NCBI GenBank assembly: GCA_004565275.1
Contig: SDOX01000094.1
Location: 1-64,000 of the forward strand
Source of the DNA: Nannochloropsis salina CCMP1776
Lineage: Eukaryota > Sar > Eustigmatophyceae > Eustigmatales > Monodopsidaceae
Reading direction: 5' to 3'
DNA length: 64,000 nucleotides
The notes beneath the pieces are model-generated. The model saw nothing but the letters and a program-made list of their open reading frames with translations. It ran no database searches and was not told the origin of the DNA. Shown in pieces: positions 1 to 64,000 of this stretch. Within the stretch, counting starts at the first letter, position 1; each line of letters begins with the position of its first letter. Both the position numbers and the translations under genes were made by a program.

Positions 1-50
1 CTCTTCTCCCTTCCCATCCCTCCCTCCCTCCCTCCCTCCCCTCCGCCCAG

Positions 51-1979
51 GCTACGTCCTCCGCGTCGACTCCTACGTAGAAGTCCGAGAGGGCGCACGG
101 ACCATCTACCGCTCCATCGGGGGCGGCAAGAGCGGGGAGTTCGAGGGCATGGATGTGAACGTCCCCTACTCGGTGACGCGGCCCTTCGAAAAGAAACGTC
201 AGACCGCCCTGGCCGCCTCAGACACCCTCTATGCCTACGACTTCCTCGAGCTGCTGGAACGAAGCGTTCAGTTGAAATGGGAGGAATACGCCAAGTGTCG
301 CCCTCGCAGCGACATCCTCCGTCCCCGCAATGTCAGCCCTGCCTCCCGCTCTCCCTTCCTCCCTCCCTCTCTCCCTCCATCCCCTCCCACACCCTCACCC
401 TCACCAACCTCCCCTTCCCCCCGCCCTTCCCTCTGCAGGTTATCTCCGTGTTGGAGCTGGTCGTGGCGCGGAGGGGGACTCCGCTGAGCGTCCTGGAGGA
501 GGGCACGGACGAGGGATGGGCGGCGCAGGAGGAGGAGGAAGGCTTGCTGGAGCTTCTAGAAGTTTCCAGGCCCTCGGGGCTCAACACCGTGGGCATGGTG
601 GCTTGGAAGGTCACCCTTTTCACGCCGGAGTATGTGGAGGGCCGTCAGATCGTCCTCATTGCCAATGTGCGTCTTGCCCTCCCTCCCTCCCTCCCTCCCT
701 CCCTCCCTCCCTCCTTCCCTCCCTCCCTCCCTCCCTCTTTCTCTCCTCCTGTGCCCGGCTGGCCATCTTCCCTCCTTAAACGCCCACCGCCCCCCGGAGT
801 CGCGTCCTTCCTTCGCCCTTTCTCTCCCTTGGCGTCTTTCCCACCACACCGCCTTCTCCTCCTCCCCCCCCCCCCCCCTTCCTTTCCTGCACAGAGGTGC
901 TCAAGTTCGGGAGCATGATCGTGGACGCCCTCGTCGCTTTCGCGCAGCCCATCTTCGTCTACATCCCCCCCCAAGCCGAGCTCCGGGGCGGGGCCTGGGT
1001 GGTGGTCGATCCCACCATCCACGCAGAGACGATGGAGATGTACGCAGCGACGGCCTCCCGGGGAGGGGTCCTGGAGCCCAACGGAGCGGCGGAGATCAAG
1101 TTCAGGGAGAAGGATTACGTGGCGGCGGCGCATCGCTTGGACCCAGTGTTGCGGGCGATGGACGCAAAGATGGAGCTCTTGGAGGCGGCGGGGGAGGGGG
1201 AGGGGGAGGAAGGAAAGCAGCTGCGAAGGGAGAGGAAGGATCGGGAGGTGAGTGAAGGGGCAGACGGGGCAATGGGAGGTACCCCTCCTCCGGCGCGAAG
1301 GTCTGTGTGGTTGCGTGGACCTGTCTTTCGATGCGGTGCTCATCGCGGATGTTGGGGGTTGAATTTGACTATGCAGCCTTGTTTTCTTCTTTGAATTCTT
1401 TCCGGTGTGTATCTATCGACCGGGCTGCGCGACACTCACGTCTGCTTTCCCTGGATGTGTCCACTCTCTGTTTAGGACGCTCTCAAGGGTATCTACGCCC
1501 AAGTGGCGGTGCAATTTGCCGACTTGCACGACACGCCGGGGCGGATGGAGGCCGTCGGGGTCATTCGAAAGGCGGTGCCCTGGGGCCAGGCCCGCTCCTT
1601 CTTCTACTGGCGCCTGCGCCGTCGTTTGGCCGAATTCCACCTCCGCAAGGAAGTGTTAAAAGCCGGGGATGGGAAGGAAGGGGGGAAGGAGGGCGGAATG
1701 ACCTTGTTGCAGGCGTCCGCTCTCCTAAAGAGCTGGTTCGTCGCCACCCCGGGAAAATCCATAGAGGGCTGGGAGGAGGACAGAGAGGTCTTGGGGTGGA
1801 TGGCGGAACATCAAGGGATCGAGGAGCGGATTCGGGCGCTGGCCCAGGGGCGGGTGGCGAAGGAAGTGGCCTCCCTGGCCGCGGTGAGCACGCAGGGCGC
1901 GGTGGATGGGCTCAAGCATGTCCTCAAGACGCTCCCGGCGGAGCACCGGGCGGCGCTACTGGCGGCATTGAAGGAGTAG
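51..1979 (+). CDS. Acetyl-CoA carboxylase, homomeric type, 3' end (5' end outside window)
   Basis: C-terminal part of the multidomain enzyme that makes malonyl-CoA for fatty-acid synthesis. Exons that fit: 51-331, 439-666, 897-1247, 1476-1979 (stop TAG). Exons 1-2 match the stretch just before the carboxyltransferase (CT) domain: '[18 protein letters not shown]', then '[11 protein letters not shown]' and '[15 protein letters not shown]'. Exons 3-4 match the CT end: '[12 protein letters not shown]', '[15 protein letters not shown]', '[17 protein letters not shown]', '[15 protein letters not shown]' and '[10 protein letters not shown]'. In the family roughly 350-400 residues separate 'VIGND' from 'QVLKFG'; here only a 230-base, CCCTCC-rich intron does. 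The acceptor before VLKFG could also be two bases earlier (AG GTG), which would supply the usual Gln but needs phase 1, whereas exon 2 ends in phase 0. Family assignment is firm; the missing core is treated as a finding. Confidence 0.9.
667..896 (+). repeat. CCCTCC-rich intron at the site of the missing CT core
   Basis: GTGCGT donor followed by about 60 bases of CCCTCC/CCTTCC repeats, then ordinary pyrimidine-rich sequence with a run of C and an AG acceptor. This is where about 1.1 kb of conserved carboxyltransferase coding sequence would be expected. Confidence 0.8.
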
Positions 1980-3285
1980 GAAGGAGGCGGGAAAAGAAGC
2001 TTGGAGGGAAAGTCGGAAAGTGGGGGCGCGTCGCGGGAGGGAGTCCGAAGGGAAGAAGGAAAAGGAGAGGGAGGGGGAGGGGAGTGCTTAGGAAGGTAGG
2101 GGGAGGCGGGAGGGATAAGGGAAAGAAATGGAGATACTTCATGGAAAGGAGGGGGCAAACCAACAAGCGGGTTCGAAAGAGGCCTTACGCGGTCGAAGCG
2201 GGGAAAGCCGGGAAGAGAGAGAGCGGGGAGGGTTAGTGAGTGAATTTAACAGGATGTCTGTGGGGGAGGTAACGGTCAGATTTCTTTCAAATTGCCCCGA
2301 AAATTACAAAGCCGGAGCTATGTCTCGAGGTAACTCTACCACATTGTTTCGGCATCTTGCCAGAGAGGACGAAAAGGGGGAATGTTAGAGCAAGGGAGAG
2401 GAGAGAAGATAGAAACGAGTCATCTCCGAGCATCTGAAAGGACGCAGGAGGGAGAGAAAGGTTGAGAGGGCGTCCTGGTGACAAGGGTTAGGGCTAAGGC
2501 GAGGGCTACGGTTAGGGGCAGGTAAACGTCGATTGATATCGCATTGAGACTTGGAAAACACACCTATCTAGAGAAGAAGAGGGGTTGGAGAGTTGGCAGG
2601 AAGCGTAGGGACACAGAAGAAACTGAGATGGAAAATTCATGCGATAATACCCACCATCTTGAACATTTCAAGTCCCAATAAAAGGCGGATTTCTTTTGTT
2701 TTTAAAAGCCCCGTGAGCAAGGTCCTTGATCATGGTTTCTAGAATCCCGTGTGAAGTTGTACCTCTTTTGTCCGCAATATCTTTCCCTCGTCAACATTCT
2801 CGAGCAAACACGTATCTACTTAAAGCTTCCCTTCTTCCTATCGGTCGTGTCTTTTCCATTTTGTTTTTCATGCTTTCGTTTTCATAAGCCTTCTCTGCGC
2901 CTCAAGTATTGCTCTCCTTCTCCTCGCTATTCTTTTTTCTTTCCATCTGCTTTGTCCAACAGCTTTTGACCCTTTCTGAGAGCGAGAATTCATAGTTTAA
3001 ATTACGATCCCCTGCGACTCCTTGCTTCTAATTACACGCATTTTTTTCCTTTTGGCCGTATTTGCCCTTCGTCTCTTCCATGAATTTATCTTCCGATTGA
3101 AAACCTCAAGCTAACATACGCGTTACCCGGTGCTGGATGAAAGTAAGAGCGAATGGCTTGGAGACGAAGCCCTTGAGTCCTGAGCCTTCTATCTTCTAGG
3201 AAAGGCTCTCGTGATAAGCAGCATTTCTGCGTGTCACCGTACTCCACCCCTTCGAATTTCCCGTCCTTCCTCCTCGCCATCTTGT
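1980..3285. other. 3' flank of ACC and of the convergent NBR1 gene
   Basis: No gene recognised. Purine-rich for the first 500 bases, then AT-richer. An AATAAA-like element (cccaataaaagg, about 2675-2690) could serve as the ACC polyadenylation signal. Confidence 0.5.
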
Positions 3286-6200
3286 CTACCGACCGCGTCC
3301 CTCCTCAGAGTCCCTCCCAAGCAAGGCTTCTACTACCGCCTGCAGTTTTTCCTCTTCCCCCAACGCCTTCGCTCTCTCGCTTCGCCTTTCCCCACCCTCT
3401 ATCAAGGAGGGATCGGACGAGGGCGAACAAGAAGGAGCACCACCCGAGGAGGAGGAGGCGGGCGCAGCCCCTCCCACCCCTCCCTCCTCCCCTTCCTCCT
3501 TCCAGATTTTTTCCATGAGCACTACGCACTCATCCAGGCGCGTCTCGAAGCCCATGGCCGCCAAGAGCTCCAGTTGAGGGGTCCATTTTGACCAGTCTTG
3601 CGAGCCCGGGAGGGAGGAAGCGAGAGGGGACGGGAAGGAGGAAGCGAGGGTGGCTGCTGCTGCCGTCTCCAACAGGGTTTCGTCTTCCCCGTCATCTTCA
3701 ATCTTTTCCTCCTCGTCCCCACCATTACCCCCCTCCTCCTCTTCTTCTTCGCCTCCCATCGCCCTCGCTCCCTCCTCCCCTTCTCCCTGGCCCCTCTCCT
3801 CTCGTGTCGCTCGCACCAGCTCCCACCCCTCCTCCTTCTCCTCCACCACCACGTCGATCCAAATCCGATGCCCCAGCTCCACCCGCTCCCCGCGAGGCCC
3901 GTGCGCTTCCAACTGCCAGTAACCGACGTAACGGTCGGGAACCGTGGGCGTCGTGAGGGGAAGCGCCACGCTGGGAAAGGGTCGGGCGAGAGATAGTAAA
4001 TCAGAGAGGAGGGATGGCCGGTCAGTGCCTCTGTACTAACTAACCTTCCGAGAGTAGTCACGACCCGAGAGGATAACCAAATATACCGCTCTCCCTGCTT
4101 TCTTTACCCCTTCTCTCCTTCTCGTCGTCTCCTCCGCCCTCCCTCCCTCCCTCCGTACGTACTTGAACTCCGCCCCTGCCTCGACCTCCCCCACCGGCAC
4201 TCCCTCCCTCGGCCCCTCCATCCGATGCCCGTGAACAAAGACCAGGCGCGCGTTGGGGGGAAAGTGTTCCGATCCGTTGTTGGCCATGCGCCTGGAAAGA
4301 GAAATTGAGGGAAGAGGTTTGAGGTCCGCCTTGCGCTAAATCCCCACGCCCGTCCCCCCTCTCTCCCTTCTGCCCGTCCTCTCTCCCTTCCTCCCTCCCA
4401 TCCTCACCAGATCTTGAGCATGTCCAGCCCTGGCTGCACCACGGATTCATCTGGAAACGTCAAGTCTGCCACAAAGCGTGCTGAGAGCGCCCTTCGCGCC
4501 ATCGCCCCTCCTTCCCCTCCTCCTCCTCCATCGCCTCGCCCCCCCCCTGTTTCCCCTTCTCTCCGCACCCCCCGCCCTCCTCCATCTCCCTCTACATACC
4601 CCCCTTCCGAATCTCCTCCTCCTTCGCCTCCTCCACCTCCTTCTTCTGTCCTTCCCGCCTCTGAGGAACTCCTCTCGATCGCGTCCCTGTGAGTGTCTCC
4701 TCCTTCCCTCCCTCCCCCCCGCCCTCCCTCTCCTTCTTCTTCGAGCACGTGCGAAGCCGCCACGACCAGCGACCCATCGTCCTCAACCACGGCGGACGCT
4801 ACAGGCACCTGTCCCTCCCTCCCTCCCTCCTCCCCGTCCTCCCCCCCTTCCACAGCCCCCACCACCTGGGCCAAGACGTACTCCTCCTCGCTCAGGCGCA
4901 GTGCCCGTTCCAAGAGGTCGTCTTCCTCCCCTTCCTCCTGCCCTTCCTCCCTCCCGCCCTGCCCCAACGAGGCGGACGACGCCAATGGGTGAGCCTCCGC
5001 AACCCTCCCTCCCTCCCTCCCTCCCTCCCTCCCTCCCTCCCTCCCTCCAGCAGCATACGGCACTGGGTTCGGCGTTGTGGTACAAAACTGCTCCGCCATC
5101 CGCCTCCACCCACACCGCCCCGCCCTCCTTCCCTCCCTCCCTCCCTCCCTCCCTTCCTCTTGCTTCGCCTGCCTCAGCGCTCGCCGGACCTGCCGTCGCC
5201 AAAGGCAGCGGTCCTCCCGGGCCGGCAACGTTCTCGGTACGTCGCCACTTCCTCCCTCCTTCCCCTCCCTCCCCTCCTCCCTTTCCTCCCCCTCCTCCCC
5301 CTCCTCCCCCGCCTCCATTTTCTGCCGCATCCCCTACGTCTTTCCCTCCTTCCTCTTCCCTCCGCCTCCCTTCCCGAAACGTCACGTGGAAAAATGCGGG
5401 CGCTTGCGACGGTCGCACGATCTTCAACATTGGGTACCTTTCGCCCTCCCTCCCCCCCTCCCTCGCCTCGCACTCCTCGCACAAGTCATAGTCCTGCCGC
5501 TTGGCACACATGAAGCGCGCGCCGACGATGGGCACGACCCCACAGCCGTCGCATTTCACGCCCACATGGGTGTGGGAGGCGTCGTGTCCGTAGGCAATGT
5601 CCCGCTCGGGGGGGAGGACGGTCAGGACACCGGCGGGGGCCAGTGCGGGCGAAGTGATCTTCAGCAGGGGATAAGGGAGGTGGGAAGGCGGGAGCGCGGC
5701 CTCGCAGGCAGCACAGAGGTCGTAGTCACGCCGCACGGCGTCCTTGTAACGGGCACCAGAGAAGTCGCTCACGTGGCAATGGTCGCACTCCACGCCGAGG
5801 TGGAGCGAGGGCTGGGCGGAGGGCGGGGCGGAGGGAGGGCGTCCCCCAGTGCTTCCTCCCTCGGCACCACCGCCCTCTCCTCCTCCCCCTCTTTCGCTTT
5901 TTTCTTCCCCTTCAAGTCTTCCTCCTTCCCCTTGTCCTCCTTCCGCCCCTCCTCCTCCTTTCTCCGCCCTCTCCCTGCCTTCCCCTCCCTCCCCCCCGCT
6001 CCAATCCCCCGTAACTCCCCTCTCCTCTTCTCCTTCGCGCGCTTCCATGGACCCTCCCGCCCCCTCAGAGCCCCCCTCAGCCCTTGAACCTCTCCCTTCC
6101 TCCCTCCCTCCCTCCCTCCCTCCCTCTGCAGGTGCCGCGGCTGCCATGAACGCCTGCGCCAGAGACAAGGCCTCCCCGACCACATTCCCGACTCCCTCTT

Positions 6201-7241
6201 CCACCCTCCCCGCCCGCCCTCCCCCCCTTCCTCCCCCCCCACCTCCCTCCCTCCCTCTCTCAATGAACGCCTGGGCCAGGGACAGCGCCTGGCCGACTAC
6301 GTTCGGCCTTTCCGCAGTCCTACTCTCCCTCCCTCCCTCCCTCCCTCCCTCCCTCCCCCCTTCCCTTCCCCCTTCCCTCCCTTCTGTCGGGTTTAAGACA
6401 TCCAACAAGGCCGCGAGCATCCTCGCTTGAGCCGGTGTCTGCCTCTCCTCCGCCTGCACCGTTCTTTCTCCCCCCTCTCCCTCCCTCCCTCCCTCCCTCC
6501 CTTGCGCCAGTTGCGCTTGAAGGGCCCGCAGGAAGCTCGTGTTGATGGTGGGGAAGGAGGGAGGGGCGGTGGCCGGGGGCGAGGGAGGAAGTGCGGGGAA
6601 AATAGGGACCGTGCTCTGGCTCTCGGTCAATCCGCGGCCTCGCGTTGTGCCTTCCCCTTCCTCCCCAGGCCCCTCCCTCCCTTCCGCGACCTCGCCCTCG
6701 GCCACAACCAGCACGGTCTCCTCTCCCTCGCTCAGCAAGGACTCAGGGCCCAAGCCGCCTCCCTCCCTCCCTGCCTCCCCCCCTCCCTCCCTCGTCATCG
6801 TCACGCGCAAGGGACGGTCGAGCCGCTCGCACGCACCCAGGGCTTCGCGCCAATCCTCCTCCCCCCTCAAGGTGGGGTGGTCCTCATCCTCGTCATCGTA
6901 CGTCAAGTGGAGGGAGGCGGGCTCCGCGAGGGACGGGAAGCACACGAGGCCCCTGAAACAAATATGGATAGGTCGAGGAGAGGGGTGGAGAGGGGGAGGG
7001 ATGAGATTGGAAGGAGGTTTGCAGGTCTCTCCACGAAGCACAGGCATCCATTTATGCGCCAGGCTCTGCCCTTCCCCTTTTCCGTCCCCCTCCCTCGCTC
7101 TCACACGCGTACACGCATCCCCTTCAATTTCTTGTCTCTATCTTACCAGGCCAGAAATTGCGCCCACGTAAAGGACCGAGGGTCCACGGTGCGTCTGAAG
7201 GTGCGACCCTCATAGGTGAGTTTGACGCGCACGCACCCCAT
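3286..7241 (-). CDS. NBR1: NBR1-like selective autophagy receptor (PB1, ZZ, ZZ, UIM-like, FW, UBA)
   Basis: Cargo receptor of the NBR1/p62 type that binds ubiquitinated cargo. Exon 1 is 7147-7241 (ATG at 7241; 'VRVKLTYEGRTFRR', first half of PB1). It joins 6952 ('SLHLTYDDEDEDHPTL', second half of PB1). Two Cys-rich ZZ fingers follow, at about 5690-5810 ('GVECDHCHVSDFSGARYK') and 5470-5570 ('GVKCDGCGVVPIVGARF'). A UIM-like motif 'DDLLERALRLSEEE' lies near 4875-4930. The FW (four-tryptophan) domain is split over exons ending at 4408, 4163-4291 and 3286-3970: 'LKIWRMANNGSEHFPPN', 'ARLVFVHGHRM', 'DRYVGYWQL', 'HRIWIDVVV'. A C-terminal UBA follows ('LELLAAMGFETRLDECVVLM'). The second conserved Trp of FW appears as Phe. 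Between 6952 and 4409 the frame stays open through GGGAGG arrays (Arg-Glu-Gly-Gly runs), so exon limits there are uncertain. The sequence 'NVVG(Q/E)ALSLAQAF' occurs twice (about 6140-6300). Confidence 0.8.
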
Positions 7242-8955
7242 GGCTAGAGACAGCTTGTTGCTCTTGATTCCTGAGAACTTCTTGCGTTGCCCACCGTCGC
7301 GTGGATCGAGGTAAGCTTTTGTTGATGGGATCTTGTTCAGTCTAATCTCAAACATGAGAGTTTTATCGGGAAAGGGAGAGGGAAAGAAAAGGATACGTGA
7401 GTGAGGGGAAGCGAAGGAGGGGGGAAGAGACGCCCACCGAAAGTAGAAGCGGACGACAACACATTTGCCAAATTCTACAACGCCAACGCGCGGCTTTAAA
7501 TTGATAACGACAGTGAAGCAATTGCTTCCTGTGATGCTACGCACAGTGCAGACTTTATGCGGAGGAGGGGCACTCCTTCGGTCAATGCTGGAGCATAAAA
7601 TAAAGGACGCATATTCGAGAAAATCATGCACATATGCCACAAAACCCACCCCTGGCCACAAGGCGCGTGCAAAGCTCGCTACTCTCAAATTGTGCTATCA
7701 CATGAAGCCCTCCCCACGTTGTGAATGCGAATGTCAGAAGCGAGAAGTATGGGAAAGACTAGTAGGTTGCACTGGGGCGGGGAATCGTGAGAGTAGAAGG
7801 GCTGCGTGACAACAGAATAAAGTACGCCTAGACAAGTCATCAACCACGGGAATGACCCAATCAGGGTAAACATCGAAGGCTCCTGGCTCTGTAAACCTTT
7901 TTCAAGGAACTCTCCCGTGCGATTCATGAGGCAGCGCCCAAAGACGCAGGCTTATGTTCCAGTAGCTAGGAGTTTCATAGCTTAAAGCGGACGTGCCAGC
8001 CTCTAAAACCACTTTTGTACGGTACAACGACATGACGCGTCCGCACAAGGCTATCCACAACCCCGCACAAGCCATGAGACGCATGAACACTGATATCAAG
8101 GTTGTGGTTTTGTCGCGGGTTGTCTGGTTTTGATGGCAGGTGACACGATGGAAGCTCGCCCGTAGATTTTCGTTCCTGTCACGACGCTTTGACCTCGCGC
8201 TGGGGGGGCGTATTTTTTTTTTCATTTTTTGAAGGAGGGGTTGGTTTTTTGCTTTGTATTTTCATTATTTGAGCAATACTTTTCTTGCTTTGTCCTTCCT
8301 TCCTGGTCACGTACATAGCGATTATAATTTTTTAATACAGGGAGGAAGTCTATTTTTCGGGTCCCCTCTCGCAGCACAGGTCCTTCTCGTGTTTTTGCTC
8401 TCTCACTGATCTCGAAAAAGTTTAATGCATGCATGCGCCACATGTGAGCATTGTTAATGATGGAAAAAAGAAGGCTAACGCGTTCATGGTAAAAGAATGA
8501 TGGGAGAATCAATAAATAGCATGGAACACTTTCGTAAACAGAGGAATATTACTTGTATCGAAGTGCAGCCTTCACTTACTACCGAGGTGGTTCATAAATA
8601 CACACGCCAGCGTCATTGTATTCATGAGGCTATCCAGGGTAGATGGGCACGCAAAGCACCTTCCTACTCCGATGATTTCTCTCTTCGCAGTCTCCTGACT
8701 CTCCGAATAATTTTGGCCACAAGGTGTATTGGACGTTTCTCAGATGTCCTGACCATGAAGCAAGTTTGCAACAGCTTTCCCCTTACATTCGAATCGCAAG
8801 TGTTCCCCTTCCTTTTATACTTAATCTTCTTCCCTTAATTGTTTTCGAGTGTTGCTTGCTGCATTATTTTGTTTCTCTTTCTCTTATCCTTTATATTTGT
8901 TATTACTGGTTTGACATGACAGATTTCCTCCCTTAGAGTAAGAAAGCCCAAGGCA
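6877..8955. repeat. Segmental duplication block, copy 1 (NBR1 5' end plus flank)
   Basis: Contains NBR1 exon 1, part of exon 2 and about 1.7 kb upstream. 6877-8590 is nearly identical to 12,994-14,700. 7500-8190 recurs at 22,780-23,490 and in part at 27,390-27,770. 8340-8955 recurs at 19,405-20,093 and, from about 8590 on, at 23,800-24,160. The block includes the NBR1 promoter side and the 3' flank of the first dioxygenase gene. An open frame at 7465-7809 (+) is kept in the second copy but has no recognisable domain; I do not call it a gene. Confidence 0.8.
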
Positions 8956-8956
8956 C

Positions 8957-10404
8957 TTACTTGACCACCACGCCCAGCTCCTGCTGCCATTCAGAGGGCA
9001 CGCTCAAGTACAGGGGAATCACGGTGCCAGACGGAACGTTCTTTCCAATTCGCATGATGATGGTGATCTTATACTTCTTGAGAAGCCTGGTCCCGTCGCT
9101 GGGGAGAGTCCACACCAGGGTGTCGCCCTCGTCGACGATCTCGTACGTGATCCTTACGGGGCAATAAAGGAAGATGGGAGAACAATCAGCTTGCGGATCG
9201 AGCAAAACCTGACGTGAAACAAGCACGCCTTTCCACAGTACACAACAAGACATGACGGATGCGGAGTGAGGAACTATCAAGGTAGACAATAACGCTTTCT
9301 CCCTGTCAGCATTATAGGAAGGCAGAGGACAAGCAATGAATGGATGGAGATTTGACTTACTTAGGCCTCCACGTGTTGGGAGCGATTTTGGACCGGGCGA
9401 AAGAAATCCCGACGTCAGTGCCATCCTTATGATGCTTGCTGGTCTTGTTGCCCGCAGTAAGGGACTGGAAATTGAAGAAAGGATCAAGGCTGCACTGGAA
9501 GAAAAGGGGAAGCAAGAGTAGAAAGGAAGAAGCCCGCGACATGGAAGCGAAATCATCAGTATTGCCACATAATCGCGTCACATCCATGAATAAATCCATG
9601 TGGCTCGTCAAATCATGGAAATGCTAAGTCGAAAACTCAATCAAGGACCTTCACCGATGCTATTCGCTCTCTTTCCTTCTTTCTTAGATTTTGGTCACTT
9701 ACCGCAAATGCAATGTCGTCGGTCTCGAGTGCCCGCACAGCACGTTTACGTCCAGTCGGATGGTCATCCAACACTACCAGATCCGCAGTCACACGCACCA
9801 TCCTGCCGGCCCGAGCGAACAGGTTATGGGCGCGGGCCTGGATGATAAAACGGTTGCGACCACCTCCAATAGACTGAAATCCCCCGTCACGGAAAGCCAT
9901 CGGACCAAGAATGCGCCGAGGCATGCTACCCGCAAGAAGCTGGTGAGTATAATGACGGTTGTCCCACGACAGAAATCGGCCAGGCTTGACGTCGATGATC
10001 GTTTCCTCTCCGGTCAAATCGTTTTTCAATTGCATGCGGCCATCCCCTTCCAGGTACACCAAGCCCACCTGCCTGTCTGCCGAAGAACTGTCCTCGAATG
10101 TATCTTTGTGAGCGGCCACCATACCTTTCTGTCCTCTGGCCGGTGCAGTGAGCTGGGAAGGAAATACTTCGGAGTTTTCAGGATGCAACACGGAAAGCAA
10201 GCGCTTGTACACCTTGCCAGGTAAATCGACCGTCTGTTTGAAACGATGCATCTCAGACGGAAGCTGCGCAAGGAGATTTTCGCGTGTAGCCTCGTCGATG
10301 AAGTTATCTTCAACTACAATCTTTGCATGGCTGAAAGAGGATGTCAAGCAGAGGACAGCGGTTGCGATCGACAGCAAGTAGCGGGAGGAAACAAAAAGCG
10401 GCAT
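8957..10404 (-). CDS. Secreted 2-oxoglutarate/Fe(II) dioxygenase, copy 1
   Basis: Predicted 343-residue protein from three exons whose phases close exactly: 9703-10,404, 9361-9494, 8957-9152. The start at 10,404 puts a signal peptide ('LLSIATAVLCLTSSFSHA') at the N-terminus; an in-frame ATG at 10,431 would add nine residues. The fold is that of a prolyl-hydroxylase-type oxygenase: metal ligands His99 and Asp101 ('AAHKDTF') and distal His154 ('NRHYTHQLL'), with Arg163/164 as the likely 2-oxoglutarate anchor. The C-terminal region (exons 2-3; 'ITYEIVDEGDTLVW', 'VIPLYLSVP') is beta-rich and I do not recognise it. The stop TAA overlaps a perfect GTAAGT donor sequence, so a further exon cannot be excluded. 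The substrate is unknown; secretion suggests a wall or extracellular protein. Two further copies lie at 20,094 and 24,163. Confidence 0.7.
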
Positions 10405-11340
10405 GGCTGCTGCAGTCAGCGAATATGACAAAACCTAGAGAATTGCGAGAGAAACATTTTAAGAAGAAGGTCTGAAGCGAGCATTGCCTCGCGTCAACTT
10501 CGCTGACTAATCTCCACGAGGAAACCATCGCAACGAGACTATATGCTTCGTTTTCAGAACAAAAAGTGCTCTTGCATAATGCGTAAGGATAGTCTGGCCC
10601 ACGGGCAAGCAACCGAAACAATAAAGATATGGGGCCGGGGCGCAGGACCCGTTAGAATAATAGCGATACATGTCAATCGAAGTCTGAATCGAAGCATGTG
10701 AAGCTATTTGCTCTTAGCCCTGCGTGTCCTTTTTTTCTCGTGACCCTATCAATGCGTCACAATGCGAACGTCAGAAAATTCGTGGAAGTCCTCAATCTTT
10801 GGAGAACAAACAGGCCATGAATATTCGGTTTGATGGAATGCCTGTCTCGAAAGAAAGTCAACTCAGGGCTTTGGGGAGAAAGGTCCGTTGGATATACCGA
10901 CACTTCACCTGAGAAGGTAGAACGACGATGTAGGAAATGAGTAGTTTCTGAGGTACAGATACGAGTGCTTAAGTCCTCCTACTCCTCTCCACCTACTTCT
11001 CTCAAAATTTCGACCCCATTATTCCAATGCACTTACCATTATCTTGGGTTAGATCTTGTCGATCACTCTCACGGCCGCCCTGTAACTTTTTCTCTGCATC
11101 CCTCTCGCCTTTTCTTTCCTCCCTCCCTTTCTCTCCCTCCTGCTTTGAGAAATGAACAATCAAGACCCGGAAGGTCTGCTCATTGTCCCGCACGTACAAA
11201 AGAGCTTTCGCGTTGGAACATCACGAAGCACTGAAAAAGAGGAGGAGAGAAATAGAAAAGGTGAATAGCGTAAATACGACAGGAAATGCGGGAGGCGCGA
11301 ACAATCGTCTATGACCATTCCCGTACCAATCTTTCATTTT
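10405..11340. other. Dioxygenase copy 1 upstream region with repeat segments
   Basis: 10,440-10,640 corresponds to the promoter side of the other two copies (shared 'gcgtaaggatagtctggcc' near 10,578). 10,690-10,890 recurs at 22,590-22,770 and 27,190-27,370. The rest, up to 11,340, is unique and has no gene I recognise. Confidence 0.6.
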
Positions 11341-11369
11341 ACTTATTGTCAAAAGCAATTTGGAAACGC

Positions 11370-11940
11370 AATTTTTTCATTCTGTCCCTAAAATGTCGAT
11401 CCAATCTTTTCGCATCCATACCAGTGTGACGATCACAGCATATTAGGGCACGAAGTACGGAAGTACGCGGGCATTTTCCATCATGTTCCCGACGAACCCC
11501 ACTCCTACACAAAAAAGCCCGAGAAGAGCTTCCACCAAGGGCAAGGAAAGGGACGACAAAGATCTGGTCGTTTGAACTATAGGGAAGCGGAAGGGGTATC
11601 GGGTGCGAAGGGGAGGAAGAAACGTCAATTGTTTCGAAAACTTGCGTTCTGGAGGAGGGATGGAGGAAACACAGAGAAAAGGAGAAATATGGGAGAGGAC
11701 ACTGAAGGACCTTGAGAAGCATGTTGGTAAATAAAGCCATGACGCAGAGGAATGATAGTGCGTAGACACCGGCTAGCGCCTCGACAGAGTCATCCCGGAC
11801 GAGAATAAGGCTGCAGGGGAATGGCGACAAGACGAAGGGCGAAAGAAGCGGGAAATATGGGGCTTCGCCTAGCATGACAGACGAGGAAAGGGCCATAGAG
11901 AAAATGACCAACACATGCTTTCATGGGTACATGCTTGATG
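11370..11940 (-). pseudogene. Amino-acid/polyamine (APC) permease, decayed C-terminal fragment
   Basis: Reading the minus strand downward: 'MALSSSVMLGEAPYFPLLSP', then 'SVEALAGVYALSFLCVMAL' and 'NMLLK' with a possible GT donor. A segment after an AG acceptor reads 'FKRPDLCRPFPCPWWKLFSG'. This pattern (hydrophobic helix, KRP-x-LxRPF, PWW) is typical of the last third of APC-family transporters. The following 'VGVGFVGNMMENARVLPYF' and 'YAVIVTLVWMRKDWI' lie in other frames, so at least two frame breaks exist, one next to a run of six T (coding strand). No N-terminal transporter half is present. The family assignment is by motif only. Confidence 0.5.
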
Positions 11941-12419
11941 CTAATAAAGAAATCAAAACGCTGTGGATAAGCCAATACCCAATTAATTATTCAGTACAAC
12001 CACTATTCTCCCTGAGAATATAGACCAGTGATTCACCCAAGAATCTTATACCAAAGATAACCAATAAAAACAAAGACAATCAAAGACACTGGTCGACGCC
12101 AGTCCTGTTGTCGTACAATAATAAAACATACAAAATGGTTAGGTGGACGCAAACCATGACATGACGCAATGGCGATCAGCACATCGTAGTACAGACCGTA
12201 GAGCCAATAACGGAAATTATCACGTTTAACGGCTGTAACGGATGTAATCCTGTAAAACGGCTTAAACTGCTCTTTCAACCTCCTATCGCTGATCCCTTCT
12301 TCCCTTTTAGCGTCATAATCAGTGCATTGCATTGCAGCAAAGCGAGTGTTGAGGCACTTGAAAGGTACTCGTAATATGGGACTCAATTGCACTGGTAATT
12401 CTACGGGATCTTTTACCCT
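11941..12419. other. Unassigned AT-rich stretch
   Basis: No gene or repeat recognised between the permease remnant and the copia fragment. Confidence 0.4.
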
Positions 12420-12897
12420 GCCAGGATAAGCAGACGCAGATTACGCAGGTGAGAAAGATAGTAGACGTTCGACGTCTGGTTATATCTTTACACTGACTCA
12501 TGGCGATGATGTCACTACGATTGATTGGCGAGCCAAGCAACAAGATGTGGTGGCTCTATCATCGGCTGAAATGGAGCTGATATCAGCTTGTTCGGCAATG
12601 CAAAATGCAGTTTATATTCGTCAATTGCTCACGGACCTCGGATTTAAGCATGATGAGCCTTCCATGATTATGGAGGACAATTAAGCTTGTATTGCGATGA
12701 GCAATAATCCGATAATATATAAGAGGACTAAGCATATCGATGTGCGATATCACTTCGTACGCGAGAAAGTGGAGAGTAAGGAATTGGAACTGGTATACAT
12801 TCCTACTCAACATCAACTCGCGGATGTTTTGACTAAACCCTTATCTAGTATTCGATTAGCAATGAAACGTGATCGAATGATGGGTAATTGGTCTTAA
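12420..12897 (+). mobile_element. Ty1/copia retrotransposon fossil, RNase H end only
   Basis: The sequence carries the hallmarks of the C-terminal RNase H region of a copia polyprotein ('RRSTSGYIFTL', 'VVALSSAEMELIS', 'KHIDVRYHFVRE', 'QLADVLTKPL'). Only this end remains; gag, protease, integrase and most of the reverse transcriptase are absent. No flanking LTR pair was identified. It is broken and clearly old, and it abuts the left edge of the duplicated NBR1 segment at about 12,994. Confidence 0.85.
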
Positions 12898-12993
12898 TTG
12901 GGACTTGGAAGGCAGCTGTGGGATCAGCTGTAGATGTATCAAAGATGAGAAATCTAGTTCTTATCTTATGTGTGTAAGTTATAAGATTAACTG

Positions 12994-13358
12994 TTCGTCC
13001 CCATCCTCGTCATCGTACGTCAAGTGGAGGGAGGCGGGCTCCGCGAGGGACGGGAAGCACACGAGGCCCCTGAAACAAATATGGATAGGTCGAGGAGAGG
13101 GGTGGAGAGGGGGAGGGATGAGATTGGAAGGAGGTTTGCAGGTCTCTCCACGAAGCACAGGCATCCATTTATGCGCCGGGCTCTGCCCCTCCCCTTTTCC
13201 GTCCCCCTCACTCGCTCTCACACGCGTACACGCATCCCCTTCAATTTCTTGTCTCTATCTTACCAGGCCAGAAATTGCGCCCACGTAAAGGACCGAGGGT
13301 CCACGGTGCGTCTGAAGGTGCGACCCTCATAGGTGAGTTTGACGCGCACGCACCCCAT
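12994..13358 (-). pseudogene. Truncated duplicate of the NBR1 5' end
   Basis: Carries NBR1 exon 1 (13,264-13,358) and the first about 75 bases of exon 2 (to 13,069 at its 5' edge), that is, the PB1 domain interrupted at 'TYDDED'. The exon sequences match the 7.2-kb copy, including the donor site, but nothing downstream of the PB1 half is present: the homology stops at 12,994 next to a copia fragment. Any transcript could encode at most a partial PB1 domain. Confidence 0.8.
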
Positions 13359-14985
13359 GGCTAGGGACAGCTTGTTGCTCTTGATTCCTGAGAACTTCTT
13401 GCGTTGCCCACCGTCACGTGGATCGAGGTAAGCTTTTGTTGATGGGATCTTGTTCAGTCTAATCTCAAACATGAGAGTTTTATCGGGAAAGGGAGAGGGA
13501 AAGAAAAGGATACGTGAGTGAGGGGAAGCGAAGGAGGGGGGAAGAGACGCCCACCGAAAGTAGAAGCGGACGACAACACATTTGCCAAATTCTACAACGC
13601 CAACGCGCGGCTTTAAATTGATAACGACAGTGAAGCAATTGCTTCCTGTGATGCTACGCACAGTGCAGACTTTATGCGGAGGAGGGGCACTCCTTCGGTC
13701 AATGCTGGAGCATAAAATAAAGGACGCATATTCGAGAAAATCATGCACATGTGCCACCAAACCCACCCCTGGCCACAAGGCGCGTGCAAAGCTCGCTACT
13801 CATAAATTGCGCTATCACATGAAGCCCTCCCCACGTTGTAAATGCGAATGTCAGAAGCGAGAAGTATGGGAAAGACTAGTAGGTTGCACTGGGGCGGGGG
13901 ATCGTGAGAGTAGAAGGGCTGTGTGACAACAGAATAAAGTACGCCTAGACAAGTCATCAACCACGGGAATGACCCAATCAGGGTAAACATCGAAGGCTCC
14001 TGGCTCTGTAAACCTCTTTCAAGGAACTCTCCCGTGCGATTCATGAGGCAGCGCCCAAAGACGCAGGCTTATGTTCCAGTAGCTAGGAGTTTCATAGCTT
14101 AAAGCGGACGTGCCAGCCTCTGAAACCACTTTTGTACGGTACAACGACATGACGCGTCCGCATAAGGATATGCACAACTCCGCGCAAACCATTTGACGCA
14201 TGAACACAGATGTCAAGATTGTGATTTTGTCGCGTTTTGAAAACGGGTGACACGACGGAGGCTCGCCCGTGGATGTTTGTTCCTGTCACGACGCTTTGAC
14301 CTCGCGCTGGGGGGGCGTGTTTTTTTTTCATTATTTGGAGGAGGGATTGGCTCTGTATTTTCATTATTTGAGCAATACTTTTCTTGCTTTGTCCTTCCTT
14401 CCTGGTCACGTACATAGCGATTATAATTTTTTAATACAGGGAGGAAGTCTATTTTTCGGGTCCCCTCTCGCAGCACAGGTCCTTCTCGTGTTTTTTTTCT
14501 CTCTCACTGAGCTCCCCCAAAATTGAAATTAATCCCTTTATGCGCCACATGTGAGCATTGTTAATGATGGAAAAAAGAAGGCTAAGGCGTTCATGATTAA
14601 ATAATGATCGGAGAATCAAAAAATAGCATGGAACACTTTCGTAAACGGAGGCATATTACTCGTATCGAAGTGCAGCCTTCACTTACTACCGAGGTGGTTG
14701 TTTATAGCTTGTGGTTGACTTCTCATTATCGATTACTTGGTCTTTAAATCACATCTTAGCGTCCAGATCCATTGCATTTATAAGACTATCCAGGAAGGAT
14801 GGGCATGTAAAGCACCTTCCTACTCTGATACTTTCTCTATCCGCCTTCTCCTGACCCTCCGAATGAACTTGAACACAAGGTATATTTAACCTTTCTCAGA
14901 TATCCTGACCATGAACTACGATTTGACAGCTTTTTCACTACATTCGAATGGCAAATGTTCTTCCCATTCTCTTACTTGATTTCTT
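12994..14985. repeat. Segmental duplication block, copy 2
   Basis: Near-identical to 6877-8590 at a constant offset of 6117 bases over the first 800 bases, then with small indels. From about 14,700 it follows the 19,690-19,930 version of the repeat more closely. It ends just where the dioxygenase gene would begin in the other copies. Confidence 0.85.
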
Positions 14986-17051
14986 TGTGGTCGACTGCAT
15001 TGCCCCGGACTTTCATATGCTCCACATCCGGGTCGCCTAGTGCTGACATCCTCCGTCTTCCGTTCGTCAGAGGAGGCATGGTTTGGCAGTTAACCTCGTA
15101 ATAGAGCGCAAATAAATTTCACCACATAAGAATATACCGAAATTTTTCATCCTTCTATACCCTTGAAAGCCCAGATGGCTCCTTTTAATCTTCTTCTCCC
15201 GTCCAGGCAGCCTTCCGACACTGGCCTCCCGGTTCCTGCCTCCACCAGTAGTTTGGCAGTCAATCTCTCAGTGTAGCGACGCTAGCCTCCCGTCCCCTTC
15301 CTCGCACGTGTTTCAACTGCTCGAGTGAGCGCGTTTATTTGACCTCGCGGAGTAGATCCCTTCCATTATTACGATGGCTACTCATCCGTCTAGTGAGGCG
15401 TCCCCGCCTCTTGACCCTCCCCGAAGCGATTTGGACAGGCTCCTCTGGAGGTTGTGGTGCCACTTCCCAGGGCTCCTTATCGTCTGTAGTACGCACTGAC
15501 ATCTGTGTCATCGATGCTGGCGCTAGCGGCAGAACGTCGCCCAAATTCATCTTCCTTCTTCTGGACTTGGACGGGCCCCCGCCGCCCTCCGAGGCGCAAG
15601 TGGAGCCTTCCGCCGGCTCCCCCCTCTCGCCAGGGGTTTAGGCGCCCCCGTCATCGTCACCCCCCCCCTCGTAAGGAGAGTCTTATACCGTCCCATCCTT
15701 AGAGCTTCTCCCGGTAGGCCTCAATCTGGTGGCAGAAGAAGGACAACCCGGCTAGTCGTCTCGACATGATGGATCGCTCGTGATGAGATTGAAAAAAAGT
15801 TGCTTTGAGAACTACCTATCTCGACCCCGCAATCCTTCCCATTGGCTTAAAAGCACGTCGATGGTAGTGGGAAGTGAGGTGACCACACGCCTCTCCTTCA
15901 TGAAATCTCACGATCCTTCCATGGGACCATGCTGGATGTGGTATGTCAATGCCATAACGTAAGAAAAGCACTAAAACACATGCACTCTAGGGTACGAAAA
16001 ATCGAGAATAATTCATTTCTAAGTCTTTTTGACGCTTGAAAGTGAAGGCTGTAGGTTAGGTGAGAGAGGTCAAAAAGGGATTTATCAGAAGAAATTCAAT
16101 GCTATTTACTCTAAAAGCTTCGATCGATACTTTGGATGTAACCTTCTCTGGTTTCAGATTACGTGATAATAATATCAATATGGCATAATTATTGATACTG
16201 ATGCTTCCTCATTGCACAAAGGCTTGTTCGAATGTAAGCGCAAGAGGGCACTCGATGGAATGTAGTTAGGCAGACAATAGTGTACCAGTACAAGTAGAAA
16301 GCCTACAATGCATCCAAAATGTACTTGAGACAGATAAATCATCACAAGCTTTCAAGCTTTCACAAACATACGAGGCTATGGCGTTCTTACATTTTATACA
16401 ACCCGTTGCGGTAAGATCTGGTGGAGGAGACAAGTACGGTACCGCGTTGTTGGACCATGCTCTGAAACTTCCTCTCACTCCGCAATAAAAAGTTGCGTGC
16501 CATGATAAGATTTGTGAATATTTTTTGTAACTCTTATTGCCCAGAAGGTAATGCGAAGAGCATGGCCGAGGAAATCGATTGGGACAGGAGGGAGAGACAC
16601 CGAAGACGTCTTCCTGTAGTGTCCCTGGACTTTTCGCGCCTCATGAGAGCCGTTACTCGTCTTTCATTTGTCTTTCAGACGTGCATCATCATTCAGCCAC
16701 GAACCAACATCTCATCAATATCCACCATAAACAAAGTATAAAGTTTTTCTACGAATTCTGTGCTGTGTATAAGATTTGAAAACCTCGAATCTCCATAATC
16801 TCAATATCACTTCATGCGGGGCCGTTGAAAGCCATTGAAGACCGTCGAGGATGTATCGATGCGTATATGATCCATATATGAGAAGCTTGACCTTATACTT
16901 CAAAATGAATCAAGTGGATATGAGCCTATGTTGGATGCGAGCTATGAACATCGTTTTTTGCACTTATGTTTCTTCCATTTTTGTTGAAAAGATATAGCTA
17001 AAAATGGTCGTGAATTAAGCTTCTGAGCCGGAGACCACATATACGACTGCA
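14986..17051. other. Unassigned region upstream of the GT8 gene
   Basis: No gene recognised. 15,000-15,750 is GC-richer, with a short frame beginning ATG at 15,373 ('MATHPSSEASPPLDPP') and twice the phrase 'gtttggcagt' (about 15,080 and 15,250); it could be a remnant of a mobile element but shows no diagnostic domain. 15,750-17,050 is AT-rich. Confidence 0.4.
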
Positions 17052-18783
17052 ATGCCCAAGTACAATCGACTTGAAAAGAGACGCTGGCTGGCTTTACTGG
17101 GAATGTTTATCGCAACCTTTTTTTATTTTTGGGGCCTTGGACTTCAACAATCCATCTCATATCTACCTGAAGCGCTAAGAAAGGATATGGGCGCATACAA
17201 CAAAAGGAGGTGCGCCTATGTCTTTTACGCAGCAAATGATGGATATGCATGCAGTGCCATCGTCAATATGATGCGACTTCGACGCCTAGGAGAAGGATTG
17301 CCATCGGATGTGGACCTTATTCTTATTGCATCTGACGGCCTTTCGAAGGAAATTCGTCATGTGGCAATCGAGACTGCTCAAGCTTACGTGTACAATGCAA
17401 CTTCTTTTCCTGCGCAATTACCCCAACCATTGGGTCACATGTCGGGATATTACAATGAGAGCGGCAACAAGTTCTTGGCATTTCTTCTTCCGACCACCAT
17501 CTACCGACGCCTGATCCTCTTGGATGCCGACTGCCTCATCCTCCGCGCCCCTCATCACCTCTTCGAACTTCCTGATGAAATTCCATATGCAGCACCCAAG
17601 GCATATTGGTACTGGAAGAAGCGGAAATTTCAGGACTCTGCCTTTTGGAAAGTACGCAGCTTACGCCGCAGCCGGCAGGACTTCTTAACATCCTGGTTCA
17701 TGACGGTAGGTTGATTATTTTCTTTTTTTTGTAGAGGCCAAGAATTGGAACGCTTTCGACTGTCACAAACCTCTAAACCAATATTTACCCTATTGGTATC
17801 CTAGATACGTCCAAGCACATCAACCTTCGAGCGTTTACGACGCAAGTTGTATGAGCTGATTGAGCAGGTAAGCAGCTTATCGCATGTCACCCTGCTGAGC
17901 ACAGGACAAGCGGAAACTATTTTATTGGTAATGTTAATCACTCTAGCGGTGTGGTGATGAGGAGACCAAGGGTTGTCTGAAACGGGTTGTCTGAAACATC
18001 GAGTGCTAGACATTCTTCTCGCATGATTGGAGGTCAATCACGAGAACCGCATCCCTAGTCCGATGTGATGTGTCCGATATAAGTATGTCCTGATGTTATT
18101 TGCGTCCATCGTACTACCTCTGGCCTCTTAAAAATCGTTTTCTTGACGAAACAACCGAGTGACCATTGCACCTACCCACGCTGTCCTGGTTGAAGGATAT
18201 GCGTCCTCACAACGATTGCACACCTCCCCGTGAACCCTCAATAACCAACTATCATTCTGCTTACCAGCAGACCACACCTGCGCTCCAACGACACTATTGT
18301 TTCCTGCACGCTCCCTGAACCTCTTGTAAGAGACTATGTTACATCAAAGCAATCGGCCAGAAACCTGACATTGCCACCCTTTTTTATCATTCTTGCTAGG
18401 GAATCAAGGACGTCTACGACATGGACCTCTTCAACATCGCACTCGGCGAGGACGTGACCGCCCTACCCCCCGTGTACGGGATGCTTGACTTTGAGTTTTC
18501 GGAAAATGACAACACAGAAATGGGAGCTACCTTGGACGAGATAATAAACGGCGAAAAAGGTTGGGCAGTTCATTTCTCCTGCTCTGGGAAACCCATGGTC
18601 GACTACGTTAACCCAGAAGCGCTTTCTAGGAAATTTCCCCAGGCTCATCCAGGCCTTGCACGCTTAACGCAGATGTGGAACGAGGAAGCACGGGCCGTAT
18701 GTCCAATGGGCTCGTATCCAGAAGCACCGAAATCGAATAGAAAAGCCGGGAGGCGGTCGTCAAGTCATCACAAAAAATTGTAG
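17052..18783 (+). CDS. Type II membrane glycosyltransferase, family GT8 (glycogenin-like)
   Basis: Three exons with closed phases (17,052-17,705; 17,805-17,867; 18,400-18,783) give a 365-residue protein. Residues about 12-30 form one membrane anchor after a basic start ('RLEKRRW'), the layout of a Golgi type II glycosyltransferase. The catalytic domain starts with 'YVFYAANDGYACSAIVNMMR' and carries the metal/nucleotide-sugar motif 'LLDADCLILRAPHHLFEL' near residues 155-172. It later has 'YGMLDFEFSENDN' and 'HFSCSGKPM', the His-x-x-x-Gly-Lys-Pro type element of GT8. It probably transfers a sugar from a UDP donor; the acceptor is not predictable. It lies between duplicated blocks but is itself single-copy here. 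Confidence 0.75.
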
Positions 18784-18927
18784 AATGGTCGTACCCACTG
18801 CAGGACGAATTTGTAAGATGATTTTTAGACAAAATTAGAAAGAATCATAGTATTCTATTTCCAACTTGCATTACGCTACTGTCTGTCTCTTTATGAAGCA
18901 CATTATTTCTCCGATGATGTGCACGAC

Positions 18928-19362
18928 CTAGGAAGAGACAGCTCCCGGCTCTGCCGCTGGAGAGCTTTTCGAATAGGTTGTGCTCTGAGTGTATACATTC
19001 CTATTGGAACTTGCCCGCAATCGAATGGGACCTCGTATGTCCTTTTCCTTCTCCACCGTCACCACTTGCCCTCTCCGCGTAATGTCAATCAGGCCCTCCT
19101 TGGCCAAGCGAATTGCCACCGCTCGCACATGAGGCATGCACGGTCGCCAATTTTAAAAGCACAGGAAGCGGGGGACTACGGATGATCGAATTATTTTACA
19201 GGGACCGCGCCATAACATGAGCGCTAGAAAGGTGCTGCTAACCTGAGGGTCGGTTGGTAGTAAGGCGAAGAAAGAGGATGTGACCGTGGACGAGGGACCA
19301 GATGCGATACGAGAGGATGAAGTAGGGCCTTTGAGCATCATGTTAAATTTTGTTTGCCTCAT
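18928..19362 (-). pseudogene. DUF3253-like protein, one in-frame stop
   Basis: Minus-strand frame with 'FLALMLWRGPCKIIRSSVVP', then 'NWRPCMPHVRAVAIRLAKEG', 'LIDITRRGQVV' and 'RGPIRL'. The order matches the small DUF3253 domain (RGPxKTICPSEVARxL, W-x-x-x-MPxVRAxAxxLAxxG, GPIRLR). The two halves are in the same frame, separated by one TAA at 19,153-19,155, so this is a single-stop pseudogene or a sequencing error. The usual Cys-Pro of the CPSEVAR motif is eroded to Ser-Ser. Function of the family is unknown. Confidence 0.5.
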
Positions 19363-19404
19363 GCCTTAAAAAGAATAAATTGAAGGACGGGAAAGGTAGG
19401 GGGT

Positions 19405-22400
19405 AGAGGAGATTGTAATTTCTCAATTAAAAGGAGGAAGAGTATTTTCCGGGTCCCCTCTCGCAGCACAGGTCATTTTCGTGGTTTTGCTCTCTCACTG
19501 ATCTCGGAAAAGTTTAATGCATGCATGCGCCACATGTGAGCATTGTTAATGTTGGAAAAAAGAAGGCTAACGCGTTTATGGTCAAAGAATGATCGAGAAA
19601 TCAATGCATAGCATGGAACACTTTCTTAAACGGAGGCATTTAGGCGTATCGAAGTGCAGCCTTCACTTACTACCGAGGTGGGTGTTCATAACTTGTGATT
19701 GACTTTTCATTATCGATTACTTGGTTTTTGAATCACAGCTTAGCGTCCAGATCCGTTGTATTTATGAGGCTATCCAGGGTAGATGGGCACGCAAAGCACC
19801 TTCCTTATCTGATTTTTTTCCTCTCCGCAGTCTCCTGACCCTCCGAATGATTTTGACCACAAGGTGCATTGGACGCTCCTCAGATATCCCGATTATGACT
19901 TGAGTTTGTGACAGCTTTCCCTTACATTCGAATCGCAAGTTCTCCTCCCTTTGATACTTAATCTTCTTCCCTTAATTGTTTCCGGGTGTTGCTTGCTGCA
20001 TTATTTTGTTTCGCTTTCTCTCATCCTTTATATTTGTTATTACTGGTTTGACATGACAGATTTTCTCCCTTAGAGTAAGAAAGCCCAAGGCACTTACTTG
20101 ACCACCACGCCCAGCTCCTGCTGCCATTCAAAGGGCACGCTCAAGTACAGGGGAATCACGGTGCCAGACGGAACGTTCTTTCCAATTCGCATGATGATGG
20201 TGATCTTATACTTCTTGAGAAGCCTGGTCCCGTCGCTGGGGAGAGTCCACACCAGGGTGTCGCCCTCGTCGACGATCTCGTACGTGATCCTTACGGGGCA
20301 ATAAAGGAAGATGGGAGAACAATCAGCTTGCGGATCGAGCAAAACCTGACGTGAAACAAGCACGCCTTTCCACAGTACACAACAAGACATGACGGATGAG
20401 GAGTGAGGAACGATCAAGGTAGACAATAACGCTTTCTCCCTGTCAGCATTATAGGAAGGCAGAGGACAAGCAATGAATGGATGGAGATTTGACTTACTTA
20501 GGCCTCCACGTGTTGGGAGCGATTTTGGACCGGGCGAAAGAAATCCCGACGTCAGTGCCATCCTTATGATGCTTGCTGGTCTTGTTGCCCGCAGTAAGGG
20601 ACTGGAAATTGAAGAAAGGATCAAGGCTGCACTGGAAGAAAAGGGGAAGCAAGAGTAGAAAGGAAGATGCCCGCGACATGGAAGCGAAATCATCAGTATT
20701 GCCACATAATCCCGTCACATCAATGAACGAGTCCTTGTGGCTCGTCAAATCATGGAAATGCTACAGGGATTCAGAGTTGAAAACTCAATCAAGGACCTTC
20801 ACCGATGCTATTCGCTCTCTTTCCTTCTTTCTTAGATTTTGGTCACTTACCGCAAATGCAATGTCGTCGGTCTCGAGTGCCCGCACAGCACGTTTACGTC
20901 CGATGGGTTGGTCATCCAACACTACCAGATCCGCAGTCACACGCACCGTCTTGCCGGCTCGCGCGAACAGGTTATGGGCGCGGGCCTGGATGATAAAACG
21001 GTTGGGCTCATCTCCTATAGACTGAAATCCCCCGTCACGAAAAGCCATCGGACCAAGAATGCGCCGAGGCATGCTACCCGCAAGAAGCTGGTGAGTATAG
21101 TGACGGTTGTCCCACGACAGGAATCGGCCAGGCTTGACGTCGATGATCGTTTCCTCTCCGGTCAAATCGTTTTTCAATTGCATGCGGCCATCCCCTTCCA
21201 GGTACACCAAGCCCACCTGCCTGTCTGCCAAAGAACTGTCCTCGAATGTATCTTTGTGAGCGGCCACCATACCTTTCTGTCCTTTGGCCGGTGCAGTGAG
21301 CTGGGAAGGAAATACTTCGGAGTTTTCAGGATGCAACACGGAAAGCAAGCGCTTGTACACCTTGCCAGGTAAATCGACCGTCTGTTTGAAACGATGCATC
21401 TCAGACGGAAGCTGCGCAAGGAGATTTTCGCGTGTAGCCTCGTCGATGAAGTTATCTTCAACTACAATCTTTGCGTGGCTGAAAGAGGATGTCAAGCAGA
21501 GGACAGCGGTTGCGATCGACAGCAAGTAGCGGGAGGAAACAAAAAGCGGCATGGCTGCTGCAGTCAGTGAATACGACAAAATCTAGATTTATGGGATAGA
21601 ATCAGATTCAAGATTTAGACGGTAAGCTGGCAGTGATTGAGGGGAAAGTAGAATAAGCACAGTTCGCTTGGTCCGTTACATCTTACTTTAAAAAGGCAAT
21701 GCCTTGCGCAAAGCCATCGCAGCGCGACAAATACGCATCGTTTCCAAGGAAAAAGCGTATTTCCATCATGCGTAAGGACAGTCTGGCCCGCGGGCAAGCA
21801 ACCGAAACAATAAAGGTATGGGACTCGGGCGCAGGAGCTGGTGTAAGTGCGTTCTGTCACAAACCGTTACTTCTAAATTCGCAATCCCCGGCAAAAGCAA
21901 CCTTGACGCGCTGGAAAAGGCCGTAGATTTCTTTCGCGGTCCTCGCAGTGGGTTGCAGACTGAGAACAGCCAAAGGCAAGGGGTTTTCTGGAAATGCTTA
22001 GGAATTGACATTTCTTACCATGAATTCCCTCTCTATGTACGCGTAAGTGAAATGGCCTTAGATTGTTTGGGGGTGTGAAAGAATGCACAGGCAGATGTCA
22101 CCTGTCAATATCTGCTTCTCAACAGGCAAAAACAAGTTCTTTCCTCTAAGATTTCGCGTGTACGAATTGTTCAAGTAGTGGTGGGGATGCTCAAAATGAC
22201 CGTTGCTTCGCTCGTATCTACTAAAATCACAATAAAGTGTTCTACGAGATCGTGAAGGTCGGAAGAAAGGGCGACCCCCAGTCCATAGGAAAAGAAGTGA
22301 CGAGGACAGATCCAATAAGCACGTGAGAGGAACGACCATAGGAAGGCGATATGCACGTTGATGGTAATAAGAGGCATTTATTTCGCGGAACGCGTTACAT

Positions 22401-23640
22401 AGGAATAGTAGGGGTTACTCGAAGAGAAAGAAGGTTAACGAAAAAGCTGATGGCAGTGAAGCCTGTCATCAACCACTTGAGATTCTCTGTTGAGGCTAAT
22501 ATAGCATTTAAAGGGATATTGTGCTGCATAGTGGATGTGAAAAGAGGATTATAGCGATAAATTTCAATCAATAAATGTCTTCATCAAAGCATGGAAAGCT
22601 CTTTCCTCTTAGCCGCGCATGTTCTTCTTTTCCTCTTGTGACCCTATCAACGCGTCACAATGCGAACGTCAGAATATTCATGGAAGTCCTCACAATGTTT
22701 GAAGGACAGACCATGAATATTCGGTTTGACGGAATGCCTGTCTCGAAAGAAAGCCGACTCAGGGCTTCGACTACAATGGCGTTGGATTGATAACGACAGT
22801 GAAGCAATTGTTTCCTGTGATGCTACGCACAGTGGAGACTTTATGTGGAAGAGGGGCACTCCTTCGGTCAGTGCTGGAGCATAAAATAAGGACGGATTGT
22901 CGATGTGGTCATGCACATGTGCCACAGAACCCGCCCCTGGCCACAAAGCGTACGCAAAGCTCACTACTCACATTTCTGCGCTATCAGATGACGTCCTCCC
23001 CACATTGTAAATGCGAATGCCAATAATTCAAGAAGTATGGGAAAGACTATCAGGTTGCACTGGGGCGGGTAATCGTGAGAGTAAAAGGGCTGTGTGACTG
23101 TGTCACAACAAAATAAATTACGCCTAGGTAAGTCATCAACCACTGGAATGACCCAATCAGGGTAAACATCGAAGGCTCCTGGCTCTGTAAACCTCTTTCA
23201 AAGAACCTCCCCGTGCGATTTATGAGGCAGTGGCAAATAACACAGGCTTATGTTACAGTAGCTAGGAGTTCACTACTTGAAGCGGACGTGCCAGCCTCTA
23301 AAACCACTTTTGTACGGTAAAACGACATGACGCGTCCGCACAAGGCTATCCACAACCCCGCACAAGCCATGAGACGCATGAACACTGACATCAAGATTGT
23401 GGTTTTGTCGCGGGTTGTCTAGTTTTGATGGCAGGTGACACGATGGAAGCTCGCCCGTAGATTTTCGTTCCTGTCACGACGCTTTGACCTTGGCGAGGCG
23501 GGTTTTTTCCTCCATTTTTTGAAGGAGCTTATAAGGAGCTTACGACGTAAGCAATAGCTTTCTTTGTCCTTCCTGAATGAAAACGTCCGAAGCGAGAAGT
23601 ATGGGAAGAATATAAAGTTGCACAGGGGCGGAAAGGCTAA
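19405..23640. repeat. Dioxygenase amplification unit, copy 2 of the locus
   Basis: Order: 3' flank (19,405-20,093), dioxygenase gene (20,094-21,552), promoter side (to about 21,850), a 700-base segment (21,870-22,560) absent from copy 1, a segment shared with 10,690-10,890 (22,590-22,770), and a segment shared with 7500-8190 (22,780-23,490). The gene starts of copies 2 and 3 are 4085 bases apart. The 700-base segment has hydrophobic minus-strand frames (for example 'LKWLMTGFTAISFFVNLLSL' near 22,450) but no recognisable gene. Confidence 0.8.
20094..21552 (-). CDS. Secreted 2-oxoglutarate/Fe(II) dioxygenase, copy 2
   Basis: Same three-exon structure as copy 1 (20,851-21,552; 20,498-20,631; 20,094-20,289), all phases intact, 343 residues. 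Metal ligands (HKD, distal His) and the Arg pair are conserved. Differences from copy 1 are few: Ala-Arg-Gly to Ala-Lys-Gly before 'QKGMVAAHKD', Ser to Leu in 'EDSSLADRQ', 'IGDEPNRF' for 'IGGGRNRF', 'AGKTVRV' for 'AGRMVRV', 'QPIGRKR' for 'HPTGRKR', and Ser to Phe in 'SVPFEW'. The introns are almost identical, so the duplication is recent or the copies are homogenised. A 14-base insertion (acagggattcagag, about 20,763) in intron 1 is shared with copy 3 and absent from copy 1. Confidence 0.7.
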
Positions 23641-24162
23641 GGCGTTCATCTTGAAAGAGTGGTCGGAGGATGAATGAAATAGCATGGAAGACTTTCTTGA
23701 ACAGAGGCATATTGCGCACATCGAAGTACAGCCTTTACTTACTGTCGAGAGGGCTAGTTCATAGCTTGTGATTGATTCTTTGAATAAGTGATAAGTTGGT
23801 CATAAATACACACGCCAGCGTCATTGTATTCATGAGGCTATCCAGGGTAGATGGGCACGCAAAGCACCTTCCTACTCCGATGGTTTCTCTCTCCGCAGTC
23901 TCCTGACTCTCCGAATAATTTTGGCCACAAGGTGTATTGGACGTTTCTCAGATGTCCTGACCATGAAGCAAGTTTGCAACAGCTTTCCCCTTACATTCGA
24001 ATCGCAAGTGTTCCCCTCCCTTTCTTACTAGATATTTTTCCCTTAATTCTTTTCGAGTGTTGCTTGCTGCTTTTTTTATTCTCTTTCTCTTATCCTTTAT
24101 ATTTGTTATTACTGGTTTGACATGACAGATTTCCTCCCTTAGAGTAAGAAAGCCCAAGGCAC

Positions 24163-25637
24163 TTACTTGACCACCACGCCCAGCTCCTGCTGCCATTCAG
24201 AGGGCACGCTCAAGTACAGGGGAATCACGGTGCCAGACGGAACGTTCTTTCCAATTCGCATGATGATGGTGATCTTATACTTCTTGAGAAGCCTGGTCCC
24301 GTCGCTGGGGAGAGTCCACACCAGGGTGTCGCCCTCGTCGACGATCTCGTACGTGATCCTTACGGGGCAATAAAGGAAGATGGGAGAACAATCAGCTTGC
24401 GGATCGAGCAAAACCTGACGTGAAACAAGCACGCCTTTCCACAGTACACAACAAGACATGATGAGGGATGAGGAGTGAGGAACGATCAAGGTAGACAATA
24501 ACGCTTTCTCCCTGTCAGCATTATAGGAAGGCAGAGGACAAGCAATGAATGGATGGAGATTTGACTTACTTAGGCCTCCAGTGTTGGGAGCGATTTTGGA
24601 CCGGGCGAAAGAAATCCCGACGTCAGTGCCATCCTTATGATGCTTGCTGGTCTTGTTGCCCGCAGTAAGGGACTGGAAATTGAAGAAAGGATCAAGGCTG
24701 CACTGGAAGAAAAGGGGAAGCAAGAGTAGAAAGGAAGATGCCCGCGACATGGAAGCGAAATCATCAGTATTGCCACATAATCCGTCACATCAATGAACGA
24801 GTCCTTGTGGCTCGTCAAATCATGGAAATGCTACAGGGATTCAGAGTTGAAAACTCAATCAAGGACCTTCACCGATGCTATTCGCTCTCTTTCCTTCTTT
24901 CTTAGATTTTGGTCACTTACCGCAAATGCAATGTCGTCGGTCTCGAGTGCCCGCACAGCACGTTTACGTCCAGTCGGTTGGTCATCCAACACTACCAGAT
25001 CCGCAGTCACACGCACCATCCTGCCGGCCCGAGCGAACAGGTTATGGGCGCGGGCCTGGATGATAAAACGGATGGGCTCCTCTGGAGATCCAATATCTCC
25101 TATAGACTGAAATCCCCCGTCACGAAAAGCCATCGGACCAAGAATGCGCCGAGGCATGCTACCCGCAAGAAGCTGGTGAGTATAGTGACGGTTGTCCCAC
25201 GACAGAAATCGGCCAGGCTTGACGTCGATGATCGTTTCCTCTCCGGTCAAATCGTTTTTCAATTGCATGCGGCCATCCCCTTCCAGGTACACCAAGCCCA
25301 CCTGCTTGTCTGCCGAAGAACTGTCCTCGAATGTATCTTTGTGAGCGGCCACCATACCTTTCTGTCCTCTGGCCGGTGCAGTGAGCTGGGAAGGAAATAC
25401 TTCGGAGTTTTCAGGATGCAACACGGAAAGCAAGCGCTTGTACACCTTGCCAGGTAAATCGACCGTCTGTTTGAAACGATGCATCTCAGACGGAAGCTGC
25501 GCAAGGAGATTTTCGCGTGTAGCCTCGTCGATGAAGTTATCTTCAACTACAATCTTCGCATGGCTGAAAGAGGATGTCAAGCAGAGGACAGCGGTTGCGA
25601 TCGACAGCAAGTAGCGGGAGGAAACAAAAAGCGGCAT
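24163..25637 (-). pseudogene. Secreted 2-oxoglutarate/Fe(II) dioxygenase, copy 3, frameshifted
   Basis: Exon 1 (24,921-25,637) is intact and carries a 15-base in-frame insertion (five residues around 'DIGSPEEP') just before 'RFIIQARAHNLF'. Exon 2 (24,570-24,702) is 133 rather than 134 bases because one base of 'ccacgtg' is missing near 24,581; splicing at the same GTAAGT donor then reads exon 3 out of frame. The catalytic His-x-Asp and distal His lie in exon 1 and remain intact, so a truncated oxygenase lacking the normal C-terminal 65 residues could still be made. A sequencing error is an alternative. Confidence 0.65.
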
Positions 25638-25980
25638 CGCTGCTGCAGTCAGTGAATATGACAAAACCTGGAATTCTGGGATAGAATCAGATTCAAGATT
25701 GAGACTGTAATTGAGGGGAAAGTAGAATAAGCGCAGTTGACTTCGCTTGGTCCTTTACATTGTCCTTTAAAAAAGGCAATGCCTCGCGCAAAGTTTGCTT
25801 AGTTATGTCCACGAAAAAAGCCATCGCAGCGCGACAAATACTCATCGTTTCCAAGAAAAAAGCGTATTTCCATCATGCGTAAGGACAGTCTGGCCCGCGG
25901 GCAAGCGACCGAAACAATAAAGGTATGGGACTCGGGCGCAGGATCCCATATTCGTTTCTTCTGCACAAACCGTTACTTCG

Positions 25981-26476
25981 GTTATCGCACTTATAGCGAG
26001 ATGGGTGTTTCTCGATACGTAGAAAGGAATAGCGCATTTGGAGTCGCGGTCCGGCCGAGCCGAGCCGCTATCCCACCCGGCGGGATGCCCCCAGGGGAGT
26101 ACAGACTTTCCCTCGGGGGAAGAAGGTGTTGTCATAGTTTTACCTATTTGGTATTTCTCTAGGCCTTTCTTCTTCCTGTGGGTACCGTCGATTCATATGG
26201 TTCTTACCATACTCGGGACGGGTGGGCTTTAGAGGGTGGGACTATTGCCCAATGCCTCTAAGACTTCGTGTGTTATGGGCTTTCGCATGCACGCTACGCG
26301 ATCAAAGAAGTAATTGCGATATAGGGGCAATACTGCATAGTTCTTGTCTTGTTGTCTCTGAACTCTTCGATGGGTTCACAATTGGGAATGACACAGCACT
26401 TTCCCGGGATCGTCCCTCAACCTCCGATGAGCTCCCTGCTAACTTGCTCTGAGGGGCGACCCGACCGCTGTTACAC
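25981..26476. mobile_element. About 490-base insertion with 5-base target duplication (possible solo LTR)
   Basis: Relative to unit 2, where 'cgttacttctaaattcgc' is continuous (about 21,864), unit 3 has about 490 extra bases bounded by ACTTC on both sides. The insert encodes nothing recognisable. Read on the minus strand it starts TGTAACAGCGG, LTR-like, but the other end lacks a clear CA. It is young relative to the duplication, since it is absent from unit 2. The family is uncertain. Confidence 0.5.
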
Positions 26477-27820
26477 TTCTAAATTCGCAATCCCCGGCAA
26501 AAGCAACTTTGACGCGCTGGAAAAGGCCGTAGATTTCTTTCGCGGTCCTCGCAGTGGGTTGCAGACTGAGAACAGCCAAAGGCAAGGGGTTTTCTGGAAA
26601 TGCTTAGGAATTGACATTTCTTACCATGAATTCCCTCTCTATGTACGCGTAAGTGAAATGGCCTTAGATTGTTTGGGGGTGTGAAAGAATGCACAGGCAG
26701 ATGTCACCTATCAATATCTGCTTCTCAACAGGCAAAAACAAGTTCTTTCCTCTAAGATTTCGCGTGTACGAATTGTTCAAGTAGTGGTGGGGATGCTCAA
26801 AATGACCGTTGCTTCGCTCGTATCTACTAAAATCACAATAAAGTGTTCTACGAGATCGTGAAGGTCGGAAGAAAGGGCGACCCCCAGTCCATAGGAAAAG
26901 AAGTGACGAGGACAGATCCAATAAGCACGTGAGAGGAACGACCATAGGAAGGCGATATGCACGTTGATGGTAATAAGAGGCATTTATTTCGCGGAACGCG
27001 TTACATAGGAATAGTAGGGGTTACTCGAAGAGAAAGAAGGTTAACGAAAAAGCTGATGGCAGTGAAGCCTGTCATCAACCACTTGAGATTCTCTGTTGAG
27101 GCTAATATAGCATTTAAAGGGATATTGTGCTGCATAGTGGATGTGAAAAGAGGATTATAGCGATAAATTTCAATCAATAAATGTCTTCATCAAAGCATGG
27201 AAAGCTCTTTCCTCTTAGCCGCGCATGTTCTTCTTTTCCTCTTGTGACCCTATCAACGCGTCACAATGCGAACGTCAGAATATTCATGGAAGTCCCCACA
27301 ATGTTTGAAGGACAGACCATGAATATTCGGTTTGACGGAATGCCTGTCTCGAAAGAAAGCCGACTCAGAGCTTTGACTACAATGGCGTTGGATTGATAAC
27401 GACAGTGAAGCAATTGTTTCCTGTGATGCTACGCACAGTGGAGACTTTATGTGGAAGAGGGGCACTCCTTCGGTCAGTGCTGGAGCATAAAATAAGGACG
27501 GATTGTCGATGTGGTCATGCATATGTGCCACAGAACCCGCCCCTGGCCACAAAGCGTACGCAAAGCTCACTACTCACATTTCTGCGCTATCAGATGACGT
27601 CCTCCCCACATTGTAAATGCGAATGCCAATAATTCAAGAAGTATGGGAAAGACTATCAGGTTGCACTGGGGCGGGTAATCGTGAGAGTAAAAGGGCTGTG
27701 TGACTGTGTCACAACAAAATAAATTACGCCTAGGTAAGTCATCAACCACTGGAATGACCCATTCAGCGTAAACAACGGGACCGAGAGGAAGACATGCCAA
27801 GAGAGTCTATAAGGCCTTAC

Positions 27821-28265
27821 CCCCCACCACATGTTCCGTAGCGTTTTTACAAAAACATCCGGCCGCTGCTCTTCCACGAAATTGGAGCTGCTCTCGAAAG
27901 CCGACGCACCCAACATGCCCGAAGAGTAGCCGTAGAAAGGGTCGGTCAGGATTTTTGATGGGATGGGTTGGGCGCAACGGATGCGAGTCAATGAGGCTTC
28001 TCGGACCAGTCTCAGCGGAGAACATTGAAATGGGGCGATCGCGAGAAACAAGGGGGGGGGAATGGAGAGTGGAATGGCGGAAAGGGAGGGGGGAGCAGGA
28101 GAAGAAGAGGAAGTAGGGAGATGGATAAGGACATACCGTTCCTTTGTGGGAGGTGGCAACCACTGTAACGTCTGGAAACGGTGCCCGAATGTTGTCCGTG
28201 AAGACGTCAAGGTGGCACGATGCAAAGGCGGCGCCGAAGAGGAGTAGGAGGGTGAGGACAGTCAT
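27821..28265 (-). CDS. Secreted protein of unknown function, 5' exons
   Basis: Exon 1 (28,137-28,265) encodes a signal peptide and a short mature start: 'MTVLTLLLLFGAAFASCHLD' and 'FTDNIRAPFPDVTVVATSHK', ending at a GTATGT donor in phase 0. The probable exon 2 ends at 27,821 before GTAAGG and reads 'ILTDPFYGYSSGMLGASAFE' and 'QRPDVFVKTLRNMWW'; its acceptor could not be fixed (candidates near 28,010). No family recognised. Downstream coding sequence would have to lie in or beyond the repeat unit that begins at about 27,775, so the gene is either truncated by the duplication or continues there ('GSFQWLMTYLGVIYFVV' is open just past the junction). Its ATG overlaps the stop of the upstream gene. 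Confidence 0.45.
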
Positions 28266-29327
28266 GTGCTAGAGGTAGATAAAGGAGGCGAGCCTCCCGC
28301 CTTCGCTAAGGCCGAGAGTAACGAGGCAGGCGAACAGGAAGAGGAGGAGGACAGCGCCAAGGTTGAGTGGAAGGGAAGGGCACAGGTCTTAGCGGTGGCG
28401 CTCATGGTGGAGACAACCCCTGTGGCGAGGTAGGAGAGCAGGGACAGACAAGCACAGAGGGCAGCCGTGCCTTTAGTAGTGGCATTCAGAAGGATGTTGT
28501 AGGAATCGCCGTTGAGGGGCAGGGAATAGACCCCTTCTGCGTAGATGGATCTGGAAAGGGAAAACGAGGGGAAGGAGGTATAACGCCAGATCAAGATAAG
28601 CGTGTGGGGATGGTGAGGCATGACGGATAACAATGCTGTTGTGTTCGATCCCCTGCACCTCCCTCCCTCATTTTCCTCCTTCGCACCTAAAAAGCCACAG
28701 GACGAAGGCAACGCGGACCATGCACAAAGGTGCCAGCTTCCCGGCCCGAGAGATGACAAGTCCCATTGTGTAGAGCACTGACGCCATCAGGTCGCATCCG
28801 CAAATCGCGGTGGCTGATAAAACTCCGAGGGCCTTTTCCTTCCTTTCAGCCAATCCCCGCTCAATTTCAGAAACACACATCGCACAAGCATCGTCTCTGC
28901 TCCCTTCTTCCTCCCCCATCAGTCCCTTTTCCTTGCTTTCAAAATTCAACACGGTCATCACCCCTCCCCATCCCGGAAACTCCCACGATGATGAATGGGG
29001 ACACGCCCTTCTGCCACCGTTCCGCGGACCTATTGCGATATTTTCCGTCAACGAGTTGAGAGCTTGACCAGCTGATTGGAGGGAGGACGAACTAGAACTG
29101 GATGAGGTGGTATGAGACGTGAAGGAAGAGGTGGAAGGGGGAAAGCATTCTGTAAAGCCTTCTCTTCTGTGCATTATCCCATGAGCATGTACGCCTTTCT
29201 GGGCAGTTGGTGATGAAACAGAGGAGGCTTTGACGATAGAAGCGGGAGCAAGGGATCGTTCTTTCGGTATAAAAGTCGTGTGGTGAGGAGGGAGGAGGTC
29301 GCTATGAGGGTAGGGTGGTGTGGACAA
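28262..29327 (-). CDS. Small multi-pass membrane protein, unknown family
   Basis: Two exons joined in phase (28,687-29,327 and 28,262-28,550; donor GTGCGA, acceptor TTCCAG). The N-terminal about 120 residues are Ser/Pro-rich. Membrane segments follow: 'AICGCDLMASVLYTMGLVIS', 'PLCMVRVAFVLWLF' and 'ALCACLSLLSYLATGVVSTM', with a loop 'SIYAEGVYSLPLNGDSYN' between the last two. The C-terminus is Ser/Ala-rich. The true start may be an internal Met, for example at 'MTVLNFESKEKG'. I do not recognise the family. The stop TGA shares bases with the ATG of the next minus-strand gene (ATGA, 28,262-28,265). Confidence 0.5.
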
Positions 29328-30031
29328 GGGACTTGTGGTCGACGAGGGGCAGGAAGCGAAGGAAAAAATGGGAGCAAGGTTTTTGCTTGAGGATGGTGAT
29401 GGTTAGGACGGAGATAACAACGGAACTCGAAAAGTTGTTGACAAGTCTATAAATTATTGAGGGTTTAAATCGTACAAGAGGGATGTGAGACGCATTTTTT
29501 TGCCAGGGTAACCAGCTTTTTGTAATTTTATTTGGCATCCTTTTCCGTATTCATTGCGTACTTTGGTCTGGATAACTCATATTTAGGCCTGTAGGTTATC
29601 AAGGCTAGGGGCCGCACAAAGTTCCTCCGGGGTTATGCGATGGCTCTGTATCAAATATGTTTACCGCTGGCAGCGCGTGGTTAAAGCATGTGGACTATTT
29701 TTAATTTGAAAAGGCAATTTTTGCGACAAGGCCAGTTGAAGGAATGCTCATGTTGGAATGAAAGGGGTGAAAATGGTTCGACCGCTCACATGTCCGTTGT
29801 TAAAAATTCCTGCGGCAGGCAAGTGGAACGTTCGCGGTAGGAATGACGTCATTGCTTTCATAAGAGATGACGTCATTGATATCCGCCTTCATACCCGTAC
29901 CCCAGTGAGGGCTTGCGTTGCTTGGCCACAGGCATGACATTTTAAGTCCCCTGTCTCATCTTCTGCTGTTTATATCGCTTACAGGCGGACGCCTAGACGT
30001 CTCGGGCTCAATTGTGTTGTTAGGGCCATTC
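29328..30031. other. Divergent promoter region (membrane protein / LAMTOR3)
   Basis: AT-rich spacer between two divergently transcribed genes; no coding signal. It contains a pair of palindromic TGACGTCA elements, listed separately. Confidence 0.5.
29844..29875. promoter_or_regulatory. Tandem CRE/bZIP palindromes TGACGTCA
   Basis: Two perfect TGACGTCA octamers at 29,844-29,851 and 29,868-29,875, both embedded in ATGACGTCATTG, 24 bases apart, 157-188 bases upstream of the LAMTOR3 start. This is the canonical palindromic site of CREB/ATF-type bZIP factors. Direct use here is inferred from position. Confidence 0.5.
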
Positions 30032-31188
30032 ATGCGGAAAGAATTAACCTCGGTGGTAAGTCACTTTACGTCATGCTCTGCTTCCTCATCTCGGCTGCGA
30101 GGCAAAGCAGCTCCATGTTATCATTCATGTCTGACGAGAAGAAGGAAAAGGAAAGGGCGGTGGAGAGAGAGGAGAAGAAAGGGGAGAGAAAGGGAGATGC
30201 AAGGAGGGGAGATGAGGAGAAGATCGCGAGAATATTCTTAACTTCACGTAGCAATAAGGCTTCTCCTCTGAAGACCGATCATCAAACCTATTTTTTTCAA
30301 TTTCCGACTTGCTTTAGCGACAGGGGGAAGAAGCCTAAGATGCGTTATGTTCCTGCTATGGTCTCCAACTCACGACTTTTCACTTCTCACGCAATTTCTG
30401 CCAGGACCCTGTGGTTCAACAAGCCTTCGATCAACTTCTCCTTCGACATCCAGATGTGGAAGCCATCCTCTTAAGCACTGCTGACGGTATTCCTCTCATG
30501 CGTGGTAGGACTATGTCGCATCGTCTTTATCTTTATGGGGAAAGGAGGATTGTCGATTGTTGACGAATAAAGTTGCCGCAAATTCTCCTTCCATCGTTGG
30601 AATAGCTCAATCTTATGTTTGGATGCCTAGCTTCACATACGAAGCCTCGCCAGGCGCTAATACCATCGTCCACTCAATCCTACAGCTGTACGGCCGACCT
30701 CTCCCTGCTTTCCCTCCTCGACGGCGTCCTCCTCCCTCTCTACCATTGAAAGCAAAGTCTCCGCCGTCTTCAGCATCGCTGTCGACCAGGCGCGGAAGCT
30801 CGGAAACGGAAGGTGCAATTCCATTGTCTCGCTCTACCAGGGCCTGACCCTTGTGCAAATAAATCTGGCCCCTCTCGTCCTCTCCTTCGTCGGCTACGCT
30901 ACAATTCCTTCAGCGGCGACAGTCCTGGCTTCCTCCTCTGAAGGCAAGCCCGGTCAGGAAGAGCAACGACACCATGAGGAAGGCCATGATTCAAGCGTGA
31001 CTGTTCCACTCGGGGGGGAAGGTGGGAGGGAGGCCGGGCTTGTGCCTCCCCTTCCTCTGCAACTGATGAACGTTGGAATGATTTTGGACTCGCAGGCTGA
31101 ATTTCGCGAGGCGCTGGCACCGTTGAGGGGAGTGGTGGAAGCGTCAGAGAGGGAAAGCACAACCAGCGGAAGAGGTCTGCAGATATAG
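30032..31188 (+). CDS. LAMTOR3: LAMTOR3 (MP1/p14-partner) Roadblock-fold Ragulator subunit
   Basis: Three exons with closed phases: 30,032-30,055, 30,405-30,504 and 30,686-31,188. The first exon is only 24 bases ('MRKELTSV'). The product has the Roadblock/LC7 order of LAMTOR3: 'HPDVEAILLSTADGIPLMR', then 'AVFSIAVDQARKLGNGRCNS', 'IVSLYQGLTLVQINLAPLVL' and a C-terminal helix 'FREALAPLRGVVEAS'. In the known complex LAMTOR3 pairs with LAMTOR2 to tether MAPK and Rag GTPase/mTORC1 signalling to late endosomes and lysosomes. A 55-60-residue insertion rich in Glu, Gly and Pro ('SSSEGKPGQEEQRHHEEGHD') sits before the last helix and is absent from animal proteins of about 124 residues. Two CRE-like sites lie upstream. 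Confidence 0.75.
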
Positions 31189-31538
31189 GGCGGAAATCAT
31201 CGAAATAAATAAAGGGGAATGAAATGGAGCGGAAAAATGAATAAATGCGACTTTTCATGCAAGGGCGCTTTGCATTTCTTTCCCATCCTCAATCATGTTG
31301 TCATAGACGCTGGCTTAATGTCATCACTGGTGTTTCGGAAAGACAGGTTTCACGCGACGGAATAGCCCTAGTCAGCCTCCAAGCACGATGATGGTTGTGT
31401 GCTTCGATCAATACAGGTGCAATAAGTTATACATTCACACAAGCACATCACTGAGAGCAGGGTAGGGGAGGAAAAGGAGGGTCCCCCAAATTTCTTTTCC
31501 TTCAACGCCTACTCTGCGTCCCTACTATTCATCTTTTC
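31189..31538. other. Convergent spacer LAMTOR3 / TLC gene
   Basis: Nothing recognised beyond AATAAA-like sequences just after LAMTOR3 (aaataaataaagg near 31,203), a plausible polyadenylation signal. Confidence 0.4.
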
Positions 31539-32752
31539 TTATCTGCCCAGTAACCGAAGCATTCTCCCGAACCACCACAGGTTGAGACAGGCAATGACCA
31601 CAAAACTCAACACGCACTGCACCATGACCCAGCTAGCACTTGCTCTTCCCAGTGGCACCGCGTGCTTCACGACCATCCGCAGCTGGAAGGGGAGTGCACA
31701 GACCCGAGAAATTGCGAAAACTACCACCAAAACAACGTCGTTCATAAGTTTCAGGGTGGACAGTAATCCCGCTTGGTCTGGCTTGTTGACATCGCTCTTT
31801 GAGTGTACGTCAGGAAAGCATCTTTCTGAATGCCTTGGCCTGGTCGTGGAGATCGACAGCGAGCCCTGTGGTGGTGTCACATGCAGGAGATGCCAGCGTA
31901 CGTTCACAAATGGTGTAGAGAGTTCGGTGGCGATGAACATGATGGACAGGATATACCTTGGGCCGAAGCCAGATGGCATGGGAAGGGAGGAAAAGAGATA
32001 TGGGGTGTGGTGAGGTGGAAAGGCGCTTTGCCCTTGTTGCACAGGGCCAATGCCAGACATTGAATGGATGATGATGTCATACAGAAGCTCGAAGGCAAAA
32101 GAGTTAGGCGTTTTTGGAGGAAAATGGAAAAGCAAAGTGAAAATGAAAGGAAGCAATGCATACCCGGCCTGAAAATACAGCGAAGAATAAAAGGCCAGGG
32201 CCCCCAGCAGGTGGTGGGCGAGGGTAAGGAAGGGGGAGGAGATGGGGCCATAGGGAAAGATGGTGGACTGGAAGGATCGAGGCAGAGTGGAATAGAAGAC
32301 TAGAGTAGCATCCTGTATTAATCATTCAATAGTGGTGCAGACCGAAAGTCTGTTCGTTTCAGCTAGTTCTCCCCCGGAAATTGTACGCATTTCGAACTTA
32401 CCCCCAAGAGATAGCCTGTAGTAATTGCGATGGAAATCGGTGCCAGGTAGGACTTATGGCGCACGTTGTCGTACAAAGAAGGTCCCTCAGTACACATCAC
32501 ACGTAAAGATAAGGCACTCGAAATAAGCGCATGGATTGTGGAACAGATACGGGTGTTCCATTCATCGCGCTTGGGCGGACGTAGGATACGATATGTAACA
32601 GGGAAAAGAGTGCTGCATGCAAGGTGGCTGAGAAATTGTATTAGCAAAGTCAAGATGTAGCTGCTCCAGATGACTATCGTGTAAGGCTCGCAATAGGTCC
32701 CATCAAAAGAAGTGTCGAAAAGAAGTCCTCTGAACATCGCAGGTAAGGCCAT
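31539..32752 (-). CDS. TLC-domain membrane protein (TMEM56/TLCD4-like)
   Basis: Four exons close in phase (32,402-32,752; 32,164-32,267; 31,881-31,956; 31,539-31,796), giving 262 residues, the usual length of TLCD4 proteins. TLC (TRAM-LAG1-CLN8) signatures run in order: 'KRDEWNTRICSTIHALISS', 'SYLAPISIAITTGYLLG', the His-His segment 'FLTLAHHLLGALAFYSSLYF', 'IMFIATELSTPFVNVRW', and 'LKLMNDVVLVVVFAISRV' followed by a last helix ending 'NLWWFGRMLRLLGR'. Six or so helices are evident. Relatives act in lipid metabolism or membrane homeostasis at the ER or plasma membrane; the activity of this subgroup is not established. An in-frame ATG at 32,773 would add seven residues, and an upstream 5' exon is possible. 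Confidence 0.75.
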
Positions 32753-33650
32753 TATCAGGTCCCAGAGGATCAACTATTGATCATCCCTTCATAGATGTGT
32801 TGTGTTGGAGTGAAAACATTATGAAGGGGGTCGATTTGAAGCAAATGGCTGAAGTGCAATCAGTTGAAGTTATTTGACGTCCTCCTGTCACGTTGTTCGT
32901 CGGAAAAATGTCGTGCGATACCCTTTTCCTTTGAGGGCGGCTCCCGATTGAGACCGTCATGTCCAAGCACACAAAACTATAGTGAAAGTCTTCACGTGGC
33001 TTGACTTCACATATCGACACGATGCCATGCATCTGATATTAGACTGGATTTCAATAATGCTGAAGCCACGCTTGATAGTCCCGAGATCATAACGCATACC
33101 TACGATAGAACTGTCCAAACGCGTCGCAAGGAATAGCAAAAAAAATCCACGTAGGTCTGTTGACGTTCATTGAAGTAACACGGAACTGGGTGTCTTTTGA
33201 CATTCCAGGTATGCATTTGTTGATTACTCATTTATGCCGGGTTACACGTAGGCATTATAACAAAGTCCACTCACTGAGTTGCACGACGTGGAGCTGTTGA
33301 AAACGCAAAAGTCGCCTTGAGACATTGGAAAGCATTCGTATTTGCTTATCGAAAGTTGCTTCGGGTGATGATTTTTTCTTTAAGCGTTTCAATGTGAGTG
33401 CTCTACAGCAAGCCCGTTTCAAACATTGTCGTCAAAACTGTCATATTAAACTTGCGTGCAACGTCTTACTAGCACTCAAGCAATTGCCGACCTTTCGACG
33501 TGGTGACTGCCTCGACATCTGCTTATCTTTTACTATCAACTGATTTTGGTTTTAGAATATTTACATAATTTCATAGAAAGACAGTACTCTGTAACCGACT
33601 TGCTCTGGTGGTCTCAATCGTAACACATCAACATTGTCCCACTTAGCGCC
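32753..33650. other. Unassigned intergenic region
   Basis: AT-rich, with only short frames lacking domain features. No repeat or RNA gene recognised. Confidence 0.4.
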
Positions 33651-34856
33651 TCACTCCTCGCTTTGAAGTGGAGATTCATACAACAAGAGTCTAACGTTCG
33701 CCATAGCCCCCACATCTCTGACCGCAGCTGGCGCACGTCCGGGGAGACCCCAGGTATTGCAGATCAATCGTCGATGTCTTCGTCGCTTCTTAGGGACACA
33801 CAACATCTCCGCGTTGTCATCCTCGCAAGTCATACCCTCAGCGCTCCAGTCGTTGCTTACGACAGCGATCACAGTCTGATCTTGCCCTTCATCCTTAGAG
33901 CAGATTTTATTCTTGCCCCGGGCATACCCATTGTCGTTGCCCCGAGTAATGCGCCCGTCACGTTCTTTTTGAAGAGGTTCGGTACAACATGCATTTTTTT
34001 CTACCCCTTCTCCATGCCCGTCTAACCAAGCCTCTATTTGAGACCTCAATGCCTGGATGCCCTCTGGAAGAAGGTACAAATAGATAACCGACGCTTGATA
34101 AAGGTCTACTGCCAGCAAATCCTGCCAAATCACCTTTACCTGGCCTTCTTCTAGGACCTTTTGGGGGTGTAGATGATGCTGCAATTGCTTCAACTGCCGC
34201 TCCTGTCCCTCTACATGCTGCGATTGATCGAAAAGGAGTCGCTCGCCTTGGGTCTCCTTCGATATACCATCACGTCTTGTACCTTTGAATGACTCGCTCG
34301 CTTGCTGTACAGCTTCTTTTTTTCCTGTTGCCATTTTCATCGCGGTAGCATGATCGTTGTGCGGCCCAGGTGCGGCGTCTTCAGCGAAATCTACTGCCGA
34401 CCTTGCCTTTTCAGCGCGGCCTATGCGCGTCCGGAATCTTTTGACCAGTCTCTCCTCGATTTCGACTCCTCTCGCCCTTGCCCCGGTGGCTTGTGCCACT
34501 GCAATACATATACGTCCATCCCCACAACCGAGATCGAAGAAAACATCGTCTGCGTCTATGCAGCCCAAGCCACAAATATCATCAACTATTTCCAAATCCG
34601 ATTGGCAAGGGGGAGCAAGGGAGTCTCCTTCCATCCAGACCTGTCCCGGAAGGGCAGGGTATTCATCTTCATCTTCGTCGTTTTCAAGCTCGACATCTTT
34701 GGTCAATGGTAGCATGGGCGGGGGGCAGGTCGGTCGACAGGGACCTCCGTCCGAGACCAGTGGCTGTCCTGCCGACAAAATAGGTTCAGATTCCCCAGAG
34801 TAATCTGCTGTAAAGTTACATAACAAGATCGAAAGAATAATATTGGAACCAGGCAT
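33651..34856 (-). CDS. SAM-dependent methyltransferase (FAM173-like class I)
   Basis: A single 401-residue frame. Motif I of the Rossmann methyltransferase fold is clear at residues 106-118 ('FFDLGCGDGRICIA'), followed by an acidic residue at the end of beta-2 ('ARGVEIEERLVKRF'). Later come 'WQDLLAVDL' and 'VIYLYLLPEGIQALRSQIE', then 'RRLICNTWGLPGRAPA'. The order 'DLGxGDGRI ... DL ... YLLP ... L' is that of the FAM173/ATPSCKMT-type lysine methyltransferases and their bacterial relatives. Two non-conserved insertions, one Gln/Lys-rich (residues about 160-235) and one charged, separate the core motifs. The first about 20 residues are hydrophobic and could be a targeting signal. The substrate cannot be read from sequence. 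Confidence 0.7.
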   Translation of the reverse strand: MPGSNIILSILLCNFTADYSGESEPILSAGQPLVSDGGPCRPTCPPPMLPLTKDVELENDEDEDEYPALPGQVWMEGDSLAPPCQSDLEIVDDICGLGCIDADDVFFDLGCGDGRICIAVAQATGARARGVEIEERLVKRFRTRIGRAEKARSAVDFAEDAAPGPHNDHATAMKMATGKKEAVQQASESFKGTRRDGISKETQGERLLFDQSQHVEGQERQLKQLQHHLHPQKVLEEGQVKVIWQDLLAVDLYQASVIYLYLLPEGIQALRSQIEAWLDGHGEGVEKNACCTEPLQKERDGRITRGNDNGYARGKNKICSKDEGQDQTVIAVVSNDWSAEGMTCEDDNAEMLCVPKKRRRHRRLICNTWGLPGRAPAAVRDVGAMANVRLLLYESPLQSEE

Positions 34857-35263
34857 GTATATAGGAGTGGTAAGAATTTACATTTTGTCGAAGTTGTACG
34901 CTTGAAGAGCTCATAAATGTGCCTGGTCATTTGTGGCTGTACGCGATATCATCTCATCGCTTAAGAAAATATCACCTGAGAATGACGAATCCATCCACCC
35001 AACTTGTGTCCGCTTCAGCCCACTTCAGGGACAGAAAATTGTTTCAATTATGCTGAAGCCGATTCAAGTGCACGTAGAATCTCTAGCATGGCTGGTTGAA
35101 GAACAAAATAATAAATAGAGTTGATACCTGCGGGAGACAGCAACGTATGCGCGAGCACTCCGCCATGGGCCCAAATATATGCGCCCGCCCCGGTTGTATC
35201 GTATTTCATCAGTTTTTCTCCTCTTTCACTCTACAAATACCCATCTACAGCTTAAAGCGTGCT
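34857..35263. other. Divergent spacer, methyltransferase / eight-helix gene
   Basis: Short intergenic region between divergent genes; no recognised element. Confidence 0.4.
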
Positions 35264-38200
35264 ATGGTACGTCCACCCTCCCTTCCAGAGCCCAATGTGG
35301 AGGATAATGAGGCCCCCCTTTCGCATCCGCTGTCACCCTCTCAAGCGTCACCGCCACCTCCTTCTGCGGCCGGTTCACCCTTGACAAATGACTCTATGTT
35401 CACTCCCTCTGCGCTACTCGTCAAAGCTTTGCTATGCGACGACAAAGATGATAATTGCAGCCAAGGCAATGTGTCCGCAGAAGAGAGGATGGAGCGCGGA
35501 AAAAATAAGGGACGCCGTTCGAAGCAGCATCCGAAGCTGGGGGGGCAGTCGTCTCTAGGCGGTTCCCCTTCGGCACAACCATCTCTTCAAACCATCCTAC
35601 GCCAAGTTCAGCCACCTTCAACACGAACTGGTCAATTTCACAGACAACAGGAGGTGAAAATGCAAAGAATTCGAGGCGTATTGCTGGCCTCACTATCCAT
35701 CAATTTGGTGTGCGGATTTATGTCCGCCATTATGACAGGTAACGTGCACGAGGATACATGAGACAAGATCTTTGCCAAATAAAGAAGAGGGGTGATTATG
35801 TATGTAGGGAATCAAGCATGCAGATCACCATCGCTTGGCTCTGCGGGGAACAAGCTTAAGGGCGTGCCTTATCCGATGCTGGCGCTCCTCCTCATCCTCC
35901 TCGCTTGACCCGCAGGCTACGTCACCGTTGTCCTTGCGTGGGGTTTTTTTGCACGCCCAAGCCCTCCTCCTTCTACCCCATCCCTGCTGGGCGCCAAGGA
36001 TCATGAGACCAGCACCATATATCTCAGCTGGATCGCTTTGTTTGCAGTAGCCCTCTTCTTGATCTACATTGCCTGCTTTGGCATTCACTCCGCTCGAAAG
36101 GTAGGTTACAACATCTCGATGTGGTCAGGCTGGCGCAAAGAAGGCCTCTGTGATTTCATTCCAGAAGAAGAACCGCCTTAACCCCTTGTAAATGCGTACG
36201 CTGGTACTTTCCGAGTAGAGCGTATACGGTCCGACGGCCCCTGTATGCTCTTTTCCCTTTCTTCCTTCTTCACACTGCTTCAAGGTTTCTATTAACCATC
36301 TCCTTCGCTACTTCTGGGGGGCAGCACTGGGCATTACACCTCTCGTGCTGGTGACCACATTTGCGTTCGATTTTTACGAAATATCCAGGAGTGAGTGGAG
36401 CAGAGGGAGAGAGGGCCATGGGGTTGAAAAACGATGCTGTGCGAGGGCATAGTGGCGTGTATCTTTGCTTCTTCTGCTTTATGCTACGGTCATTCATCAT
36501 GTGTGTTCGTCGTTCTCTTTCAAATTTTCTGTCCTTATCATGCTTGATGCCGAAGCTCCTCTATTTCCCATCGCCCTTGGTCGCTCAATTTATACCATGT
36601 TCTGCACTTTCGACCCTTGTGCTTTGCTGTCCTCCTCACCCCTCGACTCTTTCGACCCTTGTGCTTTGCTGTCCTCCTCACCCCTCGACTCTTTCCCTTG
36701 CCTCCCCTACCTTTCTTTTTCCTTTCCCTCGAAGGCTTTATCCGTCACCATTGGGACGGAAAAGCGATGGAGGGCCTGCGACTTGTAGGTGCCCATCGCG
36801 CCCTTCTCCACCTACCCAATGCTGCTTTGTTGCTCACGGATTTCCATACCCTCTCAATATCCCTCTTTTTCTGCTTGACTCCGCTGTGTCTCACAGATTT
36901 TTTGCAGTCAAGGTGCCGAGGCAGGAGGGAAGTGCGCTGCACCGGTGCTTGGCGGGCCCAATTTTTCAAGTATTCAGGATTGGTGTGAACACTACCATGC
37001 TGGAGCTGATGACTGCGAAGCCATCAAGCATGCTGCACTGTCCCAAGGTGACCTCCACTCTCCCTCAATCACCATTCATCCCCCGCATATTTTAAACACT
37101 CTCCCTCAATCACCATCCATCCCCCGCATATTTTAAACCCTTGGCCACGTTTTCCAAGCCTGTGTTCTATGAGCCGCTGAGGGCACGTTCATGTCTTTGT
37201 CCGTCTTCATTCTTAATTTTTCATGATATTTACATTGCAATTCCTCTTCACTTTACCTCCCTCAGCTGATAAATGGATCTATTTTATGCTTTTGAGCGCT
37301 GGGTTGCTCGGTGTCTTAAACCTGGTTTCCCTTCTCGTATCCATGCATCTTTGCGTGCGATTGATAACCCCCAGGTTGGGAAGACAGATAAAGGGAGGGA
37401 CTAAAGAGGGGCCGTTGTGAATGGTTTCGTTCTTTACGCACACCGTCCCTTTTGTTTTCCCTACCAAAACCCCATGCAGTGTCATCATGACCTACGCCAA
37501 CGATAACATCTCGTACCTCCTTCTTCTTCCCGCGGGGTAGGGTACTTATTCCTTTAGTGAGCGCTCAAATTATATTTTCACCCTCCTCACAATTTCTTTC
37601 CACCCCCTTACTTCCAGCTGCTGTCTTGGCATTTCACTCTTCCTTTTCTCTCACACCGGATTTTCGCCTGACCATTCTTGGTTCGCATGGAGCTTTCTCT
37701 GTGCAGCCGCGCTTACCCTCCTCAACTCAGTCCTCACATTTGTGGGGGGGAGACTGAAAAAGAGGAGACTCCTGCAAGCCTGTCTTGTCAGCAACGCTGT
37801 GGTGGTGCTCCTCCTCACTGGTCTCTGTGCCACGGGCTACATTATCGCCGGCGAGCTATCCGATCAGGTGGGATGAACAAGCAGAGGGACGGGACAGATG
37901 CAATTATAGCTTCTATCAGTACGAAAAGAAAAGGTTTAGCACAAGGAAATTTTGGAAAAAAGCTAAGGACAGAAGGGTAGGCTAAGAGGTTGAGTTGATT
38001 ACATTAGATGCTACAACACTTGCAACAATCATCCATGTCGCCCAAACTCTCTTTCTAGGGCTCTTTTTATACGTCTCGACGAGCACAAGACATCGCCTGC
38101 ACAATCCAGTTGCGAGGTTGCTGCTGTTGTCATTATTCCGAATCTGTCCCCGACAATCGCTGTCCTGAATGGGGAACAGATGAGGTAAGTCCTCTCTCTC

Positions 38201-38485
38201 CTCCTTTTATGTCTTGTTCTGCGTACTGCTTTGCTCGAGGCTCTGTCCTTAATAGTCGGTACAGCATCCCAGAGGGATAAACGTTTAACTCACGCATTCA
38301 CAGCTGTATTCATCTTGACTCCCTTTTTGTTTACATACTTATTGCAGGTTATATCCATGATCGCGGCCGATTTTCGAATAGCCTCCTTGGCCGCTCTTTT
38401 AACCATTCTTTACGAGTTTGGAGGACTTATCACAGGATTTTTGGTCATGAAAAACTTAGAAAATTACCATTGTGAATATATATGA
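35264..38485 (+). CDS. Eight-helix membrane protein built of two tetraspanin-like modules
   Basis: Ten exons whose phases all close: 35,264-35,738; 35,916-36,100; 36,285-36,390; 36,735-36,784; 36,897-37,047; 37,266-37,374; 37,480-37,536; 37,618-37,867; 38,059-38,184; 38,348-38,485 (548 residues). An about 140-residue Pro/Ser/Gln-rich cytosolic start precedes module 1: helices 'LLASLSINLVCGFMSAIMTG', 'IYLSWIALFAVALFLIYIAC' and 'GAALGITPLVLVTTFAF', a Cys-containing loop ('IFCSQ', 'GGKCAAP', 'DWCEHYHAGADDCEAIK') and helix 'IYFMLLSAGLLGVLNLVSLL'. Module 2 has helices around 'ISYLLLLPAGCCLGISLFLF', 'SFLCAAALTLLNSVLTF' and 'SNAVVVLLLTGLCATGYIIA', a loop with 'GCCCCHYSESVPDNRC', and helix 'IASLAALLTILYEFGGLITG'. 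The large Cys-rich loop between the third and fourth helix of each module is tetraspanin-like; homology to true tetraspanins is inferred, not proven. Confidence 0.55.
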
Positions 38486-39695
38486 AGGAAATATCGTCGA
38501 ATAAAAAATTCCCGACAAAATATCCTCGCGGCATGCGACCGTCTGCACGTTTTTTTCTGTCAAATAAACACGCAGTCATTCCTTCTTTTTCCAGCACCCG
38601 ACACCCTGCATTAAATCTCCAGCACTAGTCTGTCAATTTTTCATTTTGAGTTTATGATATACATTCAAGTCCTCAAAAGACTCTTTTTCAAGCACGGATT
38701 AGACAGCAGAGAAGATCCCGGCAGCGGTGTACGACATATCTGACGCAAACCGGTTCCCCCCAAAAAATCCGATACAGAATTCCCGACCTCGAGAAAAATC
38801 AAAACGAAAAGACTCTGTGCAAAATTGTATGTGAGAGGCTTCGATTAGGAGAATTATCTTATTGATATTCGTTGTGGCTTGTCAATAATTTTAAAAATGG
38901 TGTCGAGCTTGAAAATCACATATGCTACCAATTCCGCAACTAAGATCAGGGAGAGAAAAGCCCTACACATACAACCTGCATCTCGAGATGCGTAAATCAT
39001 AAGTTTCCGTGTTTACAATTTGAATTACATGCATCAAAACAATACTGTGGTTACTATACGTCTTAATCATTAGTCAGCGTACGAGTTATGCAATTTTCGG
39101 GACTCGTTCAAGGTCTTCGTTCCCAGCGACCTGTGCGATACACCGCGCGTTCGCGTAATAAGCCCGATGCAATATTCCCGAGCACCCAGAGATATGGCGT
39201 CAATTTTCTGCGGCACGCGTTTCACCATGTGGAGCTATAAGAAGATCTAAGGAGCAATTTTATTGTACATGGGTAAAAAGAATCTCAGAGTTGCTACAGC
39301 TTCTTGCAATCAAATAGAATGTTCTACCATGAAACTTTGCTTCACCCTTTGTATAAAGCGTGGAGAAACTATGAAATCGGACTCTCTATTTGACATCCAT
39401 ACCGATAAGTTGTCGAGGCCGTCCCTAATTTTGTAAGCACTTCGATTCGTATGTATGGTGAATAAAAAAGGTGCTTGGAAAATCGCTTTCCCAGCTCATA
39501 AATTGAAATGAAACCAAACGTGTTCAAAATGCATACTTGTAGGGCTCCTGACAAAGATTGGGCTCTTTGCGATAAAGACATGGTTTCGAATCCTGGTAAA
39601 CGCTTGATATTCATAATTTTTGTGGCTTTTTCCTAATAATTCTTATGATACACATCATTTGTAAATAGAGAGCGGGAGTCCAACAACCTTTTACT
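38486..39695. other. AT-rich intergenic region
   Basis: No gene recognised. A GGTTTCGAATCC sequence (about 39,586) resembles a tRNA B box but no cloverleaf folds around it. Confidence 0.4.
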
Positions 39696-40840
39696 ATGCG
39701 GTGTCCTCAATACTTCTTCGTGATCGTACTCCCACTTCTTTCAAACGCTTTGTCAGAAATTTCTCGACCTGCAATGGACAGTGGTGAAAGCAGAGCTAGA
39801 ATGTATCCTGAGAACGAGGGCACGAAAATCAGAAAGAATTTACCGTCACTGCTGCGATCAAAAACGGCCAATCCTACCTCAAAGTACATGCCAGTCCTCC
39901 CAGACTCTGGACTTCAAAAGATTCTTCCCCACCCCGTACTCATGACGGATGCGCCTACCACCGCTGTGCATACATCTGCACCCATTCGCACGATGCCCAC
40001 GCAGACACCTGCGCCTTCCGTGGTTCTTCACACCGCTGCCCCGGCAGCAGCTATAGCTACCTCTACCCCTACGCTGGCTGACCCCGTGACGATACTTCCC
40101 CACCCGTACCCATGACGGATGCGCCTACCACCGCTGTGCATACATCTGCACCCATTCGCACGATGCCCACGCAGACACCTGCGCCTTCCGTGGTTCTTCA
40201 CACCGCTGCCCCGGCAACAGCTATAGCTACCTCTACCCCTACGCTGGCTGACCCCGTGACGATACTTCCCCACCCCGTACTCATGACGGATGCGCCTACC
40301 ACCGCTGTGCATACATCTGCACCCATATTTATACCACCACGTAGGACAACGGTTCCTACAATTTTTCCGACGGAGACGAACTCCTCCGTTATATTCACGA
40401 ACGCACCTGTTACCAGCCCGACCCTGTTTCCTTGCTATGACGGCTTCAAGATCAAAATGAAGCAAAGACCTAAATACGTGTGCCCCGGGAAAAGATTCAC
40501 CATCACAATCGGCATCCGCAGCTCCGCAAACAATGTAGTCAATGATACCGCGCTGTTCATATACTTGCCGAATGAATTAGAAGTCCTCGGCTACAAAACG
40601 ACAGTGAAGTGGCCACGCGTGGTACCGAAGCTCGACGGAAGGAAGCTAGCTATAAGGCCTTTGAAATTCCGCAAGAAGGGTTTTTTCCGCTGCAGGATGA
40701 AGCTAAGAAGGCGATCCAATTCTACAACAGGACAGCAGATTCGCATGCCCGTGGTCTTTATGACACCAATTGCTGGTAATTACACATTGCACACGGTATT
40801 CGAGCTCAACGCTGGATCCCTCAAGGCAGGATGTATATAA
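39696..40840 (+). CDS. Secreted Pro/Thr-rich surface protein with 57-residue repeats (frame broken once)
   Basis: Starts with a signal peptide ('MRCPQYFFVIVLPLLSNALS'). It then has tandem 171-base repeats rich in Thr, Pro and Ala ('MTDAPTTAVHTSAPIRTMPT', 'QTPAPSVVLHTAAP', 'STPTLADPVTILPHPVL'), a mucin-like, probably O-glycosylated stalk. The C-terminal about 170 residues ('CYDGFKIKMKQRPKYVCPGK', 'FTITIGIRSSANNVVNDTAL', 'IYLPNELEVLGY') look like a beta-sandwich of the DUF11 kind. The frame from 39,696 ends at 40,115 and the rest is open from 40,112, because one C is missing in 'ccacccgtaccc' at about 40,100 compared with 'ccaccccgtactc' in the neighbouring repeats. It is either a frameshift or a base-calling error in a C run. 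Confidence 0.55.
39942..40325 (+). repeat. 171-bp coding tandem repeat, 2 full plus 1 partial unit
   Basis: Repeat phase marked by 'atgacggatgcg' at 39,942, 40,112 and 40,283 (spacings 170 and 171). The units are almost identical, including synonymous sites, which points to recent expansion or conversion. The third unit diverges after 'CATCTGCACCCAT'. Confidence 0.9.
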
Positions 40841-42184
40841 ACATTACATAGAATGTGAAAATAGGCGGCTTTGCATTCTCATGTCTATATCCAATAATAT
40901 GTGCTTGATATTTAATGTTCGTTCATTGAGTGCTAGCAAAACAACTTTAGGATAGGATCTGTCTTTATACATGCAAACTACATGTTTACGAATAGCCAAG
41001 CTCGGGGACGTCTGGAACAAGAAATCATGTAGGGAGAGACGCTGTATTCGATATGACTTCAGTCATCGCGCGTTTCAGGCTTTAATATACCCAAAAATGA
41101 ACAGTCAGACGCGTACTTGTTCCAGCAATAGAGACTCTATATTATTGACACGATTACAATTTACGCATCTAGAATACGTGTAGTATTGGAAGACCAAGGG
41201 ATAGATCGAGTCTCCAACAAACATAGATATGGTACTGAAAATGAAGAACCACGTGAGTGATACAATGTAGTGTGACCGATTGCGATGAGTAGAAAGAAAA
41301 AGTGATCACCTTTATGCTCAGAATTCTCTCGCTGCTTCACGGAAGCTTCGTGGACTTGAAAAAATTGTTATATTAAAAGAAACGCCATGTAAATATGCAA
41401 ATCGGTGTTGCATCTTAACTTTAACAGATCATACATCGTGGGAATCACACCTAAATGTTATTATGCACGAGACCATCATGGCCAAATGTAAAAATGATGT
41501 ATGTTTTACCATACTATCTTCTTCCTGGCTATTGTGTACTAGGTCATCTCATTCAATGCAGATCTCATCTATATCACTAACTGAAGACTGCCTGTAGTAT
41601 GAAAGTCCCTACACCGCAAATGGTGAGGACAACTAGATGATAAATGAAGTGCAGCCATTAATGCCTGCACCTGTTGACACCAACTGCGACTCTGCTGCAC
41701 TCCATTTTAAAAGAAAAAGAACACGTATGTGGCTATACCAGAGAAGAGCGATGTGCAGCCGCAGCATGGCTCTTGGTGTTACGATGATGAACAAAAGATC
41801 TCAACAGTACCCGTACATGCTTGTTTTTCTCAATCAAGGAAGGAAGCAATTTATTACTTTTTGATGAGGGACGAGATGCGTTTCGTTCATTCCCCCAAAG
41901 TACAAGGACTACTGTGAAGCTATAGCTTTTGGGCAGGATGACAATCTTAGAAGCTGTTCGAAAATAGGAACAGAATTTTTTCTCGATGTACTCAAAATGC
42001 TCTCAAACTCTTATAGGATTTTTATTCCTTCGCCATGGCTCCAAGTGCTGGTAATCTTATAGCGGCATAACAAACTCTTTATCTGTCAGAAGATAGGAGC
42101 AAAAACCCTTGCATAACATATCCGAGTTGTTCTTCTGCATGTTTACCAGAGTTATGCCCTCTAAATACACGACTTTGTATTCTA
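40841..42184. other. AT-rich intergenic region
   Basis: No gene, RNA or repeat recognised. Confidence 0.4.
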
Positions 42185-42918
42185 TTAGCGCCGTCCGAAG
42201 AGCCTCCTTGGAGCTTGTGTGGGAACATCTTTATCATAAAAAGGCTGATGCACCGACAACCATATAGCAGGCTTTAGATTTCGTAAGCTCCGGAACCAGC
42301 TTACTAATGAGGGGAGTAGAACAAGCTCTGCGCCTTCTGTATCAATTTTGATGAGTCGCAGATGACGTATTCCCTCCTGCTGAATAAATTCTGGCAACGT
42401 TCGGCAGCTGATAGTCCATTCGTGTCTTGTCTCCCCATTTCCCCAAGTGGAGACACCGCGGTCATCGCGAATGCGACTAGTGCTGTCACCAATACCCCTA
42501 GCGCATAGACATGATCGGAGAAGATAGCAGCATATAGTGCTGTTGGGATTACCCACGCCCCGAAATCAATGTACGCGGCCTCTGCGTGGCCCCTCAGAAA
42601 ATGCTGTATTAGTTTGAATGTGGCTGCCTCCCATTCATTTTTGTGCACCATGTCCCACAAATGAGGCCACCCAACATAGCCCGGAAAGTTGTTGCGAAAT
42701 ACTGTCACTTTCGTGCTTGGATCGGCCAAAAACATCACGTCTTGAGTCTTCCGTCCCTTCCATTCATCAGATGTCGTGTGCCTTATATGTTCGTTTTCCC
42801 AACTATCAATATGGACACCCTCTCTTGGCAATAAATACTTGAAAGTCCACATCGAGATAAGGAGGGCGCATGCCACATAGGAATGACGAGTTCCTCGCCG
42901 CCACTTGTGAGGAAGCAA
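42185..42918 (-). pseudogene. FkbM-family methyltransferase, decayed
   Basis: The upstream frame starts with a basic residue cluster and a membrane anchor ('YVACALLISMWTFKYLL'). It runs to the SAM-binding start 'AAYIDFGAWVIPTALYAAIF' and 'SDHVYAL'. The rest of the family pattern is in another frame: 'GDSTSRIRDDRG', 'CRTLPEFIQQEGIRHLRL', 'IKIDTEGAELVLLPSLVSWF' and 'KPAIWLSVHQPFYD'. Between them about 40-50 residues expected after 'DHVYALEPDP' are missing, so an internal deletion of roughly 130 bases changed the frame near 42,480-42,510. The fold and the IKIDTEGAE motif identify it as FkbM (Methyltransf_21), a group that usually methylates sugars or polyketides. A missed intron does not explain the break, since no bases are left over. 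Confidence 0.65.
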
Positions 42919-44694
42919 ATGATCAAAGCCCTCTTGCCTTGGTCTTCATTCTTCTATGATTCTGAATCGAATCAATCAGTATAAAGTATTTGTGTATAAT
43001 ATATTTAATTCATCTACACGATTACGAAACACATAATTTCAACAGAGTTGAAATGACCATGACCATCTTTCAGTATCTCAATAAAAGATGTAACCGACTG
43101 ATCTTATAACTTGCTTGCAACCCGTCGCTTCTAGTCGGTCGTGGTGGCGCTTGCACCTACCGAAATTAGATTCACCAGCTACTGCTTTTACCATGTATAC
43201 CACGCATCATCTACATAATCTATGGGCAAATCTGCTCCCGTTGGCAAAAAACGGAAAGGAAGGGCATATATTATGTATACCACCTAGACAATATGTGCCA
43301 CCCGACCTGACGTCTGGGAGTCCAAGGCGTCAGCAGACGTCATCTGTCCATCGGGTGGGGACGCGATAACAATTACGGCAGTGGAGAACGTGGTTTATGA
43401 TTGCATTCCACTCATACCATGACATCGCATAGACCCCCATCTAAATTTTTTTATTGGATTAAAAAAGGGGAAAGAAGGAAAGGCCGCCCGAGCACAAGGA
43501 TGTCTGCTCTCGGAGGCCCCTGATAAATATATTCCTGATATATGCTACTGCCTTCCGGTTCTGTTTTCGTTTACTTTCATGCACCACTTACTCGGCCACA
43601 GAGGGGTTCTCTCTTGTGTTTGAATGGGGTGGAAACAATGTGGAAGTGGAAAGAATTTTCACGATTCCTCACGAAAGCGAGCGTACTGTGTTCTCGATCA
43701 TGCCGCCAAACGACATGGCCAGAGAGGGGTGACCGCAAACCTCCCCTTGAATGTTCACAATAAAGTCTCCTTTCCTGCCTGCGGAGCATCAGAATAGTGT
43801 GTGAGACATCCACCTTTAAGTAAAAAGAAATCCAAACTGTTATCGCTAACAGAAAGAGGCAGCATGTTTTGAGACTTACGGCAGTTCCTGCAAATGAGAT
43901 CAGGAGGCCGACGGTACTCATGGAGGGCCAGAGACCGGGGATTGCTGACCACTTCAGATAGTCAGCGACAAAGCAGTTAAATTTAGATCAAGGATAAAGA
44001 GTACGATACAGATGATAGGCAGCGGAACGGAGGAAGGCGTACGGCACACTGTAATTTTGTTGTGTGCTGTTTTATCCCCTATTCTTCCTGCTGACTTTTC
44101 ATAGAAAATGTGGTACATCCCGCTTCAACTACGATACAAGAAGTTTGTGTTTGACACGTGCCAGCTTGATCTTCGAAAAATAAAAAATTGTTGTGTGATG
44201 ATGAGCGCGGAAAGACTTCCCAAGGCGGATTTGGTGACCGGTAAGAGCGCGTCAAGTGTGAGGCAAAGACTATCCATCTGATGTTCTCTTTCTCTCTAGC
44301 GCAGACAAGCATCTAGTTTGCTATGACATATAGTAGTGGAAGTGGTTGTGTCTGCTCCGACTTGTATTAAATGGGTCTCACAACAAACAACCTCCTCCTT
44401 GACCGAAAAATATCATCTAAAAGCATAAAAATGGGGGGAAAGTACTGATAAATTGCATGTTCTACCTTCTTTCACCGCACCGTGAGCTACAATCAATGTG
44501 GTGAGCTCCTGAAGAAATGGTAGAAAAATGCAAAGGTCGATTCTTTAATTTAATTCTGATACAAAAACTCAAAACCGATGTATTGTGTACCATGACGAGC
44601 CAAGCGATGCAATGGAAGGCGTCGCTATCCCCGAGACGAGCTCAGACTCCGCAGGACGATATCTGCATCGTCCTTGGCCACGAACAATCATCTC
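42919..44694. other. Intergenic region with an old dispersed repeat
   Basis: 43,447-43,740 is collinear with 52,448-52,740 (listed as repeat). On the minus strand 43,870-43,960 reads 'YLKWSAIPGLWPS' and 'STVGLLISFAGTA' before a GTAAGT donor, which looks like an exon of a membrane protein, but no partner exons were found. The rest is AT-rich and featureless. Confidence 0.4.
43447..43740 (+). repeat. Diverged dispersed repeat, copy A
   Basis: Shares in order 'ggggaaa.aaggaaa', 'gtctgctctcgga', 'atgcacca.ttactc.gcc' and 'cacgaaagc.agcg' with copy B at 52,448-52,740. No coding content recognised; the family is unknown. Confidence 0.5.
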
Positions 44695-45730
44695 TTACGA
44701 GGCAGCAGCGATCTCAATCATTTCTTGCAGCTCCCCAGTCTGATACATCTCCAGTATGATATCGGATCCGCCTACAATTTGGAGAACGAGAAGGAAAAAA
44801 TGAGACCATGCATCTGGGAAGACAGGAACTGCTCTTTCGCTCGCACATGATAGATTGAGAACCACTGGTGACAGCAACGTACCAATGAAGTCTCCTTGTA
44901 AATAGAGCTGAGGGATGGTAGGCCACGCGCTGTACCTGCGGAAACATGTTCAAATGGGGGTGAGGGAAGAGGAAAAGGAGGTCTTCCCCACTCGCCACGT
45001 GTCGAGTGACAGGCAAGCAATGCGAGGCTAAAGCAAAAGCACGAATATAAAAATATCGTTAGTAGAGGCACAATAACTCGAGAACCAAAAAGCACCTTTT
45101 GATCTCCCCTCGAATGCGTTCATCGGCCAAAACGTCGACGGTCTCATACTCCACCTGCCAAGAAGAGCACAGCATGGGTGAAATGGAAGATCAGTCGAGA
45201 CAAATATTTCCCATTCCCCAAGATAAAGAATTTGGAAAAAAAGCATCCCAAAAGGCCCTGGTATTCTTCGTCGTGCTTTCCCATGTGCATTCGCGCCACC
45301 CCTCTCCCCCTGTTGACCCTACATTCAACTGATCCAAGATCCGGATGGCCGTGTTGCTGAATCCGCACGAAGGAAACAGTCGGGTTCCTTTCATAAAAAG
45401 CACAACTTTGTTGTTTTTTATCAATTCTTCGATTTTGGCGCGGGCTGGAGCGTCGTACTGGGGCTCTCCATCATCGTCAAGGAGACCCTCTGGAACGGCC
45501 CGAAGGGAGGAAGGGAGACAAAAAGGTGTAGAAGGGCCAAGGGCGGAAGCAGGCAAGCGTGCTATAGAGGAAGACCCTGGCTGTGAGTTGGAAATTAAAA
45601 AGGCATGCGACAAGGTCGTCGCAAGCGTGCCAAGGACGAGCAAGGCGAAAAGGGATGCTGTGCGAGAGGAGGAGTTGGAGCGAAGCAGAGAGAGGCCTGA
45701 TGCCGCGCGTGGTACCCAAGGCATAGTCAT
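44695..45730 (-). CDS. Plastid-targeted monothiol glutaredoxin (CGFS type)
   Basis: Four exons close in phase (45,323-45,730; 45,096-45,154; 44,883-44,935; 44,771 down to 44,695), 198 residues. The CGFS active site sits in 'VVLFMKGTRLFPSCGFSNTA', followed by 'YETVDVLADERIRGEIK', 'YSAWPTIPQLYLQGDFIGG' and 'SDIILEMYQTGELQEMI', the standard GRXS14/Grx5 pattern that binds an Fe-S cluster with glutathione (Cys, TIPQ-type Pro loop, GGSD). The N-terminus has a hydrophobic signal ('SLFALLVLGTLATTLSHAF') with Ala-Phe at the predicted cleavage site and a Ser-rich transit segment, the bipartite plastid leader of stramenopiles. The Met at 45,730 is chosen because it gives a compact leader; an ATG at 45,820 is also in frame. 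Confidence 0.85.
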
Positions 45731-46203
45731 GAAATGCGCTGATCCTCCTTGCTGGCGGATATCAATGTAGAGGCGACCAGTCCGCAAACCAGCCCCCCGT
45801 TGCTTGACGTGGCTAAACAAGTGAGAGGAGGAGGTCGAGGTCGAGAATGATTAGGCTAAAGTGAACGCAAAGGCCATCATTGGAAGTCAGAATTACGAGA
45901 ATAACATGGTTTCTTGTCTGCTTCGTGGCCTTCCACGCATGTGTATAGGTCCAAAGCGCTGATAAGAGATGACACAAGAGAGCGGAAGCTTCTCGCATTC
46001 TGGTCATGGACCTTGCTTACTAGAAGCAGCCCCACCCGTGTATGGAAGCGACTAAGCCGCCCATTTTTTGTTTTGACAACGTTGCGCATGCTGACAGCGA
46101 CCCTCACACGTCTTTTATCGCATCCTTTCCCACCCAACGACAGCAGGACTGCTTTTTCGTGTTTCGTAACCCACTGCGGTCCAACCTCCCCTGAGCAACA
46201 CAC
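45731..46203. other. Divergent promoter region (glutaredoxin / oxidoreductase)
   Basis: Spacer of 470 bases between two divergently transcribed genes for plastid redox proteins; no specific element recognised. Confidence 0.4.
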
Positions 46204-48308
46204 ATGACTCCCACATCTACCTCCACCCTTTTCCTCCTCCTCCTCCTCCCCGTCCTGCTTCATGCCCTCACGGCCACCAACACCGCCGCGTTCATCAGGT
46301 TGCACACCACGGGGGCCCTCCATGGCTTTCATAGGTACGTGCCTGCGTCTATCGGACGCCGATATGGGAGGGACAGAACACGAGGATACTTCCTAAGCCT
46401 CTCCTCTCGCATGGTCAGTATTCACCTCTCTCACCCCCCCCCCCCCTCTCACGTACTTCCTTCCACATTGCCTATTCGCAGCTGTCCCCTCGACCGCAGG
46501 TGCGGCCACAGAAGATATCTGGCCGCAGGGACCTCGGGAGGGGGGGGGAAGGCCAAAACGCCTCCGTCGAAGAAGGAAGAGAAAGGGAAAGAGGAGCCTA
46601 CCTGGGGGCGTGTGCAAGTCTTGGAGACGAAACCGGCGGCGGAAGGCCTGTACCACGTGTCGATCGATGCCGGGGACCTCCTTGCGTCGTACTCCACTCC
46701 GGGACAGGTGCGCAAGGAGGGAGGGCGGGAGGGAGGACGGGAGGGAGGACGGGAAGGAGGGTGGGAGGGAGGGCGGGAGACGAAGGGGAAGGAAATGAGG
46801 AAAAGGCGCGTGGCATGCACACAATATGGATGCATTCGATGACTCATTCACGGTGTGCATGTGCTGTTCTCTCTGCGTTCCGATTACCTTCAGTACGTGC
46901 AATTGAAGCCCCATGCGCCAGGGGCGAACCCAAGCTTTATGGCCATCGCCTCTCCCCCACCCGGCGCAAGCGGGAACGGGAGGGCGGAATTTCTGATCAA
47001 GAAGACGGAGGGGACAGCCTGGCTGTGCGAGGCGCGCGCTGGGGAGGTGGGGAGGGAGGGAGGGAAGGAGGGAAGGAGGGAGGGAGGGAAAGGGGTAATC
47101 CCGCCTTGATATGTGGAGGGCTATAGGGAGGGGGATTCAGGGAGCTTCAGAAGAGAGAAGGAGAGAGAAAGACGAGAAAGGGAGGAAGGTGCGGCGATAA
47201 GATGTGAGGTGACCTCTTCGCGTACGGCCCTGGCGATGTTCGCGCCATGTCGTTACATGTACCCTCCCTCCCTCCCTCCCTCCCTCCCTTCCTTCCTTCC
47301 TTCCTTCCTTCCTCGTTCCCAGGAGGTCGACATGACCCCTGCCATGGGAAGAGGCTACCAAGTGCAGAATTTCGATCAGGAGGGGATCAAACACGTCCTT
47401 TTGCTCGCAGCGGGGACTGGCATCGCCCCCATTCGGGCAGCCATTGAGAGTGACGTGCTGGGCTTGGACAAGGTGGGTGCGGCGGATACTAAACATAGGC
47501 TCATCCTGGTCGTTTCTCGCGTCGTGACGTCGGATGGCAGCGAGGAGTTTTTGTTTCGGTGGGGATGGGTCGCCCTGCTGCTCTTTCCCACCCACCCTCC
47601 CTTCCTTTCTCCCTTCCTCCCTTCCTGGATGGAAGATGGAATATGATCCGCAATGACGAGGTGGCAATTTGGAGAGTTTTCCTCCATCACTTTCCGTCGT
47701 TCGCTTCAATCCCCCTTTCTTCCCCTACCCTTGTCGTGTCCTCCCTCTGTCTTTCAGATGTCTCGCTACTCGCGTCTCTACTTCGGAGTCCGCTCGCCGG
47801 CCTACCTCCCGTACACAGAGAAATTTCCTGAGTGGGAGGCGAGGGGGGTCAAGATCATTCCCTGCTTTTCCCGGACGCCGGTGCCTATGAACTCGCCGGG
47901 CTACTGGGGTAAGCCCTTGCTGACATGCCAATTTGAAATTTTGAATTGGAAATGCTGGAACAGATCTTTACATCTCTGTAACATTCGCTGCCCCTCTGTC
48001 CCTAAGCTTGCAGTTTGGGACAAATTGTATTCCAAATGACGACGAATCTGTCCTGTCTGTCGCCGTCTCTTTCAATCTCACTGGGCGCCTCCTTTCCCTC
48101 CTTCCCTTCCTCCAACCCTCCCTCCCGCCCTTTCTTCCTCTCTCTTTCTTTCCTAGGCTACGTGCAACAAGGACTTGCAGGGGACGAAATTCGAAGCCCC
48201 GAGAAGACAGCCGCCCTTCTGTGTGGAATGAAGGACATGACGAACCTCTCCTCCCACGTGCTGAAGGAGAAAGGGGTGAGCCCGGAGAGGATCCTCTTTA
48301 ATTTTTAA
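46204..48308 (+). CDS. Plastid FNR-like FAD/NAD(P)-binding oxidoreductase
   Basis: Exons: 46,204-46,413; an acceptor between 46,482 and 46,529 (not resolved) to 46,707; 46,894-47,046; 47,323-47,472; 47,758-47,908; 48,157-48,308. It begins with a signal peptide ('LFLLLLLPVLLHALTATNTA') followed by Phe, a plastid leader. Core motifs of the ferredoxin-NADP reductase superfamily: 'WGRVQVLETKPAAEGLY', 'YVQLKP', 'FMAIASPP' (FAD site), 'VLLLAAGTGIAPIRAAIES' (nucleotide-binding Gly loop), 'RLYFGVRSPAYLPYTEKFPE' and 'GMKDM' with a C-terminal 'SPERILFNF'. It resembles the plant chloroplast FAD/NAD(P) oxidoreductase type (At1g15140-like) rather than true FNR. The electron partner is unknown. Introns 2 and 3 start with GGGAGG arrays, and intron 3 ends in CCCTCC/CCTTCC arrays. 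Confidence 0.8.
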
Positions 48309-49025
48309 ACTATGGGGGGACACGGGAAGGTCTTGCCGGGGGGGGGGAGAAGAATGTATGTTGAGACCAGCGGAAAAGGAGGGGCGAGTCCATAAATGGT
48401 GTGGGGTGAGAGAAAAATCGTACGGTCAGGCCCTATGCCATCCAATCCAGTCAAGGCCATTCCCCTCCCTTCCAAAAGAAGAAGCAAGTGGCGTGGCGCG
48501 TCTGCGCGTCCTTTCCATGGCTTGGGAGTCTTCCGCGACCTCCCTCGGCAAAGACATACCGTGGCCTCTGTCCTCCTTTTCTCTCAGTGATTCATTCATT
48601 TATTTTACTTCTGCGACGACTCTCCCTTTCTCATTTTCTGTACCAAGCCCCTTCCCAGGCACCCTTTCCTTCATCAACCCTCCTTGCTCTCTTCAATCGA
48701 CCCCATGCAGGTTGCCCAAGACCAACTTCTTTGTGTTTTGTGTTCGGCCGAGGAGACAAAGCATGGCCAAAGAGCAACCACGTAAGCCTCGAACGACCTC
48801 CGGGCACGCAAGCTCACTGGGAACCCAGCTTTAGTTTGCCTCCCCTTCCTTTCCCCACTCGTTTCCCCCAACCTCTTTGCTGCCGCCGTCGCCTCCTCCC
48901 TCACGACTTCCTCGAGTTGCCATTGCTAATGCTCCGTTCAATGTTTCGCATGCTCCGCCTTCTTTCATGCACGTGCTTCGCGCACTGCTCCCACTCCTTC
49001 CCCACCCCTCCTTCCCTTCCCCCCT
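48309..49025. other. Convergent spacer
   Basis: Pyrimidine-rich spacer between two convergent genes; short Pro/Ser-rich frames only. Confidence 0.4.
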
Positions 49026-51797
49026 CTATAGGTCAATCAATTCCGGGTAGTCTTGGATCAGATCTCGCTTGCTCAACACGTCGCTCTCGTCTTGCGGGGT
49101 CCAGAGCACCTCTGTGGCCAGCACATTCTCCCCATCGTCTGTCATCGCATCCGCCGCCAGCGTCTGGGGGAAGGTGCACGGGGAGAGAGGGGGACAGAGA
49201 AGGGCAAGAAGGATTCCATTCCTTGTGAGGGGATACAGAGCTCTCAAGTATCATCCTTAGCTCAAGCCTAGATTGACCTCCTCTTGAGAGAATTCTCCAC
49301 ACGTCGTCGCCCCCGTCTTTACCCCTGTCTTTTTTCTTTTCCTCCTCCTTCCCCTCCCTCCCTCCCTCTTCGTCACCCTTCCCCCGCCCCTACCCACCTG
49401 AAGTGCCTCTCGGAGCTTGGCCGCGCTGTTCAAGGTGCTCCCCATCTAGAACGGCAGAGAGAGGAGGAAGAAGGAAAGGAGGAAGGGAGATTGAAAACGG
49501 CACAACAGACGAAGAAAGCTGCCGGAGCATGCGTCGAGTCCCCAGGGGAGATCAACAGGCAGGGGAAAGCCGGGGCCAAGAGTGATATTTGACGGGAGGG
49601 AGGGAGGGAGGGAGGGAGGNNNNNNNNNNNNNNNNNNNNNNNNNNNNNNNNNNNNNNNNNNNNNNNNNNNNNNNNNNNNNNNNNNNNNNNNNNNNNNNNN
49701 NNNNNNNNNNNNNNNNNNNNNNNNNNNNNNNNNNNNNNNNNNNNNNNNNNNNNNNNNNNNNNNNNNNNNNNNNNNNNNNNNNNNNNNNNNNNNNNNNNNN
49801 NNNNNNNNNNNNNNNNNNNNNNNNNNNNNNNNNNNNNNNNNNNNNNNNNNNNNNNNNNNNNNNNNNNNNNNNNNNNNNNNNNNNNNNNNNNNNNNNNNNN
49901 NNNNNNNNNNNNNNNNNNNNNNNNNNNNNNNNNNNNNNNNNNNNNNNNNNNNNNNNNNNNNNNNNNNNNNNNNNNNNNNNNNNNNNNNNNNNNNNNNNNN
50001 NNNNNNNNNNNNNNNNNNNNNNNNNNNNNNNNNNNNNNNNNNNNNNNNNNNNNNNNNNNNNNNNNNNNNNNNNNNNNNNNNNNNNNNNNNNNNNNNNNNN
50101 NNNNNNNNNNNNNNNNNNNNNNNNNNNNNNNNNNNNNNNNNNNNNNNNNNNNNNNNNNNNNNNNNNNNNNNNNNNNNNNNNNNNNNNNNNNNNNNNNNNN
50201 NNNNNNNNNNNNNNNNNNNNNNNNNNNNNNNNNNNNNNNNNNNNNNNNNNNNNNNNNNNNNNNNNNNNNNNNNNNNNNNNNNNNNNNNNTGCCCCAGGAT
50301 CGATCCTTTGGCGGAGCGATCAGCAACCTGCAGACCGACCTGAGCGAACGACGGGAAGAGGGACGGGAGGAGGGAGGGGAAGGGGGAGGAACCACGATGA
50401 AGAGGGCGCCACGACGCGTCAGACGACCAAGGAAAGACAAGAACGAGACCGTCCCCCTCAAGTGCACCATCCCTAGACAAGGCCCCGATCAGGCCTCCCT
50501 CCCTCGGCCCCTCCCTCGGCCCCTCCCTCCCTTCCCGCCAACCTGAATCTTAAGCACTGTCACGCCAGCCCCGAGGGAGGATGGGGTATCGTCCACGTCA
50601 TCCCACTGGCTCCCGCCGATCGAGTTCTTGATGGCATTGAAGGCTAGGTCAGAGGAGGGGGACGGGAAGGACAACGGTGAGGACAAGGTAGGAGGGAAGG
50701 AGGGAAGAAGGGAGGAAAGGGGAATGGAGGGGGAAGGAGGGAAGGGAGGAGAACCTACCAACGTATGCCAAGCCCCCCAGGACGAGCACGTCAATGGGCG
50801 AGATGCCCGTCCGGTAGGAGACCATCCCGCCGCCCTGGTTGATGGAATGCGACCGGAGGGACGCGGAGGGGTGAGCACTCTGTTCAGCCTGTCAACGCCG
50901 CCCATCGTCAACTTCCCCTCCCTCCTCTTGTCCCCTTCCCTTTAACCCCTGCTCGCTAAGCTCCACTCCTCCCTCTCTTTCCCCTATACGTACGAATCCA
51001 AACGGAGAGAAGGGGGAGAAGCCATAGCCGTACCCCCCGTACGGCAGAACGGGGACGGCCATAGGCACCCGTTCCACGTACCCCCGGGTGGCGGGACCGG
51101 GGGAGTAGGAGCGGGAGGGAGGTGCGGAATATCTGCAAAGGATAAGGAAGAGCACGAAAGGAAAGGAAAAAACACGGGCCATTCAATAGAGGCGCCTGAC
51201 CGGTTCTATTCTGTCATGGCCCCACTGTTTCTCGCCCTGTTCCTTTCCCCTTCCCCCTAATACGCCCTGCATTTCCAACCTTTTTCTTACCTTCGGGTCT
51301 GCGACGGCGCGGATCGGAACCCGCTTCCGCCCACACGTCCACCGCTCCTTTGAGCAGCATCGGCGGCATTGTAAGCACCCAGAGGGGACAAAGCCAACAG
51401 GGCAAGGCACACGTTTCGAGCCAGGGAAGGAAGCCAGGCCAGGGCGGATGTGTCTGGTAGTGGCATGGAAGAAATATGCTCAGAGACAGCACAACCTACG
51501 ATGGGAAATACTTGCGGAAAAGATCAAATTAGGCCCACCTTTCTTCTTGGGCGCCAACGCTTTGCCATCTCCTTTCTTGACGGCGGTCAGGGCAGTAGGA
51601 AAATGGCTTTGCCCGTATACACGTTGCCTTGCAATCCTAGAAATGGCTCCAGGCTGCGAGGAGGAGAGCGCGGGCAGAACCGCCGGAGGAAGAAAGAGAG
51701 AGGAGGAGGACGGCTGCACTTGAAGGGAAGGAGGGACGAAAGCCATTACTACGTCCCCACAGGCCGCCAAACCGAGTAGCAGGGCTACTGCGCGCAT
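49026..51797 (-). CDS. DUF1517 plastid protein (interrupted by assembly gap)
   Basis: Exons: 51,539-51,797; 51,291-51,453; 50,994-51,132; 50,759-50,834; 50,543-50,643; 50,339 into the gap; then 49,398-49,445 and 49,026-49,163. All resolvable phases close. It starts with 'MRAVALLLGLAACGDVVMAF', a signal peptide ending Ala-Phe, and a second hydrophobic stretch in exon 2 ('LARNVCLALLALSPLGAYNA') that suggests thylakoid transfer or a membrane anchor. DUF1517 hallmarks: 'GGRVGGSGFRSAP', 'YGGYGYGFSPFSPFGF', 'DVLVLGGLAYV', 'GAGVTVLKIQVGLQVADRS', 'NSAAKLREALQ' and the highly typical 'EVLWTPQDESDVLSKRDLI' then 'DYPELIDL'. The middle exons lie in the N run. Family members are plant/algal plastid proteins of unknown biochemical role. 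Confidence 0.8.
49620..50289. other. Assembly gap (670 N)
   Basis: Run of N from 49,620 to 50,289, entered on the left directly from a GGGAGG array, inside the DUF1517 gene. It hides at least one exon. Confidence 1.
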
Positions 51798-53085
51798 ACT
51801 GCTTTATTTAATAGTGTATTCGAAAATTCGTGACGATTGTCTGTCTTTTAGGTGTGTCATGGCGTTGCAGTAGCGGTAAGTTGATGATAGCAGCCTTCGC
51901 TCCTCGCAACACTCCTTCCGACTCGTTTCAGTAACTACATAAACCACAAACCATGGCAGCGCGACCCGGCACGCCAGGTCGGAAGCATGAGAGAAAATGT
52001 CAATTACGTAACTACAACCAATATGCCCTATGAACACTTCTTCTCTTCGGAAAAGCGGGCATGCGGCGCGTGACTCAGCTTGCTATCTACAGGCTGTCGA
52101 GGTGGGATCCTATTCCTTCGCTACGCCTTCCGACCAAAAAAAGGAACAAAATCGCTTCCACCGGGCCCCAGTCCTGACGACATGAATGCTAAGCATACGA
52201 CAAGATGTTCGCTCTCAACATTTACCCTGTGACTATCCCTCTTTCGTGTTAAGGGAGACCTCTGACCTGGAGAGGGTCAGCGTCAACTATGTCGACCTCC
52301 CCCCCCCCATACACGCCACTGGTTTCCTGACGCGAAGGTTAATACACAAGACTTGTACACAAGCCAGTAGAGTAAGTGGATTTGAATTTCAATCAACAAT
52401 TGATGAAATGGTGAAAAGTTCTTTGAAGAGAGTTTATCGATGTGTTCATTGGAATAATAAGGGGAAAAAAGGAAACGGCAGTTCAGGGACGTCTGCTCTC
52501 GGAGAGCCCTGAGACTTCTGCCGCCCACCGCCCCTCTTTTCCTTTCCTTCTATGCACCATTTACTCAGCCCCACAACAAGTATCCACGATAAACTTCCTT
52601 CATGGACGTGCTAATAAATTGTTTCAGACAAGAGTAGTAAGTTGTCATGGTGGATGGAGTACCTGTGGTCTCCCATTAATCACGAAAGCAAGCGGAACCC
52701 AGAATTTACGACCATGCCCGCTCCCCGCCGCGGCTGATTTCCATATACCCCCCCGAGGTCGAAAGAGGTTTTATCCATGGCTTTAGATCATATTTTTTTC
52801 CATGAAAGCAAAGGATAAATGCCATATGGACCAAATTCTTGTAATTGGTTGAGTTGCACATAACTTTTGTGTATTCAGAACAGCAAATGTCGCATTTAGA
52901 CCAAGTATTATCTTTTACCCCCCGGGTCGAAGCGTCGTCGTTGCTTCGTGGCATATGGCTCACTCAAATAATTGGTGACTTTAATCAAAATTCCACGGTT
53001 TTGGAACCCGCATTTGAAAGAACAGCAGGGTGTTTATGCGAAGGCATTCGTAGGAAGATTTACTTCCGGGCCTCGACTACAGCTA
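51798..53085. other. Intergenic region with dispersed repeat copy B
   Basis: Between divergent genes. 52,448-52,740 matches 43,447-43,740. A long run of C (52,301-52,309) is present. A frame open from 52,845 joins the next gene in frame and may be a 5' UTR or an N-terminal extension. Confidence 0.4.
52448..52740 (+). repeat. Diverged dispersed repeat, copy B
   Basis: Collinear with 43,447-43,740 in four short blocks, with moderate divergence between them. Same orientation as copy A. Confidence 0.5.
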
Positions 53086-53709
53086 TGGAACCAATAGAGG
53101 AAAGATTACAGGCATGCCCGTTCGACGAAAGAGACCTGCGATTTCTACGAGAAGTCGCATTTGGAGGGCATTCGCCTCGATCAGATGTAGATGGCCACCT
53201 TTTTAGCGCGTGGGAAGTAGACTCGAGGCCCTCCCAGCAAACTATCTTGCACCCGCAACCCAAGCGAAACATACAGGGAGAGTGCCGCTCCTCAATTACA
53301 GAAGATTCAGGGGTATTGCTTGATCATGAGCAGGACGACTTCTTCATGAATGACGTAAATAGCCAAGGGGACGACTCATTTCTTGCCTACTTGGAGGAAG
53401 CAGCGTCGCATCCGCTGCTATCGCCTTCCCCGTGTGAAGGCGTTGCAGCGGCGGAGGATGTAAATATGCCTGATAACATTTGTAACTCGAATCTAAACTT
53501 AGGTCATTCGGTTGACCAGGTTGTCAATGAAATTGAGGATACGCATCCCTTAACGTATGCCCTCGAGGGCATGGAAGAAGAGCCCTACAATCCTTGCGTC
53601 TGGCAGCAGAACCAGCGATATTACTATCCACAGCAGCAAGATCACCATCACCACCACGATCAACACCATCACCACCGACGAGAACAACAACAACAACAAC
53701 AACAACAGC

Positions 53710-53761
<52 letters not shown>

Positions 53762-53778
53762 CCATCACCACCGACGAG

Positions 53779-53843
<65 letters not shown>

Positions 53844-53956
53844 CCACAACAACCACAACAAGAACGACAACAACAACAAGAACGACAACAACAACAACAA
53901 CAAGAACAACAACAAGAACAACAACAACAACAACAACAACTACAACAACAAGAACG

Positions 53957-53990
<34 letters not shown>

Positions 53991-55172
53991 GAACAACATC
54001 AACGCATGCAGTACCGGCAGGTAACCCAGACGCATCGTACCTCCCCTACCGCACCCCTTAATGTCGCATCATCGGCAGGGTCCGCAGCATTACAGTCCAA
54101 TGCCATCCTATCTCAGGGATACCACGGAGACAACCACGGGCCTCCGCCTTCTGTCTCTTCCCCTGCGCCAAGCCTGTTCAGGCCATGGTCTTTCCCCACA
54201 CCAAACACGGCGTCCTCTCTCTCCATTCCCTTGGCTGCTTCTCCGCGCTTGACGCCTCGTATTTTGCCTTCCGTTGTTCCTCTCTCATCGCCGGTTGCAC
54301 CTCCCCCACACTCGCCCTCCGGCCTCCCTCCTAACCTCCGGACCCTTTCCAAACCCTCCTGCCCCTTCTTTCCCGTCCTCATCCGGCTCCTGATCATCGA
54401 TGAAGGCCTTGTCTCTCTTCGAAACACGGTTGCCGGCCTTCAGGTCGCCCTGGCAGCGGCTGCCACCGTGGCCCGGAGATCGATTTCGTGTGCTCCCCAG
54501 ACCTCGCACGCAGGCAATGTCTCCTCGATATGCCTGCCTCAGGAAAGACCGCTTCAATTTGTGGTCGATGCGGCACGAGAGGCCTTGATGGGGATCGAAC
54601 AGCTGGCTCGTCACGACCCTGACGTGGTGATCGTATCGGCAAGCTTGGAGGGTCCAGGAGCCAAGGAGCTGGCGAGGTTGATAAAGAAGACGTGGGGGTA
54701 CAAGGCAGCAATCATTTTGACAGGGAAGGAGGAGGATGGGCGGGAGGAGGAGAAGATGGAAGTGGCTGAATGGAGGAAGAGAGATGACAGTGGAAGGGAA
54801 GATTTGTGGGAGGGAAAGCTCGGAGAAGAGGAGGGAAAAGAAGAAGCCAGGGCAGACCCCAGGTCGGTGGCGGCCAATGTCCCGGGACCAAAAGATCGGG
54901 AGGAAGAGCGGGTGGGCCAGGAGAAAGCGAAAGAAGGCGAGGGAGGCATCTTCGACGGGTGGATACTGCGGCCTTTCTCAGGCTCTTCCCTTCTTGACGT
55001 CGTCTTGAAGGCGCTCGCGCCCCGCTGGAGGGAGATTATCTCCCCTCCGCCCTCGGTCTGTTCCTACTTCCCTCCTGCCTCGGAAGCTGCCGCATCGCCT
55101 CTCCATCTCCTATCCCCACACACATCGACCCTTCATTCCCGTACCAGCGCGGATCGACGGCGAGCCTGGTGA
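53086..55172 (+). CDS. Poly-Gln protein with a degenerate receiver (pseudo-REC) domain
   Basis: A single frame of 695 residues from the ATG at 53,086 ('MEPIEERLQACPFDERDLRF'); the frame is open from 52,845, so the start is not certain. The middle has His-rich and Gln tracts (53,640-54,005) interrupted by a repeated 'HHHHRREQQ', then a Pro/Ser linker. Residues about 450-660 carry a response-regulator-like fold: 'VLIRLLIIDEG' (acidic pair at beta-1), 'DAAREALMGIEQLARHDPDV' 'VIVSASLEGPGAKELARLIK', 'AAIILTG' and 'DGWILRPFSGSSLLDVVLKA'. The phosphoacceptor Asp is Ser, and the conserved Lys of the KPF motif is Arg, so phosphorelay is unlikely. An acidic/basic insertion of about 80 residues precedes the last strand. 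It could be a transcriptional co-regulator or clock-type pseudo-response regulator; this is inference. No DNA-binding domain seen. Confidence 0.65.
53640..54005 (+). repeat. CAA/CAG trinucleotide (poly-Gln) tract with CAC segments
   Basis: Mostly CAA codons with some CAG, CAC, GAA and CGA. The block 'caccatcaccaccgacgagaacaa' occurs twice (about 53,665 and 53,760), so the tract itself has been duplicated. Open in all three plus frames (Gln, Asn, Thr). Confidence 0.95.
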
Positions 55173-56869
55173 TAAAGCCGCGTGTCGGCCTCATACCGTC
55201 CACCGCCTCTCCTGACTCGACCATCCATCCCCCTCAAGAAGAGAGCAACGGTGTAGCGGGTCCAACAACTTCCCTGATACCTTCCTCTCCTTTCTCGTCG
55301 ATCCTCAAGAAGCCCCCCTGCCCTCCTTTCCCTCCCTCCCTCCCTCCACCTATACCTCGCCCTCGACAAACCCTCCAACCCCTGACTCTTGCCCCCAACC
55401 TACTTTGCGCCCCATCCACCGTCCTGTTGCTGATCGAGAAGTGGTAGATGCTGCCCAAACAACACCTGAAGCGTTTCAAGAAAGGAATGTGTTTTTGTCG
55501 GGTAAGTGATAATATCATATAAAGAAAAAGTCGAAGGGGAAGAGTTTCTATGACTTTGCAGCCATGTTCCGCTTGTGTCTGTCCTCTCGTGCAAGCATAC
55601 TGTTCCACTGACAGCATGCAGGCCACTCTCCGCGTTGTTCCTCTTATTGCTCGTCTTGTTTCTCTTATCATTCCTCCATCACTTCATTCCTAGACAGGCC
55701 ACAATAGGAGGGCCCCAACAAAGAGGTTAAGAGCAGGAACTAACGAAGGATGTCAAATGACGAAAGGCGATGGGATAGAGTAAAAGAAATTAGGGGAATA
55801 TAAAGGCACCAGCGACTCACGAAAGAGCAATTTAGAGCCGAACGAACGTTTTATTTTAATACCCACCTGCCTATTCCCTTGAGCAAAAGCATATGGGGAG
55901 GAAGTCCAGGTAAAGTGAAAGAGGATGAAGGGAGTGACAGAGCAAGTGGAACGCTCAAACAAAAGACATAATGATGACACGAGTGTATCTACTACTCAAA
56001 AATTCTTCAAGCGCGAGTTAAGCGGGCGTCGTCACCAGAAATGGAAAGGCAAGAGCTGGCTCTGATGCTCGATCATTGGTATTCTTTGGCTTGCTTTGTA
56101 GAAATAAGACATAGACAAGTTGATCATGCTACACACGTGAAGGATTTTGTCCTTCTGACACTTATTTCACAGCTAAATTGCGCGACATAAGTCCTTGGAA
56201 GTATTGCGGACTAGCTATTCCTTACATCAACCTCCTCTTCAAACAACACCGCAAGTACACCACGCAAATACACTTTTTTGAAAGGCAACCTCATGACGAA
56301 GATCCCATTTTTATTAACAAACGCTTTTTAAAATCCACCTTGAGGAACGTGCTTTGGCTTTGTTTGGCTTTTTCCCCAAGCTATTTTCCCGCGATGACGT
56401 CACTGTTCCCGGTAAGGGCGCCCAGGCCGTTGAAGCCTTCTGAAAATTTGAACCAGAGGACCTTTCTTTACCCACACAAAGATCGTGGCACAAGCAGCTG
56501 AGGCAGCCGATCAATTGCTCGTATTGTATGAAGTCTTTGAGATGATATCGCCATGACGGAGCTTGGACTGGAATTATGTGAGGCTTTTCTCACCCGAATA
56601 TGCGAGTCCTCCTCCCGTCCCCTTGTAGGTATACTAGTCGCAGAGCGTGCTTGCCTACCTTACTAGGAGGGGCCCGGGTAATCCAAATATTCATGAGTCA
56701 GCAAAGACTTTCAAAATGAATGTCTGTGCTATATCATGAAATAAATTCTCCCGCGGATATTCGTTATCGAGTCAACAGCCTTTTTATCTTCCTTTTCTTG
56801 ACCTAAAGTCTACCAGGTCGGGTCTACTTGAGCAGATCGATTCAACCACGACCCCGCGCGACTCCAGCT
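55173..56869. other. Unassigned region upstream of the Reeler-reductase gene
   Basis: 55,200-55,690 is Pro/Ser-rich and could contain 3' exons of the preceding gene (a frame ends 'AFQERNVFLSG' before a GTAAGT donor at about 55,501). A TGACGTCA octamer lies near 56,395. No other gene recognised. Confidence 0.4.
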
Positions 56870-59800
56870 ATGGCTTTTCTTTCGAGAACATTTTGTCACT
56901 TGCCTGTCCTAATTTTTCTGCTTTCGGCATCGGTGCGGGGGTACCCACATTACCTATTGAATCCTGAGGGCTGCGTGGACAAAAAGCTGGAGGTAAGGGC
57001 TTGGAGGACTAGTGTACTGCTTCTGGTCGACCTCTCTCGGGACGGAATGTACTTTTGTAGGTGACATGCTTGTTGCCGCTGTCCTATTCACCATTCCTAT
57101 GAAATGGAGGCAGGGGCTTTTCAAGGACGTATGCCGGAATAAATAAGTATGAAAAGAGACATGATTCATTTTTGAGCAACGTCAGGCCTGCCCCTTCCTC
57201 AGCACCATGATTGAGTCGCACAAGACAGTAGGAGTAGTAAGACAGCAGCATTACGAGCCAAATTATTCCTACTGCTTGATTTCCCCCCCACCAGGTTGGC
57301 TTCAAAATGATGGCCTACCCCGCTATATTGGACAAGGTCAAGGGCACGCCCGTCAAGGTAAGCTCAGGGAAACGGCACGGGAAAAGGGCGGGAAGAATGA
57401 TCGTCGAGGAAGAAGATTAGGAGTCGCGTATGGCTGTGGGGATGCGCGGGAGCGGAGGAATAGGGTAAGGGTTATGAGAGGGTCTGCGGGAAATGTTCAC
57501 GTCCTGGTGCACGCACAGGTGTATCGCCAAGGGCAAGCTCTGACGAACGGCTCGGAGTACAGGAGCGGAGAAGTCCTGACTGTGAGGGTGGAGGGACGAG
57601 CAGGTAGGGAGGGAGGGAGGGGGGGAGGGAGGGAGGGAGAAAGGACGGTGGGGGGTCTCGGAGGCCTTGGATGTGGGATGAGAGAGACTGAGTGAACCGT
57701 GGAGACAGCCAAGGAGGGGAGTGCCTCGGGAGAGTCAGACGGAGGCAAGGGAGGGATTGGATGACAACGATAGGGGAGAGGGAGCGCGCGGGCAGGGGGG
57801 CAGGGAGAGAGGGCGACAAACTGGGCACCGTGGACGAATCCCTCCCTCTCCGACATGCCCTCCCTCCTTTCCGTCCTCCCCCTGCCCCTCCCTCCTTCCC
57901 ATCCTCCCTCTGCCCCTCCCTCTTTCTCCCCCTTGGTCTGTCAGGCCAGTACTGTCTCGAGGCCCGAGGGAACGCCGTGTTCTCGGACGGAGCCTGCGAC
58001 GGGAAACGAACCACCCAAGAGCAAGTCTTGGCGCTTCCCATGGGGGACCCCAGCGTGCTCCAACCCGTTCGTCTCGTCGCGGGCATCGCTTCCAACGAAT
58101 TCGCCCCCGTGGTCATCACGAAGCCCTTCCTCTTGCGAGGTAGGGGAGGAAGGAGGGCCAGAGGGAGGGAGGGAGGCCGTGCGAAGGGCGTGGTTGGGCA
58201 GGGAGGGGACTGGCTGCCCGGGAGGGAGGGAGAGAAAGAGGCGAGGGCGGCATCTCCTGACTTTTAAAAAAAAAACCATTCCCGCTTTATTTCCTATCTC
58301 GGACCTCCCTCTACATCCCTACCTTACTTACCTCAACTCTTTTTGCCCCCTCCCTCCACCTCCCTCCATCTCCGATAGCCCCCGGTGCCATGCCTGAGGG
58401 GGGCCACCCTCCTGCCGACACAGAAGAGGACGAGGAGGAGGACCAGGTCCGTACCCTTAAAATGTCCGCACTGCCTCCCTTGTCGCGCTCCTCACGCAGC
58501 AGTGGACCCTCTCCTCCTTCCTTCCCTCCCCCCCCTCCTCAGGCGGCCCCTCCGACAATCCTGGGCCCCAGCCTACCCCGGCTGGCTCGCTCGCTCGTGC
58601 TCGACAAGAGCACTGGCGTGGAAATGGGTTGGACGGTGGGCGACGCGGGGGACTATGTCGACATCCAGGTGCGAGGCCGCTCTTCCCTCCCTCCTTCCCT
58701 CCCTCGTTTCTCCTGGCGCGCTCCTTCCTTTCCTCGCGTGTACTTTCGTTTCTTTTTCCCTCCCTGGGCTTGCTCGTGCTTTCACTGCTCATTTCCTCTT
58801 TGATCCAAGCCCGTGACGTCCCCTCAGCCACCCCTCGTTCCCACCCACCCTCCCTCCCTCCCTCCCTCCCTCCCTCCCTCCCTCCCAGGTGGCGGGCCGG
58901 GGCCAGACCTGGGTGGCCGTGGGAGTCATCCAAGGCGCGCCGACCATGGTCTCTCGGCCCTTTCACCAGGTCCTTCTCTATCCGGACGCCAAACGGTAAA
59001 TCCTCCCTCCCTCCCTCCTTCCCTCCTTCCCTCCTTCCCTCCTTCCCTCCCTCCCTTCCTTCCTTCCTTCCTTCCTTCCTTCCTTCCTGGCGGTAAACTC
59101 CCTCCTAGGACCGCCGCCCCCGCCCATCGAGTGCTTCGGTACCTTCTTTTTCTTCCCGATCCATCCCTTTTCAATGCAGGAGCGGCCTCCTTGGTCGAGC
59201 TGCAAGCCCAACGGGCTTCCGGGGTCCTTCCTCTTCCTCTCGACGACAAGGTCCCTCCCTCCCTCCCTTCTTTCCTTCCTCTTGGCTTTTCCCATCGTTG
59301 CCCTCCCTGACCTCTGGCTCGACCTAATACTAGTTCTGTGCTCTTTCCTCTCTGAGAACCCTCCTTGACTCACGCATTCTCTTTCGTCCCCCCTCCTTGC
59401 GCATCGACCACCCCTCCCCCTCGCTCCCTCCCTCCCTCCCTCCCTCCTTCCTCCCCTTCCCAGGGCATCGAGGTTCTCCTCACCCAGTCTACCGCCGACT
59501 ATACCCTCCTCCGCTACCGGCACTACACTCGGGCCGGCAATCGACGGAGGCTCAAGGAGGAAGGGAAGGAGGGTCCACACTTGGACGGAGCGCGAAGAGG
59601 CTTGCAGCTCGGTGGGCCTCCCTCCCTCCCTCCCTCCCTCCCTCGCTCCTTCCTTCCCTCCCTCCCTCCTTCCTTCCTTCCCTTTCCTGACCCTCCCACG
59701 GCTCCACGGGACCTGAAATGCGCATGTTCTTGCTGCACGCTCACAGCTCCCCCTTTTCCTCCCTCCCTTTCCCTCCCTCCCTCCCTCCCTCCCTCCCTCC

Positions 59801-61707
59801 CTCCCTCCTAACCCCTCGGCGCAGATACTCTTTTGAAGCTAGAGGGGCGAAATCAATTGCTGTACGCCCATGGAGCTGGACCGTATCCTACCATGCATGA
59901 CGCTGCCGAGGCCTTTTCCATCACATGGAAAGCAGGGGCCTCGGAGCAAGAGGTAGGGAGGGAGGGAGGGAGGGAGGGATGGAGGGGGCTGTTGTGGTGC
60001 ACGACATTGAGGGGGTTGTGGAGGGAGAAGGGAGGAGGAGGTTTTGATTACAAAGAGACTTATGCCTTGCGTCGCCATGGCTGATTCCTGGCACACCATC
60101 CTCCGCCGCTCGGAACCCGCCCTCCCCCCCGCCCTCCCCCACGCCCTCCCTTCCCCCCAGTCGCCCGGCCAAGGCAGCGAGCACCTGAGCTCCTACCACG
60201 GCCCCATCCCTCCCTCCCTCGGCCTGGGTCTCCTCCTCCTCCTCCTCCCCTTCCTCGCCATAGGCTGCGTTTGGCAGCGCCCTTCCGTCCGTCGGTCTTC
60301 CCTCGGTCGTTTCCTCCTCCACCATCGCCTCTTCCACCAACCGTCCTCCCCCCCGTCCTCCCTCGCCTCGTCCCTAGGCAGCACCCGCTGGGGGGCCTGC
60401 CTTCTAGAACTTTCCATTTTTGGCGGTCCTGCTGGGTCTGGGGGTGCACTGGGCCCAGGAGGCGACGGCGCAGGGAAAAGATTCTCAGCGGACGGTGGCG
60501 ATTGCTTCGGGCAGAGTCGCCATGACAGTGCTTATGCTCGTGACCTTGCCAGTGGCAAGGACGAGTTTGTGGCTGTGGATCACGGGTAGGGAGGGAGAGA
60601 GGGAGGGAGGGAGGGAGGGAGGGGTAGGGCGGAGGAGGAAGGCTTGCTTTGCGATGGGTTTCCAATCCCTTCCTCCTTGCTTTCCTCCCTCCCTCCCTCC
60701 CTCCCTCCCTCCAGCCCCCTCCCTCGCCTCGTGCTGGACGGTCCCTACGGGGCCCTCAGCCTCCAGGCGTCGGACTACGCGCATGTCCTGCTCGTGGGGG
60801 GGGCATAGGGATCACGCCCCTCACGACCACCTTGCGGGCCTTCCAATTTGCGGTGAGGGAAGGGGAGGGAGGGACGGAGGGAGGGAGGGACGGAGGGACG
60901 GAGGGAAGGAGGGTCGGTGGAAGGCCCCTCTTGGACGGCGTACTCGTGTTAAAGCCTTCTGACCTCCTTCCCTCTCTCCTTCCTTCCCTCCTACCCTCCC
61001 TCCTACCCTCCCTCCTACCCTCCCTCCCTCAGTACCACTCTCCCCAGGGCCTTCCCCTCCTTCGCAGCATCACCCTCGTGTGGACCGTCCGAAGTGCCGC
61101 CCAAGTCTCTTGGTTCCAGCCCTTCCTCGCCGGCCTCCTTCGAGATGCCGCCACCTCCCCCTCCTCCCCTTCCTCCTCCGATGCCGTCACCACCCCCTCC
61201 GATGCGTCTCCATCCCCCGGCGCGGCCGCTAGGGTGGGCGGGGAGGAGGGGAGGGACAGGGACGCAGACCGTCCTCCTTCCCGCCCTGGTTTTCCTTTCT
61301 TTCTTCGCCTTTATATCACGCAGAAGGCAAGCAAGAGCTCACAGGGGAATGGAGGGAGGGAGGCAAGGCAGGAAGGAGGGAGGGAGGGAGGGAGGGAGGA
61401 CGAGGAGGAGACGGTCGCAAGCGCAGACCTGCCTTCGTTGGCTGGCGAATGGATGGGTCCAGGGATCTCACCCACGGAAGGTCTGCCCTTTCTCCCTCCC
61501 TTCCATGCCGGTCGCGCCCCCCTTGCGCGTATCGTCGAGGAATGGTGCACCGGGGAGGGGGAGGAGGAGGGCGGGAGGGAGGGCGCGAGGGAGGAGAGGC
61601 GTGGGGTAGTGGTATGTGGACCAAAAAGTATGATGCGGGAGGTTCGAGACGTGGTGTTGGCGAGGGAGGGGGAAGTAGATTTGCACGAGGAGGTGTTCCA
61701 CTGGTGA
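56870..61707 (+). CDS. Reeler-like/DOMON/ferric-reductase fusion oxidoreductase
   Basis: At least 14 exons. Fitted ones: 56,870-56,992; 57,295-57,357; 57,519-57,603; 57,945-58,139; 58,379-58,446; 58,543-58,668; 58,889-58,995; 59,180-59,250; 59,464-59,611; 59,824-59,952; then about 60,160-60,585 and 60,715-61,707. It starts with a signal peptide ('LPVLIFLLSASVRG'). The Reeler-like part has 'YRSGEVLTVRVEG' and 'YCLEARGNAVFSDGAC'. A DOMON-like domain follows ('VEMGWTVGDAGDYVDIQ', 'TWVAVGVIQGAPTM', 'LLYAHGAGPYPTMHDAAEAF'), then helices ('LGLGLLLLLLPFLAIGC', 'AVLLGLGVHW', 'GRVAMTVLMLVTLPVARTSL'). The C-terminus is an NADPH-oxidase type nucleotide-binding domain ('LVLDGPYGALSL', 'GGGIGITPLTTTL', 'VVVCGPKSMMREVRDVV'). 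The heme-binding helices and the FAD domain expected between 60,585 and 60,715 are missing. The phase between 58,995 and 59,180 does not close, and a G run at about 60,795 breaks the frame by one base. Confidence 0.65.
60586..60714 (+). repeat. Intron with GGGAGG start and CCCTCC end at the missing reductase core
   Basis: A 129-base intron: GTAGGGAGGGAGAGAGGG... at the donor and ...CCCTCCCTCCCTCCAG at the acceptor. The two ends are complementary. It stands where about 200 residues of conserved reductase sequence are expected. Confidence 0.8.
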
Positions 61708-61937
61708 AAAGGGAGAGGGGGGGGGAGGGGGAGGAGGCGGGCGCCGTTACGTGTCTGAGGTTGATAGATCTATACCCTCTGGGAACGAAATCCAATGAAA
61801 TATAGAAATGTCTCAATTCACTTGAGTTAGAGGCCGTAGTTGCCCGTTTATTTGCTTTGTGTGGACATGTTTGTCATTTAGCCCACCCCGCCGTTTCCGC
61901 CCGCCCTCCATCCTTCCCTCCCTCCTCCCTCCCTCCC

Positions 61938-64000
61938 TCACGCCTGTGCTGCGAAGCGTTTCAACGCGGCTTCCGCCATCAACGTTCGTTTGTGCGTTTG
62001 GACGCAATCGGTGGAGCAATAGACATACTCCAGCCGACTGAAAAAGACGTGGATCCGTTTCCCGCACGCGTCGCACAAGAGCTTCTGACTGTCCCCTTCC
62101 TCCACCCCTTCCTCCCCTTCCCTCTCCTTGTCTTCTCCTTCCTCCTTCCCTTCCTCCTTCCCTTCCTGTTTCGACTCTTTCTTTCGACCCTTCGCGCGCT
62201 TTTTCTTCTCTTTCGCCTTCTCCTTTTTCCTCTTCTCCCCTTCCTCTGTCAGCCCCTCCGGCACCCCCGACCTCTCCCAGTCCCTCCCCCCCTCCTTCTC
62301 TTCCTCTCTACCTCGCACCCGTCGAAAAGCGTCGCGGGTCAGCTTATTCTTGCAGAGGAAATAGGCAGGGCGATCCCGGTGATCCAGAGTAGAGGGGTCG
62401 CAACCTCGCTCCAGCAGGGCCTCGACCCATTCCTCTTTCCCTCCTTCCGCCGCGATGTGGAGCAGGGTGTAGCCCGCCTCGTTGCGCGCGGTGAAGGTGG
62501 AGGGCGGGAGGGAGGGAGGGAGGGAGGAAGGGGAAGCCGTCGAAACGAGGGTGGCTACCAGGGGAGACCAGTCAGGGTCGGGAGGGGGAAGTGGAACGGA
62601 AGGAGGAAGGGAGGGAGGGAGGGAAGGAGAGAGGGAGGAAGGCGCCATGCTATCTGGAGTAACGCTGTGGGGACGAGGGTTGCAAGGAGGAAGGGAGGGA
62701 GGAAGGGAGGGAAGCAAGGGAGGGGGAGGGGAGAAGCGAACGGTGGCAAGCCGGCTGTGGATGGCCTGAGTTTCGCTGAAAGAGGGAGGCTTCGGCATGA
62801 AGGGGACGCGACGAAGGCGGGGATCATCGCGGCGGAGGAGGGGGGCCTGGGGAAAGGGAAGAAGAGGGTGAGGGGGGGAGACGACGGGACGGAGGGAGGG
62901 AGGGAGGAAGAGGCGGAGGGGGGGGGGGATGTTTTACCTCCTCCCCTAGGAAGACGCCTCGCATTGCTTTTGGGAGGGAAAGGAATATAAGCTCACAGCC
63001 TGCGAGAATGACGGTCCATTCTTTCAAAATGGCGCGAACGTCTTCGACCGTTTTTTGTTCCCCGTAACGGCGGAGCTGCGAGCCCATTGACTGCGCCCGG
63101 CGTCCTGAGGGAAAAGGAGAGAGTCAGAGAAAGGGGGACAGAAGGGAGGGAGGGAGATAGGAAGGGAGGGAAAGAGGGAGAGAAAAAGTAAAGCAATCAA
63201 GGAGGGATGGAAGCATTCGAGGGCCAGAAGTGGAAATGCTTCTTGAGCGCCTATGCGAGACAAGAGGCAAAAGAGAGAGGAAAAGACTGCCAGGGCCACA
63301 TTTGGAAAGAGGATGGAAGAGGGGCACAGGGAACGGGGGAGGGAGGGAGGGAGGGAGGAGGGAGGGAGGGAGAGAGGGAGGGAGGGAGGGAGGGAGGAAC
63401 CTTGATTGTCATAAGCACTCTGGCTACCACCCGCTTTCGCCCTGACTGTATAACGGCTAAAGGACTTATGGGCCAGGACCTGATGCTCCTCAAAGATGGC
63501 GCCCGCGAATTTTCCTTGTCAACACATGGGAGTGGGAAGGAGGGAAGGCGGGAGGGGGGGAGGAGTGAGGGAGGAAGGGAGGACGATGAAGGTGAGAGGG
63601 AAAAAAAGAATGTGCGAGGGAGAAAGGAGAGGGGCCTACCCGAGCGCAACATCAAAACCGCCCATCGACGAGCCTTTGGCCGTCCGGGCTCGCCGCTGCC
63701 CTCCGTTTTCCCCCGGCTTTCTCGAAGCGCCGTTAGAAGCTCGAAGTTGCTGGCACGCTTGGGATCGGGCGACAACAGGACCGACCACAACGTGACACAG
63801 AACGGGGCCTAAGGAAGCGGAAGAGGAGGAGCGGGATGAAGGGTAGGAGGGTGGGATAGGTTGGGCTGGAAGAGAGAAGGAGGGGGAGGAGCCCACCTGT
63901 CCCTGTCGCAGGGTCAACTCGGCGCTCTCTTTTTGAACCTCTGGACCGTCCGTATCTTCTTCGTCACCCTCCCCTTCCTTGTCGCCCTCGTCTCTCCCCT
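61938..64000 (-). CDS. ANKZF1: ANKZF1/VMS1, ribosome-quality-control peptidyl-tRNA endonuclease (5' end outside window)
   Basis: Exons: about 63,889 to beyond 64,000; 63,640-63,809; 63,401-63,514; 62,938-63,104; 61,938-62,846 (stop). The VLRF1 release domain is spread over the middle exons: '[11 protein letters not shown]', '[20 protein letters not shown]', '[17 protein letters not shown]' with the GSQ catalytic-Gln motif, then '[20 protein letters not shown]' and '[18 protein letters not shown]'. Downstream come 'DPRLRRVPF' and '[10 protein letters not shown]', a Pro/Ser-rich insert from CCCTCC arrays, an ankyrin pair ('[20 protein letters not shown]', '[20 protein letters not shown]'), a Lys/Glu coiled coil and a C-terminal Cys finger ('[12 protein letters not shown]', '[12 protein letters not shown]'). 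In yeast and animals Vms1/ANKZF1 frees nascent chains from stalled 60S subunits. The family match is very clear. Confidence 0.92.

Follow-up and report, generated by a model that had tools for sequence, protein, structure and literature searches.

Introns of Nannochloropsis salina tend to start G-rich and to end C-rich, a polarity that is general in this genome and extends to introns free of GGGA/CCCT arrays. The arrays themselves are, in our view, probably slippage repeats filtered by ordinary splicing signals, not a special folding device. The DNA from which this analysis started (the window) comprises positions 1 to 64,000, forward strand, of contig SDOX01000094.1 of N. salina CCMP1776 (GCA_004565275.1), in which GGGAGGGAGGG occurs 140 times against 0.15 expected from dinucleotide shuffles. 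An earlier note on this DNA had described introns that begin with GGGAGG arrays and end with complementary CCCTCC arrays, and had proposed that the two ends pair as an aid to splicing. As shown below, its observation is real but too broadly stated, and its interpretation is partly supported.

Polarity of intron starts and ends

The tally of array words that the note had called for was run on three sets, namely predicted introns (window plus 200 kb), 31 homology-defined introns and whole-genome word counts. Predicted introns of at least 80 nt came from two gene models run side by side, an informed model with splice weights learned from introns that homology had defined in other parts of the genome (198 introns) and an array-neutral one (224 introns). 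In addition, 22 introns of the window were listed by hand, with GGGAGG and CCTCCC scored in their first and last 50 nt. Most introns analysed are predictions, and 33-38% of the array words fall in predicted exons, some of them surely missed introns.

G or C arrays at intron starts (G5, C5) and ends (G3, C3) were unevenly distributed in all these lists. The hand list held 8 G5, 9 C5, 1 G3 and 14 C3, and the neutral model gave 54, 37, 16 and 70, respectively. The informed model gave 54, 36, 8 and 83, with a G3 count that has to be read knowing that the acceptor weights of this model are already biased against nearby G. Among the homology-defined introns, GGG was present in the first 40 nt of 17/31 and the last 40 nt of 4/31 (Fisher p=0.001), while CCC was present in the first 40 nt of 15/31 and the last 40 nt of 24/31 (p=0.034). 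Array words were sparse in this set (first vs last: GGGAGG 3 vs 0, p=0.24; GGAGGG 5 vs 0, p=0.053; CCTCCC 2 vs 9, p=0.043; CCCTCC 2 vs 8, p=0.081). The tally thus bore out a bias of position, G at starts and C at ends, and this bias persisted in the 20 array-free homology-defined introns, where GGG occurred 22 times at starts vs 3 at ends, and CCC 13 vs 41 times.

Across the whole genome, the acceptor-side word CCCTCCC-N0-10-CAGG was found 2034 times vs 887 for its reversed control, and GGGAGGG-N0-10-CAGG 3326 vs 3212 times. On the donor side, CAGGTR-N0-10-GGGAGGG (596 vs 293) and CAGGTR-N0-10-CCCTCCC (193 vs 88) both exceeded their controls. Direct abutment of arrays to donors is not special, since the immediate donor word AGGTRGGGAGGG was scarcely above control (424 vs 381) and AGGTNCCCTCCC was below it (37 vs 44), again genome-wide. 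An intron with a G start and a C end is identical on both strands, and therefore such introns alone are no proof of strand polarity.

Introns of three genes in the window

The five introns that had been put forward as examples (Table 1) have GT-AG borders, and 5/5 carry GGGAGG within 50 nt of the donor and CCTCCC within 50 nt of the acceptor; all are base-exact in the homology-trained gene models. The array-neutral model recovered their donors in 5/5 cases and their acceptors in 2/5. As a general rule the G-start/C-end form did not hold: the introns beginning at 58447 (one copy), 58669, 58996, 59251 and 59612 carry CCTCCC within their first 50 nt, and they share a gene with four of the five examples. 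This gene has an NAD_binding_6 match close to its end, below the cut-off.

The claim that the same polarity recurs on the coding strand of the minus-strand VMS1 gene failed. The gene is real (bVLRF1, Ank and VATC domains), and a single Pfam match to bVLRF1 (profile 9-142, E=7e-42) bridges two of its introns, 63400-63105 and 62937-62847, yet on the coding strand the first 50 nt of these two hold CCTCCC and no GGGAGG.

Table 1. Introns and one exon of an NAD(P)-binding oxidoreductase gene, a ferric-reductase/NADPH-oxidase-like gene and VMS1 in the window.
Gene	Feature	Positions	Strand	Sequence at the ends	Borders and remarks
Oxidoreductase	intron	46708..46893	+	G array at start only; C array absent from end	donor set by hand from the earlier note's start; gene model 46810-46893
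Oxidoreductase	intron	47047..47322	+	G array start, C array end	example; gene model
Oxidoreductase	intron	47473..47757	+	no G array at start; CCTCCC near acceptor	gene model; bridged by NAD_binding_1 match
Oxidoreductase	intron	47909..48156	+	no G array at start; CCTCCC near acceptor	gene model; bridged by NAD_binding_1 match
Ferric reductase-like	intron	57604..57944	+	G array start, C array end	example; gene model
Ferric reductase-like	intron	58140..58378	+	G array start, C array end	example; gene model
Ferric reductase-like	intron	58447..58542	+	one CCTCCC in first 50 nt, one in last 50 nt; no GGGAGG	gene model
Ferric reductase-like	intron	58669..58888	+	C arrays at both ends	counterexample; gene model
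Ferric reductase-like	intron	58996..59108	+	C array at start; none scored in last 50 nt	counterexample; gene model
Ferric reductase-like	intron	59251..59463	+	C arrays at both ends	counterexample; gene model
Ferric reductase-like	intron	59612..59824	+	C arrays at both ends	counterexample; gene model
Ferric reductase-like	intron	59953..60160	+	G array start, C array end	example; gene model
Ferric reductase-like	intron	60586..60714	+	G array start, C array end	example; gene model
Ferric reductase-like	intron	60853..61032	+	G array start, C array end	further case; hand-chosen donor, gene model gave 60794-61032 instead
VMS1	exon	61938..62846	-		end of VLRF1, Ank, VATC; linker with exonic CCCT arrays read as SLPP repeats
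VMS1	intron	62847..62937	-	coding strand C-rich at both ends	
VMS1	intron	63105..63400	-	long CCCT array right after donor; C/T-rich ahead of acceptor	

Co-occurrence and pairing of the two ends

Pairing of the two ends is physically possible, as RNAfold joined the ends of 5/5 examples (41-51 pairs in each, from the first and last 70 nt), and mean end-to-end duplex energy was -59.7 kcal/mol in 25 introns with both arrays vs -17.7 in array-free ones. As a cause of the pattern, however, pairing found little support. Joint selection of the arrays, such that pairing loops out the intron and joins its splice sites, has been described for fish introns whose AC and GT repeats are complementary (Lin et al. 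2016, cited through PMC7404189 and PMC9024468). For N. salina we hold this reading to be unlikely, and the chance-level co-occurrence of G5 and C3 in every set speaks against it. In the informed set 25 introns combined the two vs 22.6 expected overall and 25.0 by within-gene permutation; with cleaned splice weights the count was 25 vs 25.4 expected within genes, and under two other array penalties 26 vs 25.5 and 23 vs 23.1 expected from margins. The neutral set gave 18 vs 16.9, the homology-defined introns 2 vs 1.8 and the hand list 6 vs 5.1 from margins, C5 with C3 also numbering 6. Complementary arrays at both ends were carried by 25/198 informed introns and 6/22 of the hand list, and the G5/C3 odds ratio of 1.28 (95% range about 0.7-2.4, hand-calculated) is compatible with a modest link.

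Comparisons of the ends themselves were mixed. In 177 predicted introns, own ends formed no better duplexes than swapped ends (mean rank 0.498), and margin-corrected own-pair energy leaned towards pairing (P=0.068); in the homology-defined introns own ends were slightly better (mean rank 0.405 of 28). GGG counts at starts and CCC counts at ends correlated across the 31 homology-defined introns (rho 0.37, p=0.042; 0.29, p=0.12 after mid-intron GC correction; CCC start vs CCC end, -0.17), and in both-array introns of at least 160 nt the sizes of the two arrays were weakly correlated, with rho 0.38 (p=0.044, n=29) under the informed model and 0.41 (p=0.056, n=22) under the neutral one. These correlations and the strong duplexes favour joint selection, yet in the predicted sets GGG and CCC counts showed no correlation (rho 0.016 and -0.011). 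Moreover, the opposite order, C start and G end, would pair equally well, yet it is rare (2/198 informed, 2/224 neutral), and C-start/C-end introns that fold poorly occur in the same gene as four of the examples. With the quadruplex option, RNAfold reached a lower energy in 4/5 examples, which also counts against end pairing.

G-start introns had neither weaker donors, their donors scoring higher, nor weaker pyrimidine tracts (pyrimidine fraction 0.79 vs 0.77, informed; 0.67 vs 0.66, neutral). Thus, while N. salina resembles the fish AC/GT introns in having simple repeats near the donor that are complementary to those near the acceptor and able to pair with them, its repeats co-occur at chance, its acceptor-side repeat is itself a pyrimidine tract, and the weak tract of the fish type was not found in G-start introns at the sequence level. 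Pairing can also bring together the ends of euglenid nonconventional introns (PMC4770533); the introns of N. salina analysed here have GT-AG borders, the one kind admitted by the search, which gave a solution for 53/59 gaps, and G at +5 in 30/31 homology-defined donors.

The correlation of GGG and CCC counts in the 31 introns and the weak relation between array sizes where both arrays are present leave room for an end-pairing minority. At long odds, a minority of introns in this lineage may have co-opted G-rich starts and C-rich ends, including GGGA/CCCT arrays, to help splicing by end pairing. They would then have arisen independently of the fish AC/GT introns as their counterpart, concealed among arrays that obey linear signals only.

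Nature of the arrays

The arrays have a period of 4 (match 0.784 at lag 4 vs 0.48-0.52 at lags 1-3 in 205 tracts; TRF period-4 rows agree). They also lie in the open VMS1 exon between domains and in predicted exons, marking them as microsatellites not tied to introns; their density is 1.1 and 1.4 per kb in predicted intergenic DNA vs 5.6 and 9.7 in introns (informed). The N. oceanica genome has 53.8% GC, with simple repeats making up 4.00% and low-complexity sequence 4.71%, and its introns average 230 bp (PMC3499364); short introns and many simple repeats are common to both species, the arrays of N. salina having period 4. The available text of PMC3499364 makes no mention for N. oceanica of the bias in orientation and intron end seen here.

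Some introns, with inverted arrays at their two ends, recall introners, mobile intron-forming elements of which 72/177 assessable families have terminal inverted repeats (PMC9860276). That the introns are copies of such an element is highly improbable, and was already disfavoured by the near-absence of sequence shared outside the arrays: among 244 array-masked introns there were 8 non-self pairs at E<1e-3, of which 6 came from a single triplicated gene, the other two matching over 72 nt at 86% and 60 nt at 73%. This scarcity, together with the period-4 tracts and the exonic arrays, supports what the earlier note had offered as its alternative, namely that simple repeats have spread and the splicing machinery tolerates them.

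We also weighed whether donor-side G arrays are actively retained because they aid donor recognition, either as G-run enhancers or as RNA G-quadruplexes, with C arrays being ordinary pyrimidine tracts. G arrays are 4.2 and 4.9 fold denser within the first 50 nt than in the middle of introns (gene-block bootstrap medians), GGG is enriched at starts even in array-free introns, and G runs have a splicing-enhancer role in the literature (PMC2481429, PMC1831480). The suggested quadruplex potential next to the donor likewise stood up at the level of prediction, with predicted motifs in the first 70 nt of 39/208 introns vs the last 70 nt of 6. These sense-strand motifs resemble the splice-site G-quadruplexes reviewed in PMC9198270, although the review describes enrichment at both splice sites and N. 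salina has few near acceptors on the sense strand (6/208). On the other hand, donor-side words exceeded their controls by similar factors, 2.0 fold for G arrays and 2.2 fold for C arrays, and C arrays too were denser at starts (9.9 and 10.3 per kb vs 4.2 and 5.1 mid-intron), such that part of the enrichment may reflect the models' placement of borders. GGG after the donor and CCC before the acceptor, as in enhancer introns, were found in the 31 homology-defined introns and the 20 array-free ones; compensation of weak sites was not seen, donors of G-start introns being stronger by score. Active retention of the G arrays is conceivable but rather unlikely.

Human introns offer a parallel for G runs and C runs as linear signals: they contain G-rich and C-rich intronic splicing enhancers, for which a G/C stem-loop was possible, was tested and was not needed (Murray et al. 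2008, PMC2481429). The human enhancers are single motifs upstream of weak pyrimidine tracts, whereas N. salina has tetranucleotide arrays at opposite ends, and the tracts of its G-start introns are not weaker.

According to the explanation we favour, that of filtered slippage repeats, (GGGA)n/(CCCT)n microsatellites would arise by slippage on either strand in GC-rich, gene-rich regions, and splicing would filter their place and orientation. On the acceptor side almost only the CCCT orientation would survive, because a CCCT array doubles as a pyrimidine tract, which a GGGA array would abolish. On the donor side both orientations would survive, GGGA being commoner because the first part of the intron is G-rich anyway in the N. 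salina genome. The G-rich starts probably stem from G-run splicing enhancers and from tolerance of GTRGGG donors, and the complementarity of the ends would be a by-product of two separate linear preferences.

For the annotation of algal genomes the practical consequence is that gene finders, including the models used here, are misled by arrays that sit at intron borders or inside exons. The case also calls for caution when RNA structure is inferred from complementary intron ends, as two independent linear preferences suffice to produce them. In N. salina, strand-symmetric mutation, presumably slippage, appears to meet strand-asymmetric selection by splicing, and the position and orientation of repeats would therefore map what splicing tolerates.

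Arrays and introns in the window

The window (C97:1-64000, in an assembly of 26.5 Mb and 103 contigs) holds 140 copies of GGGAGGGAGGG, as compared to 0.15 in shuffles, all lying below 6.8 kb or above 46.7 kb. The tracts have a period of 4, and we scored them by GGGAGG- and CCTCCC-type words as G arrays (GGGA repeats) and C arrays (CCCT repeats). The earlier note had drawn attention to five plus-strand introns that begin with a G array and end with a C array. Indeed, each of the five has GGGAGG among its first 50 nt and CCTCCC among its last 50, and their borders were reproduced exactly by a gene model informed by homology-defined introns, and again in a rerun with cleaned splice weights; a neutral gene model gave 5/5 of the donors and 2/5 of the acceptors. 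Two genes hold these introns: one is for an NAD(P)-binding oxidoreductase (NAD_binding_1 match, E=4e-9), and the other is ferric-reductase/NADPH-oxidase-like (NAD_binding_6, below cut-off).

The pattern did not extend as far as had been proposed. In the plus-strand oxidase gene it holds for the example introns, but five other introns carry CCTCCC in the first 50 nt (in one, a single copy). In the minus-strand gene assigned to VMS1, the identity was borne out: once the exons were joined, two partial VLRF1 matches (2.5e-12 and 5.8e-4) merged into a single unbroken one over profile 9-142 (E=7e-42). However, both introns bridged by this gene's domain matches have CCTCCC and no GGGAGG in their first 50 nt, so the claim that VMS1 shows the same polarity on its coding strand was wrong. 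The borders of the four Pfam-bridged introns of the window were exact in three cases with the informed model, two with the rerun and one with the neutral model. A hand list of 22 window introns, which was not blind, being built from informed models in 46.7-63.9 kb, gave a G array at the start in 8, a C array at the start in 9, a G array at the end in 1 and a C array at the end in 14 (50-nt ends). Three of its borders were reset by hand (46810 to 46708, 60794 to 60853 and 63639 to 63400).

Introns, genes and repeats of the window and one kinase locus, with positions in the window unless a contig is named
Feature	Position	Strand	Remark
Example intron	47047-47322	+	
Example intron	57604-57944	+	
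Example intron	58140-58378	+	
Example intron	59953-60160	+	
Example intron	60586-60714	+	
Intron	49164-49397		left out of hand list
Intron	54021-54181		left out of hand list
VMS1, open exon	61938-62846	-	CCCT arrays read as SLPP repeats between VLRF1 and ankyrin domains
NBR1-like gene	3286-7355	-	ZZ zinc fingers; NBR1-type Ig-like match below cut-off
Triplicated gene, copy	8957-10122	-	predicted, three exons
Triplicated gene, copy	20094-21270	-	predicted, three exons
Triplicated gene, copy	24163-25355	-	predicted, three exons
Tandem repeat	39920-40326		unit 170 bp, 2.4 copies, matches 97%
Assembly gap (N)	49620-50289		starts right behind a GGGA array
AAC repeat	53683-54003		~107 copies; poly-asparagine stretch in one prediction
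Kinase gene L086	C33:54500-55300		two introns read by eye

Polarity of intron ends

We next turn to introns defined by homology, taken from gaps that separate neighbouring matches to the same domain in genome-wide Pfam searches (light-harvesting, TCP1, kinase and kinesin families). The gaps were hand-picked from the match lists, leaving out, e.g., an LHC pair (C6), kinesin gaps (C61, C25), a TCP1 gap (C15) and one AMP-binding gap (C35). Out of 59 gaps tried (50 + 9), 53 had a GT-AG solution; 36 passed a strict filter (score >=0, residue difference ~2 or less) and 17 were dropped. Five of the 36 could be read through in frame and were removed (by eye, at least two of these resemble coding sequence), leaving 31. 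Sequence letters were examined for ~1.3% of the genome, the remainder being covered by word counts and family searches. The kinase gene L086 holds two more introns, which enter no count: one starts with GTAGGGAGGGAGGGAGGG and ends with a mild C/T tract only, and a C array lies near the end of the other, the G-start and C-end features thus sitting in separate introns. A light-harvesting protein of the same assembly closely matches the solved chain VCPI-2 of PDB 8zo9 (E=2.9e-136), and we take the alga to be a eustigmatophyte of the Nannochloropsis/Microchloropsis group.

Donor position +5 is G in 30 of the 31 introns. Seventeen have GGG within the first 40 nt and four within the last 40 (p=0.001), and for CCC the numbers are 15 and 24 (p=0.034); in the uncleaned set of 36 the corresponding numbers were 21 and 6 for GGG and 16 and 28 for CCC. 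In the 18 introns of at least 150 nt, G content fell from 38% in the first 50 nt to 24% in the middle and 11% at the end. GGGAGGG or CCCTCCC is present in 11/31, and the array words themselves, too few for a firm test, numbered 5 at the start and 0 at the end for GGAGGG (p=0.053) and 2 versus 9 for CCTCCC (p=0.043). The 20 array-free introns have the same polarity (GGG occurrences, 22 at the start versus 3 at the end; CCC, 13 versus 41).

Predicted introns came from the window and 200 kb of contig C2, 256 from the neutral model and 209 from the informed one, with some homology-supported introns missed or misplaced. The neutral model applies a fixed small penalty to array positions in exons on either strand and scores the donor at -3 to -1 and +3 and the acceptor at -3 and +1; the informed model takes its splice weights from the 36 homology introns, including the five later removed. 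Discarded settings were those without an intron length cost, with an ORF-trained coding model, with zero cost for array positions (many arrays stayed in exons) and with a broad mask and strong penalty (R-rich exons were shredded). Among introns of at least 80 nt without long N runs, the neutral model (224 introns) gave 54 G arrays and 37 C arrays near the start, and 16 and 70 near the end; the informed model (198 introns) gave 54, 36, 8 and 83. The neutral count of G arrays near the end is the fairer one, because the informed acceptor weights themselves penalise G near the acceptor. Without the five read-through introns the informed rerun gave a similar picture (203 introns of at least 80 nt; 53, 36, 8 and 83).

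By gene bootstrap over 151 introns of at least 150 nt per set, G arrays reached 4.2 times (neutral) and 4.9 times (informed) their mid-intron density within the first 50 nt, and C arrays 4.8 and 4.9 times theirs within the last 50 nt. C arrays are also dense at intron starts as compared to the middle (9.9 versus 4.2 and 10.3 versus 5.1 per kb), which suggests that part of the G-array enrichment at starts reflects the placement of borders near arrays by the models. A G-quadruplex motif on the sense strand lies within the first 70 nt of 39 out of 208 informed introns and within the last 70 nt of 6; for the antisense strand the numbers of introns are 28 and 54.

Whole-genome word counts, which use no gene model and count overlapping matches inside one array repeatedly, gave 2034 C arrays shortly before CAGG versus 887 in the reversed control (2.3x); G arrays shortly before CAGG were not enriched (3326 versus 3212). 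After CAGGTR, both G arrays (596 versus 293, 2.0x) and C arrays (193 versus 88, 2.2x) were in excess. The excess over control was thus 303 G versus 105 C at donors, and 1147 C versus 114 G at acceptors. Words directly abutting donors were not enriched genome-wide (AGGTRGGGAGGG, 424 versus 381 in controls; AGGTNCCCTCCC, 37 versus 44).

Pairing between the two ends

The earlier note had proposed that the ends of such introns can pair. Were pairing selected, C-end arrays would be expected to be more frequent in G-start introns than in the remaining introns of their gene. All five example introns do join their ends by 41-51 pairs in RNAfold, yet in 4/5 the quadruplex option is lower in energy than the plain fold. 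Co-occurrence of the two arrays matched within-gene permutation in the informed set (25 versus 25.0, P=0.58), the neutral set (18 versus 18.1) and the set with cleaned splice weights (25 versus 25.4), and matched margin expectations under two other exon-array penalties (26 versus 25.5 and 23 versus 23.1); in the 31 homology introns it was 2 versus 1.8 expected. The mirror order, C start and G end, would pair equally, but was seen in 2/198 informed and 2/224 neutral introns.

The homology introns lean somewhat the other way. In the 31, GGG counts at the start correlate with CCC counts at the end (rho 0.37, p=0.042), which led us to give pairing, generally or in a minority of introns, slightly more weight and our preferred explanation, slippage repeats sorted by splicing signals, slightly less; correction for mid-intron GC reduced the correlation to 0.29 (p=0.12), CCC at start and end gave -0.17, and the larger predicted sets gave 0.016 and -0.011. 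Likewise, an intron's own end ranked slightly better than swapped ends in homology introns (0.405, n=28), but not in predicted ones (mean rank 0.498, n=177). Array sizes correlate weakly in introns with both arrays (rho 0.38, p=0.044, n=29; 0.41, p=0.056, n=22), and margin-corrected own-pair energy leans towards pairing (P=0.068). The co-occurrence data leave room for a modest association of G-start and C-end arrays, and selected pairing appears unlikely. The model for a true end-pairing class is provided by fish introns with AC and GT repeats (Lin et al. 2016, as related in PMC7404189 and PMC9024468); in the present introns, the complementary repeats do not co-occur above chance. That a minority of introns recruited G-rich starts and C-rich ends as an end-pairing splicing aid is conceivable, albeit quite improbable.

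Nature and origin of the arrays

The density of array words in predicted introns was 5 to 8x that of predicted intergenic DNA, these being averages over regions of differing array density, as density varies from region to region. Predicted exons hold 33-38% of array words, partly through missed introns; in the NBR1-like gene, GGGA arrays in predicted exons would encode EGGR repeats or else mark missed introns. Around predicted genes, C arrays exceed G arrays upstream of start codons and G arrays are common downstream of stops, an asymmetry that could equally come from truncated gene models.

Several readings were rejected. Introners were discarded, since 244 introns compared outside their arrays yielded only 8 non-self matches, 6 of them within the triplicated gene, whose matching introns are 92-99.6% identical. 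If arrays flanked exons regardless of the transcript, C arrays at starts should equal G arrays at ends; the counts were 36 versus 8 (informed) and 37 versus 16 (neutral). Donors and tracts of G-start introns are no weaker, which argues against G arrays offsetting weak ones and against a special intron class rescued by arrays. We did not find these arrays described in the open-licence literature searched on Nannochloropsis splicing, polypyrimidine tracts and intron simple repeats, and wider print may differ. The N. oceanica genome paper (PMC3499364) gives a GC content of 53.8%, a mean intron of 230 bp and 4.00% simple repeats.

Taken together, we consider it likely that these are GGGA/CCCT slippage arrays filtered by place and orientation through splicing signals. 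Slippage would produce arrays in either orientation. At the acceptor, a GGGA array would abolish the pyrimidine tract and be lost, and a CCCT array is itself such a tract. At the donor, either orientation would be viable, with GGGA the more frequent in keeping with the general G-richness there and plausibly gaining some help from G-run enhancers. Since array-free homology introns have the same polarity, a G-rich start and a C-rich end are a general property of the introns of this genome, of which the arrays are the extreme form.
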